In this document: positions 1 to 64,000 of the stretch, piece by piece
How the letters are laid out: each line of letters starts with the position of its first letter
Numbering within the stretch: position 1 is the stretch's first letter
Assembly (NCBI RefSeq): GCF_002834235.1
Contig: NZ_NNBY01000035.1
Coordinates: 110,685 to 174,684 of the forward strand
Reading direction: 5' to 3'
Source: Ruminococcus bromii
Lineage (GTDB): Bacteria; Bacillota; Clostridia; Oscillospirales; Acutalibacteraceae
Length of the DNA: 64,000 nucleotides
Notes under the pieces: model-generated
Told to the model about the DNA's origin: nothing
Seen by the model: only the letters and a program-made list of their open reading frames with translations
Database searches by the model: none
Made by a program: the position numbers and the translations under genes

Positions 1-1104
1 TTGTATGATATCACTCATAAAGAAGAGATAGCGCTTACCGATTATAATTTACAACAGGGAATACAAAGAAGAGTTCCGTGGGCGTATGCTTTTTTAGTTT
101 TCGGTTATTTCATATTTTGGGCATCAATGAGGCACTATGTTGCCGATACAACCGCATATGTTGCAGCTTTTAATAACTATTCAACAAACTTTTCGGAAGA
201 GTTTTCAAAATTGAATTGGGATCCATGGTCTTCCGAGGGCAAGGGAGTTCTCTTTAATGCATACAGCATTTTCTTTAAGTGTTTTATCTCGGATAATTAC
301 ACACTTTGGCTGAGTTCAATTGCGATTTTCTCCGGTGTGTGTGTAATGATAACATTGAGAAAATATTGCATGAATGCAGATTTCTTTTTGGCTTCGTTTT
401 TGTTTTTGGCATTCCTGTGTTATTCGGGTTATATGCTCAACGGAATGAGGCAGTTTATTTGTGTTGCCGTGTCATTTTTGTGCTGTGATTTTATTATTAC
501 CGGCAAGTTTTTTAAATTCTTGACTATGGTAGCAATTTTGATATTTATCCATTCTACGGCAATTTTCTTAATACCGATTTACTTTATTGCCAGGTTAAAA
601 CCTTGGAGCAAGTCAGTTTGGCTTTTTATTTTTGCGATGGTATTGATTACTGTTTTTGCCGAGCCGTTTTTTGACAAGGTTGATGAATTTGCTCAAGGCA
701 CATCTTATGAAAATGATATAAGTACATATTTTGAAGAAGATGACGGCGTTAATCCGTTGAGAGTTTTATTCTATGCTGTTCCACCCGTTGCGGCTTTTGC
801 TTATCGGGAAAAGTTAAGCAAATATTACGAAAAAATGCCTGTGCTTTCTTTGTGCGTAAACTTATCTGTGTTTACGGCATCAGTTTATCTTGTAGGTATG
901 GTTACCAGCGGTATCTTTATCGGTAGGCTCCCGATTTACAGTGAATTGTACGATTTAATTTTGATTCCTGTTTTGTTAAGGATATGTTTTAGTGAAAATA
1001 ATAGGAAATATGTATATTTGGGATATGTTGCAGTTTTATTGCTCTATTATTATTTAACAGGACCGACATATTACCATAGCGATTACTTTGGTTCGCTCTT
1101 TTGA
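1..1104 (+). CDS. EpsG/Wzy-like polysaccharide polymerase, possibly 5'-truncated by the window edge
   Basis: Polytopic membrane protein of 367 residues with about ten hydrophobic segments. The arrangement fits the EpsG family of capsule/exopolysaccharide polymerases: an early membrane helix followed by an R-x-x-V-A-D-T-x-x-Y stretch around residues 44-53, equivalent to the R..G.D...Y of EpsG proteins. Such enzymes join lipid-linked repeat units on the outer face of the membrane. The first codon is a TTG at base 1, so the true start may lie upstream of the window. It precedes a long run of glycosyltransferases and a flippase in the same direction, which supports the polymerase call. The family match is by motif and topology only. 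Confidence 0.7.
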   Translation: MYDITHKEEIALTDYNLQQGIQRRVPWAYAFLVFGYFIFWASMRHYVADTTAYVAAFNNYSTNFSEEFSKLNWDPWSSEGKGVLFNAYSIFFKCFISDNYTLWLSSIAIFSGVCVMITLRKYCMNADFFLASFLFLAFLCYSGYMLNGMRQFICVAVSFLCCDFIITGKFFKFLTMVAILIFIHSTAIFLIPIYFIARLKPWSKSVWLFIFAMVLITVFAEPFFDKVDEFAQGTSYENDISTYFEEDDGVNPLRVLFYAVPPVAAFAYREKLSKYYEKMPVLSLCVNLSVFTASVYLVGMVTSGIFIGRLPIYSELYDLILIPVLLRICFSENNRKYVYLGYVAVLLLYYYLTGPTYYHSDYFGSLF

Positions 1105-1239
1105 TTAAATTTATAGGCATACATAAATTGAAGTATTAAATTTAAATGTGATGTGACTTAAAATAATTGGAGTAAAAGTGGTTTTTATGTTTTTATGAAA
1201 TTATAGGATTTAAGATATTGCTTTTTATTTGGAGAAATT
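1105..1239. other. Short AT-rich intergenic gap
   Basis: About 135 bp without a coding signal and without a clear terminator hairpin. The gap could hold a weak promoter for the glycosyltransferase run that follows, but I see no convincing -35/-10 pair. Confidence 0.5.
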
Positions 1240-2208
1240 ATGAAAATTAGTATTATTATTCCTGTTTACAATGTTTTAGATTTTATTTCTGAATGTGTTA
1301 ATAGTGTTCTAAATCAAACATATAAAAACTTTGAGATACTTTTGGTTGATGATGGTTCTACGGATGGTAGCTCACAGTTATGTGATGAATTTGGCAATAA
1401 GGACAACAGAATTCGTGTTTATCACAAGAAAAACGGTGGTTTATCAGACGCACGCAATTACGGTATTTGTAGGGCGACAGGTGATTATATAATATTTTTA
1501 GATTCTGATGATTTTTGGGACGATTTAGATGCATTAAAGCGTTTGGTAGAAAGACTTTTGTTGACTAATCCTGATGTTTTAAGCTATTCATATAAGAAAT
1601 ATTACAAAAGTACTAATTTGACGGTTAATTTATTTGATAATATAGAAGATATGCCGCTTTCTTGCAGTAATAAACTAAAGCAGGCGGACTATATGACCTC
1701 GAAATTTTTGTTTATTGCTTCGGCTTGTAATAAGATTATTAGAACTTCTCTATTTGATGATGCATTGTATTTTAAAAGTGGTGTTGTATCGGAAGATATT
1801 GAGTGGTGTGCCAAATTGTTGGATAAGTCAAAATCCTTGGATTTTATTTGTGAGAATTTTTATTGCTATAGGCAGCGTGAAGGTTCAATAACACATTCAA
1901 TCAGCAAAAAATCATGCGATGACTTAACACATAATATTTTGCAATGCATTGATATAGCTGAAAACAATTCGGATATGAAGGAGTATATTTACAGATATAC
2001 TGCATATAGTTATGGAACATTTTTTATAGTTCAATCATATTCAAAAATGTATCCGAAAGATGATGTAGAAATACTTTCAAAGTATAAGTGGTTACTATCG
2101 TACCATTGTAATAACAAAAAAATAAAGTTATTGCATATGCTGTGCAAAACTATTGGTTATAAACCACTTTGTAAGATGGTTAGGTTTACAAAAATCTGCA
2201 GAAGATAG
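1240..2208 (+). CDS. Family 2 glycosyltransferase
   Basis: A 322-residue protein with a GT-A fold, family 2 catalytic domain at the N-terminus: IIIPVYN at residues 5-11, DDGS at 37-40, the NGG-S-ARN acceptor-loop motif near 65-73 and the metal-binding DSDD at 88-91. It transfers a sugar from a nucleotide donor onto a growing lipid-linked glycan at the inner membrane face. The start has a good ribosome site (GGAG, 7 bp). It is the first of seven GT2 genes in this locus. The C-terminal 120 residues are variable and probably determine the acceptor. Sugar specificity cannot be read from sequence. Confidence 0.88.
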   Translation: MKISIIIPVYNVLDFISECVNSVLNQTYKNFEILLVDDGSTDGSSQLCDEFGNKDNRIRVYHKKNGGLSDARNYGICRATGDYIIFLDSDDFWDDLDALKRLVERLLLTNPDVLSYSYKKYYKSTNLTVNLFDNIEDMPLSCSNKLKQADYMTSKFLFIASACNKIIRTSLFDDALYFKSGVVSEDIEWCAKLLDKSKSLDFICENFYCYRQREGSITHSISKKSCDDLTHNILQCIDIAENNSDMKEYIYRYTAYSYGTFFIVQSYSKMYPKDDVEILSKYKWLLSYHCNNKKIKLLHMLCKTIGYKPLCKMVRFTKICRR

Positions 2209-2219
2209 GATGAATTATT

Positions 2220-3110
2220 ATGGCTGAGAAAACACTTACGGTATTTACTCCTACATTTAATAGGAGAGAGCTTCTTACCAGATGTTATGAAAGTATGTGC
2301 AGACAAACAAATAAAGATTTTGTGTGGATGATTGTTGATGACGGCTCTACTGATGATACTAAGAAATTTGCTGATGAGTGGAAAAAAAACAGTGATCTTG
2401 AGATAAGATATATCTATAAGGATAATGGTGGACTACACACAGCATATAATGTGGCAATTGAAAACATAGATACTGAATTATGTGTATGTATTGATTCTGA
2501 TGATTTTATGCCGGATAATGCGGTAGAGTTGATATTGAATTTTTGGGATAAGTATGGTTCTGATGAATATGCCGGTATAGTAGGATTAGATTTTAATTTG
2601 GACGGTAAAGTGATAGGTGATCCATTACCTAACCAAAAAACCGTAAATTTAATTGATTTATTTATAGGTAAGTATGATATTGTAAATGGCGATAGAACCA
2701 ATGTTATAAGGACAGAACTGTATAAAACTGTTGCACCTATGAAAGTGTTCCCTAATGAGAAAAATTTTAATCCTCACTATATGCATCTTCAGATAAGTGA
2801 CAATTATGATTTTTTGGTTCTTAATGAGAATTTAAGATTCGTGGACTATCAGTCTGACGGAATGACTAATTCTATGTTGAAACAATATAAAAGTAGTCCA
2901 AATAGTTTTGCTGAAATAAGAAAATTATATTTGTCATTTAGTGGTACACCATTGAAATTCAAGATAAAACACAGTATACATTTAGTTTCCAGTTGTATTT
3001 TGGCACATAAATTATCGTTTGCATTTGATGAAAGTCCATATCCTATTATTTCGGCGCTAGTGTTGCCGTTGGGAGTTGCTTTGTCTGTTTTTGTGAGGTA
3101 TAAGGGATGA
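2220..3110 (+). CDS. Family 2 glycosyltransferase
   Basis: A 296-residue GT2 protein. It has TPTFNR at residues 10-15, DDGSTDD near 40-46, a DNGG-HTA-N motif and DSDDFM near 91-96. The NGG-H-A-N form of the acceptor loop differs from the S-ARN form in its neighbours and resembles a GT2 subgroup common in Firmicute capsule loci. The C-terminus is moderately hydrophobic and may touch the membrane. The start ATG sits 11 bp after the previous stop with an AGGATG ribosome site, and the stop overlaps the next start (ATGA), so the two are translationally coupled. The substrate is unknown. Confidence 0.87.
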   Translation: MAEKTLTVFTPTFNRRELLTRCYESMCRQTNKDFVWMIVDDGSTDDTKKFADEWKKNSDLEIRYIYKDNGGLHTAYNVAIENIDTELCVCIDSDDFMPDNAVELILNFWDKYGSDEYAGIVGLDFNLDGKVIGDPLPNQKTVNLIDLFIGKYDIVNGDRTNVIRTELYKTVAPMKVFPNEKNFNPHYMHLQISDNYDFLVLNENLRFVDYQSDGMTNSMLKQYKSSPNSFAEIRKLYLSFSGTPLKFKIKHSIHLVSSCILAHKLSFAFDESPYPIISALVLPLGVALSVFVRYKG

Positions 3111-4129
3111 TAATAAGCGTAGTTATTCCTATTTATAACGGAGAAAGGTATATTGAACAAACAATTATTTTTATATTAAAACAACCTTACAAAGATTTTG
3201 AAATTTTGTGCATTGATGATGGTTCAATTGACAGTAGCTCTGTAATAGTGAAAAGAATAGCGAATCAAGATAGTAGGGTAAAATATTTTTATAAAGAAAA
3301 TGGTGGGGTTCATACGGCTCGAAATAAAGGAATAGAGTTATGTTCGGGTGAATTTGTGGCTTTTTTGGATCAGGATGACTTGTGGGCAAAAAGTTCTATT
3401 ACAGATGATTTTATAGATAAATTGTTAAAGGATAAGTGCGATTTTTACAAATGTTCCTATTTTGAAGTTGATCAGGCACTTCAAAACGGTAGATTATATG
3501 AATTGCCAAATGGTTTCATCAGTGATATTAGACGCTCTTCTTTTCAACATCATTCCTCGTATATTTTTAACAGCAAATTTATTAAAAGTAATAATATATT
3601 TACAGATGAGTATCGTTGTGAGGATTGGAGATTTTTAATGCGCTGTTATGCATATGCACATAAGGCAGAAACTTTAAATAACCCTTACTTTTTGTATAGA
3701 AATAATTCACAACCAGTTTCTCATACTGGGGATTCTTTGAAATCAATAAAATCTTCTTTAGATGGATTTGAAAAGTACGAAAAATTATCCGATAACGCTT
3801 TTCTTAAAAATTTTTGTGGTATTTGGGAAATAGAGATGGTATTTGAATTGGTGGATCAAATGATAGCCAATAAAAATACAGCAGCAGAAATTACTGGTGT
3901 TTTGGATGAATATAATTTAGATTTATTGATAAATCAGTATTGGTATTCAAATGTCAATAAAGAAAAATATAAGTTACTAAATAGTGATTTAAGTATGTAT
4001 ATTAAAAAAACAAAAAAGAAGAATTTTAAATGTACAGTTTTGAGAAAATTGAATAGAATTAGAGCATTTAGAAAAATTTGGAATAAAGTGAAATATCCTT
4101 TAAAAATTATGGAGTTAAAGTTAATATGA
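3107..4129 (+). CDS. Family 2 glycosyltransferase
   Basis: A 340-residue GT2 protein: VIPIYNG at residues 5-11, DDGSID near 37-42, ENGG-H-ARN near 65-73 and DQDD near 88-91. The last replaces the usual DSDD but keeps the first and last acidic residues. The C-terminal tail is strongly basic (runs of K between residues 295 and 335), which is typical of enzymes that dock on acidic membrane lipids. It overlaps both neighbours by 4 bp, so it belongs to a tightly coupled operon. Donor and acceptor are not predictable. Confidence 0.86.
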   Translation: MIISVVIPIYNGERYIEQTIIFILKQPYKDFEILCIDDGSIDSSSVIVKRIANQDSRVKYFYKENGGVHTARNKGIELCSGEFVAFLDQDDLWAKSSITDDFIDKLLKDKCDFYKCSYFEVDQALQNGRLYELPNGFISDIRRSSFQHHSSYIFNSKFIKSNNIFTDEYRCEDWRFLMRCYAYAHKAETLNNPYFLYRNNSQPVSHTGDSLKSIKSSLDGFEKYEKLSDNAFLKNFCGIWEIEMVFELVDQMIANKNTAAEITGVLDEYNLDLLINQYWYSNVNKEKYKLLNSDLSMYIKKTKKKNFKCTVLRKLNRIRAFRKIWNKVKYPLKIMELKLI

Positions 4130-5238
4130 AAAAAGTATTATTTGTTATCCATGATCTTGGGCAAGGCGGAGCTGAAAAGGTGCTTGTAAATCTTGTGAAT
4201 AATATGGATAGTGTTAAATTTGATATTACGATTATGACTTTATTTGCAGGTGGAGTAAATGAACAATTTTTAAAACCTCACATAAAATTATATTCGTGTT
4301 TTGATAAAATTTTTCCTGCCAACAGTCATATATTGAAATTGTTTTCTCCAAAAATGCTTTATAAGAAATTTGTGAAAGACAAATATGACATTATAGTCTC
4401 ATATTTGGAGGGATCTTCAGCACGAATTGTTAGTGGTTGTCCAGATAAAAATGTCAAACTTGTTAGTTGGATTCATATAGAACAACACACGATTAAGCAG
4501 TTGGCATCTTCCTTTAGAAATTCCTTAGAGGCAAAAAAATGTTATGATAAGTTTAATATGACAGTATGCGTGTCTGATTATGTGAAGAATGATTTTGTAA
4601 ATATACTTGATTTTGAAAAACCTATTAAAGTGTTATATAACACAAATGAAACTAACGATATTTGTCTATTAGCTGAAGATGATGAAGGTATCGATATGAT
4701 ATCCGATAATGAAATAAATATTTGTGTTGTGGGAAAAGTTCATATGAGAAAAGGCTGTGACCGCATTTGTCATATCCAAAAAAGACTAAAAGATAGTGGC
4801 TTAAATACCCATATCTATTTTTTAGGAAAAGGCCCGGATGAAGATTATGTAAGAAATTTTTCTAAGAAATATAACTTGGAAGATTCTATTACATTACTTG
4901 GCTATCAAACAAATCCGTACAAATTTGTTAAAAATTGTGATTTATTTGTATGTGCATCTCTTGCAGAAGGTTTCAGTACAGCTGCTACCGAAGCACTGAT
5001 TCTTGGTACACCTGTTGTTACCGTTGAAGTTTCGGGTATGAAGGAAATGCTCGGCGAAAACAACGAGTACGGTATCATAACAGAAAATGATGAAGATGCA
5101 CTTTATGAGGGAATCAAAAAAATGCTGACAACGCCTAATTTGCTTGAAGCTTATGCCGCAAAAGCAAAAGAGCGTGGTAAGGCTTTCAGTACCGAAAAAA
5201 CAGTAAAAGCTGTTGAAGAAATGTTATTAAGTATTTAA
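4126..5238 (+). CDS. Family 4 glycosyltransferase (GT-B fold)
   Basis: A 370-residue retaining glycosyltransferase. The N-terminal Rossmann half carries the GGAEKVLVNL acceptor motif at residues 14-23. The C-terminal half carries the donor site E-x7-E-like block (LAEGFSTAATEAL, about residues 280-292) followed by GTPVV. It is the only GT4 among the transferases here. The 3' third (from about 4980) is less AT-rich than the 5' part and than the GT2 genes, hinting at a mosaic gene. The start overlaps the upstream stop by 4 bp. The sugar transferred is unknown. Confidence 0.88.
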   Translation: MKKVLFVIHDLGQGGAEKVLVNLVNNMDSVKFDITIMTLFAGGVNEQFLKPHIKLYSCFDKIFPANSHILKLFSPKMLYKKFVKDKYDIIVSYLEGSSARIVSGCPDKNVKLVSWIHIEQHTIKQLASSFRNSLEAKKCYDKFNMTVCVSDYVKNDFVNILDFEKPIKVLYNTNETNDICLLAEDDEGIDMISDNEINICVVGKVHMRKGCDRICHIQKRLKDSGLNTHIYFLGKGPDEDYVRNFSKKYNLEDSITLLGYQTNPYKFVKNCDLFVCASLAEGFSTAATEALILGTPVVTVEVSGMKEMLGENNEYGIITENDEDALYEGIKKMLTTPNLLEAYAAKAKERGKAFSTEKTVKAVEEMLLSI

Positions 5239-5251
5239 GGAATCAATAAAC

Positions 5252-6445
5252 ATGATATATGGTTTTTATTTCAGATTTTATGGAAAATTTCACAATAGTG
5301 TATTTAGCAGTGTTTTAGCAAAACTTGCATATATGATGTATTGTTGTGTGTTTTTTCTTAAAAAACTCAGGCATAAAAGAGTCAGCGTAGATGTAAACAT
5401 TGACGATGCAAGAGATATAGTGAATGGCATTTATCCACGATTAGATAGTCATCCCGTGTATGAAAATAAACCTATTGACGACAATATTGATTTGTCAATT
5501 GTAGTTCCTGTTTACAATTATGTAGATATAATTGAATCCAATATTGATTCGATTCTCAACCAAAAAACCGAATACAATTATCAGTTGATAATTGTAGATG
5601 ATGGTTCGACTGACGGCGCCGCTGATGTTTTGAAAAAATATGCTGATAATCCAAAGGTTAAACTGATTTTTCAGAAAAATGCAGGTATTGGTGCTGCAAG
5701 AAATACGGGTATAAATAACGCTGATGGAAAATATCTTATGTTTGTTGATTGCGATGACATTGTTCATGACGATATTGTTGAAACTCTTATGAATAAGGCA
5801 TACAGTGAAAATTATGATATGGTGATGTGTGCCCATAATTTATCAAAAGAACGCAAAGGTGCTATTTATGAGATCGTTCCGAATGTCTATCCAAAATATA
5901 ACCTTATTGGTTATAAAAACGGCGATGAAATAATGAATCTGGCAGGTTTGCCGTGGTGTAAGGCATATAAGAGGGAAATTTGGAATAATGTTAGATTTTT
6001 CCCGGGATATTGGTACGAAGATACGATTATTCAGTTTTTAATCTTCATGCAGTGTAAAAACTATGCTTATATTCCAAAGATAGAATATGAGTACAAGTGG
6101 TATGAGAAAAATTTTTCTCATACACAAGGCAATTCTGCAAATCCAAAGTCAATTGATACATACTGGTTGTTGATAGAGATATTAGAACAATACAAGAAGA
6201 ATGATATGCCTGTGGATGACAGATTATACACTTTGGTTTTGCGACACATTAGTACATATTACTATAGTTCTGTTAAAAATTTGTACAGCAAAGTTGTTGA
6301 GGCATTATTTGTTTTGGCAAAAGACCTTTATTCAGAGTACAAGCCTAATCACAAAGTCAAACTTCCGTTTATGCTAAGACAGGTTGAAAAGTCATTTGAT
6401 AATAATGACATAGAACTTTGGAAATTAGCAAGTTGTTATCAGTGA
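5252..6445 (+). CDS. Family 2 glycosyltransferase with N-terminal extension
   Basis: A 397-residue protein whose GT2 domain begins only around residue 80 (LSIVVPVYNY). DDGSTDG lies near 117-123, NAGIGAARN near 145-153 and the metal-binding DCDD near 168-171. The first 80 residues contain one hydrophobic stretch (about 20-36) that may anchor it in the membrane, followed by a charged linker. It is separated by 13 bp from the GT4 gene and by 8 bp from the next GT2 gene, all in one operon. The substrate is unknown. Confidence 0.85.
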   Translation: MIYGFYFRFYGKFHNSVFSSVLAKLAYMMYCCVFFLKKLRHKRVSVDVNIDDARDIVNGIYPRLDSHPVYENKPIDDNIDLSIVVPVYNYVDIIESNIDSILNQKTEYNYQLIIVDDGSTDGAADVLKKYADNPKVKLIFQKNAGIGAARNTGINNADGKYLMFVDCDDIVHDDIVETLMNKAYSENYDMVMCAHNLSKERKGAIYEIVPNVYPKYNLIGYKNGDEIMNLAGLPWCKAYKREIWNNVRFFPGYWYEDTIIQFLIFMQCKNYAYIPKIEYEYKWYEKNFSHTQGNSANPKSIDTYWLLIEILEQYKKNDMPVDDRLYTLVLRHISTYYYSSVKNLYSKVVEALFVLAKDLYSEYKPNHKVKLPFMLRQVEKSFDNNDIELWKLASCYQ

Positions 6446-6453
6446 GGAAAATT

Positions 6454-7440
6454 ATGAGTCAGACTATTTCTGTTGTTATACCGGCATATAATGCCAAAAG
6501 TACAATTGAAAGATGTGTAAAAAGTGTTTTGAATCAGAGTTATGAAAATCTCGAAGTAATTGTAGTAAATGACGGTTCTTCCGATTCAACAGAAACAATA
6601 TGTGAGAAAATGGCAAGTTGTGATTCAAGATTAAAGGTAATTACCATAAAAAACGGTGGTGTATCTCATGCAAGAAATATTGGCATTGATAACGCAAAGG
6701 GTGATTTTATAACATTTGTTGATTCAGATGATTACATTGATAAAGAGATGTATAAAAACCTTATTGATTTGTTCGATACGAATGTAGATATTGTGCATTG
6801 CAGTTATAAAAATGTTGATGAATCAGGAAGTATCTTGTCTGTTGTCGGTTCTAAAAACAAGCAGATAAAAATGAATCATGACGAGGGTATGGAATGCCTG
6901 CTTGCCGGGAGATACTTTGCAGGCGGAATGTGCAATAAATTATATAGAACTAAATTATTTTGCAACGTCAGATTAAAAGAAAATATTAAATTTAATGAAG
7001 ATATTCTGGCAAACTATTATCTTTTTGATAATGCAAATAATACTGTATATTCTGATGAACCGTTTTACAATTATGTTGCTTGCGATGATAGTTCAACCCA
7101 TTCTGCTAATGCGTTGATTTCTTACAAACAAGGGTATGAAGTTGCAAGGATTATGTTACAGGAATCTATGAATAAACCATACTGTGAATTTGCTAAAATC
7201 AGGTATTTGGGAAATTTGCTTAGTCTGTATGGTACATATAGAACTTCTTTAAATAAAGTTGAAAAATCAGAGTATGAAAATTTGTTTTCTGAAATAAAGT
7301 CTTTTAAAGATGAGGGATATTATCAAGGAAAAAGAGATAAAGTTTTAATTTTCATGTACAGATATATGCCACATTTCTATTTGATAACATACAAAATATA
7401 CGATAAAATAAGAGTAAAAAAGTTAGATCCGGAGCAGTAA
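6454..7440 (+). CDS. Family 2 glycosyltransferase
   Basis: GT2 enzyme of 328 residues. I chose ATG 6454 because GAGGAAA lies just upstream (6444-6450) and the protein then begins MSQTISVVIPAYN, as normal for the family; the longer reading from 6418 would overlap the previous gene. Motifs are VIPAYN, NDGSSDS (the first D of DDGS is N here), NGG-S-ARN and DSDDYI. The C-terminus is Lys/Arg rich. It belongs to the capsule glycosyltransferase operon, and its specificity is unknown. Confidence 0.86.
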   Translation: MSQTISVVIPAYNAKSTIERCVKSVLNQSYENLEVIVVNDGSSDSTETICEKMASCDSRLKVITIKNGGVSHARNIGIDNAKGDFITFVDSDDYIDKEMYKNLIDLFDTNVDIVHCSYKNVDESGSILSVVGSKNKQIKMNHDEGMECLLAGRYFAGGMCNKLYRTKLFCNVRLKENIKFNEDILANYYLFDNANNTVYSDEPFYNYVACDDSSTHSANALISYKQGYEVARIMLQESMNKPYCEFAKIRYLGNLLSLYGTYRTSLNKVEKSEYENLFSEIKSFKDEGYYQGKRDKVLIFMYRYMPHFYLITYKIYDKIRVKKLDPEQ

Positions 7441-7441
7441 T

Positions 7442-8419
7442 ATGAACCCTCTGATAAGTGTAATAGTTCCGATTTATAATGTTGAAAAATACCTTACAAG
7501 GTGTGTTGACAGTATTGTAAATCAGACATATAAAAATCTTGAAATAATTCTTGTTGATGACGGTTCAACTGATAAATCATCAGAAATATGTGATTTATAT
7601 GCTAATAGCGATAACAGAATCAAAGTAATGCATTTGTCTAATGGTGGTGCTGGAAATGCACGAAACATTGCTTTGAACTTTGTTCATGGAAGTTATGTAG
7701 CCTTTGTCGATAGTGATGATTATTTAGAAGATACAGCCTATGAAAAATTAATGAATGTTTTTTTTGATGATTGTGATATTGACATAGCAGAATTTGATTA
7801 TTGTAATTGTTATGATGACAATGCTTTTTTAGAATCCCATACTCGTGACTTTAAGGTACACTATTACAATACAGAGGAAGCAATGTATGAACATTTAATA
7901 GAACGAAATTTTAAACAAGTAATTTGGAATAAAATTTACAATAGAAATGTTATAGAGAACATTAGATTTCCGGAGAATAGGTCTATTGATGATGAGTATT
8001 GGACATACAGGGTTATAGCAAATGCAAAAAAATTAGCAAGAATAGACGAAAAGTTGTATGCCTATAGGCAGCGAGATTTATCTATTATGCATTCAATGAA
8101 AGTTTCCGATATGATTGAGAGTATTAATGCTAAATATATTCGTCATTTGTTTGTTTTAGAAAAATTTCCTGAATATTCAACTTTAAGTGCTTATAGTGTT
8201 TGGTGCGTTAGCATGTATCAATCACAAAATATAAAAAAGACTAACAGTAAGCAGTATCGTGAAGTTAAAAGTCAAATATTCTTTTATGTTAAAAATTGTA
8301 AAATTGTAATGGATGATATAAATGATATAAATTTGAAGCAAAAATTTTGGCTTTTTTGTTCTAATTTGTCTTGGGATCTTACTGTAAAATTAAGAAATTT
8401 GCTAGGCATAGGACTTTAG
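7442..8419 (+). CDS. Family 2 glycosyltransferase
   Basis: A 325-residue GT2 protein with VIVPIYNVEKY at residues 8-18, DDGSTDKS near 39-46, NGGAGNARN near 66-74 and DSDDYL near 90-95. The start ATG lies one base after the previous stop, with GGAG in the end of the upstream gene as its ribosome site, so translation is coupled. It is followed by about 100 bp of non-coding DNA, the first real break in this operon. The substrate cannot be predicted. Confidence 0.86.
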   Translation: MNPLISVIVPIYNVEKYLTRCVDSIVNQTYKNLEIILVDDGSTDKSSEICDLYANSDNRIKVMHLSNGGAGNARNIALNFVHGSYVAFVDSDDYLEDTAYEKLMNVFFDDCDIDIAEFDYCNCYDDNAFLESHTRDFKVHYYNTEEAMYEHLIERNFKQVIWNKIYNRNVIENIRFPENRSIDDEYWTYRVIANAKKLARIDEKLYAYRQRDLSIMHSMKVSDMIESINAKYIRHLFVLEKFPEYSTLSAYSVWCVSMYQSQNIKKTNSKQYREVKSQIFFYVKNCKIVMDDINDINLKQKFWLFCSNLSWDLTVKLRNLLGIGL

Positions 8420-8526
8420 TATGAAAAAAGTTGAAACGAGTGGTCAAATGCTACATTGCAAAAAATTGAAACGCAAGAAAAATTAAAAGATACATTTGGA
8501 TACGTAAAATAGTAGGAGTGAAATCA
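8420..8526. other. Non-coding gap between glycosyltransferases
   Basis: About 100 bp, A-rich. It contains a 22-codon reading frame from ATG 8421 with no family resemblance and no convincing ribosome site, so I do not call a gene. It may be the remnant of a deleted gene end. No terminator is seen. Confidence 0.4.
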
Positions 8527-9528
8527 TTGCCTTTAGTAAGTATTGTGGTACCTGTTTATAAAGTCGAAAATGTTTTGCATTATTGTATTGACAGCATTTT
8601 AAATCAAATATATAAAAATTTTGAGCTTATCCTTGTTGATGACGGTTCGCCTGACAACAGCGGAAAAATTTGTGATGAATATGCCCAAAAAGATAATCGA
8701 ATAACAGTTATACATAAAGAAAACGGTGGCGTATCTTCGGCAAGGAACTGTGGTATTGATGCTGCAAAGGGTAAATATATATGCTTTGTTGACAGCGATG
8801 ATTATGTTAATAAAAACTATTTGGAAATTTTAATCAGAACAAAATCTGAACATCCTGAATTTGATAATATATGGTGCTATTTTCAAACAGTAACCGATTA
8901 TGATAGTACGGGTGGAAATCTAATTGTTGATGACAATAAAAATATATACTCTGTAAAAGATATTATGACTCTGCATGAAAAATGGCTTGATGCAGGACCG
9001 GTATGTAAATTGTATGATAGAAAAACAATTTTAGAAAACGGATTGACATTTGACTCAAACCTATCACTTGGGGAGGATTTAATATTTAATTTTCAATACC
9101 TTGACTGTACAAATGGTAAAATTTTTGTGATTCCGAAAAAGCTGTATAATTATGTTCAGGTAAGTGACTGCAGTTTATCACAGAAATACTACCCTAATAT
9201 GTTTGAGATATATAAAACAATCAATAGTGCTATGCACCGTTTTATTGTTAAATGGAACTGTAGTGAGGAACAAGTAAAGAAGTATTTTAATGCCTGTTTT
9301 TATAAATATGAAGTTGTATTAAAAAATACTTTTAGCGAGAAAAATAAGGCTACTAAAAAAGATAAAATCAGATATAATAACTCTATTATGAAAAGCAAGG
9401 AATTTGTGCAGTCCTTAAACAATTTAGATTGCTATATCAATCCGGCTTATAAATTTGCTTATAAAAGCGGTAAATACAGATTGGTGATGTTAGTTGATAA
9501 TTTGGTAAAAATGAAAGGTGGCAAATAA
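8527..9528 (+). CDS. Family 2 glycosyltransferase (TTG start)
   Basis: A 333-residue GT2 protein. The start is taken as TTG 8527 because TAGGAG at 8513-8518 is correctly spaced from it, whereas the in-frame GTG at 8518 overlaps that site. The protein then begins MPLVSIVVPVYK, typical of GT2. It has DDGSPDNSG near 36-44, NGGVSSARN and DSDDYV. Its C-terminus is basic. Its 3' end runs up to the broken DUF115-like gene. Confidence 0.84.
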   Translation: MPLVSIVVPVYKVENVLHYCIDSILNQIYKNFELILVDDGSPDNSGKICDEYAQKDNRITVIHKENGGVSSARNCGIDAAKGKYICFVDSDDYVNKNYLEILIRTKSEHPEFDNIWCYFQTVTDYDSTGGNLIVDDNKNIYSVKDIMTLHEKWLDAGPVCKLYDRKTILENGLTFDSNLSLGEDLIFNFQYLDCTNGKIFVIPKKLYNYVQVSDCSLSQKYYPNMFEIYKTINSAMHRFIVKWNCSEEQVKKYFNACFYKYEVVLKNTFSEKNKATKKDKIRYNNSIMKSKEFVQSLNNLDCYINPAYKFAYKSGKYRLVMLVDNLVKMKGGK

Positions 9529-9529
9529 A

Positions 9530-10309
9530 TTGCATCCCATAAAATCAATAGAAGCGAGAACTCAATCGTATGTTCTTAATCATTTTGAAAAAAGTAAATA
9601 TGCAAAGAGATTAAGAATGTTAAAAGATACTCATTTGGGTGAAATGTGTTTTATAATAGGCAATGGTCCAAGCTTATCTGCCGATGATCTTGAAGTATTA
9701 CATAAGAATAATGTTTTGTCCTTTGGTTTTAACAGAATATTCTTAATGTTTGATAAAACAAATTGGAGACCGGATTTTTATGTGTCACAGGATGAAAAGA
9801 TGCTTGTCACAGGATGAAAAGATGCTTTTTAATTGTCAAGAGGATGTTAATAATTTAGAGATAAGTGCTAAGTTTATATCTCTTATTAATAAGTACTTTC
9901 ATAATATTGATATCAAGGATGCTCTATACTTTAATATGCATTCGTCAATACAGGGAGTACCAGTTTTTTCAGACAGTGTGGATTCCTACATAGGTAATTC
10001 AAATACAGTGGCATTTTCAGCTGCGCAAATTGCTGTTTGTATGGGATTTAATTAGGTGTCGATCATAATTTTGCGGTTTATCAAAACGATAAAGGTGAAA
10101 TTATCAACGATAAAAGTGTTAAAGATTATTTTACTGATGAGTATAACAAAGATAAAGAAAATCTATATGTACCGAATTTAGATGCAAGTACGAGAGCTTT
10201 TTTTTCAATGAAAAAATATTGTGACAAACACGGTATAGAAGTGTATAATGCTACCCGTGGCGGAAAACTTGAAGTTTTCCCGAGAGTAGATTTTGATATG
10301 ATTTTTTAA
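9530..10309 (+). pseudogene. Broken DUF115/GT42-like glycosyltransferase (two frameshifts)
   Basis: A degenerate copy of the gene at 11866. The first part carries the family's GNGPSL motif (about residues 47-52) and reads to 9817. There a 22-bp tandem duplication (9784-9805 and 9806-9827) shifts the frame; removing one copy restores an alignment to the intact paralog through GNSNTVAFSAAQIAVCMGF. A second lesion near 10053 stops that frame: about ten bases corresponding to EIYL are missing before GVDHN. The third frame then continues to YNATRGGKLEVF and a stop at 10309. All three pieces align in order to the paralog, so this is a recent pseudogene. Confidence 0.85.
9784..9827 (+). repeat. 22-bp perfect tandem duplication that breaks a gene
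   Basis: Two adjacent perfect copies of the 22-bp unit beginning GTCACAGGATG. Because 22 is not a multiple of three, the second copy shifts the reading frame of the DUF115-like gene. Slippage could reverse it, although a second lesion downstream would still leave the gene broken. Confidence 0.95.
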
Positions 10310-10326
10310 GCTTAATGAGGTTGTGA

Positions 10327-11862
10327 ATGGATAAAAATAAAAGTCAGTTAAAAACAGGTGTAATATTAAACTATATAAATTTATTGTTAGGAAACTTGAT
10401 CCCTGTTTTTTATACGCCTGTAATGTTGCAATTGTTGGGACAAAGTGAGTACGGATTGTATAAGTTGTCAAGTAATATAACAAGTTATCTTTCTCTGATT
10501 TCTCTTGGTTTAGGTTCCGCTATTACACGTTATCTGATTAAGGCTCGTGAAGAGGATGGAAAGGAAGCCGAAGAAAAAATGTTAGGCTTATTTTCTCGAA
10601 TCTTTCAGGTTATAGCAACTGTAACGTTTGTGGTGGGTGTAATTCTCAGTTTAATTTTGGGACTATGGTATAGTGCTTCATTGACATCATCAGAATTAAT
10701 GACAATGAGAGTACTTGTTTTTATTTTATCTTTAAATACTGCACTTAACTTTTTAATGACACCGCAGATATCTGTTGTAACTGCACATGAGAAATTTATT
10801 TTCCTTCAGTTTATGAATATAGCGTCAACATGTGTTATGCCAATCCTTAATTTAGTCGTACTTTTCTTTGGATTTGCATCAATCGGCATGGCAGTTTCAA
10901 GCTTAATCCTTAATGTAATAATTAGAATTTTTTACTACATATACATGACCAAAAACTTAGGTCTAAAAGCCATATATTCTAAGCCATCTGCAGGTGTTTT
11001 AAAGGAAATATTATCATTTTCGTTTTGGATATTTGTTGCGAATGTTGTCGGTCAGTTGTATAATTCAACTGATGTTGTAATGATAGGAGCTATACCCGCC
11101 TTGGCTACTGTGGGGGTAGCAGTTTATAATGTTGGCGGTGTATTCAACGGAATAGTATTTAGTTTAACCACAGCAGTTTCTAATTTATTGGCGCCTAAAA
11201 CTCAAAAAATGGTTTTTTCAGGTGCTACAAACGATGAATTGACGGATTTGGCAATAAGAATGGGTCGAATTCAATGTTACATAATTACACTGTTAGTAAC
11301 CGGATTTATTTCTTTTGGACAACCGTTTATTAGTTTTTATGTTGGCTCAGGCTATGAAGATGCGTATTGGGTAGCGGTGTTAATGATGATACCAAATATG
11401 ATTCCGCTTGTACAGAGCGTATGCTTGAGCGTTATTATTGCACAAAATAAGCATCGGTTTCGATCTATAGTATACCTTGGTATAGCTATAGGAAATGTAA
11501 TCGGAACTTGGCTTTTAATGCATATTATGGGTATCATAGGTGCGGCTTTAATGACTGGTATAGCTTTGATTATCGGTCAGGGATTTGTTATGAATTGGTA
11601 TTATTGGAAGAAAACTGGTTTAGACATGATCCGATTTTGGAAAAGTGTGGGAAAAATTTATGTTTTACCGATTATAATGTGTTGCATAACTTTAGTTGTC
11701 TCTCATTTTATTAATTTCTATAATATTTTTGCTTTATTAGTAGGCATAATAATTTATACTGTCTTATATGTTGTTCTTAATTGGCTTTTTATTATGAATG
11801 ATTATGAAAAAGATATTTTTAGAACACCGTTAAAAAGACTTATGAATAAAAGGAGAAAATAA
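10327..11862 (+). CDS. Polysaccharide flippase (Wzx/PST family)
   Basis: A 511-residue integral membrane protein with about 12-14 predicted helices, typical length and topology for the MOP-superfamily polysaccharide transporters. The N-terminus (LKTGVILNYINLLLGNLIPVFYTPVML, cited only for its pattern: one helix ending in a P-x-Y-T-P turn) is the conserved first helix of clostridial Wzx proteins. It moves undecaprenyl-linked repeat units across the membrane to the polymerase. It lies between the two DUF115-like paralogs and begins 18 bp after the broken copy. The Wzx call is secure at family level; the glycan it moves is unknown. Confidence 0.88.
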   Translation: MDKNKSQLKTGVILNYINLLLGNLIPVFYTPVMLQLLGQSEYGLYKLSSNITSYLSLISLGLGSAITRYLIKAREEDGKEAEEKMLGLFSRIFQVIATVTFVVGVILSLILGLWYSASLTSSELMTMRVLVFILSLNTALNFLMTPQISVVTAHEKFIFLQFMNIASTCVMPILNLVVLFFGFASIGMAVSSLILNVIIRIFYYIYMTKNLGLKAIYSKPSAGVLKEILSFSFWIFVANVVGQLYNSTDVVMIGAIPALATVGVAVYNVGGVFNGIVFSLTTAVSNLLAPKTQKMVFSGATNDELTDLAIRMGRIQCYIITLLVTGFISFGQPFISFYVGSGYEDAYWVAVLMMIPNMIPLVQSVCLSVIIAQNKHRFRSIVYLGIAIGNVIGTWLLMHIMGIIGAALMTGIALIIGQGFVMNWYYWKKTGLDMIRFWKSVGKIYVLPIIMCCITLVVSHFINFYNIFALLVGIIIYTVLYVVLNWLFIMNDYEKDIFRTPLKRLMNKRRK

Positions 11863-11865
11863 AAT

Positions 11866-12651
11866 ATGAACTTGTACAACTCTTTTTTAGCACGACGTCA
11901 AGGTTTTATAATAAAAAATTTTTATAAGACAAGGTACGGAAAAAGTTTGAGAGAATTAAAAGATATTCATAAAAATAAAAGATGTTTTATCGTGGCAAAT
12001 GGTCCAAGTCTGCAGGCACAAGATTTAGATTTTCTTGAGAATAATAATGAGATAACATTTGGAATGAATAGAATATTCAAAATGTTTAATAAAACTAATT
12101 GGCGTCCTACATATTATGTTTGTGAAGATATAAATATATTTAACGAATGTACCGATAAAATTAATAACATTAATTCAAAAATTAAATTTGTTCCTATAAA
12201 CTTACATTTTTATAATGATATAAATATTGATGGGGCATATTATTTTAAAGCAAATTATGATAGAAATATGGATTATCCGCATAGTTTTTCTACTCAAATT
12301 GACCATCAGTTGGATTCCAGAGGAACAGTTACATTTACATGTATTAACATTGCTGCTTATATGGGTTTTAAAGAAATATATTTAATAGGTGTTGACCATA
12401 ATTATAAAGTGACTATTAATGAAACCGGAGAAACTGTTGTTGACAATGATGCCAAGGATTATTTTTGTGATGATTATGACGATGATATAAAGGATGTTGT
12501 GGTACATGATATGGGTCAGAATACACGTGCTTATCGCGATGCTAAAGCTGCATGTGAAGAATTAGGAATTCATATCTACAATGCTACCAGAGGAGGTAAA
12601 CTTGAGGTTTTTGAAAGAGTTGATTTTGATAGTATAAAAAGGGGATTGTAA
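11866..12651 (+). CDS. DUF115/GT42-like protein, candidate CMP-sugar glycosyltransferase
   Basis: The intact 261-residue paralog of the broken gene at 9530. It has FIVANGPSL near residues 43-51, an N-R-I-F-K-M-F block near 66-72, VDHN in the centre and NATRGGKLEVF near the C-terminus. This pattern matches the DUF115 (MptE-like) family, whose fold relates to GT42 sialyltransferases and to the flagellin Maf glycosyltransferases that use CMP-nonulosonates. The gene sits close upstream of a CMP-Kdo biosynthesis set, so a role in transferring Kdo or another CMP-activated acid is a reasonable inference but not shown. It is tightly packed between the flippase and the next gene. Confidence 0.65.
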   Translation: MNLYNSFLARRQGFIIKNFYKTRYGKSLRELKDIHKNKRCFIVANGPSLQAQDLDFLENNNEITFGMNRIFKMFNKTNWRPTYYVCEDINIFNECTDKINNINSKIKFVPINLHFYNDINIDGAYYFKANYDRNMDYPHSFSTQIDHQLDSRGTVTFTCINIAAYMGFKEIYLIGVDHNYKVTINETGETVVDNDAKDYFCDDYDDDIKDVVVHDMGQNTRAYRDAKAACEELGIHIYNATRGGKLEVFERVDFDSIKRGL

Positions 12652-13614
12652 ATGTTTCTGATAACAAAAATAATTGATTGCTTTTATAATTTTGATTTAA
12701 TTAAAAGGAAAAAATACCGCAGAGAAAATTTAGAAAAACATAATATATTGGAGGAGAAATTTATTTCCAACAAAAACAAACCTATTTATTACATAATTAG
12801 ATATGAAGATGGTATGTCTTGCGGATGGACTGTTTGGGAAAGAGTTGTATTATTTGGTTGTATATATGCTGTTTCTCATAAAATGATACCTGTTGTTGAT
12901 ATGAAAACTACTAAGAATATATATTTAGAGGACGATGAAGTGGGTAAAGTTAATGCTTGGGACAAATATTATTTGCAACCTTTTGATGTTACTTTAGATG
13001 AGGCACTTCAAAGCAATAATTATATTTTAGCTGATCCCTCTCAGAATTGGTTTGTGTATCTTAGAATGGAAAGAAAATGTAATAACAATGATTATTTAAG
13101 AGAGCAGTATTCTAAGTATATCAAGTTAAATAAAAATACAATTAATATTTGTGAAGGCAATTATGCACGTATTGTTTCTGATAATAATTCTAAGTTATTA
13201 GGTGTTTGTTTGCGTGGGACAGATTATCTTTTGTATCATCATCCAATGCAGCCTCAGGTTGAGGTTGTTGTAAAAGAAGCAAAAAAATATTTTAAATTGT
13301 TAAATTGTGATTATTATTATATAGCGACAGAGGATTATACTTTGCTTAAATCTTTTGAAAAATATTTGCCGAAAGAAAAAATAATCACTTATAATGCAGG
13401 AAATGTAAGACAGGTTGATGGATTGATTGGTGAGCAAATAAGAAAGGATAAATCTGCCAATGATGCAGCGCTTGATTATTTAACTACATTGTATATTCTT
13501 AACAAATGTTCAGTATTGATAGGAGGAAAATGCGGGGCAACCATAGTTGCTTCATATAGGAAAAATCCACCATATGAGTATGTTAATATAATAGACACGC
13601 ATAAGTCATATTGA
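12652..13614 (+). CDS. Putative fucosyltransferase-like glycosyltransferase
   Basis: A 320-residue protein starting at the base after the previous stop. The centre holds GVCLRGTDY (about residues 183-191), which resembles the donor-binding H/G-x-R-x-x-D motif of the alpha-1,2/1,6 and O-fucosyltransferase superfamily (GT11/GT23/GT65). Near the C-terminus is IGGKCGATIVASY, similar to the G-x-S-x-x-S/T region of the same fold. Its start is basic and aromatic (YNFDLIKRKKYRR). I recognise the fold class, not the exact family. Capsule-locus context supports a glycosyltransferase; the transferred sugar need not be fucose. Confidence 0.5.
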   Translation: MFLITKIIDCFYNFDLIKRKKYRRENLEKHNILEEKFISNKNKPIYYIIRYEDGMSCGWTVWERVVLFGCIYAVSHKMIPVVDMKTTKNIYLEDDEVGKVNAWDKYYLQPFDVTLDEALQSNNYILADPSQNWFVYLRMERKCNNNDYLREQYSKYIKLNKNTINICEGNYARIVSDNNSKLLGVCLRGTDYLLYHHPMQPQVEVVVKEAKKYFKLLNCDYYYIATEDYTLLKSFEKYLPKEKIITYNAGNVRQVDGLIGEQIRKDKSANDAALDYLTTLYILNKCSVLIGGKCGATIVASYRKNPPYEYVNIIDTHKSY

Positions 13615-13635
13615 TATTATGGAAGGAAATGTATT

Positions 13636-14286
13636 ATGAAGGTTGTTGCTTTTTTACCGATTAAATTAAATTCTCAGAGATTGCCACATAAAAATATTTT
13701 GCCAATTGCAGGACATCCTTTATGTTGGCATCTTCCAAATACTCTTGTAAAAGTACAGGAAATTGATGAAGTTTACGTTTATTGCAGTGATTCTTCAGTA
13801 AAAGAATATTTACCCGAACAAGTAAAATTTAAACAAAGAAGCAAAGAATTAGATGGCGATTTAGTAAAGGGATTTGACATCTATAAAAACTTTATTGCAG
13901 AAATTGATGCCGATATATATGTTTTAGCTCATACAACATCACCATTTATAAAGCAAGAATCAATTGAAAATGCATTAAAACATGTAATTTCTGGGAATAA
14001 TGATTCTGCGTTTTCTGCGGAGCGTATTCAAACATTTGCTTGGTATGACGGCAAGCCAATAAATTACGATTTGGAGAACGTACCAAGAACTCAAGATATG
14101 AATCCGATTTGGGTAGAGACCAGTGCTTTTTTTATTTTTAAAAAAGAGATATTTACAAAATATAACCGTCGTATAGGTTTTACCCCGTATATACAAGAGG
14201 TATCCGGCGTGGAGGCTGTTGATATTGACGAAAAAAAAGATTATGATTTGGCATGTAAATTAGCTGAAATTGAGGAGATTGGATAA
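13636..14286 (+). CDS. CMP-sugar (acylneuraminate/Kdo) cytidylyltransferase
   Basis: A 216-residue nucleotidyltransferase that activates a 3-deoxy-ulosonic acid with CTP. The N-terminal signature [14 protein letters not shown] (residues 7-20) corresponds to the PARxGSKRLPxKN loop of NeuA-type enzymes rather than the ARYxSTRLPGKPL loop of classical KdsB. HTTSPF near 97-102 is also of the NeuA type. Because it is immediately followed by kdsA, kdsD and kdsC, its substrate is most likely Kdo, giving CMP-Kdo. This would be a NeuA-like enzyme filling the KdsB role. Its stop overlaps the kdsA start. Confidence 0.78.
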
Positions 14287-15062
14287 TGATGTTGTTTAAA
14301 TTAATTGCCGGCCCGTGTGCAATTGAATCTGAAGAAATGGCTATGGATATTGCCGAAAAAATGAAGACTATAACGGACAAGTTAGGTATAGATTACACCT
14401 TTAAAGGCTCATTTGATAAGGCTAACAGAACATCAATTCACAGCAAAAGAGGACTTGGAATTGATGAAGGGTTGAGAATACTTCAGAAAGTTAAGGATAC
14501 ATATAACATCCCTGTTGCAACCGATATCCACGAATCGTGGCAGGCGGAACCCGTTGGCAAGGTGGTTGATATTGTTCAGATTCCTGCATTCCTTTGCAGA
14601 CAGACTGATTTATTGGTTGCTGCCGCAAAAACAGGTAAGTGTATTAATATCAAAAAAGCTCAATTTCTTGCACCGTGGGATATGAAAAACTGTCTGCAGA
14701 AGGTAGTTGAAAGCGGTAACAGTAATGTTATGTTATGTGAGAGAGGTACAAGCTTTGGCTATAATACACTTGTTGTTGATATGACAGGCCTTGTTGAAAT
14801 GAAGAAATTTGGATATCCCGTTATTTTTGATGCAACACATTCTGTTCAAAAGCCCGGCGGCAAGGGCGATGCAACGGGCGGTAACCGAGAATATGTTGAG
14901 TACCTTGCAAAGGCAGCGATTGCTGTCGGTGTTGACGGATTATTTATGGAAACTCATCAAAATCCTGATGAAGCTTGGTCAGACGGTCCTAATATGGTAA
15001 AACTTGATGATATGGAAGAATTGTTGACAAAACTTGTAAAAGTATATGAGGCGGTGCACTAA
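14286..15062 (+). CDS. kdsA: 3-deoxy-8-phosphooctulonate (Kdo-8-P) synthase
   Basis: A 258-residue enzyme condensing arabinose-5-phosphate with phosphoenolpyruvate. Conserved blocks are AGPCAIES (8-15), [12 protein letters not shown] (about 39-50), [29 protein letters not shown] and [11 protein letters not shown]. Cys11 in AGPC marks the metal-dependent class, as in Aquifex; the metal-independent enterobacterial enzyme has Asn there. These KdsA-specific blocks separate it from NeuB and from DAHP synthase. The start overlaps the cytidylyltransferase stop, and kdsD follows one base after its own stop. Kdo is best known from Gram-negative LPS, so its presence in a spore former is notable. Confidence 0.95.
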
Positions 15063-15063
15063 A

Positions 15064-16032
15064 ATGCCTGAAATTAATATAACCGAAGAGGGTAAAAAGC
15101 TTTTTGATGTCGAAATAGCTGCAATGGAAGCTGTTAAAAATGCACTTGATGAGAGATTTGAAAAAATAGTAAGGCTGATTTGTGATTGTAAAGGCAAGGT
15201 CGTAATCACGGGAATGGGTAAGCCGGGACATATCGGAACAAAAATCGCCGCTACAATGGCAAGCCTCGGTACACCGTCGTTTTTCCTTCACCCCGCAGAA
15301 GCTCAGCATGGCGACTTGGGTATGCTTGATAAGGACGATGTTGTAATTGCAATTTCTTTTTCCGGGGAGAGCGAAGAGGTTACAAAACTTATTCCGAGTT
15401 TAAAACTCATCGGAGCAACACTTGTTGGCATATCCGGAAATCCTGACAGTACTCTTATTACACACAGTGATTATTCGTTTGTGTTCCCACCTATTAAAGA
15501 GGCATGTGCATTAAATCTTGCTCCTACATCAAGCACAACTGTCGCACTTGCATTCGGTGATGCATTAGCTGTGTGTGCGTCAAAAATTTACGGTTTTAAT
15601 GAGCAAAATTTTGCATTATTTCATCCTGCAGGTTCACTCGGCAAAAAGCTTGTTACTAAAGTTGCCGATCTTATGAGAACAGGGGAAGATAACTCTGTTG
15701 TAAGTATAAATACTCAGCTTAAAGATGCAATTGTCGTTATGAGTAAAAAAGCGTTGGGGATTGTATGCGTTGTTGAAAATGATAGGCTTGTGGGCGTATT
15801 TACAGACGGCGATTTAAGAAGAGCACTTTCAAAAGAAATTGATGTATACAATATTGTTATTGACGAACTTATGACTAGAACACCGATTACGGTTTCTTCA
15901 AATTTGCTTGCGGTCGAAGCATTAAAACTTATGAATGACAGGAATATATCGGCTCTTCCGGTTGTGGATGACGGTAAGCTTGTCGGTACTATAAGAATTA
16001 ATGATATTACCGGAATGGGAATTGTATTATGA
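15064..16032 (+). CDS. kdsD: Arabinose-5-phosphate isomerase (KpsF/KdsD)
   Basis: A 322-residue protein with an N-terminal SIS sugar-isomerase domain (GMGKPGHIGTKIAATMASLG, about residues 51-70; HPAEAQHGDLGM and SFSGESEE follow) and two C-terminal CBS domains from about residue 200 (LMRTGED..., VFTDGDLRR; LMTRTPITV..., IRINDI). It converts ribulose-5-phosphate to the arabinose-5-phosphate used by KdsA. I use ATG 15064, one base after the kdsA stop, rather than the in-frame ATG at 15046 inside kdsA. The gene overlaps kdsC by 4 bp. Confidence 0.93.
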   Translation: MPEINITEEGKKLFDVEIAAMEAVKNALDERFEKIVRLICDCKGKVVITGMGKPGHIGTKIAATMASLGTPSFFLHPAEAQHGDLGMLDKDDVVIAISFSGESEEVTKLIPSLKLIGATLVGISGNPDSTLITHSDYSFVFPPIKEACALNLAPTSSTTVALAFGDALAVCASKIYGFNEQNFALFHPAGSLGKKLVTKVADLMRTGEDNSVVSINTQLKDAIVVMSKKALGIVCVVENDRLVGVFTDGDLRRALSKEIDVYNIVIDELMTRTPITVSSNLLAVEALKLMNDRNISALPVVDDGKLVGTIRINDITGMGIVL

Positions 16033-16490
16033 TTGAAAATATAAAAATGCTTGTTATGGATGTTGACGGAACGCTTACCGACGGTAAAATTTATTACGGT
16101 AATGATGGTGAGTTGTTTAAAGCATTTGATGTTCGTGACGGGTATCGCCTTGTAAAATGCGAAGAATACGGAATCATTACAGCAATTATAACGGGCAAAA
16201 CCTCAAAAATTGTTGAAGGCAGAGCAAGAGATTTAAAAATAAAAGAAGTACATCAGGGTGTAAGCAACAAAATTGAAGTTCTCAAAACCTTGATAGAAAA
16301 ATATAGCCTTGATAAATCACAGGTTGCCTATATCGGTGACGATGTGAATGATATTGAATGTATGCAGTATTGCGGTTTCTCTGCCTGCCCTGCAGACGCA
16401 ATTGATGAAGTGAAAAATACAGTCGATTATGTTTGTAAAAATATAGGCGGTCACGGCGCAGTCAGAGAATTGATTGATAGGATAATTTAA
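16029..16490 (+). CDS. kdsC: Kdo-8-phosphate phosphatase (HAD family)
   Basis: A 153-residue HAD phosphatase of the KdsC/YrbI type, which acts as a tetramer without a cap domain. The DVDGTLTDGK motif with both catalytic Asp residues is at 11-20, a Thr/Lys motif (ITGKTSKIVEGRA) lies near 56-68 and the acidic GDDVND motif near 105-110. It removes the phosphate from Kdo-8-P before cytidylylation, completing a four-gene CMP-Kdo pathway here. It overlaps the kdsD stop. The length is slightly shorter than the enterobacterial enzyme, normal for the Firmicute/Bacteroides type. Confidence 0.92.
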   Translation: MIENIKMLVMDVDGTLTDGKIYYGNDGELFKAFDVRDGYRLVKCEEYGIITAIITGKTSKIVEGRARDLKIKEVHQGVSNKIEVLKTLIEKYSLDKSQVAYIGDDVNDIECMQYCGFSACPADAIDEVKNTVDYVCKNIGGHGAVRELIDRII

Positions 16491-16520
16491 ATAATAATTA
16501 GGATTGTATGTGGTGATTCT

Positions 16521-16907
16521 ATGAAAGGTATAATTTTAGCAGGTGGGTCGGGGACTCGACTTTATCCACTGACAAAGGTAACATCTAAACAACTGTTGCC
16601 GATATATGATAAGCCGATGATTTATTATCCCATGTCGGTGCTTATGAATGCAGGAATCCGTGATATTCTTATCATATCGACTCCGCAGGATAACCCCTCA
16701 TGGTGAGGGATTGAATGTCCGTGACTGGCTTTATGTTGAAAACAATTGCAAAGCGTGGATACGACGGAATCGGAACTGATATTGCCGACAGTTATTCGGG
16801 AGTTAACTGATGCCGATTCGGATGGCTACATAGTTGACGGCACACCGCTTAATCTTTCCGATAAAGATAAAAAGTGGTTGGGTTTGAAAGATACTTTTAA
16901 ATTTTGA
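16521..16907 (+). pseudogene. Collapsed rfbA-rfbB-rfbC (dTDP-rhamnose pathway) scar
   Basis: Only pieces of three genes remain, in order. From 16521 the first 56 or so codons of rfbA (glucose-1-phosphate thymidylyltransferase, [13 protein letters not shown]) read into ISTPQD and stop at 16706. In another frame 16695-16755 encodes GLNVRDWLYVENNCKAW, the catalytic-region hallmark of rfbB (dTDP-glucose 4,6-dehydratase). From about 16810 to 16907 the C-terminus of rfbC (epimerase; VDGTPLNLSDKDKKW) follows. Nested deletions have reduced roughly 2.5 kb of genes to under 400 bp. None of the products can be functional. Confidence 0.85.
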
Positions 16908-16952
16908 TTCTTTCTTGCTGTTGGTTAATAGAGACATTCAAAGGAGATATTT

Positions 16953-18206
16953 ATGTTAAATAGAGTGAATTTAAATTATGTTTTTCCAAATAAAGCTAAA
17001 TCAATAGCTAAAGTTACAGAAAATTTTATTAAAAAAGATTCTGAAATTGTAAAGATATTTAAAAATGCAACTATATTGCCTGTATATGATTTTCACGATA
17101 TGCATGGTAATGGCGGTGTTATCGATAGTGAGGGTAATTATGTTGAGATGTCATCACAAAAAAACAGAGTTAGCGGTTCATATGAATATAATAAATCTGA
17201 TTGTAAATTTGAAAATAAAAAGGTAGTATATTGTGGGTTCTTTTACAGATGTTGGGGGCACTTTATAACAGAAGTTGTATCAAAATTATGGTATGCATTA
17301 AAAAGAGACAATTCAATTGATCAGTATATTTTTATAACGGAGAAAGGCAGTAATGCAAAATTTAATGGTAACTATTTAGAATTCTTACGATTACTCGGCA
17401 TAGAGGATAAAGTGGTTATTATAAATCAACCTACTGTATATGCTGAGGTTGTGATTCCTGAAGATGGTTTTGTTTATGACGAATATTTTACAAATAGCTA
17501 TTTAGATATGTATCAATACATTATAAAAAAAGGTTTAAAAGAGTTTAAAGGCAAGACATACGAAAAATTATATTTCTCAAAAAATAAAATTATTTCTAGT
17601 ATTGAATCTAATTTGAATTTAAAATTCATTGATAAATATTTTGAAACTAATGGTTTTAAGGTTATTTATCCGGAACAACTTACATTGGTAGAAACAATTG
17701 GTTTAATGCAAAATGCAAAATATTTTTGTGGTATATCAAGTTCACTAGCTCATAATCAAATTTTTGGTCATGCAAATCAGACAATGATATCCATTGAAAA
17801 GCAAGCTTTTTACACACCTTACCAAATATTTGTTACTAATATAACAGGATGTAATGTAGTGTATATTGATGCATTTAGACATATTTTTCCTGTTAATTCT
17901 GGGGGCCCATTTTTGTATGATTATACTGATTATTTAGATGAATTTGCAAAAGATTTCGGCCTTTCTCGCTCAAAACCAATGTCTAGGCATAAATACAGAA
18001 GAATGTTTAGAAAATATATGATATTTTATTTTGATTTGAATAATGTATTGCCGCCTGATTGGATGTACAGACAATACATAATTGATATGAGCAGAGATGC
18101 GTATAATGATACGATAAGAAACGGCAAAATATTTCATATGTCATTATATAATAGAGCGAAGATGAAATTAAGAAAAATTTTTTTCAATTTATTTGGCACT
18201 TATTAA
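16953..18206 (+). CDS. Family 61 glycosyltransferase (DUF563-like)
   Basis: A 417-residue protein with the GT61/DUF563 signature: YRCWGHFITEVVSKLWY near residues 95-111 (conserved N/W-x-x-HF/HW-x-x-E block), a central LYFSKNK and GISSSLAHNQIFG near 259-271, which matches the G-x-x-G/S-x-x-x-N-x-x-F part of the family. It probably adds a xylose-like or other sugar to the surface glycan. The gene is strongly AT-rich and stands alone between two direct remnants of rfbC, so it looks like an inserted cassette. The ribosome site AAAGGAG precedes ATG 16953. Confidence 0.7.
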   Translation: MLNRVNLNYVFPNKAKSIAKVTENFIKKDSEIVKIFKNATILPVYDFHDMHGNGGVIDSEGNYVEMSSQKNRVSGSYEYNKSDCKFENKKVVYCGFFYRCWGHFITEVVSKLWYALKRDNSIDQYIFITEKGSNAKFNGNYLEFLRLLGIEDKVVIINQPTVYAEVVIPEDGFVYDEYFTNSYLDMYQYIIKKGLKEFKGKTYEKLYFSKNKIISSIESNLNLKFIDKYFETNGFKVIYPEQLTLVETIGLMQNAKYFCGISSSLAHNQIFGHANQTMISIEKQAFYTPYQIFVTNITGCNVVYIDAFRHIFPVNSGGPFLYDYTDYLDEFAKDFGLSRSKPMSRHKYRRMFRKYMIFYFDLNNVLPPDWMYRQYIIDMSRDAYNDTIRNGKIFHMSLYNRAKMKLRKIFFNLFGTY

Positions 18207-18327
18207 TAGGGGGGTGAAAATCTAATGCTATTTGAGATAATAAGTATCTAGATTAAATATATCGAATAGTATACAAATTAAAAAACAGCACATAAAATCG
18301 TATAAGAATTATTTTTTATAGTGCATC

Positions 18328-18568
18328 TAATGAAATCGTTTTTAGTGATGTAGCGGAGTTCTGCTATAAGGTTACTGATTTTTATCACCCTGGTGATGAA
18401 GGCGGACTTGCTTGGAATGATCCCGAAATCGGCATAGAATGGCCAAAACTTGAAGGTGAGTACAAAGGCAATGCCGATTCAACCGGCTATACAGTTGACG
18501 GCACACCGCTTAATCTTTCCGATAAGGATAAAAAGTGGTCAGGACTTAAAGATGATTTTAGGTATTAG
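18328..18568 (+). pseudogene. rfbC 3' fragment (second copy)
   Basis: About 80 codons of dTDP-4-dehydrorhamnose 3,5-epimerase without a start: SDVAEFCYKVTDFY, then NDPEIGIEWP, then VDGTPLNLSDKDKKW and a stop at 18566-18568. It repeats the rfbC end found at 16833-16907: the segment beginning GTTGACGGCACACCG is nearly identical for about 45 bp. The two copies are in direct orientation and flank the GT61 gene. Confidence 0.85.
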
Positions 18569-18677
18569 TGGTATATTGTAAGTTTATATGAAGTAGTTTG
18601 ATAGGTTAATAAAATACAACTTGTGTCTAAAATTAATAATGTAATTAAAAAGTGATTATAGGAGCGAAACTTATTTT

Positions 18678-19709
18678 ATGAAAAATGAAGTTAATACAGC
18701 AATAACTAAAAACTACAGTATTTCAATTCTTAGAGTTGTTGGTATGTTTTCAATAGTTTTTTGCCATTTTTTCTCATGGCTTGGTTTTTCGTTTTTATCA
18801 CAATTTTTAAATTTTGGAGTATATTTGTTTCTTTTTATTTCTGGTTTTTTGTACGCAAACAAAAATATAACAGAACCGAGAAAATGGTTTTTAACACGGT
18901 TGAAGAAAATATTAGTTCCATATTATATTTTTGCAATCCCCATTGCACTTTTGTATTTTTTGTCGACAGGTTTTGATTTGATAAAAAGTATAATATATCT
19001 TTTTTGTTTGCAAGGAGTTTACTTTATATGTTCTTTTATTCCTTTTGCAGAGATAGAGCCCCTCGGAAATCTTTGGTTTATTACTATAATTTTGCTATGT
19101 TATCTTCTAACAATAATTTTAAAAAATTTTGAGAAAAAACATAATGTTAGTGTAGTTGGAGCTACTGTTGTATTATTATTTATTTGGTTAGTACCAAAAA
19201 TTTTAATGTGCTTTTCCCTTCTGTACATTGATACGCAATATTTTGTGGCTTATTTTATTGGATATTATATTTCAAAATTCAATGTAAAAAATAATAAATG
19301 GACTTTTTGGCTGTTAGGTTTGTTTATGTTTGCTGTTGCTATTGTTATTAGATTGACAGCTAAAATGTACCTTGACGGTATATATGAGTCAGAATATCTT
19401 GTGTTTGTATCGTTGACACAAATTGCTGTGGCAGTTTCAGCGTATTTTATTTGTACATATTTAGTCAATAACTTTGCCATACTTGAGAGTATGGCAAAAT
19501 CTAAGATTTGGTCATTGTTTGATGTAATGTCATATCCAATTTATATAACTCATTATGCATTTTTGACTGGCATGACATCAGTAAGCAATTTTGGATTTTC
19601 AACACTAATTTCAATTGTATTGTTTATTTTATTTACCGTTATTAGCTCCTCCATCTTGTACCTAATAAATAATAAAATTATAGATTATAAAATGAAGATG
19701 AAACAATAA
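18678..19709 (+). CDS. Membrane acyltransferase (acyltransferase 3 family)
   Basis: A 343-residue protein with about ten membrane helices. It opens with the family pattern near the N-terminus: ISILRVVGMFSIVFCHF (residues 14-30) holds the conserved R and catalytic H of the acyltransferase 3 family (OafA/WecH type). Such enzymes O-acetylate or otherwise acylate sugars of surface polymers. The location at the end of the polysaccharide locus supports decoration of its glycan. A GGAGCGAAAC ribosome site lies a little far from ATG 18678. The acyl group and acceptor are not known. Confidence 0.8.
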   Translation: MKNEVNTAITKNYSISILRVVGMFSIVFCHFFSWLGFSFLSQFLNFGVYLFLFISGFLYANKNITEPRKWFLTRLKKILVPYYIFAIPIALLYFLSTGFDLIKSIIYLFCLQGVYFICSFIPFAEIEPLGNLWFITIILLCYLLTIILKNFEKKHNVSVVGATVVLLFIWLVPKILMCFSLLYIDTQYFVAYFIGYYISKFNVKNNKWTFWLLGLFMFAVAIVIRLTAKMYLDGIYESEYLVFVSLTQIAVAVSAYFICTYLVNNFAILESMAKSKIWSLFDVMSYPIYITHYAFLTGMTSVSNFGFSTLISIVLFILFTVISSSILYLINNKIIDYKMKMKQ

Positions 19710-19712
19710 AAA

Positions 19713-19901
19713 AAGAATCTCCATAGAAACGATTTTGTAGTAGAATTAAGTTACAACACAAAAATCCGAGAAGAAATCGTCAATATGGATACTCTTGATT
19801 TTACACTGATACACAAGAAAGGTGTAAAGGGTAAAATTATTTTTACTACCCCAAAATACCCGGAGTTAGATAATGTTATAACTATATTTAAAGCTTATTG
19901 A
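19713..19901 (+). pseudogene. Orphan 3' coding remnant of unknown gene
   Basis: An open frame of about 62 codons with no start, directly after the acyltransferase gene. It has the look of real coding sequence (NDFVVELSYNTKIREEIVN, then FTLIHKKGVKGKIIF) and ends at TGA 19899-19901, 3 bp before a + strand terminator. I do not recognise the family. It is probably the tail of a gene deleted during remodelling of the locus. Confidence 0.5.
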
Positions 19902-19903
19902 AA

Positions 19904-19944
19904 TGCACAAGCCCATAAATACTTGGACTTGTGCATATTTTTTA
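19904..19944 (+). terminator. Intrinsic terminator closing the polysaccharide locus
   Basis: Stem GCACAAG (19905-19911) with CTTGTGC (19928-19934), then ATATTTTTT. The T-run is on the + strand, so it ends the polysaccharide operon just before the oppositely oriented cotJC 3' half. Confidence 0.75.
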
Positions 19945-20491
19945 CTTTTTCTTCTTTTTCAATTCATTTTTAAAGCATTTTTTATCGAATGAGGGGTTGA
20001 AGGCGTAGAAGTTCTTTTCGTTGAGTTTATCGGTTAAGAGGCGGAGGTTTTCGCCGAAGCGTTGGTAGTGGACAACCTCACGGGCACGCAGAAAGCGAAT
20101 CGGATCTTTTACATCGTAGTCATCGCAGAATCTGAGGATGTTATCGTAGGTTGTTCGGGCTTTTTGCTCAGCCGCCATACTTTCATGCAGATCGGTTATC
20201 GGATCGCCTTTAACCTGCATTGATGCAGCTGTATAGGGAAAACCTGCTGCCGCCTGTGGGAAAATTCCGGTTGTGTGGTCAACAAAATAGTCAGCGAATC
20301 CCTGTTCCTTGATTTCATCCTCGGTGAGGTCTTTCGTCAGCTGATATACTATTGCACCGATCATTTCAAGATGATTAAGTTCCTCTGTGCCTATGTCGGT
20401 GAGAGTGCCTTTGAGTTCCGGCAAGGGCATTGCAAATCGTTGACTCAGATATCGCAATGACGCACCCAACTCACCGTCCGGACCGCCGTAT
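19942..20491 (-). CDS. cotJC: cotJC 3' portion (split spore-coat Mn-catalase-like gene)
   Basis: Codes for the last 179 residues of CotJC preceded by the shared YGG codons: PDGELGASLRYLSQRF, TDIGTEELNHLEMIG and HESMAAEQKARTTYDNI carry the Glu/His ligands of the di-manganese catalase fold (E and H pairs). The expected N-terminus is absent. Upstream of the shared core the frame continues into recombinase-side DNA and reaches a TTG at 20550 with no ribosome site. The missing 31 residues lie 12.2 kb away at 32698-32796. Joining both at the core gives a complete protein of about 210 residues, slightly long because of a Lys-rich tail. CotJC is a mother-cell spore-coat component. Confidence 0.93.
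20482..20491 (+). other. Left attachment core of the cotJC element
   Basis: ACCGCCGTAT, identical to 32704-32713 and in the same orientation. On the coding strand it is ATACGGCGGT, covering the Tyr-Gly-Gly codons of cotJC. Outside the 10 bp the flanks diverge, as expected for attL/attR of a serine integrase. Confidence 0.85.
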
Positions 20492-20500
20492 GGCAGAATG

Positions 20501-21703
20501 TTACTTATTTTGACTGAGAAATATGTTGAGGTGGGAGGCTTTGCGGTCAAATATTATTCTTTTTGTAATTATGGATAGTAAGTCATTTTGCGTTTTTAAG
20601 GGATAAGTTTCTTTAATCGTGAAAGCATCATTATTTAAATTGTTCTTTATAAGAATATTTATTGCTTTAATTACAACTTTTTCAATCTTTTCAATTCTTA
20701 CGCTGTGCGATGAATGGCAGTTGCCGTGAATGTAGGCGGAGCATTGGAGAAGATTATTTTTAATCGGAACAAGGGTTGAATTGCAGTTTGAACACTTGAC
20801 AAGATTTTGAATAAGGTGTCTAATTTCGGTTTGTTTATGGGAATGTTCTCTATTTATTATTCCTTGCAAGAATAATATTTGCCTTGTTTGTTCAAAAATT
20901 ACTTCATCAACAATCGGTTCGTGAATGCCGTTTGAAATTATCAAATTTTCGTTATGGAAATCTCTGCCCGTTTTGCAGATTGGATTCCACCTGATTTTGC
21001 CGATATAAACGGGATTTTGCAGAATATATTCAACGGCACGGCAATCCCAGCGGTTGCCTTTGGAAGTTTTAATTTTTGCTGAGTTCAAGTTGTCACAAAT
21101 CATATTTATATCTTTATTATTCAAAAAATCGGCAAAAATTTTACTGACAATTCGGGCTTTTTCGGCGTCAACCACAAGCCTTCCATCTGTCACTTTATAG
21201 CCGAAAGGTGCAATGCTGACGATGCCGCCACGCTCGGCTTTTTCGGTCATTCCTCGTCTTACCTCACCCGAAAGCCGAATCGAATAGTATTCGTCCGACC
21301 ATTCGATAATGCGTTCAATCAGCTTTCCGAAGGGACCGTCATCAACGGGTTCGGACACGCTGATGACTTCAATTCCGTTTTTTCTCAACAGCGATTTATA
21401 GAAAATGCTTTCCTCCTGATTGCGGGCGAATCGTGAAAATTTCCAGACAAGTACGGCTGAAAACAGGGGAGGCTTTTGCTTTGCAAGGCTTATCATTCGG
21501 TTGAATTCAGGTCGCTTGTCGGCATATCTTCCAGAAATTCCGTTGTCACGAAAAATGAAATCCTCATCAATCAGATAGCCTTTTTCATCTGCAAATTTTC
21601 TGATGATTTTCAGCTGACTTGACGGTGAAAGCTCAGTTTGATTTTCGGTTGACACCCTTATGTATGCCGCCGCAAAGTGATTTTTATTGTAATTTCCCGA
21701 CAA
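20501..21703 (-). CDS. Serine recombinase of the cotJC element
   Basis: A 400-residue large serine recombinase. It has an N-terminal resolvase domain (AAYIRVSTENQ, nucleophile Ser18; SAVLVWKFSRFARN near residues 88-101; GEVRRGM), a recombinase domain (FGYKV, later LQNPVYIGKIRWNP) and a C-terminal zinc ribbon (CSNCNSTL... CSAYIHGNC). All catalytic parts are present, so it looks functional. Length is at the short end of the SpoIVCA/SprA type. TTG 21703 is favoured because AGAGGTGA precedes it; GTG 21712 overlaps that site. The gene ends 10 bp from the attachment core, so it very likely catalyses excision of this element. Confidence 0.9.
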   Translation of the reverse strand: MSGNYNKNHFAAAYIRVSTENQTELSPSSQLKIIRKFADEKGYLIDEDFIFRDNGISGRYADKRPEFNRMISLAKQKPPLFSAVLVWKFSRFARNQEESIFYKSLLRKNGIEVISVSEPVDDGPFGKLIERIIEWSDEYYSIRLSGEVRRGMTEKAERGGIVSIAPFGYKVTDGRLVVDAEKARIVSKIFADFLNNKDINMICDNLNSAKIKTSKGNRWDCRAVEYILQNPVYIGKIRWNPICKTGRDFHNENLIISNGIHEPIVDEVIFEQTRQILFLQGIINREHSHKQTEIRHLIQNLVKCSNCNSTLVPIKNNLLQCSAYIHGNCHSSHSVRIEKIEKVVIKAINILIKNNLNNDAFTIKETYPLKTQNDLLSIITKRIIFDRKASHLNIFLSQNK

Positions 21704-21739
21704 ATTAATCACCTCTTGAAAGAATAATTCTTTTATGCA

Positions 21740-21768
21740 ATAATATGTCTGCGATTGGAATAAAATTC
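21740..21768 (-). promoter_or_regulatory. Possible sigma-E-like promoter of the recombinase
   Basis: On the - strand, GAATTTT (21762-21768) matches 6 of 7 positions of the sigma-E -35 consensus KMATATW. After a 14-bp spacer comes CATATTAT (21740-21747), 6 of 8 to CATACAMT. This would start transcription about 25 bp before the start codon. A mother-cell promoter here would fit developmental excision. It is a pattern match only. Confidence 0.35.
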
Positions 21769-21791
21769 TTCGGCAAATTTCTCGAAAACAC

Positions 21792-21820
21792 TTTACTTTG
21801 CTAACGCACTAATGTATAAT
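21792..21820 (+). promoter_or_regulatory. Promoter of the amino-acid ABC transporter operon
   Basis: TTTACT (21792-21797), 17-bp spacer, TATAAT (21815-21820). A good sigma-A promoter about 70 bp before the binding-protein gene. Confidence 0.7.
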
Positions 21821-21892
21821 ATACAGAGATTGTTTTGCAAGGTGATTTGCAGAACATAGGTAGAGAGTATATCAGATTACGGAGGAATAATT

Positions 21893-22705
21893 ATGAAAAA
21901 GAAAAAGTTACTTTCTGTACTTCTTGCAGGTGCAATGTCAGCGTCAATTTTTGTAGGTTGCGGTTCTTCTGCAACAGACTGGGATTATATCTCAAACAAG
22001 GGAGAGCTTGTTATCGGTGTTACATATTTTGAGCCGATGAACTACCTTGATGCAGACGGCAAGCTTACAGGTTTTGAAACTGAGTTTGCAGAGGCAGTTT
22101 GCGAGAAAATGGGTGTTACTCCAAAGTTCCAGAAAATTGACTGGGATTCAAAAGAGGTTGAGCTTAACTCAAAGACAATCGACTGCATCTGGAACGGCCT
22201 TACAATTGATGATGACAGAAAGTCAACAATGGATATTTCAACTCCTTATATGGAAAACAAGCAGGTTATGGTTGCAAAATCTGATGTTGCAGACAAAATC
22301 AAGTCAGCAGATGACCTCAAGGATAAGACAGTAGTTGCAGAGAAGAAGTCAGCAGGTGAAACTGTTGCTCAGACAGACGAGTTCTTCTCAAGTGCAAAGT
22401 ATGTTTCTGTTGACGCACAGGCTAAGGCTCTTCTCGAGGTTAAGTCAGGCACAGCAGATGTTGCGGTTATCGACTATGTAATGTCAATCGGTACACTCAA
22501 GAGCGGCTCTGACTACGCTGACCTCAAGGTTGTTGACGGCAAGGACTTTTCACCTGAGCAGTACGGTATTGCACTTCGTAAGGACAGCCCCGAAACACTC
22601 AAAAAGCTTAACGATGCTATTCAGGCAGTTGCCGATGACGGCACACTTGATAAGATTGCTGAGAAGTACAGCCTTCAGGATCTTCTTCTTGTAAAAAAGA
22701 AATAA
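21893..22705 (+). CDS. Amino-acid ABC transporter substrate-binding lipoprotein
   Basis: A 270-residue protein with a lipoprotein signal (KKKKL, hydrophobic core, FVGCG lipobox with Cys23) and a family 3 periplasmic-binding fold: GVTYFEPMNYLDADGKLTGFE then FAEAVCEKMG, and IWNGLTIDDDR further on. These are hallmarks of polar amino-acid binders (glutamine, cystine, arginine type). It captures the amino acid outside the cell and hands it to the permease encoded next. The ribosome site GGAGG is strong. The cysE gene nearby in the same element makes a cystine role possible, but the ligand cannot be fixed from sequence. Confidence 0.88.
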   Translation: MKKKKLLSVLLAGAMSASIFVGCGSSATDWDYISNKGELVIGVTYFEPMNYLDADGKLTGFETEFAEAVCEKMGVTPKFQKIDWDSKEVELNSKTIDCIWNGLTIDDDRKSTMDISTPYMENKQVMVAKSDVADKIKSADDLKDKTVVAEKKSAGETVAQTDEFFSSAKYVSVDAQAKALLEVKSGTADVAVIDYVMSIGTLKSGSDYADLKVVDGKDFSPEQYGIALRKDSPETLKKLNDAIQAVADDGTLDKIAEKYSLQDLLLVKKK

Positions 22706-22847
22706 TTTAATTAAAATAAGTTTGTACATACAGGGCGGACTATGTTCGCCCGTTGTGCTTTTTATTGATTATAAATTTACAGGTTCAAATTTGTAAGCCT
22801 TTTGATATATTCAAAACTGAAAATACTTGGATAGAGTGGTATATAAA

Positions 22848-23498
22848 ATGGATCAATTTTTTAATGTAAGCGGTCAGTTGCTTGAGGGATTCGGCGAAAA
22901 CTGTATAATTTTCATTGTAACCCTGCTTGCGGCAATTCCGCTCGGACTTATTATCTCAATGGGTTCAATGTCAAAATTCAAGCCGTTAAAATGGCTGACA
23001 AAAACATTTGTGTGGATAATCAGAGGTACTCCGCTGATGCTCCAGCTTTTCGTAGTGTTCTATGTTCCGCCGCTTGTGTCAAACGGCAGTGTGACATTTG
23101 CACGAATGAATGCCGCACTTATCGCATTTATAATCAATTATGCCGCATATTTTTCTGAAATCTTCCGTGGCGGTATCGAGTCTGTTCCAAAGGGACAGTA
23201 CGAGGCAGGTCAGGTGCTTGGCATGACAAAGGGTCAGATTTTCTTTAAGGTTGTGCTTTTGCAGGTTGTAAAGAAAATTACTGCACCCATGGGCAACGAA
23301 ATTATTACTCTTGTAAAGGATACTTCGCTTTCAAGCGTTATCGCAATTCCGGAAATTCTTATGAGAGCAAAGGACTTCTCAATGCAGGGACTCATTTGGC
23401 CGCTTTTCTATTCGGCAGTATTCTTCCTCGCATTCTGCGGAATTCTTACCTTGCTTTTCTCATTTATCGAGAAAAAGCTTGATTACTACAAGGGTTAA
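22848..23498 (+). CDS. Amino-acid ABC transporter permease
   Basis: A 216-residue HisMQ-type permease with about five helices. WIIRGTPLMLQLFVVFY and AYFSEIFRGGIESVPKGQYEAGQVLGM contain the EAA loop (E-A-G-x-x-L-G) that docks the ATPase. I take ATG 22848; an in-frame TTG at 22827 gives 7 more residues and cannot be excluded. It lies 140 bp after the binding-protein gene, where the messenger may be processed, and 12 bp before the ATPase gene. Confidence 0.88.
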   Translation: MDQFFNVSGQLLEGFGENCIIFIVTLLAAIPLGLIISMGSMSKFKPLKWLTKTFVWIIRGTPLMLQLFVVFYVPPLVSNGSVTFARMNAALIAFIINYAAYFSEIFRGGIESVPKGQYEAGQVLGMTKGQIFFKVVLLQVVKKITAPMGNEIITLVKDTSLSSVIAIPEILMRAKDFSMQGLIWPLFYSAVFFLAFCGILTLLFSFIEKKLDYYKG

Positions 23499-23510
23499 GG
23501 GGGAAAGGTT

Positions 23511-24308
23511 ATGTCTTTGTTAAATGTTGAAAACATCCGTAAAAGCTACGGCAAAACAGAGGTTTTGAAAGATATCAGCTTTTCTCTTAAAAAGGGCGAG
23601 GTGCTTGCGATTATCGGTTCATCGGGTTCGGGCAAGACTACGCTGTTAAGATGTCTTAATTTTCTTGAAACTCCGGGCAACGGCAAGATTTCCGTCAATG
23701 ACGAAGTGCTTTTTGACAGCAATGACAGCTCTGCAAAGAGCGACAGCGAAATCAGAAAAAGACGACTTCATTTCGGACTTGTGTTCCAGTCATTTAACCT
23801 GTTTCCGCAATATACGGTTATCGAGAATATTATGCTTGCTCCAAAGCTTGCCGCAAAAGAGCAGATAAAGCAGACAGGCGAATATATGGGGGCAAAAAGC
23901 TATAAAGAGGCTCATGAAATTATCAAGAGCAATGCAAAGTCTTTGCTTGAAAGGGTAGGACTTTCCGAAAAGAGCGAGTCATATCCGTGTAATCTCAGCG
24001 GCGGTCAGCAACAGCGTGTTGCAATTGCAAGAGCGCTTGCACTCAATCCCGATGTCCTCTGCTTCGACGAGCCTACCTCCGCACTTGATCCCGAACTCAC
24101 GGGTGAGGTGCTTAATGTTATCCGCAGTCTTAAAACCTCCGACAGCACAATGATTGTTGTAACTCACGAAATTGAGTTTGCAAGAGATGTTGCCGACAAG
24201 ATCATTTTTATGGCTGACGGTGTAATTGCCGAAGAAGGCACTCCCGAACAGGTAATCAACAATCCGCAAAATCCAAGAACCCAGGCGTTTTTGTCAAGGT
24301 TCAACTGA
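23511..24308 (+). CDS. Amino-acid ABC transporter ATPase
   Basis: A 265-residue ATPase: Walker [12 protein letters not shown] (about residues 36-46), Q-loop QSFNLFP, signature [15 protein letters not shown], Walker [15 protein letters not shown], switch His in THEIEFA. Sequence and length fit the GlnQ/TcyC polar amino-acid group. An insert of about 25 residues after the Q-loop ([18 protein letters not shown]) is common in clostridial members. It forms a three-gene transporter with the two preceding genes, and a terminator follows. Confidence 0.92.
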
Positions 24309-24329
24309 TAACTGAATATTAGGTGAGGA

Positions 24330-24353
24330 AAGCACTCGAAAGGGTGCTTTTTT
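24330..24353 (+). terminator. Terminator after the ABC transporter operon
   Basis: AGCACTC (24331-24337), 4-base loop, GGGTGCT (24342-24348), then TTTTTT. Confidence 0.85.
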
Positions 24354-24373
24354 ACATATTTTTGCAAATAACC

Positions 24374-24402
24374 TTGAAAAGTTTATGCCATTGTGCTATA
24401 AT
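24374..24402 (+). promoter_or_regulatory. Promoter of small lipoprotein gene
   Basis: TTGAAA (24374-24379), 17-bp spacer, TATAAT (24397-24402): a near-consensus sigma-A promoter about 78 bp before the start codon. Confidence 0.75.
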
Positions 24403-24479
24403 AATCGTGTCATTCACTGACAAAGGCACAAAGCCTGAAAAAATGAGAAATCCCGATAGGGAAAACGGAGGAAAAACAA

Positions 24480-24869
24480 ATGAAAAGAATTTTCACAATC
24501 AGCGTTGCGGCTGTTATGGCACTTCTTATGGTGCTTTCACTTACAGCCTGCGGTAATTCAACACTCGGCTATTACAAGCTTACAAGTGCAGAAGCAAGCG
24601 GTATGAGTTTTGACAGCAGTACTCTTGCCGCTGTCGGTATGGACAAAGGCTACATTCTTCTTAAAGAAGACGGCAAGGCTAAGCTTTCTGCAGCCGGTCA
24701 GGAGCAGGATTTCACATACGATGACAAGAACTTTACAACAGGGAGCGAGAGCATTCCATACACACTCAAAGACGGTGTTATTACAATGGAAAAAGACGGC
24801 ACAAAGCTCGTTTTCACATTTGATGCTAACTTCAAGCCCGAATCTTCTGATTCAGAGTCATCAAAGTAA
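24480..24869 (+). CDS. Small secreted lipoprotein of unknown function
   Basis: A 129-residue protein with a clear lipoprotein signal (MKRIF, hydrophobic core, LTACG with Cys24). The mature part is a short beta-rich sequence with repeated GYILLKEDGKAKL-like strands, similar to small clostridial lipoproteins annotated only as hypothetical (LptM-like or lipocalin-like). It is anchored on the outer face of the membrane. A strong promoter, a GGAGG ribosome site and a terminator make it a single-gene unit. The role is unknown. Confidence 0.75.
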   Translation: MKRIFTISVAAVMALLMVLSLTACGNSTLGYYKLTSAEASGMSFDSSTLAAVGMDKGYILLKEDGKAKLSAAGQEQDFTYDDKNFTTGSESIPYTLKDGVITMEKDGTKLVFTFDANFKPESSDSESSK

Positions 24870-24894
24870 TTAAAACTTAATGGTGAAAAAATTT

Positions 24895-24923
24895 CGGCAG
24901 TCCAAATCGGACTGCCGTTTTTT
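24895..24923 (+). terminator. Terminator of lipoprotein gene
   Basis: CGGCAGTCC / GGACTGCCG hairpin at 24895-24917 followed by TTTTTT on the + strand. Confidence 0.9.
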
Positions 24924-24935
24924 GTATATCCAACT

Positions 24936-24966
24936 AAAAAACAAGGGCAGCGGAATTTCGCTGCCC
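24936..24966 (-). terminator. Terminator of the CobW-type gene
   Basis: On the - strand, GGGCAGCG / CGCTGCCC (24945-24966) followed by TTGTTTTTT. Confidence 0.88.
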
Positions 24967-24986
24967 ATAATTTTTATAAGATTTTA

Positions 24987-26270
24987 TCAGTCTGAAAGAC
25001 ACTCGTCAAGCGCATCAACAATTGCGTGCTTGTCCATATGCTGACCGATGAATACAAGCTTGATTTCTCTGTCGCCGTATTTTTCGTCCCACTTTTCGGC
25101 CATATCGGGATACTCTGCAAGATAGAGCTTCTGCTGTTTCTTTGGGAATGCGGCAAGCCACTTGCCCTGTTCCGTAGCAGTAATCTGAACGCCTGCCTGC
25201 TCGAATACGTAAACATCTTCTCTCTTGTCATCAAACCAGAGAACACCCTTTGCACGGACTACGCTCTTTGGCCAGTTCTCAACAAACTGCTGGAGCTTGT
25301 CCTGATTGAAAGGACGAATGCGGTGGTAAACAAATGAACCGATGCCGTACTCTTCTTCGCCGTCCTCATGATCGTGGTCGTGGTGACAGCAATGGCCGTG
25401 TTCGTGGTCGCAATGAGAGTGGTCAAGACCGTCCTCATCATGGTCATGGTCGTGATGCTCATGTTCGTCATGGTCTTCATCGTGGTGGTGATGGTGGTGA
25501 TGATGACCGTGACGGTCTGTATCCTCGTCATCTTCATCCTTATCATAAATCTGAGCCCAACCTGCGGATGCGGCTGTTTCTTCAAAATTAAAGCACTTTG
25601 TATCGAGAATATCCTTAACTTCAACCTTGCCGAACTGCGATTCAATAATTCGTGCCTTTGGCTGAAGTGTCTTAATCATAGCCTTAACTCTCTTGAGCTG
25701 TTCCTCTGTTACCTTGTCAACCTTGTTGAGGATGATTGTTGAACAGAACTCAATCTGCTGAATAAGAAGGCTTTCAACATCCTCTTCGTCAACATCTTCC
25801 TTGAGGAGATCGTCGCCGCAGCCGAATTCCGTTGCCATACGGAGTGCGTCAACAACTGTAACAATGTTGTCAAGACGGACAAGCTCGGGAATATTGTTTT
25901 CCTTATCGCCCTCAAGAACCGAGATTGACTGTGCAATCGGAAGGGGTTCGCAAATACCGCTTGCCTCAATGAGAATGTAGTCAAACTTGCCTGACTTTAC
26001 AAGGTCTGTAATCTGGTTGATAAGGTCAACGCTCAAAGTACAGCAGATACAGCCGTTTGTAAGCGGAACAAGGTTTGTATCTTTTTGAGTAACAACGCCT
26101 GCCTTTTGAATAAGCTCTGCGTCAATGTTTACTTCACCGATATCGTTTACGATAACGGCACACTTGTAGCCCTCCTGATTGCCGAGGACATGGTTGATAA
26201 GAGTAGTTTTGCCTGCACCGAGATAACCTGTAAGAAGCGTTACGGGAACAGGAAGCTTAATGTTAGCCAT
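24987..26270 (-). CDS. CobW/COG0523-family GTPase with His/Asp-rich metal-binding linker
   Basis: A 427-residue G3E GTPase. It has Walker A GYLGAGKTT near residues 12-20, the metal-binding CxCC motif (GCICC) near 70-74 and NKVD for guanine recognition. A linker rich in His, Asp and Glu at about 250-310 with more than 25 histidines follows, then the CobW C-terminal domain. Such proteins deliver zinc, cobalt or another metal to target enzymes. The start is ATG 26270 (AAAGGA with 10-bp spacing). No Zur box or cobalamin riboswitch was seen upstream. Which metal and client it serves is open. Confidence 0.9.
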   Translation of the reverse strand: MANIKLPVPVTLLTGYLGAGKTTLINHVLGNQEGYKCAVIVNDIGEVNIDAELIQKAGVVTQKDTNLVPLTNGCICCTLSVDLINQITDLVKSGKFDYILIEASGICEPLPIAQSISVLEGDKENNIPELVRLDNIVTVVDALRMATEFGCGDDLLKEDVDEEDVESLLIQQIEFCSTIILNKVDKVTEEQLKRVKAMIKTLQPKARIIESQFGKVEVKDILDTKCFNFEETAASAGWAQIYDKDEDDEDTDRHGHHHHHHHHDEDHDEHEHHDHDHDEDGLDHSHCDHEHGHCCHHDHDHEDGEEEYGIGSFVYHRIRPFNQDKLQQFVENWPKSVVRAKGVLWFDDKREDVYVFEQAGVQITATEQGKWLAAFPKKQQKLYLAEYPDMAEKWDEKYGDREIKLVFIGQHMDKHAIVDALDECLSD

Positions 26271-26487
26271 ATATTTCATTTCCTTTCGTTGAATTGTGCT
26301 TATTAATGCGGATTACCGCTGTCCTTAAATATAACACTTTGCAAAATTATTGTCAATACAAAGTACGGAGTGCGGTCAATCCGAATAGCTGATTATTGCT
26401 GTACATTTTGTGTTTTTTGTATAATCACCTTTTATTTATTTCGGTTTTATGTTACAATAGTCAAAAGTAATTTTACGGAGATAGATT

Positions 26488-27051
26488 ATGATTGTACTTG
26501 CATCTGCTTCACCACGAAGAAAAGAGCTTTTAAGTTTTATAACAACCGATTTTAAAATTGTTCCCGCAGACATTGACGAAACGGTTGAGAACAATGTTCC
26601 GCTTGAAAAGCGTCCCGAATATCTTGCCGTCAAAAAGGCATTGCATATTTCAAAAAACGGTTATGAAAAAGATATTGTAATCGGTTGTGACACGGGAGTT
26701 TTTGTTGACGGCAAAATGCTCGGCAAACCTAAGAACAGGGAGAATGCCGAGAATATGTTAAAACTGCTTTCGGGCAGACAGCACAAGGTTATCACGGGTT
26801 GTTGTACCGTCAAAAACGGTGTTGCAAAATCATTTTCCAATGTAACGCTTGTTGAATTTTTTGAACTTTCCGATTCGGAAATAGAGGAGTACATTGCAAC
26901 GGGCGAGCCTTTTGACAAGGCAGGTGCATACGGAATACAGGGCAAAGGTTCTCTGCTTGTAAAGAAGATTGACGGTGACTATTTTAATGTTGTCGGACTT
27001 CCCGTAAGTGAATTAAACAGGATTTTGAAAAAGGAGTATTTATATGAATGA
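26488..27051 (+). CDS. maf: Maf-family nucleotide pyrophosphatase
   Basis: A 187-residue Maf/YhdE protein: [12 protein letters not shown] at residues 4-15, [17 protein letters not shown] near 67-83, GSGxxG-like [26 protein letters not shown] at the end. The family hydrolyses non-canonical and canonical nucleoside triphosphates (dTTP/UTP type) and slows septum formation when overproduced in Bacillus. It overlaps cysE by 8 bp. Its presence inside a recombinase-bounded element is unusual because maf is normally a core chromosomal gene. Confidence 0.93.
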
Positions 27052-27973
27052 TAATATAAATAAAACAGTCAATGAAATTCTCGAAAGCTATTCAAAGCAT
27101 GAACAGACTTGCAGACTTTCGGAGGATAACATTATCAACAAATCTGTGCTTATTCAGGTGCTTGAAGAAATCCGCAAGCTGTTGTTTCCGGGCTACTTTG
27201 ACAAGAACAGAGTAAGAGAAGAATACATCGGCTATATTGTAGGCGACAGAATAGAATTTATTCAGTACAACCTTAAAAAGCAGATTGCAAAGGCTTTAAA
27301 GGGTTGCGAAAAGTGTAACGACCTTTCGTATGACGAGGTTATGGAAAAGTCAGAAAAGCTGGTTTATGAGTTTCTTTCAAAGATTCCGTCAATCCGTGAT
27401 TACCTTGCAACAGATGTTGTTGCAGCCTTTAACGGCGATCCTGCCGCATACAGCACGGATGAAATCATTCTTTGCTATCCCGGATTTTTTGCAATCACGG
27501 TTTACAGAGTGGCACATGAATTGTGGAAGCTTAAAATCCCGATGATTCCGAGAGTGCTTTCGGAGTACGCACACGGACTTACGGGAATTGATATTCACCC
27601 GGGTGCGACAATCGGCAAGTATTTCTTCATCGACCACGGCACAGGCATTGTAATCGGTGAAACTACCGAGATAGGCGAGAATGTAAAAATCTATCAGGGT
27701 GTAACCCTCGGTGCGTTGTCAACAAGAAAAGGTCAGCAGCTTAAAGGTGTTAAAAGACATCCTACTATCCGTGATAATGTTACAATCTATTCAGGTACAA
27801 CTATCCTCGGCGGTGAAACCGTAATTGGCAAGGGCGCAACAATCGGCGGTAATGCCTTTATCGTGAACTCAATTACTGAGGGTATGAAAGTAAGCATCAA
27901 AAACCCTGAACTCCAGTTCAGTCCCGACCTTTCGGAAAACAATCAGGACAAGTATTGGTATTGGATGATTTAA
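27044..27973 (+). CDS. cysE: Serine O-acetyltransferase
   Basis: A 309-residue enzyme. The first 150 residues are the helical serine-acetyltransferase N-domain. The C-terminal half is a left-handed parallel beta helix of hexapeptide repeats: [41 protein letters not shown]. The His in FIDHGTG is catalytic. It makes O-acetylserine from serine and acetyl-CoA for cysteine synthesis. It is longer than short EpsC-type enzymes, like the Ruminococcus/Bacteroides form. It is translationally coupled to maf, and non-coding repeat DNA follows it. Confidence 0.92.
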
Positions 27974-28465
27974 GCTTATGTTTTAATTGAAAATTGAAAA
28001 TTTAAAATGGAAAATTTTGGTCGGGAAGAAAGTTTTGCGTAGAACAAACTTCACATTCCCGACCGTATTCATATTGATTTGCTTTGCAAATCATTTATAT
28101 GAACAAAATTCTATAAAAGAACAATTTCGTAGGGGCAGATATCATCCGCCCGCACGGCGAGCCGCCGTACCCAACTCGTGTAGATAGTTTGTAATGTAAA
28201 AAAACATATTATACCCGAGCGTAACATTGTAATTGTTTTCACAATTCAGTAGGAGCGTTCATTGGACGCCCGCATTGATGAATGTTTTTGTTTAATCACA
28301 TATTTTTTGATGTGATTAAAATTGTGTATCCAAATGTAGCGACGAACCGTGTTCGTCAATCGTATCGTGTGTAAACACGATGCGAATAAATATACATAGT
28401 TTCAAAATAACCGAACTTTTAAAAGATACTTTAACAGAAAAACATAACCTTACTTTAAACTAATT
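27974..28465. other. 490-bp non-coding gap with repeat modules
   Basis: No coding signal. It holds A-rich DNA to about 28080, then three hairpin modules that each start with GTAG (28129, 28249 and 28336). These belong to the interspersed repeat family described separately. No promoter for the transglutaminase-like gene was identified. Confidence 0.7.
28129..28362 (+). repeat. Interspersed GTAGGGGCG-type repeat, copy A (three hairpin modules)
   Basis: Module 1 (28129-28248) begins GTAGGGGCAGATATCATC and contains the GCACGGCGAGCCGCCGTACC core. Module 2 (28249-28290) is a GGAGCGTTC...GGACGCCC hairpin. Module 3 (28336-28362) is a GACGAAC/GTTCGTC hairpin. Module 1 is nearly identical to 52194-52313. 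Confidence 0.8.
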
Positions 28466-29164
28466 ATGAACAAATATCTTAAAGAAACGAAAATGTTGGA
28501 TTATTCAAATCCTAACATACAGCAGTTAATTGAAAACAGAAAATGGCTTGAACTGCAGGAATTTGACAGGCTGAAATCAATTTATAATTTTGTGCGAGAT
28601 GAAATACTGTTCGGCTACAACATTGACGATAACATTCCTGCCTCAAAAGTTTTGAAAGACGGTTTTGGGCAATGCAACACAAAGGGTACTTTGCTTATGG
28701 CTTTGCTCAGAGCCTGCAACATTCCTTGTCGGGTACACGGATTTACGATTGACAAAAAACTTCAAAAGGGTGCAATGACGGGAATTGTCTATAAAAATGC
28801 TCCGCAAAATGTGTTTCACAGTTGGGTTGAAGTGTATTTTGAAGATAAGTGGTACGAACTCGAAGCGTTTATTCTCGATAAAAAGTATCTGAACAATTTG
28901 CAGAAAATTAACAGCAGTTGCTCAGGTGCATTTTGCGGTTACGGTGTTGCCGTTAAAGATTTCAAAAATCCTGTCATAGATTTTGACCGAAATAACACCT
29001 ATATTCAAAGCGAGGGTATTAATCAAGATTTCGGTGCTTATGATTCTCCCGACGATTTGCTCAAAGAACATCATCAGCAAATGTCACCAGTAAAGGCTTT
29101 TTTATATAAAAATCTCGGCAGACATTTAATGAACCGCAATGTCAGAAAAATTAGAAATTTTTAA
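28466..29164 (+). CDS. Transglutaminase-like (putative cysteine peptidase) protein
   Basis: A 232-residue protein of the transglutaminase-like superfamily. The catalytic triad is visible as GFGQCNTKGTLL (Cys near residue 73), FHSWVEVYF (His near 120) and a following Asp-bearing strand near 135-140. The Q-C-N-x-K pattern and the short length match the bacterial TGc domains that act as peptidases or amide hydrolases. There is no signal peptide, so it is probably cytoplasmic. The ribosome site is weak. The substrate is unknown. Confidence 0.75.
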   Translation: MNKYLKETKMLDYSNPNIQQLIENRKWLELQEFDRLKSIYNFVRDEILFGYNIDDNIPASKVLKDGFGQCNTKGTLLMALLRACNIPCRVHGFTIDKKLQKGAMTGIVYKNAPQNVFHSWVEVYFEDKWYELEAFILDKKYLNNLQKINSSCSGAFCGYGVAVKDFKNPVIDFDRNNTYIQSEGINQDFGAYDSPDDLLKEHHQQMSPVKAFLYKNLGRHLMNRNVRKIRNF

Positions 29165-29190
29165 TTGAAAATTGAAAAAGGTGAACTAAA

Positions 29191-29736
29191 ATATTAAGAC
29201 TAAGACCGTACAAAAGCTGTGATTCAAAACACATAGCCGATTGGATTAAAAATGAGGAAACTTTTGTAAAATGGGGCGGAGAAAGATTTGGTTCGTACCC
29301 GATTAATGCAAAAATTATTGATGATAAATATAGACTTAATAACGGCGATTGCGTTGAAGAGGACAATTTTTACCCTATGACCGCATTTGACGACAGCGGT
29401 GTTGTCGGACATTTTATAATGCGATACATAAACGGCAACAACAAGATACTTCGTTTCGGCTGGGTAATTGTTGATGATACGCAAAGGGGAAAGGGTTACG
29501 GCAAGCAAATGCTTGAACTCGGACTCAAATATGCCTTTGAAATTTCGGGTGTGGAAAAGGTCACAATCGGCGTATTTGAAAACAATATCCCTGCGTACAA
29601 ATGCTACAAATCAATCGGTTTCAATGAAATTGCTACCGACTGCTACGAAACCGAAACCGTAAACGGCGAAGAGAGTAAAATAATCGAGCTTGAAATCACA
29701 AAATCAGATTATATAAACCACAACAAAAGGAAGTGA
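29191..29736 (+). CDS. GNAT acetyltransferase with an apparent ATA start
   Basis: Coding similarity begins at LRLRPYKSCD, immediately after an ATA codon at 29191 where relatives have ATG, with AAAGGTG 7 bp upstream. Translated from there it is about 181 residues with the acetyl-CoA loop RGKGYGKQML and the typical C-terminal NIPAYKCYKSIGF. The first in-frame ATG (29377) would remove the N-terminal strands and helices of the fold. So either ATA is used as a rare start, or a point mutation has weakened the gene. The substrate is unknown. A second GNAT follows after 4 bp. Confidence 0.7.
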   Translation: MLRLRPYKSCDSKHIADWIKNEETFVKWGGERFGSYPINAKIIDDKYRLNNGDCVEEDNFYPMTAFDDSGVVGHFIMRYINGNNKILRFGWVIVDDTQRGKGYGKQMLELGLKYAFEISGVEKVTIGVFENNIPAYKCYKSIGFNEIATDCYETETVNGEESKIIELEITKSDYINHNKRK

Positions 29737-29740
29737 CAAT

Positions 29741-30217
29741 ATGCCCGACTTTACAATACGATACGCTAAGAAATCAGAACTTGAGCGTGTGAATGAAATT
29801 CGTTATCAGGTCAACAGGGTTCATTCAAACGGCAGACCTGATATATTTCGAGATGATTTCTGCGATGAGATGAAAAACATAGTATACAAAGTTTTTGAGA
29901 ATGAATATTCCGATGTTATTGTTGCCGTGAACGGTGATACAATCTGCGGATTTGCAACTGTTGAATACATAGTCAAGGAGAAATCTCCGTACAATTTGCA
30001 AAGGAAATTCTACCGGATTGCTGAATTCGGAGTTGATGAAAACTTCCGCAGAATGGGCGTTGCAACAAAGCTGATAAGCTTCTGCAAACAAGAGGCTAAG
30101 AACAGAGGCTTTGACAGGCTGGAACTTGATGTGTGGGAATTCAACGAGGGTGCAATGAAGTTTTACGATTCCGTAGGATTCAAAACCTACAGAGAATACA
30201 AGGAAATGAATATTTAA
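29741..30217 (+). CDS. GNAT acetyltransferase
   Basis: A 158-residue Gcn5-related N-acetyltransferase. EFGVDENFRRMGVATKLI near residues 90-107 is the acetyl-CoA binding loop (R-x-x-G-x-A), and NEGAMKFYDSVGF near the end is the common C-terminal signature. It acetylates an amine on a small molecule or protein; the substrate is not predictable. The spacing of 4 bp from the previous GNAT gene and the AAAGGAAGTGA ribosome site indicate a two-gene operon. A bidirectional terminator follows. Confidence 0.85.
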   Translation: MPDFTIRYAKKSELERVNEIRYQVNRVHSNGRPDIFRDDFCDEMKNIVYKVFENEYSDVIVAVNGDTICGFATVEYIVKEKSPYNLQRKFYRIAEFGVDENFRRMGVATKLISFCKQEAKNRGFDRLELDVWEFNEGAMKFYDSVGFKTYREYKEMNI

Positions 30218-30223
30218 ACCGAA

Positions 30224-30262
30224 AAAATCCGTATGAAGATTGCTCCATACGGATTTTATTTT
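30224..30262. terminator. Bidirectional terminator between GNAT and symporter genes
   Basis: AAAATCCGTATG / CATACGGATTTT stem with T-runs on both strands, serving the convergent genes. Confidence 0.85.
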
Positions 30263-30278
30263 GTGTATCAAATTTTAT

Positions 30279-31613
30279 TTATTGCCATTTAAAGGTGACG
30301 AGTCCGTAAACATAGATAAATGCGATAGCTGTAGGAACTACATATTTGAAAATCGGTTTCATCCACGAACGCACTTTCATGCCGATGCCCGTGTTGGCTT
30401 CTTTAATGAAGTTATCCCAACCCCAGCCGAACTTGTTGCAACAGAACAGAGCAAGCACAAGAGAACCGAGAGGAAGAACATTTGTGGAAACAATGAAGTC
30501 CCAAAAATCAAGCCATGTTGTACCCTCTGCAAACGGCTGAAAATGAAGAACGCTGAATCCGAGAGCCGTTGTGAGTGCAAGCACAAACACTACAATTCCG
30601 CAAATAAGACTGCCTTTTATTCTTGACCAGCCTGTCAAATCACGAATCATTGCAAGAATATTTTCGCAAACACCCAAAACGGTTGACATTGCCGCAAACA
30701 CCATAAACAGGAAGAAGAGCGAACCCCATATTCTTCCGCCGGGCATATTGTTGAACACGGTTGCCATTGTGTCAAACAAAAGGTTCGGACCTGAATTAAC
30801 TTCAAGGTTGTAAGTAAAGCAGGCAGGGAAGATGATTATGCCTGCAAGCAGAGCTACGAGTGTGTCAAGAGAGATAACATTGATTGCCTCGCCCATAAGT
30901 GAATGGTCTTTGCCGATATAACTTCCGAAAATAGCCATACCGCCCATACCTGTTGACAGCGAGAAAAATGCCTGATTCATCGCACCCACAACAACATCAC
31001 CGTTGATTTTTGAAAAGTCGGGTTTGAGGTAAAATGTCATACCCTCACCCGAACCGCTCAAAAACAGACTGTGGATTGCAAGCACAATCATAAGTGCAAG
31101 CAAAGCAATCATCATATATTTTGTTATCCTCTCAAGTCCGCCCTGAATGTTGAACGAGAGTATAACAAAGGCGATAACAACCGTTATCATCATAAAAATA
31201 ACATTGACTGACGGATTTGTAATCATTGTGGTAAATCCGAGGTCACGGTTGTTACCCGTCAGAAAATTTATGAAGTAGTAAATTATCCAACCGCAAACAA
31301 CTGTGTAAAAAGCCATAATTGCAAGGTTGCCCACAAGGCATGCCCAACCGAAACCGCCCCATTTTTGCTTTGGCTTTTCAAGTTTGCGGTACATTTTAAT
31401 CGGACTTGTCTGTGCCGCTCTGCCCACCGAAAATTCCATTATCAAACACGGAATTCCCAAAACAATAAGACAGATGATGTACACAAGCATAAAACTTCCG
31501 CCACCGTATTGTCCGCACATCCACGGAAACTTCCACACATTTCCGCAACCGATTGCACAGCCTGCCGAAAGCATTATAAATCCGAGTCGGCTTCCTAATT
31601 TTTCACGATTCAC
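30279..31613 (-). CDS. Sodium-dependent (NSS/SNF family) amino-acid symporter
   Basis: A 444-residue polytopic protein with about 11-12 helices. The helix-1 signature SAGCAIGCGNVWKFPW near residues 16-31 and GQYGGGSF near 34-41 identify the neurotransmitter:sodium symporter family (LeuT, MhsT, TnaT relatives). It imports an amino acid with Na+. Bacterial members often have 11 helices, as here. It lies alone, divergent from the LysR-type gene at 31792, which may control it. A paralog occurs at 59269. Confidence 0.93.
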   Translation of the reverse strand: MNREKLGSRLGFIMLSAGCAIGCGNVWKFPWMCGQYGGGSFMLVYIICLIVLGIPCLIMEFSVGRAAQTSPIKMYRKLEKPKQKWGGFGWACLVGNLAIMAFYTVVCGWIIYYFINFLTGNNRDLGFTTMITNPSVNVIFMMITVVIAFVILSFNIQGGLERITKYMMIALLALMIVLAIHSLFLSGSGEGMTFYLKPDFSKINGDVVVGAMNQAFFSLSTGMGGMAIFGSYIGKDHSLMGEAINVISLDTLVALLAGIIIFPACFTYNLEVNSGPNLLFDTMATVFNNMPGGRIWGSLFFLFMVFAAMSTVLGVCENILAMIRDLTGWSRIKGSLICGIVVFVLALTTALGFSVLHFQPFAEGTTWLDFWDFIVSTNVLPLGSLVLALFCCNKFGWGWDNFIKEANTGIGMKVRSWMKPIFKYVVPTAIAFIYVYGLVTFKWQ

Positions 31614-31726
31614 AACACAAGTCCTCCTGCCGAATTTATTTTATCTACACAATATTTTTTCGTCATAAATACTGCTCCTTTGTTTATTTTGCAATACAAA
31701 GAGTAGTATAGCAAATAAAATACCAT

Positions 31727-31755
31727 TTGTAAAATTGATAAAACTGTGCTATAAT
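31727..31755 (+). promoter_or_regulatory. Promoter of the LysR-type gene
   Basis: TTGTAA (31727-31732), 17-bp spacer, TATAAT (31750-31755), 36 bp before ATG 31792. Confidence 0.7.
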
Positions 31756-31791
31756 AACGAAGATATCGTTCGTATAAAAGAGGATTTAGTT

Positions 31792-32679
31792 ATGGATACC
31801 AATGTGCTTAAAACCTTTGTAGCTGTGTGCGAATATTCGGGATTTTCTGCTGCAGCGGAAAAGCTCGGCTATACCCAGTCAACCGTTTCATCACAGATAA
31901 AACAGTTGGAAAGCGAGCTTAACACGGTGCTTTTTGACCGCTTTTACCACAGAATCAGCCTGACTTCCGACGGCATAACGGTTCTGCAACACGCAAGAGA
32001 AATTCTTGAATCTCACGAAAAGATGCTTGAGGATTTGCGTACCCCCGAAACAATTGAGGGCAACATTCGCCTTGCAATGTCAAGTTCTGTCTGCAACCGA
32101 TTTTTTAAAGATGATTTTCTTGAGTTCAGAAAGCATTTTCCTAATATTTACCTTGTCGTTGTCGAAAGCGGTACAGAGCAGATGTTTGATATGTTACGCA
32201 AAAATGAGGTAGATTTGATTTTTACGCTTGACAGCCACATTTATGATTCGGAATTTATAATTTGTGCAGAGCATGAGGAAAAGGTTCACTTCTTTGCATC
32301 AGTTGACAATCCACTTTTGAATAAAGAAAATATTTCGCTAAAAGAATTATGCACCGAGGATTTTGTACTGACCGAAAGTAATATGAGCTACAGAAAATTG
32401 CTCAACAATGAACTTGCCGCACAATCGCTTGAAATTCACCCTGTTTTGGAAATAGGAAACCCTCTACAAATTTGTTCTCTAATCAAAAACAGCAAAATGA
32501 TCTCGTTCTTGCCTGATTTCATCACGGAGGATTACTACAATTCGGGAGAGATAAAACATCTTCCCGTCAACGATTGTGATGTTTCGGTGTGGACGCAGTT
32601 GCTTATCCACAAAAACAAGTGGAAATCTCCTGCGCTTAATGCGTTTATTGATTTTTATCGGGATGTTATACGAAAATAA
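31792..32679 (+). CDS. LysR-family transcription regulator
   Basis: A 295-residue LysR protein: winged helix at the N-terminus (FVAVCEYSGFSAAAEKLGYTQSTVSSQIKQLE, residues about 9-40) and a two-lobed ligand-binding domain. ATG 31792 follows AAGAGG; the longer frame from 31735 covers the promoter. It is transcribed divergently from the NSS symporter gene, the classic arrangement of a LysR protein and its target. The stop codon is 25 bp from the right attachment core, so this is the last gene of the cotJC element. Confidence 0.92.
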   Translation: MDTNVLKTFVAVCEYSGFSAAAEKLGYTQSTVSSQIKQLESELNTVLFDRFYHRISLTSDGITVLQHAREILESHEKMLEDLRTPETIEGNIRLAMSSSVCNRFFKDDFLEFRKHFPNIYLVVVESGTEQMFDMLRKNEVDLIFTLDSHIYDSEFIICAEHEEKVHFFASVDNPLLNKENISLKELCTEDFVLTESNMSYRKLLNNELAAQSLEIHPVLEIGNPLQICSLIKNSKMISFLPDFITEDYYNSGEIKHLPVNDCDVSVWTQLLIHKNKWKSPALNAFIDFYRDVIRK

Positions 32680-32697
32680 AAAGTATCACATTTTGCC

Positions 32698-32796
32698 CTA
32701 CGCACCGCCGTATTGCGTTATGATAATCTTGGCAAGCTTTGCGTTCGGCTTTTTGATATTGACGGGGTACTGTAACTTTTTTTCATAGACAAACAT
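32698..32796 (-). CDS. cotJC: cotJC 5' portion (split spore-coat gene)
   Basis: 32 codons: MFVYEKKLQYPVNIKKPNAK then LAKIIITQYGG, followed by one element-derived Ala codon and TAG. This is the exact CotJC N-terminus. ATG 32794-32796 overlaps the cotJB stop (TGATG), the normal coupling of cotJB and cotJC. The coding sequence breaks off at the YGG codons covered by the 10-bp core. The continuation PDGELGASL lies at 20481 and below. Without excision the product is a 32-residue peptide. Confidence 0.93.
   Translation of the reverse strand: MFVYEKKLQYPVNIKKPNAKLAKIIITQYGGA
32704..32713 (+). other. Right attachment core of the cotJC element
   Basis: ACCGCCGTAT, identical and in the same orientation to 20482-20491. 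It lies within the last cotJC codons of the 5' portion. Confidence 0.85.
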
Positions 32797-33059
32797 CAGC
32801 AATCCTCCTCGTTTTCCCACGGCCACGGTCCCTTTATCCAGCTCCACATATTGGTGCTTGTCATACTCTTTTTCAAAGGACCGAATTTTTCTTCATATTC
32901 TTCAACAAGCGGTTTCAATTTTTCTTTGAAACCGTTCATTTTTTGTATCATTGCTGTATCGTGCGGATGAGTGTCAAGATAAATCTGAAGGTCAAGTGCG
33001 GCAAATTCGTAGGTTGAAACTTTCTTTAAAAGAATTTCTCTTTCAGTCAAGTCCCTCAC
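32796..33059 (-). CDS. cotJB: Spore coat protein CotJB
   Basis: An 87-residue protein with the CotJB pattern: KVSTYEFAALDLQIYLDTHPHD and YEEKFGPL, ending in NMWSWIKGPWPWE. The start is GTG 33057-33059, which overlaps the cotJA end by 17 bp. The reading frame remains open far upstream, but that part only repeats cotJA DNA in another frame. CotJB is made in the mother cell under sigma-E in Bacillus subtilis and forms part of an inner spore-coat complex with CotJA and CotJC. Confidence 0.93.
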   Translation of the reverse strand: MRDLTEREILLKKVSTYEFAALDLQIYLDTHPHDTAMIQKMNGFKEKLKPLVEEYEEKFGPLKKSMTSTNMWSWIKGPWPWENEEDC

Positions 33060-33243
33060 CGCATTTCTTTCCGTAGAATGGTTTGTTGAGAACGGGGAAC
33101 ATTGTACCCGACTCAAGTCCCTGCAACGGGCTGTAGGTTGGGGAGTCGAACTGCTGAAAGGGAACATATGCCATAGCCTCGCTCGTTCTCTTTGGCAGAC
33201 ACGGTATTCCGTACTGCTGAGAAATAATTTCTTTAATATCCAA
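33043..33243 (-). CDS. cotJA: Spore coat-associated protein CotJA
   Basis: A 66-residue protein, proline and tyrosine rich. AMAYVPFQQFDSPTYSPLQGL and GTMFPVLNKPFYG are hallmarks of CotJA (VPxQ-x-F...Y-x-x-xxALxxGTxFPxLxxPF). The start is TTG 33243 with AAAGGAG 7 bp upstream. It is first of the cotJA-cotJB-cotJC operon, which is interrupted by the 12.2-kb element. A CATATTAT octamer about 65 bp upstream matches the -10 of the recombinase's possible sigma-E promoter, but no good -35 is visible at normal spacing. Confidence 0.92.
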   Translation of the reverse strand: MDIKEIISQQYGIPCLPKRTSEAMAYVPFQQFDSPTYSPLQGLESGTMFPVLNKPFYGKKCGEGLD

Positions 33244-33324
33244 TTTAATTCTCCTTTTTGTTCAAACTTATGAACATTGCTGTTCATTCTCATAATATGC
33301 CCGTTTCATACTTGTGTTTACATA

Positions 33325-33360
33325 ATAAAAAAACAGAGCCGACAGCAATGCCGTCAGCCC
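33325..33360 (-). terminator. Terminator of thiT
   Basis: On the - strand, GGGCTGACGGC (33350-33360) pairs, with some G-U pairs, with GCTGTCGGCTC (33336-33346), then TGTTTTTTT. Confidence 0.8.
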
Positions 33361-33397
33361 TGATACAGAGGTTTTACCGTGAATATCCGATTAAATG

Positions 33398-34231
33398 TTA
33401 ATTAACCTTTTTGGCGGAATTTGAAGTAACCTTTGCAATGATTGCAAAAACTACGCAAAGCACAATTCCGATTGCCGAAACGATGCCTACAAGAGTAAAG
33501 TTTGTGTTTGAAATGAGTGAAAAATCAAGCACACCGCTGTCGGGATTCTGAAGTGACGCAAAAACTGCAACAGCGTCAACAATTACGGCAACCATAAGTG
33601 AAAGAATTGAAATTGATGCCGAAACTGTTTCCGTAAGGTTTTTTTCAATTTTCTTTGCAACGCTGATTTTTTCACTTCTGAAGTTAAGACAGCCGAAAAG
33701 CCAGAATACAGCCGCCGCATTGATTATTGTTTCGGGAATCATATATGTAGCGTTGTAGCTGAGTGAATAGAGAAGTCCGTCAGTTGAGGGGATTGAAACA
33801 CCGGCCCATACGGTACAGCCCGAAATTACATGACAGATATATCTCAAAGCACAAACTCCTACCGTGCCTGTTACGGCAGCGGCAGACGGATTGCTGACCT
33901 TGTTTCTGAGAAAGCCTGCAAGACCGATAACCGTGAATGCGAATATATAGTCCAAGAAAATGATTGTTACAGCTGCCCAAAATGAAGTTGCGTATGAGAG
34001 GGTTGACGCAGTTTGAATAAGCTGAATAATGCTGAATACAAATCCCGAAAGCAATCCCCATTTTACACCGTGACGATATGAGATAATTACAATCGGAACA
34101 ATGCTGAATGCGGTAACACTGCCGCCGTAGGGAAGTTCAAGGATTTTTACAAAGCTTAAAACTGCCGCAAGTGCAATCATAATTGCACATTCGCACATAA
34201 CAAGTGCATTTTTCTTATTGTTCGTTTTCAT
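33398..34231 (-). CDS. thiT: ECF transporter thiamine-binding S component ThiT
   Basis: A 277-residue membrane protein. The first 190 residues match ThiT: six helices, LPYGGSVTAFSIVPIVIISYRHG near residues 33-55 and a YSLSYNATYMIPE loop with the thiamine-stacking aromatics. It binds thiamine and works with the shared ECF energizing module, which is not in this window. A TPP riboswitch with an overlapping terminator precedes it, confirming the substrate. The C-terminal 80 residues form an extra pair of hydrophobic helices beyond usual ThiT length; their role is unclear. Confidence 0.92.
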   Translation of the reverse strand: MKTNNKKNALVMCECAIMIALAAVLSFVKILELPYGGSVTAFSIVPIVIISYRHGVKWGLLSGFVFSIIQLIQTASTLSYATSFWAAVTIIFLDYIFAFTVIGLAGFLRNKVSNPSAAAVTGTVGVCALRYICHVISGCTVWAGVSIPSTDGLLYSLSYNATYMIPETIINAAAVFWLFGCLNFRSEKISVAKKIEKNLTETVSASISILSLMVAVIVDAVAVFASLQNPDSGVLDFSLISNTNFTLVGIVSAIGIVLCVVFAIIAKVTSNSAKKVN

Positions 34232-34274
34232 TAAAACTACTCCTTAAAATAAAATTCTCTCGGAGAAAAAACAC

Positions 34275-34308
34275 AACAAAAAAGGAGTATGCCAAAAAGA
34301 CATACTCC
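34275..34308 (-). terminator. Riboswitch-controlled terminator before thiT
   Basis: GGAGTATG (34301-34308) and CATACTCC (34284-34291) on the - strand, then TTTTTTGTT. It lies between the TPP aptamer and thiT and is the expression platform. Confidence 0.9.
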
Positions 34309-34329
34309 AAGTGCGTACACTTCAAGCTT

Positions 34330-34412
34330 GATATGTCCCTTCGTTGGCATTATCCAAATCAGGTTTACGGTCGAAATCGAATTTCCTCTCAGCCGGTAAC
34401 AGCTCCCGTTTT
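34330..34412 (-). promoter_or_regulatory. TPP riboswitch (THI box) controlling thiT
   Basis: Read on the - strand: GGGAGCTG, CCGGCTGAGAGG, GACCGTAAACCTGATTTGG, then ATAATGCCAACGAAGGGA. These are the conserved CUGAGA and ACCUGAU..GGAUAAUGCC elements of the TPP aptamer. Thiamine pyrophosphate binding is expected to favour the downstream terminator and turn off thiT. Confidence 0.96.
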
Positions 34413-34441
34413 GTATGTGATTATTCTCGCTCTGATTACGA

Positions 34442-34509
34442 ATATTACACATCTTTAGGCTGTGTAATATCTACACTATGATTATAAACTGTATTTGACA
34501 ATTTGTAAA
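34442..34509 (-). promoter_or_regulatory. thiT promoter with a perfect leader inverted repeat
   Basis: TTTACA (- strand, 34504-34509), 17-bp spacer, TATAAT (34481-34486). Downstream of it is the perfect inverted repeat ATATTACACA / TGTGTAATAT (34442-34470), which would form the first hairpin of the leader just upstream of the aptamer. Confidence 0.65.
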
Positions 34510-34547
34510 GTCTTTTGTGTGCAATGTTACAGATAATCGCATATTAA

Positions 34548-34577
34548 TTGACAAACACTTTGCTTTTGTGATAATAT
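34548..34577 (+). promoter_or_regulatory. Promoter of the formate/nitrite channel gene
   Basis: TTGACA (34548-34553), 18-bp spacer, TAATAT (34572-34577), about 80 bp before the start codon. Confidence 0.65.
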
Positions 34578-34658
34578 GTATCCTGTGATTTTGCGGTTTA
34601 TTGCCGAATGACAGTAAATTTTGCAACAATTGATAAACTAATTGAAGAAGGTTTTTTA

Positions 34659-35501
34659 ATGGACAGCAGATTTAATTCACCGGCTGAAATTGCGTCGCTG
34701 GTGTCAAAATCAGGTGTAACAAAATCAATGCTTCCTCTGCCGAAAATGATTTTGCTCGGACTTATGGCAGGCGCATTTATCGCATTCGGCGGTGCGGCAA
34801 GCGATGTTGCAATGCACGGAGTTGCCGATGTGGGGCTTGCAAGAGTGGTTGCAGGCGTAATCTTCCCTGTAGGACTTATGCTTGTTGTGTTTACGGGAAG
34901 TGAACTCTTTACAGGCAACTGCCTTATGATTATTCCGACACTTGAAAAGAAAATCAAGCCTGTTTCAATGATAAAGAATCTTGTTACGGTTTATATTTCA
35001 AATTTTGTCGGTGCAATGATTATCGACTTGCTCATAACTTTCTCGGGTCAGCTCAATTATTCAAACGGCGGACTCGGTGCTTTTACAATCAAGGTTGCAC
35101 TTGCCAAAACAACAATCCATCCTGCAACGGCAATTATCAGCGGCATACTTTGTAATATTCTTGTGTGCCTTGCAATCGTTATGGCAACAGGCACAACAGA
35201 TGCAATCGGCAAGATTTTCGGTGTATTTTTCCCGATTTGTGCATTTGTAGTCTGCGGATTTGAACACTGCGTTGCAAATATGTTCTATATTCCGACAGGT
35301 GTTATGGCGGCAATGAATCCCGAATATGTTGCAAAAGCTCAGGAGCTTTACGGTATTACGGCACAGCAATGTCAGAACCTTGCAAATCTTTCGGGCTGTG
35401 AATCTCTGCTGTTCGTTACAATCGGCAACATAATCGGCGGTATGGTCTTTGTAGGACTTCCGCTCTATTTTGCCTATATTCGCAAAAAGAAAAGTGCTTA
35501 A
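34659..35501 (+). CDS. Formate/nitrite transporter (FocA/NirC family)
   Basis: A 280-residue channel with six helices. It has LLGLMAGAFIAFGG near residues 32-45, VFTGSELFTGNCLM (the omega loop between half helices) near 87-100 and GFEHCVANMFYIPTG near 200-214. The last holds the central pore His of the FNT family. The pentameric channel passes formate, nitrite or a related small anion. ATG 34659 (AAGAAGG site) is preferred over the longer frame from 34608. In an anaerobic fermenter, formate export is the likely role. Confidence 0.92.
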   Translation: MDSRFNSPAEIASLVSKSGVTKSMLPLPKMILLGLMAGAFIAFGGAASDVAMHGVADVGLARVVAGVIFPVGLMLVVFTGSELFTGNCLMIIPTLEKKIKPVSMIKNLVTVYISNFVGAMIIDLLITFSGQLNYSNGGLGAFTIKVALAKTTIHPATAIISGILCNILVCLAIVMATGTTDAIGKIFGVFFPICAFVVCGFEHCVANMFYIPTGVMAAMNPEYVAKAQELYGITAQQCQNLANLSGCESLLFVTIGNIIGGMVFVGLPLYFAYIRKKKSA

Positions 35502-35525
35502 AATACATAAACATAAATAATTCAA

Positions 35526-35553
35526 GAGAGCAGTCGTTTTGACTGCTCTTTTT
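35526..35553 (+). terminator. Terminator of the formate/nitrite channel gene
   Basis: AGAGCAGTC, 4-base loop, GACTGCTCT, then TTTT. Confidence 0.85.
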
Positions 35554-35568
35554 GCATAGACTCAAAAA

Positions 35569-35630
35569 GATAACATATACTAATAATGTGTTATCGTTTG
35601 GTTGACTGCTGAAAAATATTATGGTATAAT
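35569..35630 (+). promoter_or_regulatory. Promoter and putative operator of the AbiE-type pair
   Basis: TTGACT (35602-35607), 17-bp spacer, TATAAT (35625-35630). Immediately upstream is the inverted repeat GATAACA / TGTTATC (35569-35595), and a further GTTATC half-site occurs at 35658-35663. AbiEi antitoxins repress their operon by binding such repeats. Confidence 0.6.
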
Positions 35631-35685
35631 ACCAAATGAACACAAATATGTATTAGTGTTATCATTTAGGCTGGAGGCAGATACT

Positions 35686-36291
35686 TTGAATTCAAAAGAA
35701 ATAGCAAAAAATGTTATCGAAAGTAAAGGCGGAATTGCTAAAGTAGCTGATATGGTATCTGCAGGGCTTTCCAGACAGAGCATAAAAACCTTATATGCTA
35801 ACAGTTATATAGAGAGAGTTTGTCAAGGATATTATAAACTTAATTCTAATTTAGAATTAACGGATGAGCAGATACTTTTATCTGTTGTGCCTGAATTTGT
35901 TATGTGTATGGAGTCTGCTTTGTTTTATTATGGGTACAGTGATTTTATGCCGAGAGTTAAATCAATAGCCGTACCACGAACCGCATCTCATAGGATAGCT
36001 GATATTTCACCGATTCCTTTAAAAATTTATTATGTTGCAAACGATATATATAGTATTGGCAAAACAACTGTAACTGAAAACGGTGTACAGTTTGCTGTTT
36101 ATGACAGGGAAAGAACTATTTGTGATGTGTTTAAACACAGAAATAAGATTGACAGTGAAATCTTTAATAAAGCGGTAAATGCTTACGCAAAAGATGATAA
36201 AAAAAATCTAAGTAATCTTACTCTTTATTCAAAAGAATTGCGTGTGTACAAAAAAGTAACAGAAATTATGGGGGTGGTTTTAAATGGCTGA
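35686..36291 (+). CDS. AbiEi-type antitoxin (type IV toxin-antitoxin)
   Basis: A 201-residue protein with an N-terminal winged-helix domain (GGIAKVADMVSAGLSRQSIKTLYANSYIERV, residues about 13-43, then CQGYYKL) and a C-terminal domain containing VYDRERTICDVFKHR near 136-150, the conserved D-x-E-R-T-x-x-D block of AbiEi antitoxins. It counteracts the toxin and represses the operon. The start is TTG 35686 with GGAGG upstream. It overlaps the toxin gene by 8 bp. AbiE systems abort phage infection and stabilise DNA. Confidence 0.85.
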   Translation: MNSKEIAKNVIESKGGIAKVADMVSAGLSRQSIKTLYANSYIERVCQGYYKLNSNLELTDEQILLSVVPEFVMCMESALFYYGYSDFMPRVKSIAVPRTASHRIADISPIPLKIYYVANDIYSIGKTTVTENGVQFAVYDRERTICDVFKHRNKIDSEIFNKAVNAYAKDDKKNLSNLTLYSKELRVYKKVTEIMGVVLNG

Positions 36292-37180
36292 TACAGCCGC
36301 TTCGGTACTGGCTAGACTAAAAAACAAATCAAAGGAAAGCGGCAGAAGTTATCAACTTTGTTTACAGCTTTTCTGTCAGGAGGAATTTTTGCGCAGACTT
36401 GAAAAATCTGATTATTCTGATAACTTTGTGCTCAAGGGTGGTCTTTTTTTATATTCACTTACGGAATTTGACAGCAGAGTTACAGTCGATATTGATTTTC
36501 TTTTGAAAAGTTTACCTAACACACCCGAACAGTTGCGAGCAATTCTTGAAAGAATTATATCTGTTGACACAGGAAATGAATTCATAACTTTTGAAATCAC
36601 AAGTGTTTTACCCATTTCAGTTGCTAAAAAGTATGCAGGAATCAGTGCCTCACTTGTTGCACATATAAAAAACACAAGAACTCCGTTCAGCATAGATTTT
36701 GGAGTCGGTGATGTAATTGTTCCAAAACAGGAAAAGCGAAAAATTCCAACGCAACTAAATGATTTTTCATCCCCGATGATAAATACATATTCTTTAGAAA
36801 CAACGATTGCAGAAAAAATAGATGCTATTCTAAGTCTTATGGAATTTTCAAGTCGAATGAAAGACTATTATGATATTTATTATTTGGCAAATAAGTTTGA
36901 TTTTGACGGCAAAATACTTGTTGATGCTCTAAAAAGAACCTTTGCAAATCGTGAACATAATTTTACGGTTGAGCAGTTTGAGCAAGTTATGTCATTTGAT
37001 GCCGATGATTTAATGCAAAGAAAATGGAAGGCGTTCATAAAAAAGATTGACGCCAAAACAGATGATTTTTCTAAAGTTATAAATACTATAGATCACTTTT
37101 TAAGATTTCCGATTGAAACGGCATTGAACGGTACGAATTTTCTGATGCAATGGAAAGCATCATCTAATATATGGGAATAA
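36284..37180 (+). CDS. AbiEii-type nucleotidyltransferase toxin
   Basis: A 298-residue protein of the AbiEii/AbiGii (MenT-like) family. The nucleotidyltransferase motif GGLFLYSL...RVTVDIDFLL lies near residues 50-72 (G-G-x7-R-x-T-x-D-x-D). KQEKRKIPTQL and ETTIAEKIDAILS follow, and RMKDYYDIYYLA near 191-202 is the family's helical hallmark. Such toxins transfer nucleotides to tRNA or bind GTP and halt growth. The arrangement antitoxin-toxin with a short overlap is typical. All motifs are intact, so the pair looks functional. Confidence 0.87.
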   Translation: MADTAASVLARLKNKSKESGRSYQLCLQLFCQEEFLRRLEKSDYSDNFVLKGGLFLYSLTEFDSRVTVDIDFLLKSLPNTPEQLRAILERIISVDTGNEFITFEITSVLPISVAKKYAGISASLVAHIKNTRTPFSIDFGVGDVIVPKQEKRKIPTQLNDFSSPMINTYSLETTIAEKIDAILSLMEFSSRMKDYYDIYYLANKFDFDGKILVDALKRTFANREHNFTVEQFEQVMSFDADDLMQRKWKAFIKKIDAKTDDFSKVINTIDHFLRFPIETALNGTNFLMQWKASSNIWE

Positions 37181-37288
37181 TTGTTAATATTAAGAGGACT
37201 TTGGTATTTAAATCAAAGTCTTCTTTTTAGTGCAAATTATTTAAAAGTATGTTATAATAAGCCTTACAAAACAAAAACGGAGGATATA

Positions 37289-39436
37289 ATGGATTATTCA
37301 CAGATTCTTTCACAGCAGTTTAATATTAAAGAGGAGTATGCAAAGAACATCATCACATTGCTTGATGACGGCAACACTATTCCTTTTATTGCACGATATA
37401 GAAAGGAAATGCACGGTTCAATGGATGACCAGTTGATTCGTGAATTTGCCGAAAAGCTTGAATATTTAAGAGGACTTGACAAGCGCAGAGATGAAATCCG
37501 TTCACTCATTGACGCACAGGAAAAGCTTACCGATGAAATCAACCTTGCACTTGACAAGGCTGCCACACTAAGCGAACTTGAGGATATTTACCGCCCGTAC
37601 CGTCCAAAGAGAAAGACAAGGGCGTCAATTGCAAAGGAAAAGGGACTTGAACCGCTTGCTAACGATATTTTAAAGCAGGAAAAAGGTTTTGATCCGTCAA
37701 AGTCGGCAGTTGATTATATTGACGAAGAAAAGGGAGTTACCTCCGTTGAAGATGCAATTCAGGGTGCAATGGATATCATTGCAGAACTTGTGTCGGATAA
37801 TGCGGAAATCCGTAAGAGAATAAGAAATCTTACAAATGCAAACGGTGTGCTTGTGTCTGTTGCAACAGATGAAGAAAAGGACAGCGTTTACAAAAATTAT
37901 TATGACTACAAAGAGCCTGTTAAAAAGATTGCAGGTCACAGAGTACTTGCCGTGAATCGTGGCGAAAAAGAGGGCTTTCTCAAAGTCAGCGTTGAAACCG
38001 ACAGCGAAAAACCGCTTAATTCAATTTTCAGAGCAATGATTACAGACAAAAATCAGCTTTGTTCAGACATTATCCGTGAGGCTTGCACAGACGCTTATCA
38101 GCGACTTATTTATCCCTCAATTGAGCGTGAGGTCAGAAACGACCTTACGGATACCGCCTCCGAAAATGCTATGAAGGTTTTTGCCGTAAACCTCAAGCAG
38201 CTGCTTATGCAGCCGCCTGTAAAGGGCAAAACCGTGCTTGCACTTGATCCCGGATATCGCACAGGCTGTAAGACTGCCGTTGTTGACAGCACAGGCAAGG
38301 TGCTTGATACAACCGTAATTTATCCTACACATTCAGACAAAAAAATTCAGGAGTCAAAGCAGACCTTGCTCCGCCTCATCAAAAAGCATCATGTTGATAT
38401 TATTTCAATCGGCAACGGTACTGCAAGCAAAGAAACCGAGATGTTCACAGCCGAAACAATCAAAGAGGCTGACCACCCCGTTTATTATATGGTAGTCAGC
38501 GAGGCAGGTGCGTCGGTTTATTCGGCATCAAAGCTTGCCGCAACAGAACTTCCCGACCTTGATCTCACACTCAGAAGTGCCGTGTCAATTGCAAGACGAC
38601 TTCAGGATCCTCTTGCAGAGCTTGTAAAGATTGAGCCTAAGGCAATCGGTGTCGGTCAGTATCAGCACGATATGCCGCAGAAAAAACTCGGTGAAACACT
38701 TGACGGTGTTGTAGAGGACTGCGTAAACTCGGTTGGTGCAGACCTTAATACGGCATCGCCTGCACTTTTGTCGAGAGTGTCTGGACTTAACGCAACCGTG
38801 TGCAAGAATATTGTTGCTTACCGTGAAGAAAACGGTGCGTTCTCATCAAGAGCAGAACTCAAGAAAGTTCCGAAACTCGGACCTAAAGCGTTTGAGCAGT
38901 GTGCAGGATTTTTGCGTGTTCCCGAAAGCAGAAATCCGCTTGATAACACAGGCGTTCACCCCGAAAGCTACAAGAGTGCAAAAGAACTTTTAGGACTTCT
39001 TGAATATTCTGACAAAGAAATAAAATCAGGCAACTTTTCCGATATTCAGCAGAGAGTAAAGGCAAAGGGAACAAAGTCACTTGCCGATGTTCTCGGAATC
39101 GGACTTCCGACCCTTGACGATATTGTAAAGGAACTTTCCAAACCGGGCAGAGATCCCCGTGATGAACTGCCAGCACCAATGCTCAGAAGTGATATTCTCG
39201 ACATCAAGGATTTGAAAGAGGGAATGGAGCTTAAAGGCACGGTCAGAAATGTAATCGACTTCGGCGCATTTGTCGATATCGGTGTTCATCAGGACGGACT
39301 CGTTCACATTTCGCAGATTTGCGATAAGTACATCAAGCACCCGAGCGAAGTTCTCAAAGTCGGTGATGTTGTAAATGTAAAGGTTCTTTCAGTTGATCCC
39401 GAAAAGAACAGAATTTCTCTCACAATGAAATTTTAA
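37289..39436 (+). CDS. tex: Tex/YhgF-family S1 RNA-binding protein
   Basis: A 715-residue protein with the full Tex architecture: N-terminal helical domain (IARYRKEM, then DIYRPYRPKRKTRA), YqgF RNase H-like domain (LALDPGYRTGCKTAVVD near residues 320-336), helix-hairpin-helix repeats (PALLSRVSGL, VPKLGPKAFEQCAGFLRVP) and C-terminal S1 domain (GTVRNVIDFGAFVDIGVHQDG near 645-665). It binds nucleic acids and influences transcription and translation. ATG 37289 has GGAGG; the longer frame from 37181 crosses the intergenic region. Length fits the family. Confidence 0.96.
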   Translation: MDYSQILSQQFNIKEEYAKNIITLLDDGNTIPFIARYRKEMHGSMDDQLIREFAEKLEYLRGLDKRRDEIRSLIDAQEKLTDEINLALDKAATLSELEDIYRPYRPKRKTRASIAKEKGLEPLANDILKQEKGFDPSKSAVDYIDEEKGVTSVEDAIQGAMDIIAELVSDNAEIRKRIRNLTNANGVLVSVATDEEKDSVYKNYYDYKEPVKKIAGHRVLAVNRGEKEGFLKVSVETDSEKPLNSIFRAMITDKNQLCSDIIREACTDAYQRLIYPSIEREVRNDLTDTASENAMKVFAVNLKQLLMQPPVKGKTVLALDPGYRTGCKTAVVDSTGKVLDTTVIYPTHSDKKIQESKQTLLRLIKKHHVDIISIGNGTASKETEMFTAETIKEADHPVYYMVVSEAGASVYSASKLAATELPDLDLTLRSAVSIARRLQDPLAELVKIEPKAIGVGQYQHDMPQKKLGETLDGVVEDCVNSVGADLNTASPALLSRVSGLNATVCKNIVAYREENGAFSSRAELKKVPKLGPKAFEQCAGFLRVPESRNPLDNTGVHPESYKSAKELLGLLEYSDKEIKSGNFSDIQQRVKAKGTKSLADVLGIGLPTLDDIVKELSKPGRDPRDELPAPMLRSDILDIKDLKEGMELKGTVRNVIDFGAFVDIGVHQDGLVHISQICDKYIKHPSEVLKVGDVVNVKVLSVDPEKNRISLTMKF

Positions 39437-39531
39437 TGCGAATAAAGCAAAAAGACACTTCTATTGTTCCGCAAATCACCTTTGCTTTATTCCGCAACTG
39501 TTGATATTGTTCCGCAAAAGGAGAATTTTAA

Positions 39532-40131
39532 ATGCGTAAACTGGCTGTATATGTACACGGAAAGGGTGGTAATGCTACAGAATCGGAGCATTACAAACCT
39601 TTGCTACCTGAATATGATGTTATAGGTTTTGACTATAAATCAGAAATACCGTGGGATGCAAAACAGGAATTTACAAATCTGTTCGATAATTATTGCAAAA
39701 ATTATGATTATATAGTTCTGATTGCGAATAGCATAGGTGCATTTTATTCTATGAATGCCTTTTCAGATAAACAGATTGACAAAGCTATGTTTATTTCGCC
39801 TGTTGTAGATATGGAAACCCTCATTACCAATATGATGAAATGGGCGAATGTAACAGAGAATGAACTTCGTGATAAGAAAACAATCTCTACTGAATTTGGT
39901 GAAACTTTATCTTGGGAATATCTTTGCTATGTTCGTGAAAACCAAATTTCTTGGAATGTACCCACCTCAATTTTATACGGTGAAAATGATAACCTTACAT
40001 CATTTGAGATAATCAATAAATTTGCAGAGAAGATAAACGCTGACCTTACTGTTATGAATGGCGGTGAACATTGGTTTCATACAGCTGAACAAGTGAAATT
40101 CTTGGATAATTGGCTAACAAAGTTCATTTGA
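39532..40131 (+). CDS. Small alpha/beta-hydrolase-like protein
   Basis: A 199-residue protein with an alpha/beta hydrolase outline: YVHGKGGNATESEHY near residues 7-21 (oxyanion HG), a nucleophile elbow IANSIGAFYSM near 63-73 (A-x-S-x-G instead of G-x-S-x-G), SILYGENDNLT near 144-154 for the acid and GGEHWFH near 179-185 for the catalytic His. It is close to the RBBP9/YdeN-like or serine-hydrolase group. The natural substrate is unknown. It has its own ribosome site (AAAGGAG), and two copies of TTGTTCCGCAAA lie in the gap before it. Confidence 0.7.
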   Translation: MRKLAVYVHGKGGNATESEHYKPLLPEYDVIGFDYKSEIPWDAKQEFTNLFDNYCKNYDYIVLIANSIGAFYSMNAFSDKQIDKAMFISPVVDMETLITNMMKWANVTENELRDKKTISTEFGETLSWEYLCYVRENQISWNVPTSILYGENDNLTSFEIINKFAEKINADLTVMNGGEHWFHTAEQVKFLDNWLTKFI

Positions 40132-40158
40132 TGTTATTTACAATGACGAGGTGTGCTT

Positions 40159-40230
40159 ATGAAAAAGGCGGTTGCAATAATTTGTACTATTGTTATTTTT
40201 GCGTTTTATTTAAGCGTGTCGAATTGTTGA
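40159..40230 (+). CDS. Possible 23-residue membrane peptide or truncated lipoprotein signal
   Basis: ATG 40159 follows GAGGTGTGCTT, a fair ribosome site. The peptide MKKAVAIICTIVIFAFYL then SVSNC and a stop looks like a signal sequence cut off at its lipobox cysteine. It may be the remnant of a lipoprotein gene or a small membrane peptide. There is no supporting family. Confidence 0.3.
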   Translation: MKKAVAIICTIVIFAFYLSVSNC

Positions 40231-40280
40231 ATCAATCGAAAAAGTGTATCGCCTTATTGAAAGCAGTTGAGTAAAAAAAC

Positions 40281-40312
40281 AAAGGCTGACGATTTCTCGT
40301 CAGCCTTTTGTG
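40281..40312. terminator. Bidirectional terminator after the hydrolase / DtxR genes
   Basis: AAAGGCTGACG, 6-base loop, CGTCAGCCTTTTG, with A-run and T-run on either side. It serves the convergent genes. Confidence 0.85.
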
Positions 40313-40339
40313 TGTAATATTCGGTAATTATTCAGCCTT

Positions 40340-40711
40340 TTACTGCATATGATTTTCAAGGTGATTTTTCAATGCGGCAAAGGTTTCGTCGCTGATAATG
40401 TGTTCCATTTTGCAGGCATCTGCGGCGGCAGTTTCGGGATTAACTCCGAGCATAACAAAGAGCTTTGAAAGAACGGTGTGTCTTTCATATGTTTTTTCTG
40501 CAATTTCCCTGCCGAGGTCGGTGAGAATAAGCGAGCCGTCATCGCCGACTTTAAGATAACCGCCCTCTTTGAGAAGACCAACGGCACGGCTGACGCTCGG
40601 CTTTGAATATCCCATTTCTTCACATACATCAATTGATCTTATATAATTGCTCTTTTTTGAAAGAACATATATTGTTTCAAGGTACATTTCACCTGATTCT
40701 TTTAATTGCAT
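40340..40711 (-). CDS. DtxR/MntR-family metal-dependent repressor
   Basis: A 123-residue repressor. Winged helix IRSIDVCEEMGYSKPSVSRAVGLLKEGGYL (residues about 24-53) is followed by the dimerisation and metal-binding helices. E-R-H at about 77-79, Cys/His-bearing CKMEHIISDE near 100-109 and the start M-x-L-x-E-S-G-E-M-Y-L-E-T are typical of the short MntR/IdeR type without an SH3 domain. ATG 40711 follows AAAGGAG. It is divergent from the feo operon, whose promoter carries two palindromes; iron- or manganese-dependent control of feo is the natural inference. Confidence 0.9.
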   Translation of the reverse strand: MQLKESGEMYLETIYVLSKKSNYIRSIDVCEEMGYSKPSVSRAVGLLKEGGYLKVGDDGSLILTDLGREIAEKTYERHTVLSKLFVMLGVNPETAAADACKMEHIISDETFAALKNHLENHMQ

Positions 40712-40896
40712 AGTCTGCACTCCTTTACATTGTCTAATCATATCATGATATGAACAAAAAATCAATAAAATTAATTGTGCTTTCAATAATTATGAAAAAA
40801 CCATTTACCGAAATCAACAAAAATAATATCCGAATTACAGGCGTGAAATATTCAATTTGCCAAAATTCAAAATAAGATAAAATTTTTTCGCAAGCC

Positions 40897-40925
40897 TATT
40901 GACATATTTCGAGTTTTATAGTACC
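40897..40925 (+). promoter_or_regulatory. Promoter of the feo operon
   Basis: TTGACA (near 40899-40904), about 17 bp, TACCAT, with an alternative TATAAT a few bases further. The first GTTAGC palindrome begins only about 10 bp downstream, so a bound repressor would block the polymerase. Confidence 0.5.
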
Positions 40926-40934
40926 ATATAATCG

Positions 40935-40950
40935 GTTAGCGAGAGCTAAC
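40935..40950 (+). promoter_or_regulatory. Feo palindrome 1: GTTAGC-GAGA-GCTAAC
   Basis: Perfect 6+4+6 palindrome between the feo promoter and feoA1. Confidence 0.8.
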
Positions 40951-40968
40951 CTTTGATTAACGAATATT

Positions 40969-40984
40969 GTTAGTATCTGCTAAC
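40969..40984 (+). promoter_or_regulatory. Feo palindrome 2: GTTAGT-ATCT-GCTAAC
   Basis: A second copy with one mismatch (GTTAGT), 34 bp centre to centre from the first. That is roughly three helical turns, suitable for cooperative binding. Confidence 0.75.
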
Positions 40985-41002
40985 TTAAAGGAGATTGATT
41001 TT

Positions 41003-41215
41003 ATGATGCCTTTGATGTTTGCTAACACAGGTGAAACCAATATTATAAAGAAAGTCGGAGGTTCTCCCGAGGTTAAAAAGCACCTTGAAAATCTCGGCTT
41101 TGTTGCCGGTGGAGAGGTTACCGTTATTTCGTCACTCGGCGGAAATGTTATTGTTAACGTAAAGGAAACACGAGTTGCAATCAGCGAAGAAATGGCTCGT
41201 AAAATTATGATTTGA
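41003..41215 (+). CDS. feoA: FeoA family protein (first copy)
   Basis: A 70-residue SH3-like FeoA domain. KKVGGSPEVKKHLENLGFVAGGEVTVIS and GGNVIVNVKETRVAIS show the G-x-x-x-V/L-x-x-R/H-L-x-x-L/M-G-x-x-x-G pattern. FeoA proteins are cytoplasmic and interact with FeoB, regulating its GTPase or transport. The start is at ATG 41003 (or 41006) after AAAGGAG; the longer frame from 40967 would run through the second palindrome. Two FeoA genes before FeoB are common in Clostridia. Confidence 0.9.
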   Translation: MMPLMFANTGETNIIKKVGGSPEVKKHLENLGFVAGGEVTVISSLGGNVIVNVKETRVAISEEMARKIMI

Positions 41216-41300
41216 TTCTATGTAACAAACACACGGCGGAGTTGTTCCGAGAGGTGTTTTTATACGGCTTTATGCTGAAATTAATACGGAGGAAACTGTT

Positions 41301-41522
41301 ATGAAAACTTTAAAACAGGCAAAAGTAGGTGAAACCGTAAAGGTTGTTAAGCTTCACGGTGAGGGCGCTGTCAAACGCAGAATTATGGATATGGGCATCA
41401 CAAAGGGTGTTGAAATTTACATCAGAAAAGTTGCTCCGCTCGGAGATCCGATTGAAATTACTGTAAGAAATTATGAACTTTCGCTCAGAAAAGCCGATGC
41501 TGAAATGATTGAAGTTGAGTAA
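41301..41522 (+). CDS. feoA: FeoA family protein (second copy)
   Basis: A 73-residue FeoA domain: KVVKLHGEGAVKRRIMDMGITKGVEI near residues 15-40 and PLGDPIEITVRNYELSLRKADAEMIEV near 46-72. This is the more typical FeoA (R-R-x-M-D-M-G-I-x-x-G), whereas the first copy is divergent. The spacing of 85 bp from the first copy and a GGAGG site suggest the same operon. A small hairpin (ACGGG/CCCGT followed by ATTTTTAT) lies between it and feoB. Confidence 0.92.
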   Translation: MKTLKQAKVGETVKVVKLHGEGAVKRRIMDMGITKGVEIYIRKVAPLGDPIEITVRNYELSLRKADAEMIEVE

Positions 41523-41540
41523 TTCGGACTTGCAAATCCT

Positions 41541-41562
41541 ACGGGAGAAATCCCGTATTTTT
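41541..41562 (+). terminator. Weak terminator or attenuator between feoA2 and feoB
   Basis: ACGGGAGAAATCCCGT hairpin followed by ATTTTTAT. It probably reduces rather than stops readthrough into feoB. Confidence 0.5.
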
Positions 41563-41573
41563 ATAACATTACG

Positions 41574-41589
41574 GTTAGCTTTTGCTAAT
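41574..41589 (+). promoter_or_regulatory. Feo palindrome 3: GTTAGC-TTTT-GCTAAT
   Basis: One mismatch from the 6+4+6 consensus, 22 bp before the feoB start. It suggests separate metal control of feoB. Confidence 0.75.
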
Positions 41590-41610
41590 CTAAGAGAGGA
41601 TAACTGATAT

Positions 41611-44103
41611 ATGGAAATTAAAATTGCTCTTGCAGGTAACCCTAACTGCGGTAAAACAACTTTGTTTAACGCACTCACGGGTTCCAATCAGTTTGTCGGT
41701 AACTGGCCCGGCGTAACTGTCGAGAAAAAAGAGGGTAAGCTCAAAAAGCACAAGGATGTTACAATCATGGACTTGCCCGGTATCTATTCACTTTCACCTT
41801 ATACTCTTGAAGAGGTTGTTGCTCGTAACTATCTTGTTGGTGAACGCCCCGATGCGATTCTCAACATCATTGACGGTACTAACCTTGAAAGAAACCTTTA
41901 CCTCACAACACAGCTTACAGAACTCGGTATCCCTGTTGTTGTGGCAATCAATATGATTGACCTCGTTAAGAAGAACGGCGATTCAATCAACATTGATGAG
42001 CTTTCAAGACAGCTTGGTTGTAAGGTTGTTGAAATTTCGGCTCTTAAAGGCACAGGCATTATGGAAGCAGCCGAGGAAGCAATCAAAGCCGCAGGCTCAA
42101 CAAAGACAATTCCCATGCACAGCTTTAACGGTGTTGTTGAACACGCAATCGCTCATATTGAAGAGGCGGCTGTTCACAATATGCCAGAGGAACAGCAGCG
42201 TTGGTACGCTATCAAGATTTTTGAGCGTGACGACAAGGTTCTTGCAAAGCTTGACATTCCGCAGAATGTTATTGACCACATTGAAAAAGATATTCAGGCG
42301 GCTGAAAAAGAGCTTGATGATGACGCAGAGAGTATCATCACTAATGAGAGATACATCTACATTGCCTCAATCATCAAGAGCTGTTATAAGAAGAAAAACA
42401 AGGGTAAGCTTACAACATCGGACAAGATTGATAAGGTTGTAACCAACCGTTGGCTCGGCCTTCCGATTTTTGCGGTTATTATGTTCCTTGTTTACTACAT
42501 CTCAATGCAGACAGTAGGTACTGCCGCAACTGACTGGGCAAATGACGGTCTTTTCGGTGACGGCTGGCACCTTTTCGGTATCGGTTCATCACAGGCTGCC
42601 GAGGCTGAAGAAACCTACGGCGATTCAGACGCAATTATCGAGGCATTCAATGCTCAGTACGGAAATGACGACATTGCCGAAGCTGTTGACCTTGAATCTG
42701 AAAATTATTCCGAAGATGCCGCTAAGGCTGCTCTTGCAGAACTCGTAAATCTCACACCTTCAGACGCAAGCGTTACATATTCTGTTCAGGATGAAGAAAC
42801 TCTTGAAATTACAGAAACTCCCGACACTAAGAAATCTGATCTTGAAAAGGCTGTTTCAAACTACCTCAACACAGATTATAAAGAGGGTTACGGTGCTCCC
42901 GATGCCTCAACATACGGAATCTGGGTTCCCGGTATTCCTGTTCTTATCGGCAACGGTCTTGATGCAATCAACTGTGCAGACTGGCTCAACGGTCTTATCC
43001 TTGACGGTATCGTAGCCGGCGTAGGTGCGGTTCTCGGCTTTGTTCCGCAGATGCTTGTACTCTTCATTCTCCTTGCTTTCCTCGAAAGCTGTGGTTATAT
43101 GGCTCGTATCGCATTCGTACTCGACCGTATCTTCCGTAAGTTCGGTCTTTCGGGTAAGTCGTTTATCCCAATGCTTGTCGGCACAGGCTGTGGCGTTCCG
43201 GGTATCATGGCGTCCCGTACAATCGAGAATGAGCGTGACCGCCGTATGACTATTATGACAACAACATTCATTCCCTGCGGTGCTAAACAGCCGTTCATCG
43301 CTATGATTGCAGGTGCTATCTTCGGTGGTTCACCGTGGATTGCAACATCGGCTTACTTCATCGGTATGGCTGCAATCGTAGTTTCAGGTATTATGCTTAA
43401 AAAGACAAAGATGTTCTCAGGCGATCCCGCTCCGTTTGTAATGGAGCTTCCGGCTTATCATCTTCCGACAGTAGGCAACCTTCTCCGTTCAATGTGGGAG
43501 CGTGGCTGGTCATTCATCAAGAAAGCCGGCACAATCATTCTCCTTTCTACAATCTTTGTTTGGTTCACAACATACTTCGGATTTGTTGACGGTACATTCC
43601 GTATGCTCGGTGAGGACGAAATTGGCAACTCAATTCTTGCCGCAATCGGTAACGGTCTTGCATGGATTTTTGCACCGCTCGGCTGGGGCAACTGGCAGGC
43701 AACCGTTGCATCTATCACAGGTCTTGTTGCTAAGGAAAACATCGTTGGTACAATGGGTATCCTTTATCCGGGCGGATGGACAGAAATCGGCACCGCATTC
43801 ACAGGACTCAGCGGTTTCTCGTTCCTTCTCTTCAACCTTCTCTGTGCTCCTTGCTTTGCCGCTATGGGTGCTATCAAGAGAGAGATGAACAACATCAAGT
43901 GGTTCTGGTTCGCAGTTGGTTATCAGTGTGTATTTGCTTATGTAATTGCATTTATGGTATTCCAGTTCGGTTCAATCTTTGCAGGCGGTCTTAATGTAAT
44001 CGGTCTTATCTTTGCCGTTGCAGTATTTGCATTTATGATTTATATGCTCGTAAGACCTTACACAGAGGCTACAACTCTTAAAGTTAAGCCGGCTAAGAAG
44101 TAA
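41611..44103 (+). CDS. feoB: Ferrous iron transporter FeoB with an acidic insertion
   Basis: An 830-residue protein. The N-terminal G domain has GNPNCGKTT (9-17), DLPG (54-57) and NMID (114-117). The membrane part carries the two Gate domains with Cys motifs (GTGCGVPGIMASR, FIPCGAKQPF). Between the first membrane helix and the first Gate lies an extra acidic segment (about residues 325-435) with no hydrophobic helix, probably an external domain. It imports Fe2+ across the membrane. It belongs to the feoA1-feoA2-feoB cluster, with its own palindrome upstream. Confidence 0.96.
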   Translation: MEIKIALAGNPNCGKTTLFNALTGSNQFVGNWPGVTVEKKEGKLKKHKDVTIMDLPGIYSLSPYTLEEVVARNYLVGERPDAILNIIDGTNLERNLYLTTQLTELGIPVVVAINMIDLVKKNGDSINIDELSRQLGCKVVEISALKGTGIMEAAEEAIKAAGSTKTIPMHSFNGVVEHAIAHIEEAAVHNMPEEQQRWYAIKIFERDDKVLAKLDIPQNVIDHIEKDIQAAEKELDDDAESIITNERYIYIASIIKSCYKKKNKGKLTTSDKIDKVVTNRWLGLPIFAVIMFLVYYISMQTVGTAATDWANDGLFGDGWHLFGIGSSQAAEAEETYGDSDAIIEAFNAQYGNDDIAEAVDLESENYSEDAAKAALAELVNLTPSDASVTYSVQDEETLEITETPDTKKSDLEKAVSNYLNTDYKEGYGAPDASTYGIWVPGIPVLIGNGLDAINCADWLNGLILDGIVAGVGAVLGFVPQMLVLFILLAFLESCGYMARIAFVLDRIFRKFGLSGKSFIPMLVGTGCGVPGIMASRTIENERDRRMTIMTTTFIPCGAKQPFIAMIAGAIFGGSPWIATSAYFIGMAAIVVSGIMLKKTKMFSGDPAPFVMELPAYHLPTVGNLLRSMWERGWSFIKKAGTIILLSTIFVWFTTYFGFVDGTFRMLGEDEIGNSILAAIGNGLAWIFAPLGWGNWQATVASITGLVAKENIVGTMGILYPGGWTEIGTAFTGLSGFSFLLFNLLCAPCFAAMGAIKREMNNIKWFWFAVGYQCVFAYVIAFMVFQFGSIFAGGLNVIGLIFAVAVFAFMIYMLVRPYTEATTLKVKPAKK

Positions 44104-44136
44104 TAAATTTATTGATTAACAATGGGAGGAATAAAT

Positions 44137-44310
44137 ATGTTGGAATGGTTAGCGGCTAATATCGGCACAATCATTGTTGCATTAATTGTTATTGCCGTGA
44201 TTGCTTTTGTGGTTGCCCGTATGGTAAAAGACAAAAAAGAGGGCAAATCCTCCTGCGGTGCAAACTGTGCGCACTGTGCGTGTCACGGTGACTGCCATAA
44301 TCATAAGTAA
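44137..44310 (+). CDS. FeoB-associated Cys-rich membrane protein
   Basis: A 57-residue protein: one membrane helix (residues about 6-30) followed by a basic loop and a Cys/His-rich tail, SSCGANCAHCACHGDCHNHK, with six Cys and three His. This is the small FeoB-associated protein found next to feoB in Firmicutes, possibly the functional counterpart of FeoC. It may bind Fe2+ or a redox cofactor at the cytoplasmic face. ATG 44137 has GGGAGGA; the reading from 44122 overlaps that site. Confidence 0.9.
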   Translation: MLEWLAANIGTIIVALIVIAVIAFVVARMVKDKKEGKSSCGANCAHCACHGDCHNHK

Positions 44311-44321
44311 ATGTTTTGTAG

Positions 44322-44352
44322 GGGGTACAGCTAAAAAGCTGTACCCCTTCTT
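44322..44352 (+). terminator. Terminator of the feo operon
   Basis: GGGGTACAGC, 6-base loop, GCTGTACCCC, then TTCTTGTTT. Confidence 0.88.
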
Positions 44353-44453
44353 GTTTGTTATTGAAATTATGAATTTGGTGTTGAAGAAATTATATGAGTA
44401 ATGTGTATTTGGTACGATTCTGAATCGTAAAAAATAATGAGAGGTGATACGAA

Positions 44454-45152
44454 ATGTATCTTGAAATCAAAAATATTCACAAATTCTTCGGCACAGGTGA
44501 GAACAGGACAGAGGTTCTCAAAGGCATAAACTGCAATATTGAAAAGGGCAGTATCTGTGTTTTGCTCGGTCCGTCAGGTTCGGGCAAATCAACACTTCTT
44601 AACATTATCGGCGGTATTGAAACTGCCGAGGAGGGCAGTATCTCAATCAATGGCGATACAATTGAAAATATGAACGAAAAACAGCTTTCACTCTACAGAA
44701 GAAAGCACCTCGGTTATGTTTTTCAGTCCTACAACCTCATTCCAAACCTTACTGTAAGGGAAAACATTGAAGTCGGTGCATATCTCAGCGACAATCCCCT
44801 AAATGTTGACGATTTGATGAAAACGCTCGGACTTTATGAACACAGAAACAAAATTCCGAATCAGCTTTCGGGCGGTCAACAGCAGAGAACATCAATTGGC
44901 AGAGCAATCGTGAAAAATCCCGACTTGCTCTTGTGTGATGAACCCACCGGTGCTCTTGACTACAAAACTTCAAAAGAAATCCTCAAGCTGATTGAAGATG
45001 TAAATAAAAAGTACGGTAACACCGTTATACTTGTGACTCATAATGATGCTATTAAAAATATGGCAGACAGAGTTATAAAACTCCGTGACGGTCAGATAAG
45101 ACACGATATTGTCAATACGGAAAAAACTCCGGCACAAGAGCTTGACTGGTAG
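44454..45152 (+). CDS. MacB/LolD-type ABC transporter ATPase
   Basis: A 232-residue ATPase: Walker A GPSGSGKSTLLNIIGG near residues 39-54, Q-loop QSYNLIPNLTV, signature [15 protein letters not shown], Walker B LLLCDEPTGALD, His switch VTHN. The subgroup is the MacB/LolD/FtsE type that works with an FtsX-fold permease, here the next gene. The pair probably exports or moves a lipid-like or peptide substrate, or resists an antimicrobial. A GGTGAT ribosome site precedes ATG 44454. Confidence 0.93.
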   Translation: MYLEIKNIHKFFGTGENRTEVLKGINCNIEKGSICVLLGPSGSGKSTLLNIIGGIETAEEGSISINGDTIENMNEKQLSLYRRKHLGYVFQSYNLIPNLTVRENIEVGAYLSDNPLNVDDLMKTLGLYEHRNKIPNQLSGGQQQRTSIGRAIVKNPDLLLCDEPTGALDYKTSKEILKLIEDVNKKYGNTVILVTHNDAIKNMADRVIKLRDGQIRHDIVNTEKTPAQELDW

Positions 45153-45162
45153 GAGGTGCGTT

Positions 45163-47406
45163 ATGAGAAATCCTCTTACAAAACGAATACCCAGAGAAAT
45201 AAAAAACGATTTGGGAAAATATATTGCACTTTTCCTCTTTTTGATTTTAAGCATAGGGTTTATTTCAGGCTTTCTTGTCGCAGGCGACAGTATGAAATCC
45301 GCCTTTGATAATTCTTTTGAAAAGTACAATGTTGAGGACGGTCACTTTTGTCTTGCCACAGAAATTGACGACAAAACAAAAGAAAATGTTGAAAACCTCG
45401 GCGTAAAACTCTACAAGAATTTTTATGTAAATAAAGACCTTGACAACGGCAATACTTTCAGATTATTCAAAAATCGTACAGATTTTAATGAGATTGCTGT
45501 TTTTGAGGGTAATCTTCCCGAAAATAACGGCGAAATTGCAATTGACAGACTTTATGCAGAAAACAATGAAATTAAAGTCGGCGACAAAATTAAAGTTGCC
45601 GATAAGGATATGACAATTTCCGCAACGGTTGCATTCTCTGATTACACATCTCTTTTTAAGAACAACACCGATATGATGTTTGATGCGAAGAAGTTTTCGG
45701 TTGCTGTTGTTACAGATTCCGATTTTAACAAAATTGCCGATGACAACTACACTTACTGCTATTCGTGGATTGACAATGACAAAAATCTTTCAGACAGCAG
45801 GAAAAATGACCTGGGCGATGATGTGAAGGAAGAACTTGCCAAAACAGGTATGCTCACAGATTTTGTAAAGCGTGCCGACAATCAGGCTATTATGTTCAGC
45901 GGTGACGATATCGGCAGTGACAAAACTATGATGCTTACATTGCTTTATGTTCTTATCATTGTATTCGGCTTTATATTTGCAATCACAAGCCGTGACACTG
46001 TCGAACAGGAAGCCTCGGTAATCGGTACACTCAGAGCGTCGGGCTACACAAGGGGAGAGCTTACAAGACATTACCTTGTTGTTCCCACACTTGTAACTTT
46101 TACGGCGGCTGTAATAGGCAATATTCTCGGTTATACGGCTATGAAAAATGTTGTGATGAATATGTATTATCACAGCTACAGTCTGCCGCCTTATCAGACC
46201 TTGTGGAACGGTGATGCGTTCATACTCACAACGGTGATTCCGTGTATCATAATTACACTTATCAACCTGTTTGTAATTGCAAAGGCATTGAGATTGCCTC
46301 CGCTCCAATTTCTAAGACATGACTTCCATATGAAGAAAAAGAAAAAGGCGGCAAAGCTTCCGAATTTCAGATTTCTTACCCGTTTCCGTCTGAGAATTAT
46401 TCTCCAGAACATTCCGTCATACATAATTATGGTGTTCGGAATTATGTTTGCAGGTCTGCTGTTATTCTTTGGACTTGCACTCAATCCGTTGCTTGAAAAC
46501 TACAAAACAGAAGTTGTAAACAATATGATTTGCGATTATCAGTATGTTCTGAAAGCTCCTGTTGAAACAAGCAATGACGCTGCCGAAAAATTCTGTATGA
46601 CAACGCTTTATGAGTCAAATGACGAAGAAATTTCAGCTTACGGAATTGAGAATGGTTCGGAGTATCTTTCAAAGGTTAATGTTCCTAAAAAGAAAAATGA
46701 AGTTGTCGCATCACAGGGATATCTTGAGAAATACAGCCTTAAAGTAGGCGACAGGGTTACTGTGAAGGATAAGTACGGCGAGAATAAATACACATTCAAA
46801 ATTGTTGGCAGTTACTACTATCCTGCGTCACTTTGTGTGTTTATGACAAACGATAACTTTAACGATGTTTTTGATAAGGATGACGGATATTTTACAGGCT
46901 ATTTCAGCAACGAAAAACTTAAAGATATTGACGACAAGTACATTGCAACAACAATCACTCAGAAAGACCTTACAACCGTAACGGATCAGCTTGACGATTC
47001 AATGGGGATGTCGTTCACACTTCTTGTAGGCTTCTCGGTTCTGATTTACATTATCCTTATGTATCTGCTTTCAAAGCTTGTTATCGAAAAGAACGAGCAG
47101 AATATTTCAATGCTGAAAATTCTCGGCTATTCAAACAGAGAGGCGAGCAAGCTGTATAACCGTGCAACAACGGTTGTGACAATAGGTGCAATCCTTGTGA
47201 GTGTTCCGCTGATATACTATGTTTTTGAAGGCTTGTACCATTACTTTATGTTTGAAATGAAGGGTTGGTTACCATATGTTGTACCGTGGTATGTATTTGT
47301 TGAAATGGCAGTAATCGGCATTATCTGCTATGCAATTATATACTTTATTCTTCAAAAGAAGATTAATAAAATCAAACTCTCACAGGCTTTAAAGAGTGAC
47401 GATTAA
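45163..47406 (+). CDS. FtsX-type ABC transporter permease
   Basis: A 747-residue protein. One N-terminal helix (residues about 20-42) is followed by a large extracytoplasmic domain of MacB-PCD type, three helices (about 265-390) and a KKKKK loop. A second extracytoplasmic segment and three more helices (about 620-735) complete two FtsX units. ATG 45163 follows GGAGG; the frame from 45109 overlaps the ATPase gene. It forms a transporter with the preceding ATPase. Close placement between feo and an HMA protein suggests, without proof, a link with metal or stress response. Confidence 0.88.
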   Translation: MRNPLTKRIPREIKNDLGKYIALFLFLILSIGFISGFLVAGDSMKSAFDNSFEKYNVEDGHFCLATEIDDKTKENVENLGVKLYKNFYVNKDLDNGNTFRLFKNRTDFNEIAVFEGNLPENNGEIAIDRLYAENNEIKVGDKIKVADKDMTISATVAFSDYTSLFKNNTDMMFDAKKFSVAVVTDSDFNKIADDNYTYCYSWIDNDKNLSDSRKNDLGDDVKEELAKTGMLTDFVKRADNQAIMFSGDDIGSDKTMMLTLLYVLIIVFGFIFAITSRDTVEQEASVIGTLRASGYTRGELTRHYLVVPTLVTFTAAVIGNILGYTAMKNVVMNMYYHSYSLPPYQTLWNGDAFILTTVIPCIIITLINLFVIAKALRLPPLQFLRHDFHMKKKKKAAKLPNFRFLTRFRLRIILQNIPSYIIMVFGIMFAGLLLFFGLALNPLLENYKTEVVNNMICDYQYVLKAPVETSNDAAEKFCMTTLYESNDEEISAYGIENGSEYLSKVNVPKKKNEVVASQGYLEKYSLKVGDRVTVKDKYGENKYTFKIVGSYYYPASLCVFMTNDNFNDVFDKDDGYFTGYFSNEKLKDIDDKYIATTITQKDLTTVTDQLDDSMGMSFTLLVGFSVLIYIILMYLLSKLVIEKNEQNISMLKILGYSNREASKLYNRATTVVTIGAILVSVPLIYYVFEGLYHYFMFEMKGWLPYVVPWYVFVEMAVIGIICYAIIYFILQKKINKIKLSQALKSDD

Positions 47407-47433
47407 AATTAAAAAATAAAAGGAGAGATAAAT

Positions 47434-47805
47434 ATGGAGTATGTTTTTTACGGGTTGCTTGCCGTGGCATTCATTGCGTTTGTGGTTCTTGTAATCAGAA
47501 GTTACAGGAAAAAGCTTGCAAGCGGATGTTGCGGTGCAAGTGACGAAAGCGTTAAGAAAAACAAGGTTGCCGATAAGGATAAGTCACATTATCCCTATGA
47601 AAAAACTCTTGTTGTTGACGGAATGGTCTGTAAAAACTGTTCCGCAAGAGTAGAAAACGCACTCAATTCAATTGACGGTGTGTGGGCGGAAGCCGATGTT
47701 TCTTCCGGCAGAGTTACGGTCAGAATGAAAAGAGAAATTGAGGATAAAGTCCTCAAAAAGACAGTAAACGATATAGGCGCATACACCGTTATGAAGGTGG
47801 AATAA
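47434..47805 (+). CDS. Membrane-anchored heavy-metal-associated (HMA) domain protein
   Basis: A 123-residue protein: N-terminal membrane helix (residues 4-23), a short GCCGAS segment near 32-37 and a C-terminal HMA domain with the metal site GMVCKNCSARV (near 67-77, CxxC). HMA domains pass copper(I) or other soft metals. No cognate P-type ATPase lies in the window, so its partner is unclear. It lies 27 bp downstream of the permease gene and 28 bp upstream of the AraC gene, in one operon. Confidence 0.85.
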   Translation: MEYVFYGLLAVAFIAFVVLVIRSYRKKLASGCCGASDESVKKNKVADKDKSHYPYEKTLVVDGMVCKNCSARVENALNSIDGVWAEADVSSGRVTVRMKREIEDKVLKKTVNDIGAYTVMKVE

Positions 47806-47833
47806 GGCCTTTTAGGAGAAGAGAGGCAACCTT

Positions 47834-48790
47834 ATGACAGTATTGCAGAAAATTGACAATCCATACGGTATGATACAGACTGTTGAACACTGCGAATCGT
47901 TCAGCATATACCGTTCACAGGACAGCACGGGTGATTGTGAGGTCACCGTGTATCCTGTGTTTTCAGGCATTGAGCTTGTGTATTACGATGTACATATGCA
48001 AAGTTGTGACATTAATCTTGCAAAGGGAAGAGAAATGCTCATCATCACGCATTGTCAGGAGGGCAGAATTGAGTTTGAATACAAAAACGGCGAATATCTT
48101 TACCTTGCGTCGGGCGATTTGTCGGTACAGAAGAATACGGAGAACATCCGACACAGATATTGTCCGCTGAGCCACTACCACGGTGTGTCGGTTGCAATTG
48201 ATATGAACCGTGTGCCAAGGTGTTTTTCGTGTATTCTTGACGATGTTTTTGTCAGCCCCGAAGAGCTTGAAATGAAATTCTGTTCCGAAAAGCCGTACTC
48301 AATTATGCGTGAAAATATCAGCATTGAGCATATTTTTTCGGAACTCTATTCCGTTCCCGAAAATATCCGAAAGGGTTATCACAAGGTTAAGGTGCTTGAA
48401 CTTCTTTTGTTTTTGAGCGGTCTTGAATACAAGGGTGAGAGTGAGGAAAGACGATATTTTTCACGCTCACAGGTTACCGCCGCAAAAGAGGCAAAAAAAT
48501 ATCTGCTTGCTCACCTTGACGAGCATATAACAATTACGGAGCTTGCCGATATGCTCGGCATCTCTTCAACTTCTCTTAAAATTTGTTTTAAGGGTGTCTA
48601 CGGCGACACGATTAACGGCTATATAACGAACTGTAAAATGCAAAAGGCCGCCTCTCTTTTGAAAAACACCGACAAAAGTGTTCTTGAAATTGCAGGAATT
48701 GTCGGCTACAACAACGGCAGTAAGTTTGCGGGTGCTTTCAGAAGGGTGATGAACAAATCGCCGAATGAGTACAGAAAATCGCTCGTCTGA
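47834..48790 (+). CDS. AraC-family transcription regulator
   Basis: A 318-residue regulator. The C-terminal 100 residues hold two helix-turn-helix units (ITELADMLGISSTSLKICFKGVYG, and VLEIAGIVGYNNGSKFAGAFRRVMNKSPNEYRK). The N-terminal 200 residues are a sensing domain. The FRRVMNKSPNEYR ending is standard for the family. It lies at the end of the ABC-HMA operon and may control it or iron uptake, as AraC proteins with siderophore loci often do. The ligand is unknown. Confidence 0.9.
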   Translation: MTVLQKIDNPYGMIQTVEHCESFSIYRSQDSTGDCEVTVYPVFSGIELVYYDVHMQSCDINLAKGREMLIITHCQEGRIEFEYKNGEYLYLASGDLSVQKNTENIRHRYCPLSHYHGVSVAIDMNRVPRCFSCILDDVFVSPEELEMKFCSEKPYSIMRENISIEHIFSELYSVPENIRKGYHKVKVLELLLFLSGLEYKGESEERRYFSRSQVTAAKEAKKYLLAHLDEHITITELADMLGISSTSLKICFKGVYGDTINGYITNCKMQKAASLLKNTDKSVLEIAGIVGYNNGSKFAGAFRRVMNKSPNEYRKSLV

Positions 48791-49111
48791 ACAGAGCCTT
48801 ATATGTCCGTAAAGAGCAGTAAAAAGACTTTGTAAGGTGCTATAATAACATTGTCGAAAAGATACGCCTATATTCTTTTCTGACGGACTGCGGAAATATC
48901 CGCAGAGTATTTGATGATTACTTTGCCGGGTAATTATTCATAATATCTCTTCTCCTTTCAGGGACAGCGTTTGCTGTCCCTAAAATTTTGCAAAAATTAC
49001 CTGTCCGTTTGGAGCATAGAAAACCCTTTGAGAGCCGATAATAATATTGACCGATGGTATATTATTAACTGTAAGATAAAGACAACAAAATAGTCTTGCT
49101 TATGGAATTAA
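48791..49111. other. Intergenic region between AraC and DUF3793 genes
   Basis: About 320 bp. It holds a GGGACAGC/GCTGTCCC hairpin at 48961-48980 without a strong T-run, a GCGGA/TCCGC hairpin near 48892-48904, and a TTGACC box at about 49049 that may belong to the downstream promoter. No gene is seen. Confidence 0.5.
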
Positions 49112-49127
49112 GTTAGCAAAAGCTAAC
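49112..49127 (+). promoter_or_regulatory. Feo palindrome 4: GTTAGC-AAAA-GCTAAC
   Basis: A perfect 6+4+6 palindrome, the same motif as in the feo region, about 80 bp before the DUF3793 start. It links the DUF3793-flavodoxin pair to the same regulator. Confidence 0.8.
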
Positions 49128-49209
49128 TATGAAACAATTATCGGATAATCACTGTGGTGTATTTATTCAATTCTATTCAAATCATTCATTCAATTATTTA
49201 GAGGAAAAG

Positions 49210-49764
49210 ATGTCAGAAGATTTAATTATCAAGCATTGTTCCCCAACGCTTGCAGGAATAAAAACGGCTAACCTTTTTAATTGCCCGTACTCATCACGGC
49301 TTGAGTGCGAATGTGATGTAAGAAAGCTGAATAAAATGTTCTGCAAAAAGGGAATAAAAGTTCTGCCACTGAAGTTCAGCAACGGAAAGGCTTTAATCTA
49401 TATTTTTCGCCCGTCCAAGCTTGCTGTTGATTTGTCCGATGAATATGCGTGCAAGCTGCTTGAGTCGCAGGGGTATCATTCACACGATGCCGCACGCTGT
49501 ATAAGGGAGCTTCGCCACCGACTTAAAGACTCAACCGAGTTCCCGCACGAAATCGGACTGTTCCTCGGTTATCCTCCCGAAGATGTCCGTGGCTTTATTC
49601 TTCATAAAGGAAATTGCTGTAAATATTCAGGTTGCTGGAAGGTTTACGGTAATGAAGAAAAAGCAGCCAAAGAGTTCGCCAAATTCAAAAAATGTTCTGA
49701 CATCTATTACTCTAAGTGGTTACAGGGCACACCTATTCAGAAACTGACGGTTGCGTGTAACTGA
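49210..49764 (+). CDS. DUF3793 family protein
   Basis: A 184-residue cytoplasmic protein. It begins MSEDLIIKHCSPTLAGIKTANLFNC, has CDVRKLNKMFCKKGIKVLPL in the first half and EIGLFLGYPPEDVRGFI near residues 116-132, then CCKYSGCWKVYG. This pattern, with conserved Cys residues and GxFLGYPxEDVxGFI, is the DUF3793 family found in anaerobes next to flavodoxin or iron genes. ATG 49210 follows GAGGAAA; the longer frame from 49129 would begin one base after palindrome 4. The function is unknown; redox or heme/iron handling is a guess from context. Confidence 0.85.
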   Translation: MSEDLIIKHCSPTLAGIKTANLFNCPYSSRLECECDVRKLNKMFCKKGIKVLPLKFSNGKALIYIFRPSKLAVDLSDEYACKLLESQGYHSHDAARCIRELRHRLKDSTEFPHEIGLFLGYPPEDVRGFILHKGNCCKYSGCWKVYGNEEKAAKEFAKFKKCSDIYYSKWLQGTPIQKLTVACN

Positions 49765-49809
49765 CTTAAAGTGTAATCAAGTACAAAAACTGAAAGGTGA
49801 GTATATAAT

Positions 49810-50232
49810 ATGAGTAAAGTAGCAGTAGTATTCTGGAGCGGCACAGGTAACACAGAGCAGATGGCGGAAGCCGTTGCCGAGGGTGCAAAGTCCGCAGGCG
49901 CAGAAGTTACTCTTGCAAATGTAAACGATTTTGATTCTTCATCGGTTGCCGATTTTGACGGCATTGCATTCGGTTGTCCTGCAATGGGTGCGGAGGTTCT
50001 TGAGGACAGCGAGTTTGAGCCTGTTTTCAATGAATGTGAAAGTGCATTAAACGGCAAAAGCATTGCCCTCTTCGGTTCATACGGCTGGGGTGACGGCGAA
50101 TGGATGAGAAACTGGGAAGACACCTGTAAGGGTGATGGTGCAAACCTTGTTTGCGAAAGCGTTATCTGTAACGATGCTCCCGATGACGACACCCTTGAGG
50201 CTTGCAAAAAGCTTGGCGCATCACTTGCTTAA
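49810..50232 (+). CDS. Flavodoxin
   Basis: A 140-residue flavodoxin: phosphate-binding loop FWSGTGNTEQMAEAVAEGA near residues 8-26, CPAMGAEVLE and FGSYGWGDGEWM near 92-103 with the aromatic residues that stack on FMN. It carries electrons in place of ferredoxin, often when iron is scarce. It follows the DUF3793 gene by 45 bp and is likely under palindrome 4. This pairing suggests iron-limitation control. Confidence 0.93.
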   Translation: MSKVAVVFWSGTGNTEQMAEAVAEGAKSAGAEVTLANVNDFDSSSVADFDGIAFGCPAMGAEVLEDSEFEPVFNECESALNGKSIALFGSYGWGDGEWMRNWEDTCKGDGANLVCESVICNDAPDDDTLEACKKLGASLA

Positions 50233-50282
50233 CTTAGGCTGTAAGTATTCAATTAGTTAATACCAATTTCATAATTTCATAG

Positions 50283-50318
50283 AAACGCCTGTTTACGCTT
50301 GTAAGCAGGTGTTTTTAT
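50283..50318 (+). terminator. Terminator after flavodoxin
   Basis: AACGCCTGTTTAC, 4-base loop, GTAAGCAGGTGTTTTTATTT. Confidence 0.8.
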
Positions 50319-50412
50319 TTGTTCGTTATTATTATTTTATATTCTGTTTGCGAATTATGAATAAGACTTTAAAAAATCCTGCAAAAATTCCCTTTGTTTA
50401 TTCTAAAAAAAC

Positions 50413-50442
50413 TTGATTTTAAAGCCTTGTTGTATTAAAATA
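50413..50442 (+). promoter_or_regulatory. Promoter of threonine deaminase operon
   Basis: TTGATT, 17 bp, TAAAAT. It lies about 35 bp before the start codon. The leader shows no T-box. Confidence 0.55.
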
Positions 50443-50477
50443 GGCAATGGATACATATAGAAAAGGAAGTAATTGGT

Positions 50478-51671
50478 ATGCTTACATTAGACAAAATCTA
50501 TCACGCATCATATGTTTTGAAGGATGTTATCAGACAGACTAATATTGTTCAGGCAAGGGGTATTTGTGATGATTGTGATGTTTATCTCAAACCCGAAAAT
50601 CTTCAGATTACAGGTTCATTCAAGGTAAGAGGTTCAGGTTACAAGATTTCTCAGCTTACCGAAGAAGAAAAGGCAAGAGGTGTTATTGCCTGTTCTGCAG
50701 GCAACCACGCTCAGGGTGTTGCACTTGCTGCTACAAAGTACGGTATCAAGTCGCTTATCTGTCTGCCTGACGGTGCACCTATTTCAAAGGTTGAGGCTAC
50801 TAAGAACTACGGAGCCGAGGTTTGTATGGTTCCGGGTGTTTATGATGACGCTTATAACGAGGCTTTAAGACTTCGTGATGAAAAGAACTATACATTTATC
50901 CACCCGTTTGACGATGAAAATGTAATTGCAGGTCAGGGTACAATCGGTATCGAAATTATGAATGAAATGCCCGATGTTGACGCTGTTGTATGTGCAATCG
51001 GCGGCGGCGGACTTATTTCGGGTGTTGCCTGTGCAATCAAGAGCCTTAATCCTAACATTAAGGTTTACGGTGTTCAGGCAGAGGGCGCTCCTTCAATGGT
51101 TGAGTCAATCAAGAACGGCGAGCCTGTTCATCTTGACAGCGTTTCTACAATTGCCGACGGTATTCAGGTTAAAGAACCGGGTGAGCATACATTTGAATAT
51201 GTGAAGAAGTATGTTGACGATATTGTAACAGTAAGCGATGACGAAATTTCATCTGCAATTCTCAAGCTTATTGAGTCGCAGAAGATGATTGCCGAGGGCG
51301 CAGGCGCAGCTCCTTTGGCTGCTGTAATGTTCAACAAGCTCCCTGTTAAGGGCAAGAAGGTTGTTTGCGTTGTATCAGGCGGTAACATTGATGTTACAAT
51401 CCTTTCAAGAGTTATCAAGCGTGGACTTCTCATGACAGGCAGACAGCAGACTTTCTGTGTTGAACTTCAGGATAAGCCCGGTCAGCTTGTTGCCGTTTCA
51501 AATATCATTGCCGAAAAGGGCGCAAATGTAATTTCTATCCACCACGAAAGAGGCGGAGAGGGTACAGATGTAAACGGTTGTTATCTCCGTGTTGTTCTTG
51601 AAACAAGAGATTTTGCTCAGATTAAAGAAATTCGTGATGCACTTGTTGACGCAGGCTTTAAGCTTGTTTAA
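50478..51671 (+). CDS. Threonine ammonia-lyase (threonine deaminase)
   Basis: A 397-residue PLP enzyme of the TdcB/IlvA group. The PLP lysine is in SFKVRG (Lys49), the phosphate loop is SAGNHAQGVA, the glycine-rich GGGGLISG lies near residue 175 and a C-terminal ACT-like domain (VELQDKPGQLVAVSNII and DVNGCYLRVVLE) senses an amino acid. It converts threonine to 2-oxobutyrate and ammonia through a reactive enamine. The length with one ACT domain fits the catabolic or short biosynthetic type. It lies 37 bp before ridA. Confidence 0.93.
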   Translation: MLTLDKIYHASYVLKDVIRQTNIVQARGICDDCDVYLKPENLQITGSFKVRGSGYKISQLTEEEKARGVIACSAGNHAQGVALAATKYGIKSLICLPDGAPISKVEATKNYGAEVCMVPGVYDDAYNEALRLRDEKNYTFIHPFDDENVIAGQGTIGIEIMNEMPDVDAVVCAIGGGGLISGVACAIKSLNPNIKVYGVQAEGAPSMVESIKNGEPVHLDSVSTIADGIQVKEPGEHTFEYVKKYVDDIVTVSDDEISSAILKLIESQKMIAEGAGAAPLAAVMFNKLPVKGKKVVCVVSGGNIDVTILSRVIKRGLLMTGRQQTFCVELQDKPGQLVAVSNIIAEKGANVISIHHERGGEGTDVNGCYLRVVLETRDFAQIKEIRDALVDAGFKLV

Positions 51672-51708
51672 TCAGTAATTTTTAATATATTGACAGGAGG
51701 TCATTATA

Positions 51709-52080
51709 ATGGAAAAGGTTTATACTAAAAATGCTCCCGATGCTATCGGTCCGTATTCACAGGCTGTAAAGGTAAACGGTCTTGTTTTTACATCCGGTCA
51801 GATTGCAATTAACCCTGCAACAGGCAATGTTGAGGCTGCAACAATTGAAGCTCAGACAGAACAGGTTTGCACAAACCTTAAAAATGTTCTTGAGGCATCA
51901 GGCAGTTCACTTGAAAAGGCTGTTAAGACAGTTTGTTTCTTAAAAAATATGGAAGATTTCGGTGCTTTCAATGAGGTTTACGGCAAGTATTTCACATCAA
52001 AGCCGGCAAGAAGCTGTGTTGCAGTAAAACAGCTTCCAAAGGATGTCCTTGTTGAAGTTGAGGTTATTGCAGAAGTTTAA
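51709..52080 (+). CDS. ridA: RidA (YjgF/YER057c) enamine/imine deaminase
   Basis: A 123-residue protein with the RidA pattern: KNAPDAIGPYSQAVKVNGLVF near residues 6-26, SGQIAINPATGN, a central QTEQVCTNLKNVLEASGSS and the terminal PARSCVAVKQLPKDVLVEVEVIA with the catalytic Arg. It hydrolyses the 2-aminoacrylate/2-aminocrotonate made by PLP dehydratases and protects other PLP enzymes. Its position after threonine deaminase is functionally logical and common in Firmicutes. Confidence 0.95.
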   Translation: MEKVYTKNAPDAIGPYSQAVKVNGLVFTSGQIAINPATGNVEAATIEAQTEQVCTNLKNVLEASGSSLEKAVKTVCFLKNMEDFGAFNEVYGKYFTSKPARSCVAVKQLPKDVLVEVEVIAEV

Positions 52081-52117
52081 TTCTGGTTAAGAATTAAAAT
52101 AACATCTACATAAAAAA

Positions 52118-52158
52118 TCACAATCCCGATTAACCGTAAAAAGTTAATCGGGATTTTT
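52118..52158 (+). terminator. Terminator after ridA
   Basis: AATCCCGATTAAC, loop, GTTAATCGGGATTTTTG. Confidence 0.9.
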
Positions 52159-52193
52159 GTGTTTATATTTGAAATATATGTTGTTATGAGAAT

Positions 52194-52313
52194 GTAGAGG
52201 TGGATATTATCCGCCCGCACGGCGAGCCGCCGTACCCAATTCGTGCAGATAGTTTGTAATGCCCACAAAACATATCAAGCCCGAGCGTAGCATTGTAATT
52301 GGTTGTACAATTT
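52194..52313 (+). repeat. Interspersed GTAGGGGCG-type repeat, copy B
   Basis: Nearly identical over about 60 bp to 28129-28195 (ATCCGCCCGCACGGCGAGCC core, then TACCCAA and GATAGTTTGTAATG), with a second matching block CCCGAGCGTA-CATTGTAATTG. GC-rich in an AT-rich intergenic region. Confidence 0.85.
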
Positions 52314-52337
52314 ATCAACAATATTTTTTAAAATAAA

Positions 52338-52386
52338 AAAATCGGGAACAAGAATTTGCGTTTGTACACAAACCTTACTCCCGAAA
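52338..52386 (-). terminator. Terminator of metK
   Basis: On the - strand, TCGGGAGTAAGG... pairs with ...CTTGTTCCCGA, followed by TTTTTTT. Confidence 0.8.
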
Positions 52387-52407
52387 TTATCGAACAATTT
52401 AATTCTA

Positions 52408-53589
52408 TTAGCCGATAGCCTTTAAAAGCTCGTCAACCTTATTTGTCTTTTCCCATTCAACACCGAGTTCTTCTCTGCCCATATGACCGTAAGCGGCAAG
52501 TGGGAGATACTTTGTTTCCGTGAGCTTGAGCTGTCTGATGATAGACTGCGGACGGCAGTCAAATACCTTTTCAACAGCGTTTGCCAGTTCTTCGTTTGAA
52601 TATTTTGATGTGCCGAATGTGTCAACCATAATTGAAACAGGCTTTGCAACACCGATTGCATATGCAAGCTGAATTTCGCATTTCTTAGCAAGTTTAGCGG
52701 CAACAATGTTCTTTGCAATATATCTTGAGTAGTAAGCGGCACTGCGGTCAACCTTTGTCGGATCTTTACCGCTGAATGCACCGCCGCCGTGACGAGAAAA
52801 TCCGCCGTAGGTATCAACAATAATCTTTCTGCCTGTAAGACCTGAGTCGCCAACAGGACCGCCGATTACAAATCTGCCTGTCGGGTTTACGAAAATCTTT
52901 GTGTTCTCGTTCATAAGCTCAGCAGGGATAATCGGTTTGATAACATACTCGATAAGGTCTTTTCTAATCTGCTCAAGTGTAACATCTTCATCATGCTGTG
53001 TTGAAATTACAACCGTGTCAATGCCGACAATCTTGTCATCGTCATATTCAACAGTAACCTGAGTCTTGCCGTCGGGACGGAGATATGAAAGAGTGCCGTC
53101 TTTTCTTACCTTTGTAAGCTGTTTTGCAAGCTTGTGGGCAAGAGAAATTGGCATCGGCATAAGTTCGGGTGTTTCATCACACGCATAACCGAACATCATG
53201 CCCTGATCACCTGCACCAATCTGATTGTCGGTATCGCTTTCGCCGTCTTTAAGCTCAAGGCTTTCGTTTACACCCATTGCAATGTCGGGTGACTGTGCGT
53301 CAATTGATGTGAGAACCGCACAGGTGTTGCCGTCAAAACCGCACTTCGGATCGTTGTAGCCAATGTTGTTTACAACCTTTCGTGCAACATCTGCGATGTC
53401 AACATAGCAATCGGTTGAAATTTCACCCATAACATGAATCATGCCTGTTGTAGCCGTAACCTCACAGGCAACATGAGCGTTTTTATCCTGAGAGAGGATT
53501 TCGTCAAGAACTGCGTCGGAAATCTGGTCACACACTTTGTCGGGATGACCTTCCGTTACAGACTCGGATGTAAATAAATGTTTAGCCAT
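52408..53589 (-). CDS. metK: S-adenosylmethionine synthetase
   Basis: A 393-residue enzyme making SAM from methionine and ATP. It shows [22 protein letters not shown] near residues 8-29, [16 protein letters not shown] near 125-140 and [18 protein letters not shown] near 270-287. The length is normal. A SAM-I riboswitch with its terminator lies directly upstream, so its own product switches it off. The gene stands alone. Confidence 0.97.
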
Positions 53590-53602
53590 TTAGAAAACTC
53601 CT

Positions 53603-53638
53603 TCCAAAAAAATAAGCACCGTTCTTCCGAAAGGTGCT
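53603..53638 (-). terminator. Riboswitch-controlled terminator before metK
   Basis: AGCACC (53632-53638 region) and GGTGCT (53615-53620) on the - strand with a 12-base loop, then TATTTTTTT. Confidence 0.88.
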
Positions 53639-53639
53639 G

Positions 53640-53741
53640 TGTTTACTCATCTTTCGGTAAATACCGCAGGATTTGGCACCTTGCATACGCAGGTTGCCGG
53701 ACTTCACAGGGCCTGTCCCCTCAGTCACTCTTGATAAGATC
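53640..53741 (-). promoter_or_regulatory. SAM-I riboswitch (S box) controlling metK
   Basis: Read on the - strand: CTTATCAAGAGTGACTGAGG, GGACAGGCCCTGTGAAGTC, CGGCAACC, AAGGTGCCAAATCCTGCGG and closing GATGAG. P1 is formed by CTTATC/GATGAG. All hallmark elements of the S-box aptamer are present. Confidence 0.97.
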
Positions 53742-53765
53742 ATTCTTATTCAATTCTATAAATAG

Positions 53766-53794
53766 ATTATACAGTATCTTTCGACAAATTTCAA
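53766..53794 (-). promoter_or_regulatory. Promoter of the SAM riboswitch-metK unit
   Basis: On the - strand TTGAAA (53789-53794), 17-bp spacer, TATAAT (53766-53771). Confidence 0.75.
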
Positions 53795-53896
53795 GATTAA
53801 TTTGCAATTTTAAAAAGGTAAAAATAGTAAATATTTCAGCCGTTTGGATTGAAAATTTTAACTTATAGTGCTAAAATTAACCCGAGGTGACTGAAA

Positions 53897-54385
53897 ATGA
53901 GTATTACCGTGAGAGAATACGGGGAAAATGATATTAAGGGTATGATTTCCGTATGGAATGAAGTTGTAAGGGACGGAGTTGCCTTTCCGCAGACTGAAGA
54001 ACTTGATTTTGAAAGCGGAAAAAAGTTTTTTGCAGATCAAACTTGTTGTCCCGTTGCAACCGATGAAAACGGCGAGGTTCTCGGAATGTATATTCTTCAT
54101 CCGAATAATGTCGGCAGATGCGGTCATATTTGTAATGCAAGCTATGCGGTTTCCTCATCGTCAAGGGGAAAAGGTGTCGGCAGAAAGCTTGTGTCGGATT
54201 GCCTTGAGCGTGCTAAAAAATACGGCTTCAAAATTTTGCAGTTCAATGCTGTTGTGAGAACCAACAAACCTGCAAGAAAACTTTATGAAAGCCTTGGCTT
54301 TGTAAAACTCGGAGTTATTCCGAAAGGCTTTTTGATGAAAGACGGTCACTATGAGGACATCTGTCCTTATTATAAAGAACTTTAA
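53897..54385 (+). CDS. GNAT acetyltransferase
   Basis: A 162-residue GNAT protein: SSRGKGVGRKLVSDCLERA near residues 87-105 is the acetyl-CoA loop, VVRTNKPARKLYESLGFVKLG near 121-141 is the typical end motif, and MKDGHYEDI follows near the C-terminus. It is close to the group of phosphinothricin/L-amino-acid N-acetyltransferase-like proteins. The acceptor is unknown. It has a CCGAGGTGA ribosome site and lies 30 bp upstream of a cupin gene. Confidence 0.85.
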   Translation: MSITVREYGENDIKGMISVWNEVVRDGVAFPQTEELDFESGKKFFADQTCCPVATDENGEVLGMYILHPNNVGRCGHICNASYAVSSSSRGKGVGRKLVSDCLERAKKYGFKILQFNAVVRTNKPARKLYESLGFVKLGVIPKGFLMKDGHYEDICPYYKEL

Positions 54386-54415
54386 AATTTCAATTTAATC
54401 AGGAGGACAAGAGAT

Positions 54416-54748
54416 ATGATTATTGATTTCAAGAATATGGAAGAACAAATTTTGCCGAATTTTAAAGGCGGAGAAAAGGCATATGCCGTAAAGAAATTCA
54501 CGGATGACAGAAATATGATTATGTACGGTCGCCTTGAAAGCGGTGCGTCAATCGGACTTCACATTCACGAGGGCAACTGCGAAATGTTCTACATCATTGA
54601 GGGAACAGGCAAGGTGCTTATGGACGGCGAGTATGAAAGAGTTGAAGCAGGCGTGTGCCACTATTGCCCAAAAGGTCATACACACAGCCTTATTAATGAC
54701 AGCGACTCCGACCTTGTATTCTTTGCTGTTGTTGCAGAGCAGAAGTAA
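54416..54748 (+). CDS. Small cupin-domain protein
   Basis: A 110-residue single cupin. The metal-binding motif 1 is read in G-L-H-x-H-E-G-N-C-E (near residues 47-56), and motif 2 in C-H-Y-C-P-K-G-H-T-H-S (near 82-92). Cupins of this size bind a small carbohydrate-like or acid ligand or act as simple metal enzymes. It has an AGGAGG ribosome site. No function can be assigned beyond the fold. Confidence 0.85.
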   Translation: MIIDFKNMEEQILPNFKGGEKAYAVKKFTDDRNMIMYGRLESGASIGLHIHEGNCEMFYIIEGTGKVLMDGEYERVEAGVCHYCPKGHTHSLINDSDSDLVFFAVVAEQK

Positions 54749-54830
54749 TTTTATTTTCGGTTTCTGATTTCCGATTATTCTCTGTTGTATCTTAAATCCC
54801 TAGGCAAAAACTAAAACAGGGGTGATTACG

Positions 54831-55052
54831 GTGAACAGAACTGCAGAAATACTCGGAGAAAAATGGGATTTGCCGCTTGGCTTTACAATGGCACTCGGTG
54901 AAAATCCCGACGCAATGTTTGTCTTTTCAAGTATGCCGAAAAAGTACCGTGAAAGCTGCATTGACAGGGCGAGAAACGCAAATTCCCGTTGTGAAATGCA
55001 GAGAATAGTATCGGATATAGCACAAAAATCTTTTAATGATTTTATAGGTTAA
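54831..55052 (+). CDS. Small conserved protein of unknown function
   Basis: A 73-residue soluble protein from GTG 54831, preferred over GTG 54822 because AGGGGTG is correctly spaced. It contains LGEKWDLPLGFTMALGENPDAM and MPKKYRESCIDRARNANSRCEM. The central part resembles the helical C-terminal YdeI/OmpD-type segment (L-P-x-x-x-x-x-A-L), but too little to assign. It is followed by a terminator and probably transcribed alone. Confidence 0.55.
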   Translation: MNRTAEILGEKWDLPLGFTMALGENPDAMFVFSSMPKKYRESCIDRARNANSRCEMQRIVSDIAQKSFNDFIG

Positions 55053-55055
55053 CAA

Positions 55056-55090
55056 AAAAGCAACGGAGTAAAAACTTCGTTGCTTTTAAA
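55056..55090. terminator. Bidirectional terminator
   Basis: AAAGCAACG, loop, CGTTGCTTT with A/T runs on both sides, between convergent genes. Confidence 0.85.
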
Positions 55091-55100
55091 TTGCTGTCTG

Positions 55101-55544
55101 TTATTCGTTTGCACTTTTATAAAAATCTCTTTCACCGATAAGCTCGCTTGCATTTCTCCAACGAACTTTCTTTGAGCAGATGACCGTGCCTTTATAATTG
55201 TGTATGTCATCTTCCTTTACATCACCGTTATCGCACCAATAAATAAGACCGTCTTTTATGAAAAATGATGCGTCCAATATTTCACAGGTGTAGTCCGGAT
55301 TTACAGGGTACATTCTTATATACTCAAGTTCCGAAAATTCAAGTTCAAGTGCGGAAATATCATCAAATTGTCGCTGAATAAGGACAGTTAGTGTTCGTTT
55401 TGTATTTATGGGAAGCATTGACAGGTTTTCATCAACATACGCACCGCTTGAATATTTCATTTCTTTTATGCAACTATCGTGAAATCCGTGGATTTCTCTC
55501 ATAAACTCGTCAATTTGTTGTTGTGTATAAAGTTCATTCCACAT
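55101..55544 (-). CDS. Uncharacterised 147-residue protein
   Basis: A soluble acidic protein beginning MWNELYTQQQIDEFMREIHGFHDSCIKEM. The G-F-H-D-S-C/L-I-K-E block and the overall beta-rich pattern resemble small orphan proteins that occur as immunity-like genes in Firmicutes, but there is no toxin next to it. ATG 55544 follows TAGGTTG. I recognise no defined family. It lies alone, opposite to its neighbours. Confidence 0.55.
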   Translation of the reverse strand: MWNELYTQQQIDEFMREIHGFHDSCIKEMKYSSGAYVDENLSMLPINTKRTLTVLIQRQFDDISALELEFSELEYIRMYPVNPDYTCEILDASFFIKDGLIYWCDNGDVKEDDIHNYKGTVICSKKVRWRNASELIGERDFYKSANE

Positions 55545-55758
55545 AGATATCAACCTACAATCAATAGAAGTATATCAATATTATACAGTATTTTGATTTC
55601 TTATTATATTGACAAATTGTACAATTATTATCTGCTTGTTTTGTTGATAAAGCCAAAAATGCACCCCGACAAACCAAAACTGCCACGACAATGCACTAAG
55701 CGGGACATATGATTAAGAAAATCAACCCGACCGATTGCGGAATTTTGTTGTAAAAATA

Positions 55759-55798
55759 TTGACTTTCTATTATATGTACGCTATAATGTACATATAAT
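55759..55798 (+). promoter_or_regulatory. Promoter and palindromic operator of the yefM-yoeB pair
   Basis: TTGACT (55759-55764), 17-bp spacer, TATAAT (55782-55787). A perfect inverted repeat, ATTATATGTAC / GTACATATAAT (55769-55779 and 55788-55798), brackets the -10 box. TGTAC half-sites are also known from the E. coli YefM operator. Confidence 0.8.
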
Positions 55799-55816
55799 GA
55801 TATAGGAGGTGCGATT

Positions 55817-56056
55817 GTGATTAATACTAATGTAACTAATTTCAGAAAACAAATTTTTGAATTGATTGATCAGACTGTAAAGTATAATGAACCTATAAAC
55901 ATCAGCACCAAAAGCGGAAATGCTGTGCTTATAAGTGAAGAAGAGTATAATAATCTTGTTGAAACAATGTATCTTAATTCAATTCCCGGTATGAGTGAAA
56001 AATTAAAGGACGGAATTGAAACTCCGCTTGAGGAGTGTAAAGAATTTGAGTGGTAA
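55817..56056 (+). CDS. YefM/Phd-type antitoxin
   Basis: A 79-residue antitoxin. The N-terminal DNA-binding half (INTNVTNFRKQIFELIDQTVKYNEPINIS, about residues 2-30, then SGNAVLISEEEYNNLVETMYL) is typical YefM/Phd, and the acidic C-terminal tail blocks the toxin. The start is GTG 55817 after TAGGAGGT. It overlaps the toxin by 11 bp. It represses its own promoter through the palindrome. Confidence 0.93.
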   Translation: MINTNVTNFRKQIFELIDQTVKYNEPINISTKSGNAVLISEEEYNNLVETMYLNSIPGMSEKLKDGIETPLEECKEFEW

Positions 56057-56321
56057 TTATAAGCTGATGATTACAAAATCAGCCCAAAAGGATAAGGAAA
56101 AAATCAAGCAGTATCCTGCATTAAAGCGTAATGTGCAGAATTTGCTTGAACTTATCAGCGAAAATCCTTTTCAAAATCCACCGCCTTATGAACGGCTCAT
56201 CGGAAATCTGAAACAATGCTATTCACGCAGAATAAATTCTCAGCACAGACTTGTCTATATGGTTTATGAGGAAGAAAAAATCGTAAAAATAATCTCTATG
56301 TGGTCACATTATGAGTTTTAA
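56046..56321 (+). CDS. YoeB-family ribosome-dependent mRNA interferase toxin
   Basis: A 91-residue toxin. It shows the YoeB pattern: ITKSAQKDKEKIKQYP near residues 8-23, NPFQNPPPYERLIGNLKQCYSRRIN near 40-64, QHRLVYMVYEEEKIVKIISMW and the terminal SHYEF. Catalytic Glu/Arg/His (near 50, 62 and 88) are all present. It cleaves mRNA in the ribosomal A site. I use TTG 56046 with AGGAG upstream; ATG 56067 would cut the first strand. The system looks intact. Confidence 0.92.
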   Translation: MSGNYKLMITKSAQKDKEKIKQYPALKRNVQNLLELISENPFQNPPPYERLIGNLKQCYSRRINSQHRLVYMVYEEEKIVKIISMWSHYEF

Positions 56322-56500
56322 CAGAAAATCAGTTTATAAATATGAAAAGGCACCTTCAATGTGAGGTGTCATTTTTTATGCCTTACAAACTGTACCTATA
56401 AAAATTCTGAAAATTGTACATACAAATAATGACAGTGGTGTTGTATAATGACAACATCACAAGATAAATGTTGAACTGTTCAGAAATTTTAAGGCGTGGT

Positions 56501-57355
56501 ATGATGACAAAAAAAGCTGTACTAATCAATGATCTTTCGGGACTTGGCAAGTGTTCGCTGACGGCGGCAATCCCTGTTTTGTCCGTAATGGGCATTCAGG
56601 CGTGTCCTATGCCGACAGCCGTTTTGACAAGTCAGACGGGATTTGAAAGCTTTTACTGCAACGATTGCACTGATAAGCTTGATTATTACACAAGTGAATG
56701 GAAAAAACTCGGCTTTCAGCCTGACGGAATCTATACGGGTTTCCTCTCAAGCGAAAAGCAGGTGGACAAAATTCTTTCATTTATAGACAGCTTTGAAACC
56801 GACGACACGCTTGTACTTGTGGATCCGGTTCTCGGTGACGGCGGAAGAACCTACAGTCTTTATACCGAAACTCTCGGCAAAAAGATGAAAAAACTCGTTT
56901 CTGTTGCCGATGTAATCACCCCGAACCTTACCGAATGTTGTATTCTGTGCGATACCGACTATTCAGAACTGATTGAAAATGCCGATTCTCCCGATTTTCT
57001 CGATACAGTTGCAGAGCTTGCCAAAAAGCTTTTGAAACTCTACAAGGTGAAAACCGTGATTGTTACAGGCATTGAGCATAAAATTTCCGATGAGGTTACA
57101 AAGATTAACAATCTTATTGCAGCCGATGATGAGGTGTTTTGTGTCAGCTGTGAAAAGACGGGCGGAAGTTATTCGGGTACGGGCGACTTGTTTGGCTCGG
57201 TTGTCTTTTCGGGATTACTCCGTGGTGACAGCCTGAAAGATACCGTAAATCTGGCGGTAAAATTCATACAGACCTCGCTTTGCGAAACCGTAAAACTGGG
57301 TATTCATCGCAATGAGGGTATTGAATTTGAAAAACATTTAAAAATGCTTTTGTGA
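56501..57355 (+). CDS. Pyridoxal/pyridoxine kinase
   Basis: A 284-residue PdxY/PdxK-type kinase: INDLSGLGKCSLTAAIPVLSVMG near residues 8-30 (substrate loop), GFLSSEKQ, VDPVLGDGG near 107-115, VITPNLTE near 134-141 and the anion hole SYSGTGDLF near 226-234 with the catalytic Asp. It phosphorylates pyridoxal or pyridoxine. ATG 56501 or 56504 after AAGGCGTGG is preferred to the longer frame from 56468. It is coupled to an ECF S component 10 bp downstream, suggesting vitamin B6 salvage. Confidence 0.9.
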   Translation: MMTKKAVLINDLSGLGKCSLTAAIPVLSVMGIQACPMPTAVLTSQTGFESFYCNDCTDKLDYYTSEWKKLGFQPDGIYTGFLSSEKQVDKILSFIDSFETDDTLVLVDPVLGDGGRTYSLYTETLGKKMKKLVSVADVITPNLTECCILCDTDYSELIENADSPDFLDTVAELAKKLLKLYKVKTVIVTGIEHKISDEVTKINNLIAADDEVFCVSCEKTGGSYSGTGDLFGSVVFSGLLRGDSLKDTVNLAVKFIQTSLCETVKLGIHRNEGIEFEKHLKMLL

Positions 57356-57365
57356 GGAAATTACT

Positions 57366-57917
57366 ATGACTGCTAAAACTGTTTCAAAAACCGATTCAAA
57401 TTATAATGTAAAGCTGATTGCAATTACGGCAATGTGTGCGGCTCTTATTACCGTTACAACTGCTTTTATCAAGATTCCGTCACCGCTCGGATACTCTCAT
57501 GCAGGCGACTCTATGATTTATCTCGCCGCAAGTATTCTTCCCGGACCTTTCGGAATTATCGCATCATCAATCGGCGGCGCTCTTGCCGATCTCATTTCGG
57601 GTTATCCGCATTGGGCAATCCCAACAGCTATTATCAAGGCTATCAACGCAGTTCCGTTTGTGCTTTGCAGAATGGCAATGAAAAAGCGTGGCAAGGATGA
57701 AAAAATCATCAGCCCGTCATCACTTCTTATGCTCATTCCCACAACAATCGTTACAATCGGCGGTTACTTTATTGCAAACGGTCTTATGTATGACTTTGGT
57801 GCCGCAATTGCGGAACTTCCCACTTGCTGGTTGCAGCCCGGTGTAGGAGCATTAATCTACATTGTTGTAGGCATCGGTCTTGACAAAATCAATTTCAAGA
57901 AAAAACTCTCGCTTTAA
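57366..57917 (+). CDS. ECF transporter S component, probably for vitamin B6
   Basis: A 183-residue membrane protein with about six helices. A-x-x-x-A-x-x-x-x-x-T at the start of helix 1 (IAITAMCAALITVTTAF), SMIYLAASILPGP near residues 50-62 and GGALADLISGYPHWAIPTAIIKA near 72-94 are typical for ECF S components of the HmpT/PdxU group. It lies directly after a pyridoxal kinase gene, so the substrate is inferred to be pyridoxine or pyridoxal. The energizing ECF module must be encoded elsewhere. Confidence 0.8.
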   Translation: MTAKTVSKTDSNYNVKLIAITAMCAALITVTTAFIKIPSPLGYSHAGDSMIYLAASILPGPFGIIASSIGGALADLISGYPHWAIPTAIIKAINAVPFVLCRMAMKKRGKDEKIISPSSLLMLIPTTIVTIGGYFIANGLMYDFGAAIAELPTCWLQPGVGALIYIVVGIGLDKINFKKKLSL

Positions 57918-57947
57918 TGTGAGTTTCAATAAGGAGAAGAAAACATA

Positions 57948-58550
57948 ATGGCAGATATTCTTTATGTGTACAAAACATCTATCTATGCTAATCTGACGAA
58001 CAAATGCCCTTGCAGATGCACATTCTGTATCCGCAACAATACCGATTCGGTCGGCAGTGCAGATACACTCTGGCACAAGCATGATCCGAGTATGGAGGAT
58101 ATTAAAAAGGCTGTTGATGATTTTGATTTCACAGGCTACAAGGAGCTTGTATTCTGTGGCTACGGCGAACCGACTTCGGCTCTTGATAATATGCTTGAAA
58201 CCGCAAAATATGTAAGGGAAAAGCACCCCGGCATCAAACTCAGACTCAACACAAACGGTCTTTCTGACAGAATCAACAACAAGCCCACAGCTGAGTTGAT
58301 TTCAAAGTATATTGATTCTGTTTCAATCAGCCTCAATACCTGTTCATCGGAAAAGTATGACGAAGTTTGCCGTCCTGTTTTTGACCATGCGTATGAGTCA
58401 ATGCTCAAATTTGCAGAGGATGCAAAGAAATATTTTGAACATACGCAGTTTTCAATCGTAGATACAATCCCCGAGGAGGACATCAAGGCTTGTCAGAAAA
58501 TTGCCGATGACAGGGGAATTTATCTAAAAATCAGAAAATATTCCGATTAA
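57948..58550 (+). CDS. Radical SAM protein (TatD-linked type)
   Basis: A 200-residue, short radical SAM protein. The cluster motif is in NKCPCRCTFCIR (residues 20-31) with the C-x3-C-x2-C spacing and one additional Cys; the SAM-binding GYGEPTSALD lies near 68-77 and LNTNGL near 95-100. It matches the TatD-associated radical SAM family of anaerobes, whose reaction is unknown. No tatD is present here; instead it follows the vitamin B6 pair by 30 bp. Conservation of all motifs indicates an active enzyme. Confidence 0.85.
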   Translation: MADILYVYKTSIYANLTNKCPCRCTFCIRNNTDSVGSADTLWHKHDPSMEDIKKAVDDFDFTGYKELVFCGYGEPTSALDNMLETAKYVREKHPGIKLRLNTNGLSDRINNKPTAELISKYIDSVSISLNTCSSEKYDEVCRPVFDHAYESMLKFAEDAKKYFEHTQFSIVDTIPEEDIKACQKIADDRGIYLKIRKYSD

Positions 58551-58593
58551 TCGTTAATTTTAATTTTTCATTTCATTTTATATTTCAGAAGTA

Positions 58594-58632
58594 AAGCCGA
58601 CTTGTTGTTATGACAGGTCGGTTTTATTTTTA
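58594..58632 (+). terminator. Terminator after the radical SAM gene
   Basis: AGCCGACTTGT... pairs with ...ACAGGTCGGTTT, then a T-rich run (TTTTATTTTTATT). Confidence 0.75.
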
Positions 58633-58763
58633 TTCGGTATGTCATCCGCAACTGTCCTATAGGACAATTTCACTTTCAATTGATTCTATTCTTAAAGCCG
58701 TATATCCACCGCCTTGACGGAGGTAATTTTAATTGCTATAATTTATACAAATGGGGTGGTGCT

Positions 58764-59186
58764 TTGAAAAAAACAAAACTGTTGAAAATTGTCCTCAAAC
58801 GGACGGGTGCAATTAAGCTTTTGTGCAGTTATGTTATCGTATTTCTTGCGGTGAGTGTTGCAATATGGATTTTTGAGCCGAACATAACTCGGCTTTTTGA
58901 CAGCATATGGTACTGTTTCAGCGTTGCCACAACAATAGGCCTCGGAGATGTGCTTGCAACAACGCTTGTCGGCAGAGTGCTTTCAATCTTTCTTTCGATA
59001 TGTTCAATTCTTATCATTGCAGTAGTTCCGGGCGTAATCACAAGCTACTATGTGGAAAGTACAAAACTTCGTGCTGATGAAAGCAGTGCAAAGTTTCTTG
59101 ATGATCTTGAACATCTTCCCGAACTTTCAAAAGAAGAGCTTGTCGAGCTTTCTGAAAAGGTGAAAAAGTTCAATCGTAAAAAGTAA
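58764..59186 (+). CDS. Two-helix potassium-channel-like protein
   Basis: A 140-residue protein with two membrane helices (residues about 17-38 and 70-98) surrounding a pore loop, SVATTIGLGDVLATT near 54-68. TIGLGD is a variant of the TVGYGD selectivity filter. The C-terminus is an acidic, charged helix. The start is TTG 58764 with GGGGTGGT upstream. K+ selectivity is likely but the Y to L change leaves some doubt. No RCK domain is present. Confidence 0.85.
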   Translation: MKKTKLLKIVLKRTGAIKLLCSYVIVFLAVSVAIWIFEPNITRLFDSIWYCFSVATTIGLGDVLATTLVGRVLSIFLSICSILIIAVVPGVITSYYVESTKLRADESSAKFLDDLEHLPELSKEELVELSEKVKKFNRKK

Positions 59187-59208
59187 ATTTAATAAATGCG
59201 GACATAAA

Positions 59209-59246
59209 AAATCCCGACAGTATCAAAAACATACTGTCGGGATTTT
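59209..59246. terminator. Bidirectional terminator
   Basis: AATCCCGACAGTAT, loop, ATACTGTCGGGATTTTG between convergent genes. Confidence 0.92.
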
Positions 59247-59268
59247 GCTTTTAAAGAAATATATTAAC

Positions 59269-60624
59269 TTATTTTATGAATCCCTGAACAATCAAAATCA
59301 GTACAAGAACAGGGAGTACATACTTGAAATACGGCTTTAAAGCCTTTGAAAATTTAATGCCTTTACCGGTGTTACACTCATCAAGGTAGTTGTCAAATCC
59401 CCAACCGAATTTTGTAACGCAGAAGAGGAGATAAACAAGTGAACCTACAGGAAGAAGAATATTGCTTACGAGGAAATCTTCCATACCGAGAACATTCTGA
59501 CCGAAAATTTGGAAACCGCTCCAAATGTTGAAACCGAACACACACGGCAAACTTGCGATAAGAATGATGATTGTGTTGATAAGAACAGATTTCTTTCTGC
59601 TGATGCCGAACATATCAATCCAAAACGAAATGATGTTTTCAAACACGGCAATGATTGTTGAGAAGCACGCAAAAGTCATAAACAGGAAGAACAGAGTACC
59701 CCAAATTCTTCCGCCGGCCATATTTACGAACACATTCGGAAGTGTTACGAAAATCAGAGCAGGGCCTTGGTCGGGCTGAACACCGTATGAAAAACAAGCG
59801 GGGAAGATGATAAGACCTGCCATAATTGCAACAAATGTGTCAAGTGCGCAAATTTTGATTGACTCACTCGGCAGAGTGTGGTCTTTTGACATATAACTGC
59901 CGAAAATTTCCATTGCCGCAATGCCAAGACTGAGTGTGAAGAATGCCTGATTCATAGCGGATGAAATAACATTGCCAAGTCCGATTTCATTCACCTTGTC
60001 CAAATCGGGAATAAGGTAAAAGCTGAGTCCCTCACCTGCACCCGAAAGGAATAAGCTGTTGCCTGCGAGTACAAGAATGAGTATGAGCAACACAATCATC
60101 ATAACTTTGCTGACTTTTTCAATGCCCTTTTGAATACCTCTGCTGCAAACAAGGAATCCGAGGACGGTGATAATCGCCACCCAAATTACCATTTCAAGCG
60201 GATTTGACTGCAATTCGTTGAATACTCCGCCAACTTGCTCCGAGGTCATTCCGCTTTCAAATGAACCCGTCGCAAATTTGTAGAAGTAGCTCGTCATCCA
60301 ACCCGAAACCGTGGTGTAGTACATCATCAAAAGATAGCATCCGAGCATACAGAACCAGCCGTGAATGTGCCACTTGCTCTTTGGCTTTTCAAGTTTTTTG
60401 TAGCCGAGAACAGCACTTTTTCTGCTCGCTCTTCCGACTGCAAGTTCCATTGTCAAAACAGGAACTCCCATAAGAACGAGGAAGATTAGGTACAAAAGTA
60501 CAAATAGTCCGCCGCCGTTCTGTCCTGCAACATACGGAAATCGCCACACATTGCCGATTCCGATAGCGCAACCCGCACTTACAAGGATAAACCCAAGTCG
60601 GGATTTAAAATTTTCTCTTTCCAT
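59269..60624 (-). CDS. Sodium-dependent (NSS/SNF family) amino-acid symporter
   Basis: A 451-residue NSS transporter. SAGCAIGIGNVWRFPYVAGQ near residues 16-35 is a closer match to the LeuT helix-1 signature than the paralog at 30279. SALNQAFFTLSLGIAAMEIFGSY-type helix 6 residues appear near 218-240 (AMNQAFFTLSLG). About eleven helices are predicted. It imports an amino acid with Na+. It lies alone with about 250 bp of non-coding DNA upstream. Pairwise similarity to the paralog is visible along the whole length. Confidence 0.93.
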   Translation of the reverse strand: MERENFKSRLGFILVSAGCAIGIGNVWRFPYVAGQNGGGLFVLLYLIFLVLMGVPVLTMELAVGRASRKSAVLGYKKLEKPKSKWHIHGWFCMLGCYLLMMYYTTVSGWMTSYFYKFATGSFESGMTSEQVGGVFNELQSNPLEMVIWVAIITVLGFLVCSRGIQKGIEKVSKVMMIVLLILILVLAGNSLFLSGAGEGLSFYLIPDLDKVNEIGLGNVISSAMNQAFFTLSLGIAAMEIFGSYMSKDHTLPSESIKICALDTFVAIMAGLIIFPACFSYGVQPDQGPALIFVTLPNVFVNMAGGRIWGTLFFLFMTFACFSTIIAVFENIISFWIDMFGISRKKSVLINTIIILIASLPCVFGFNIWSGFQIFGQNVLGMEDFLVSNILLPVGSLVYLLFCVTKFGWGFDNYLDECNTGKGIKFSKALKPYFKYVLPVLVLILIVQGFIK

Positions 60625-60877
60625 AAACGAATTCTCTCCTATAAAAACAGACTTTTTAATTGTACAAAAAATTCACACATTTGTCAAGATGTTCTGTTTT
60701 TAATAAATGAAGAATTTTCGCAAAAAAACCGCATAAATAAGCCGTTTTTTAGAGCAGAGGGTAGATAATGGGACAGTGGTTTATGGTATAATATTATTAA
60801 ATAAAAGGAAAGGAAAAACCTAATTAAAAGGGCAATAACAATAATTGTTACTAAGTTAATGAAAGGCGGAAATTATT
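60625..60877. other. Intergenic region with divergent promoters
   Basis: About 250 bp. A TATAAT at about 60786-60791 probably belongs to the promoter of the 60878 gene. A-rich DNA near 60640-60690 probably holds the symporter promoter. No gene or repeat is seen. Confidence 0.45.
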
Positions 60878-61774
60878 ATGTTAATGAATTGTAAAAGAAA
60901 GATCCACGAAAAGCTTGTGCTTGAAAACGCACCGCAAAATCCCGAAGCAATCAAGGGTATCCGTGCATACCTTTTGGCGCTGCTTTCCTATGCAACGATG
61001 TCGAAGAGATGTGAAAACGCTGACTTTGATTTGCATATTGATATTGAAGGCGATGAAACGCTTTTTGAAACCGAAGACGAAAGTGCGGGCGATATAATCC
61101 AGAAGCTCGGTAATCACGGCGGATTCACAATTGACATCACCTGCAGCGGAAAATTTGTGAATATCGGCAACTGTTCCGATGAGGAATTTATCACGGTGGC
61201 GTGTTTTCCTGATAGAGTTCCAAGCATTTTTGATTGCCTTGAAAATTCTGGCGAAAAGGACTTCAAGTACGGAAAAATAGCTTATTTTGACGGCATTGAT
61301 TTGTGGTTATCCCAGTACATTGACGATAAAACCTGTATGGACAATGTTTTTGATTTTGGCGACATTGTTGAGAAAAAGGACTTCGCAATTTCAAATTTGT
61401 GGAATAGTGAAATGTTTCTTGTTATCGCATTTGATTTTGAAAAGTATCACGATGAAGCTGAGGAAATCAAGAATATAATCGAAAGATATATTTATGTTGA
61501 TGATGAAAAAGCATTTAAAAAGTGCCGCAAAAAGTGGGATGAGGAAATGATAATCGGAATTGACGGTGTGCAGTGGATTCCCGAAAATGTGGGAGAAATC
61601 GTTGCATTTACCGATGAAATCAACGAAGTGCTTGCTCGCCTTGACAGGGATGAAGATGTAGGAATTGAATCGTATGGACTTTTCTGCAATATGGACGAGT
61701 TCTTCTCGGCGCAGATTTATGCAGACAATGAGGAACATTGCTTTAAAGTTGTTGCGGTTCAGTCCGTAGTATGA
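60878..61774 (+). CDS. Uncharacterised acidic protein, 298 residues
   Basis: A soluble, acidic protein with no signal peptide. Notable segments are NFDLHIDIEGDETLFETED-like (about residues 45-68), FGDIVEKKDFAISNLWNSEMFLVIAFDF (about 155-182) and GVQWIPENVGEI near 225-236. I recognise no family. It carries a promoter of its own. A second acidic hypothetical gene of similar style lies at 62397 on the other strand. Confidence 0.6.
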   Translation: MLMNCKRKIHEKLVLENAPQNPEAIKGIRAYLLALLSYATMSKRCENADFDLHIDIEGDETLFETEDESAGDIIQKLGNHGGFTIDITCSGKFVNIGNCSDEEFITVACFPDRVPSIFDCLENSGEKDFKYGKIAYFDGIDLWLSQYIDDKTCMDNVFDFGDIVEKKDFAISNLWNSEMFLVIAFDFEKYHDEAEEIKNIIERYIYVDDEKAFKKCRKKWDEEMIIGIDGVQWIPENVGEIVAFTDEINEVLARLDRDEDVGIESYGLFCNMDEFFSAQIYADNEEHCFKVVAVQSVV

Positions 61775-61804
61775 AAAAAGGGAAGGATTTCTCCTTCCCG
61801 ATAA
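61775..61804 (-). terminator. Terminator (- strand)
   Basis: GGGAAGGA, 4-base loop, TCCTTCCC then TTTTTT on the - strand. It appears to be left from the - strand gene whose tail remains at 61814-61903. Confidence 0.75.
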
Positions 61805-61813
61805 AAAGTTTGA

Positions 61814-61903
61814 TTATTCTATTATGATGTTTTCAACGCCGTGACTGAGGATTACATTGATAAGCTCGTTTCTTGAATAATTTGTTTCTGCGGCAGAGCC
61901 AAG
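61814..61903 (-). pseudogene. 3' remnant of a - strand gene of unknown identity
   Basis: The - strand reads GSAAETNYSRNELINVILSH then GVENIIIE and a stop (TAA at 61814-61816), followed by a proper terminator. There is no start. The next DNA upstream belongs to the opposite-strand gene at 61932, so the body of this gene was deleted. Confidence 0.4.
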
Positions 61904-61931
61904 TGACAGTGTTAATAGTTCAACTGAACCT

Positions 61932-62318
61932 GTGACAAACACAACAGACAGTAATGTTCAAAATGTGACTGTAAATAATTCTGCTAATTCAGATAGTAGT
62001 ACAAATGTTGAATATTCTCAGAATTTTGTTCAGGTTAATCCGAAAAAGAAACCTGCTCCAATAAAAATAGTGATACCTGTAGTGATATTATGTGTTTTGG
62101 CGGCTGTTTTGATTGCACCATTGATTGACGCAAATCCTGTTGTTCCTAACAGGTTGGTTGGAAAATGTAAGAACAGCAACGAAACAACATATGTATTTAA
62201 TGAAAATGGTATTCAGTACTACTACAACTTACATACCTTGGTAATAAATGCATTTTCAGACGATTTTAAAGACGCTACTTTTGATAGAATTCATCTTTCA
62301 GAAAGTGATTTGCAGTAA
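61932..62318 (+). CDS. Single-helix membrane protein of unknown function (possibly truncated)
   Basis: A 128-residue protein with a Ser/Thr/Asn-rich start, PKKKPAPIK, one membrane helix (residues about 45-66) and a short external domain NRLVGKCKNSNETTYVFNENGIQYY, which has the start of a lipocalin-like or G-K-W-K-x-x...Y-x-F pattern seen in clostridial zinc-ribbon membrane proteins. Such proteins normally have an N-terminal zinc ribbon; here the codons before 61932 seem lost together with its start region, so it may be a truncated gene. No ribosome site is evident. Confidence 0.45.
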   Translation: MTNTTDSNVQNVTVNNSANSDSSTNVEYSQNFVQVNPKKKPAPIKIVIPVVILCVLAAVLIAPLIDANPVVPNRLVGKCKNSNETTYVFNENGIQYYYNLHTLVINAFSDDFKDATFDRIHLSESDLQ

Positions 62319-62320
62319 AC

Positions 62321-62362
62321 AAAAACGAGGAAAGCATAAAACCTTCCTCGTAATTTTTTTGC
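62321..62362 (+). terminator. Terminator
   Basis: ACGAGGAAAG... pairs with ...CCTTCCTCGT, then AATTTTTTTG. Confidence 0.8.
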
Positions 62363-62396
62363 TATTTTGTTAAGTCGAAAAGTGAAAATTCAAAAA

Positions 62397-63035
62397 TTAA
62401 AACTCAATTGCGTCTGTGAAATCGTCAGTTTCATCTTCTGACTCGTCAAAATAATCGGCATCGTCAGAATCGCTTTCGTCTTCGGAAATGTCAATCATAT
62501 CGAACTCGTCATATGTAACAGCCTTGTTGAGCTTAAAAAAGTTTGTCTGGCAGAAGTAACGGCAGACACGGATGTAGTTGAGAAATTCGGGAGTTTCATT
62601 CTCATAGTCCTCGGCAGAAACACCCTCTTTGATGATAAGCAACATCTCGACAATCTGCGAGTTACTGATAAAGAAGTTGTTATGCTCCTCAAAAATTATA
62701 AAAATATCGTCATCGTCGAGGTCGTATTTTTCACAGGCATAAAGCGCTTCGCTCTTTGAATTCCTCACAACCCTGTAAATCTCAAAATCAATCATATCAG
62801 GCTCATCACAATCAATGTTGCCCATAACGCAGAGTTCAAGAAAAGTCTTGCTCATAACAGCCTTGTCGGTTAGTTCAAGGTCAAAGTGCTTTTCAAGAGA
62901 AATGATAAGCTCGTCCTGTGACTTTACACCCGGTGTGATGAGTGGCTTGTATCTTTTGATGAGTTTGTTTTTATAAAATTCCGAATTTTCATACTTTAAT
63001 GAAAGATTAGCGGCAATGTTGTCAAATATATTCAT
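62397..63035 (-). CDS. Uncharacterised acidic protein with Asp/Glu/Ser-rich tail
   Basis: A 212-residue soluble protein. The N-terminal 170 residues are helical and weakly basic, and the last 40 are almost entirely D, E and S. Such tails occur in DNA mimics and chaperone-like proteins, but this alone is not evidence of function. ATG 63035 follows AAGGAGATAACG. I recognise no family. Confidence 0.6.
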   Translation of the reverse strand: MNIFDNIAANLSLKYENSEFYKNKLIKRYKPLITPGVKSQDELIISLEKHFDLELTDKAVMSKTFLELCVMGNIDCDEPDMIDFEIYRVVRNSKSEALYACEKYDLDDDDIFIIFEEHNNFFISNSQIVEMLLIIKEGVSAEDYENETPEFLNYIRVCRYFCQTNFFKLNKAVTYDEFDMIDISEDESDSDDADYFDESEDETDDFTDAIEF

Positions 63036-63056
63036 CGTTATCTCCTTAAAAAACAA

Positions 63057-63322
63057 GTGGTTTTTATGTTTACAAGTAAATTATAATCGAATTTAAGGAT
63101 AAAATCAATATGCTTTTTGAATATAATGCCCAAACAGATTTATAAATTCGCAGTTTTCATTTATAATCTTAATGTAGAATGACAAACTTGTAGGGGCGGA
63201 TATCATCCGCCAGCCTTGATGCTATCATATGTTTTTTTGAATGTTTTGATATGATAAAAATTGTGTATTCGTAATATTGAAGTGAAATATATGATAAGCA
63301 GAAAACGATAAGGAGGAGAGTT
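63057..63322. other. Intergenic region with a repeat fragment
   Basis: About 265 bp with the promoter regions of divergent genes and a short copy of the GTAGGGGCG repeat at 63190-63214. No gene is seen. Confidence 0.6.
63190..63214 (+). repeat. Interspersed GTAGGGGCG-type repeat, copy C (short)
   Basis: GTAGGGGCGGATATCATCCG followed by CCAGC: the hairpin head of copies A and B without the GCACGGCGAGCC core. About 50 bp further, AAAATTGTGTATTC resembles DNA that follows copy A (near 28319). Confidence 0.75.
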
Positions 63323-63898
63323 ATGAGCTTGTTTGATAAAATGAAAAAACATCAGCCCCCTGAAAAACCGAATGACGGTGAATTTAAGAGCGATGTAAAC
63401 ACGATTCTGCACGGTACAAGCGTTCAGAACAGAAAAGAAATGTGCGAGCTTGAATACATGAAGGCAAGACGGCTTTTGAAAAATCCGACCGTTGAAACCG
63501 TTGCCCGTGCTAAAAATATAATGAATACCCTTGCAACCGATTTCGATTATCTTCCTGCCGTATTGTGGATGGCTGAATTTTCCGTGAACGGTGTCAAAAA
63601 TCCCGAACAGGCGGCTATGTGGTACAAAAAAGCCGCAGACCTTGGCAGTGCGAATGGAGCGTCCAAAATTGCAGATATTCTTATGGACGGCAGAGGTGTT
63701 ACCCGCAATCCGAAACTTGCAATGGAGTACTATAAAATCGCCGCCGATAAAGGCATAGCGTCAGCATCATTCGCATTGGGTGAATATTATGCAAAAACAG
63801 GCAATAGGGAAGAAGCCGTAAAAGCCTATGAAAAAGCCGTCAAAGGCGGATATAAAGATGCCGAAAAAAAGCTTGCTAAATTGAAGAAAAAGTTTTGA
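63323..63898 (+). CDS. Sel1-repeat (TPR-like) protein
   Basis: A 191-residue protein. From about residue 85 it holds Sel1-like repeats: AAMWYKKAADLGSANGASKIADIL, AMEYYKIAADKGIASASFALG and AVKAYEKAVKGGYKDAEKKLA (each A-x-x-x-Y-x-x-A-x-x-x-G-x-A). The first 85 residues are charged and without motif. It has no signal peptide, so it is a cytoplasmic scaffold for protein interactions. Its partner is unknown. The ribosome site AAGGAGGAG is strong. Confidence 0.85.
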   Translation: MSLFDKMKKHQPPEKPNDGEFKSDVNTILHGTSVQNRKEMCELEYMKARRLLKNPTVETVARAKNIMNTLATDFDYLPAVLWMAEFSVNGVKNPEQAAMWYKKAADLGSANGASKIADILMDGRGVTRNPKLAMEYYKIAADKGIASASFALGEYYAKTGNREEAVKAYEKAVKGGYKDAEKKLAKLKKKF

Positions 63899-64000
63899 TT
63901 GGTAAGATTTTAATTTAGTCAAATAATATATAAATGAAATGAAACAAAGTAGTTGCCAATCTCGTCTTTGTCTAAAGCGTTTAGGCTTAACTTGGATCAA
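63899..64000. other. Window end, no gene seen
   Basis: About 100 bp without coding signal. Confidence 0.5.

What the first reader, a model, noticed from the sequence alone, without database searches (positions are those of the whole stretch)
19942..32796. Spore-coat gene cotJC is split by a 12.2-kb recombinase element and can be rejoined exactly in frame
The cotJA-cotJB-cotJC operon is intact up to codon 31 of cotJC (ending ITQYGG at 32704). The rest of cotJC (YGGPDGELGAS onward) is at 20491 and below. Both parts share ATACGGCGGT as a direct repeat. Removing 20482-32703 produces CAATACGGCGGTCCGGAC, reading Q-Y-G-G-P-D as in normal CotJC. A complete serine recombinase gene ends 10 bp inside the left repeat. 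CotJC is a mother-cell protein, so excision in that disposable cell would leave the germ line unchanged, as for skin in sigK and SP-beta in spsM. Other interrupted sporulation genes have been reported; I cannot check here whether cotJC is among them in this lineage.
Basis: partly seen in the sequence, partly recalled or inferred. Interest (0 to 1): 0.96.

Follow-up and report, generated by a model that had tools for sequence, protein, structure and literature searches.

The report
Spore-coat gene split by excisable DNA
In a Ruminococcus bromii-like gut bacterium and many of its relatives, the spore-coat gene cotJC is broken into two to four pieces by DNA elements that carry recombinase genes, and these elements are predicted to be cut out in the disposable mother cell, which would rejoin the gene in frame while the spore would keep the split version.

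Summary
cotJC is cut after codon 31 by a 12,222-bp element (20482-32703) with 10-bp repeats; a serine recombinase ends 9 bp inside it. PF05067 finds no other cotJC in the genome. Removing the element gives a 210-aa CotJC; its closed ends form a ~48-bp imperfect palindrome, as in a serine-integrase attP, and the rejoined site does not. Both pieces are under strong purifying selection in R. bromii-clade genomes sharing the element.
Beyond the finding: cotJC is a hotspot. In 41 of 100 genomes of the genus only pieces remain, cut near codon 31, 64 or 137. The sites have different recombinase clades, and one genome has four pieces. Of 80 phage loci fetched for the codon-31 recombinase, 21 hold a cotJC piece. 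The window's element shows no other recognised phage gene, holds the genome's only Maf hit, and its recombinase lacks the coiled coil that enforces integration, so it is predicted to excise without a directionality factor. Excision in sporulation is inferred, not shown. Searches found no paper on it.

The parts
33043..33243 (-). cotJA, 66 aa
   Evidence: Pfam CotJA 6.9e-16
32796..33059 (-). cotJB (start codon uncertain)
   Evidence: Pfam CotJB 1.5e-25; tblastn extent
32704..32796 (-). cotJC 5' piece, codons 1-31, including the repeat copy 32704-32713
   Evidence: 0 nonsynonymous changes in six pairs of 4 genomes
20482..32703 (.). 12,222-bp intervening element (one repeat copy plus interior)
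   Evidence: in-frame rejoining and palindromic circle junction
32680..32703 (-). element-side arm of the attachment site next to the 5' piece
   Evidence: half of the attP palindrome; conserved in L076 and L077
20482..20515 (-). repeat copy (20482-20491) and element-side arm (20492-20515) next to the 3' piece
   Evidence: other half of the attP palindrome
20501..21712 (-). large serine recombinase, 403 aa, lacking the coiled coil
   Evidence: Pfam Resolvase, Recombinase, Zn_ribbon_recom; alignments
21893..24308 (+). cargo: amino-acid-type ABC transporter (SBP_bac_3 21893-22705, permease 22827-23498, ATPase 23511-24308)
   Evidence: Pfam
24480..24869 (+). cargo: 129-aa protein with no Pfam family
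24987..26279 (-). cargo: CobW-type GTPase, 430 aa
   Evidence: Pfam cobW and CobW_C
26488..27051 (+). cargo: Maf, the only Maf hit in the genome
   Evidence: Pfam Maf; one match in own genome at E <= 0.001
27044..27973 (+). cargo: serine-acetyltransferase-like hexapeptide protein, 309 aa
   Evidence: Pfam Hexapep, the finer name is recalled; a second, 44% identical homologue lies elsewhere
28466..30217 (+). cargo only in the window's version as against ATCC 27255: transglutaminase-like (28466-29164) and two GNAT acetyltransferases (29377-29736, 29741-30217)
   Evidence: Pfam; stretch absent from L033's element
30279..31613 (-). cargo: sodium:neurotransmitter-symporter family transporter
   Evidence: Pfam SNF
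31735..32679 (+). cargo: LysR-type regulator
   Evidence: Pfam
19942..20491 (-). cotJC 3' piece, codon 29 to stop, including the repeat copy
   Evidence: PF05067; dN/dS 0.007-0.033

Best explanation
The single cotJC gene is interrupted after codon 31 by a 12.2-kb element bounded by serine-integrase-type attachment sites, and this element is likely excised during sporulation, in the mother cell, by its own 403-aa serine recombinase, which would restore an in-frame cotJC and leave the spore's chromosome split. Shown by sequence: the split, the att-type ends, the in-frame join, no other cotJC hit in the genome, purifying selection on both pieces and on the recombinase, the same element in four R. 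bromii-clade genomes, and use of the same codon by phages and other elements in relatives. Inferred: that the recombinase is active, that excision is confined to the mother cell, and that loss of the coiled coil lets it act on attL x attR without a directionality factor, which would make it a one-way, domesticated excision enzyme descended from a phage integrase. The same gene is cut near two further codons (~64 and ~137) in relatives by other recombinase clades, so cotJC is a recurrent host for such elements, one to three at a time.
For: Split and join. No second copy. attP palindrome against non-palindromic attB: of 30 script-paired junctions, 24 have p<0.05 for attP and 1 for attB (the three R. 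bromii-clade rows are near copies; two of the six misses were wrong pairings, placed again but not retested). Selection: 3' piece window-RUG11705 33 synonymous to 2 nonsynonymous changes, dN/dS 0.013; 5' piece 0 nonsynonymous in six pairs; recombinase dN/dS 0.11-0.16. Element collinear at about 90-99% DNA identity in its long blocks in four R. bromii-clade genomes. Genus: 41 of 100 genomes with cotJC only in pieces, by my reading of the table. Recombinase branches follow sites A, B (two branches) and C. Phage link: 21 of 80 IMG/VR loci have a cotJC piece, reversed-protein control 0. Coiled coil missing; effect of its deletion in LI integrase from PMC10754689. No intact R. bromii-type cotJC among the best 120 listed proteins, while two recombinase clusters of 96% identity hold 3,546 and 4,403 members. 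Sporulation genes; PMC5814915.
Against: No direct evidence of excision: no reads, no joined form in any assembly seen. In phiC31 integrase, deleting the coiled coil abolished recombination (PMC10754689), so its loss could mean inactivity; conservation at dN/dS 0.11-0.16 and coiled-coil-less relatives down to 61% identity argue against that. No directionality factor was identified. No sporulation promoter could be shown for the recombinase. Six of 30 junctions showed no significant attP palindrome. cotJC can apparently be lost: 8 of 100 genomes had no match, one of them (G057) listed as 100% complete. Rejoining in frame is automatic for any site-specific insertion and is no evidence of use by itself.
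Confidence: 0.8

Rival explanations
1. An ordinary mobile element or prophage remnant that uses cotJC as its attachment site and leaves at low random frequency, with no developmental control.
For: Related recombinases at this codon sit in phage contigs; 48 of 100 genomes of the genus have a full-length cotJC; the A-type recombinases of all 21 phage loci with a cotJC piece keep the coiled coil.
Against: The window's element has no recognised phage gene apart from the recombinase, has the same backbone of cargo in four genomes, carries the only Maf hit, and no intact R. bromii-type cotJC was listed.
Confidence: 0.12
2. cotJC is dead in this lineage: the insertion is a fixed loss of a dispensable coat gene and the recombinase no longer works.
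For: Loss may be tolerated: insertion mutants of two C. difficile paralogues had less catalase activity but no significant coat defect (PMC11222575, passage read); 8 of 100 genomes had no cotJC match.
Against: dN/dS 0.007-0.033 on the 3' piece, conserved arms, conserved recombinase; pieces recur in 41 of 100 genomes, and middle pieces of ~34 codons stay open and conserved.
Confidence: 0.06
3. The two pieces act as separate proteins without any DNA rearrangement; the 3' piece has its own TTG-started ORF of 202 aa.
For: The 3' piece lies in an open frame reaching into the element, and databases hold such leaders.
Against: The 31-codon 5' piece is conserved to the exact junction; in doubly split genes the middle piece is ~34 codons; leaders differ between elements and are not CotJC sequence.
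Confidence: 0.02

Closest known systems
gin element in gerE, Bacillus cereus ATCC 10987 (PMC5595907; parts 1 and 3 of the text read)
   Same: Non-phage element splits a mother-cell sporulation gene; short repeat; serine recombinase; excised in sporulation to rebuild the gene.
   Different: 28.6 kb, gerE, three recombinases, RDF GirX needed for excision; excision was demonstrated there. Here one recombinase, no coiled coil, no RDF identified, cotJC.
yin element in yabG, Clostridium botulinum (PMC10747680; passages read), and skin in sigK, C. difficile (PMC5025042; passages read)
   Same: Clostridial sporulation gene split by an element with an adjacent large serine recombinase.
   Different: Prophage-like and in other genes; CD1231 is described with a coiled coil and an RDF (CD1234), yin with a predicted RDF; excision is reported there by experiment.
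SPbeta in spsM, B. subtilis; vfbin in spoVFB; vrin in spoVR (PMC4191935; passages read)
   Same: Phage or phage-derived insertion in a mother-cell gene; supports the phage-to-element route.
   Different: Other genes, one element per gene in the passages read; SPbeta uses SprA and RDF SprB.
Heterocyst interruption elements, e.g. four elements in Rivularia nifD (PMC4874684; passages read)
   Same: Several excisable elements in one gene used in a terminal cell type.
   Different: Cyanobacteria and heterocysts. Multiple elements in one gene are therefore known; I found no report of it for spore formers in the searches named in the full report.
Prophage phi027 next to a CotJC homologue in C. difficile R20291 (PMC11222575, PMC12122855; passages read)
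   Same: A phage attachment site beside a CotJC-type gene.
   Different: Described as adjacent to the gene (gene downstream of attR), not as splitting it.

Membership tests
Sporulation gene-intervening elements (skin, SPbeta, gin, yin) | Splits a sporulation gene at a short direct repeat so that removal restores the frame | tested here: met
Sporulation gene-intervening elements (skin, SPbeta, gin, yin) | Encodes a large serine recombinase inside the element | tested here: met
   recombinase ends 9 bp inside the repeat
Sporulation gene-intervening elements (skin, SPbeta, gin, yin) | No other intact copy of the gene, so function would need excision | tested here: met
   two matches in G000, both pieces of this gene
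Sporulation gene-intervening elements (skin, SPbeta, gin, yin) | Excision and circle formation in sporulating cells | not testable with these tools
   needs DNA from sporulating cells or raw reads
Sporulation gene-intervening elements (skin, SPbeta, gin, yin) | Excision confined to the mother cell through sporulation control | tested here: inconclusive
   a similar CATATTAT box lies upstream of cotJA and of the recombinase, but GGGCATATTAT also occurs inside an unrelated ORF and one search used a badly chosen pattern
Sporulation gene-intervening elements (skin, SPbeta, gin, yin) | Encodes a recombination directionality factor | tested here: inconclusive
   none recognised; small ORFs were not tested
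Prophage-like subclass (skin, yin, SPbeta) | Carries phage genes | tested here: not met
   Pfam on all 13 element proteins and PHROGs on 8 of the 13: only the recombinase has a phage-type function; two cargo proteins match PHROGs acetyltransferase families or unknowns
Large serine integrases | Resolvase, recombinase and zinc-ribbon domains | tested here: met
Large serine integrases | C-terminal coiled coil | tested here: not met
   9 residues where the reference L044 has 61; model shows only helices 340-359 and 372-382 there (mean pLDDT 72; no coiled-coil relative was modelled for comparison)
Large serine integrases | attP is a ~50-bp imperfect inverted repeat | tested here: met

The most novel reading that the evidence does not exclude
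cotJC in gut Ruminococcus and relatives is a bacterial gene with DNA introns: up to four exons separated by up to three elements at three positions, each removed by its own recombinase, so that one coat protein needs several programmed recombinations in the mother cell. In the R. bromii clade the recombinase has shed its coiled coil and become a one-way DNA-splicing enzyme that cannot integrate, and the intron has turned into germ-line-only DNA that stores ordinary host genes, including the sole Maf, which the mother cell would lose.
Probability: 0.5. Interest if true: 0.92.

Novelty: new variant of a known kind. Interest (0 to 1): 0.83.

Why it matters
Spore formation is thought to carry R. 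bromii, a keystone starch degrader, between hosts (PMC5814915, passages read); a coat gene that must be rebuilt by DNA recombination would be a hidden step in that process. The recurrence at three positions by several recombinase clades suggests that a terminal cell type makes a gene a safe harbour for integrating DNA. Naturally coiled-coil-less integrases give a direct test of how serine integrases are kept one-directional, with att sites in hand, and the phage, small-element and host-cargo versions line up as steps from parasite to fixed chromosomal part.

Tried and rejected
Promoter evidence: the upstream regions of cotJA and of the recombinase share a CATATTAT box, but the own-genome pattern was badly chosen (needless trailing positions) and one exact hit of the window scan lies inside an unrelated ORF, so I claim nothing. 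Directionality factor: not identified. Junction script: 30 pairs tried; two were paired wrongly (L058 site A, L082/L083 site A; placed again, palindrome test not repeated), one lies beside Ns (L105/L104); L083 and L085/L086 at site B and L088/L089 at site C gave no significant palindrome. One search stopped with an error at the third junction of G171; one search finished it and the rest. G161's site-C junction and some others (2-4 shared bases) are only roughly placed. The 41-of-100 count is my reading of the table, own genome included: 48 genomes with a full-length CotJC of 75% identity or more, 41 with pieces only, 2 cut by contig ends without site evidence (G051, G065), 1 with only the 35%-identical paralogue (G071), 8 without a match. 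In 9 of the 41 only one piece was found (G005, G038, G042, G049, G067, G072, G075, G082, G152), G086 has one clear and one weak piece, and some pieces lie near contig ends (for example G003, G005). The earlier Pfam surveys also match a distant paralogue, so I did not count intact genes from them. Tree labels: two rows were set by hand (L137_1313 as C, L058_14045 as B). Structure model: one; no fold search was run.
Full report
OBSERVATION. The window holds cotJA, cotJB and 31 codons of cotJC on the minus strand at 32704-33243, and the rest of cotJC at 19942-20491 on the same strand. Both pieces carry ATACGGCGGT (20482-20491; 32704-32713). Taking out 20482-32703 (12,222 bp) joins them into one open frame of 210 codons...KIIITQYGGPDGELGASLRY.... 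The Mn_catalase family (PF05067, which CotJC matches) has exactly two matches in the whole genome, these two pieces (2.40 Mb, 52 contigs, listed as 100% complete). The recombinase ORF (20501-21712) has Resolvase, Recombinase and zinc-ribbon domains and its stop codon lies 9 bp inside the repeat.

BOUNDARIES. If the ends are right, the closed element should show the long imperfect palindrome typical of a serine-integrase attP, and the rejoined gene need not. At the window the circle junction scores 13 matching pairs against 9.8 for shuffled arms (p=0.010), the rejoined site 8 against 9.2 (p=0.98). Over the 30 junctions the script paired, 24 reached p<0.05 for attP and 1 for attB. Of the six misses, two were pairs the script chose wrongly (placed again, not retested), one lies beside Ns, and three (L083 B, L085/L086 B, L088/L089 C) simply did not show it.

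THE ELEMENT IN CLOSE RELATIVES. R. bromii ATCC 27255 (L033, G032), MAG RUG11705 (L034, G034) and MAG RUG11191 (L035, cut by the contig end) carry the same element collinearly at about 90-99% DNA identity in its long blocks; sizes are 12,222 (window), 10,274 (ATCC 27255) and 10,667 bp (RUG11705). Against ATCC 27255 the window's copy has an extra ~1.9 kb with a transglutaminase-like gene and two acetyltransferases. The cargo is an amino-acid-type ABC transporter, a CobW-type GTPase, Maf, a serine-acetyltransferase-like protein, an SNF-family symporter and a LysR regulator. Eight of the 13 element proteins were scanned against PHROGs: the recombinase is an integrase, one acetyltransferase and three others match acetyltransferase or unknown-function families, three match nothing. 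Maf has one match in the own genome, this one; the acetyltransferase has a second, 44% identical homologue elsewhere. In the 3' piece, synonymous to nonsynonymous changes are 8:1, 33:2 and 33:1 in the three pairs (dN/dS 0.033, 0.013, 0.007); the 31-codon 5' piece has no nonsynonymous change in six pairs; the recombinase has dN/dS 0.11-0.16. Selection therefore appears to act on the whole protein although every assembly of this clade seen here is split.

NO INTACT VERSION SEEN IN THIS LINEAGE. Among 5.8 billion predicted proteins the best full-length matches to the joined CotJC are 89-90% identical, probably other species (best 120 listed of 7,996 scored), while two recombinase clusters of 96% identity hold 3,546 and 4,403 member sequences. 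Of the 17 proteins with at least 92% identity to the 3' piece among the best 120, none begins with the CotJC N terminus: two start inside the gene (P0242, P0243), two have a leader that fits the codon-31 split (P0244, P0257) and thirteen have foreign leaders that join at ...GTEEL, codon ~62. Twelve of these thirteen (P0245-P0256) are 93-99% identical to the window's 3' piece, so R. bromii-type strains also appear to carry a codon-64 split; whether both occur in one strain was not determined. Some records labelled R. bromii have an intact CotJC only 87% identical (P0049), probably another species of the complex (inference).

A HOTSPOT WITH THREE POSITIONS. In 100 genomes of the genus, the window's own included, searched with the joined protein, 48 have a full-length CotJC, 41 have pieces only, 2 are cut by contig ends, 1 has only a distant paralogue and 8 have no match (one of these listed as 100% complete). 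The breaks fall near codon 31 (site A), 64 (B) and 137 (C), and the junctions resolved rejoin in frame. Element sizes run from 2,239 bp (site A, RUG277, L041) and 2,370 bp (site B, G179) to ~61 kb between pieces on one contig (site B, G174). Several genomes have two elements: G009, with all three pieces on one contig, about 37.7 and 12.1 kb apart; G083, G164 and G167 (A and B); G080 and G161 (A and C); in G083, G164, G167 and G080 the pieces lie partly on separate contigs. G171 (locus L058) has four pieces, roughly codons 1-31, 31-65, 65-136 and 136-end, with junctions at A (3,964-bp element), B (4,341 bp) and C (pieces on two contigs), all in frame. In a tree of 62 recombinases from these loci, all 33 assigned to A fall in one branch with 7 of the 8 unassigned rows, the 14 B rows in two branches that roughly match two crossover points a few bases apart, and the 7 C rows in one branch (quick tree, some long branches; two labels set by hand). 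So several recombinase clades have converged on one ~200-codon gene.

PHAGE ORIGIN. An alignment of A-type recombinases found 127 relatives in viral contigs, of which the best 80 were fetched. 21 of these 80 carry a CotJC piece; a reversed CotJC gave none. In 20 of the 21 the piece lies within 100 bp of the recombinase; in L174 it is 1.6 kb away. L174 carries a phage-type helicase and a Sak4-like annealing protein, and L178 phage-type transcriptional regulators (ten proteins of three loci scanned, six of them matching unknown families or nothing).

THE RECOMBINASE LACKS ITS COILED COIL. Site-A relatives with a complete ORF are 464-545 aa (starts as chosen), apart from L041 (391 aa) and the R. 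bromii clade (403 aa). The alignment shows that the missing stretch lies between the zinc-ribbon region and the last strand, where other large serine integrases have the coiled coil. Among 109 aligned rows, 9 have fewer than 40 residues there: the four R. bromii-clade genomes (six rows, two being duplicate loci), L041, and two ORFs that are not at site A. L041 groups with the coiled-coil-bearing L044 (99% SH-aLRT), so the loss probably happened twice. Coiled-coil-less homologues about 400 aa long persist down to 61% identity (P0141). The model (mean pLDDT 72) has only helices of 20 and 11 residues there. In the literature the coiled coil promotes integration and inhibits excision; [quoted passage not shown] The prediction here is RDF-free excision, untested.

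MECHANISM. Most likely the recombinase is made in the mother cell, excises the element as a circle and rejoins cotJC, while the forespore keeps the split gene. That cotJ is a mother-cell operon is recalled from B. subtilis, not tested. Sporulation: SpoIVA is present in the genome; R. bromii L2-63 survives heat as spores and encodes the sporulation sigma factors (PMC5814915, passages read). I found no usable promoter evidence.

LITERATURE. Searches 'cotJC + recombinase' (8 papers), 'cotJC + prophage' (13), 'cotJC + interrupted' (2), 'Ruminococcus bromii + sporulation + recombinase' (2) and three wider ones listed no paper that by title, abstract start or the passages read describes an interrupted cotJC; no preprints and few subscription papers are held. 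Genes named as interrupted in the passages read are sigK, spsM, spoVFB, spoVR, gerE and yabG. Several elements in one gene are known from heterocysts (PMC4874684).

Noticed in passing
L090 (G018:C97) 1513-1734 and 6421-6642: Two different 3' ends of cotJC (codons 135-208) lie 4.9 kb apart in tandem, each behind a near-identical attachment-like arm; recombination with one upstream site could give alternative C termini.
   Followed up: partly
G033:C1 87245-92630: An intact cotJC is followed downstream by two extra partial copies of its 3' end, as if elements had brought replacement ends instead of splitting the gene.
   Followed up: no
L036 11420-13243, L083 6725-8548 and others: Site-B recombinase ORFs run on the opposite strand through the attachment site into cotJC antisense; protein P0252 looks like a recombinase C terminus fused in frame to the cotJC 3' piece.
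   Followed up: partly
L043, L045, L060, L068: At site A the recombinase is usually beside the 3' piece on the same strand, but in these loci it is beside the 5' piece on the opposite strand.
   Followed up: no
G009, G025, G047 and others (~35% identity matches): A second, distant Mn-catalase paralogue that is full length; it must not be counted as an intact cotJC.
   Followed up: partly
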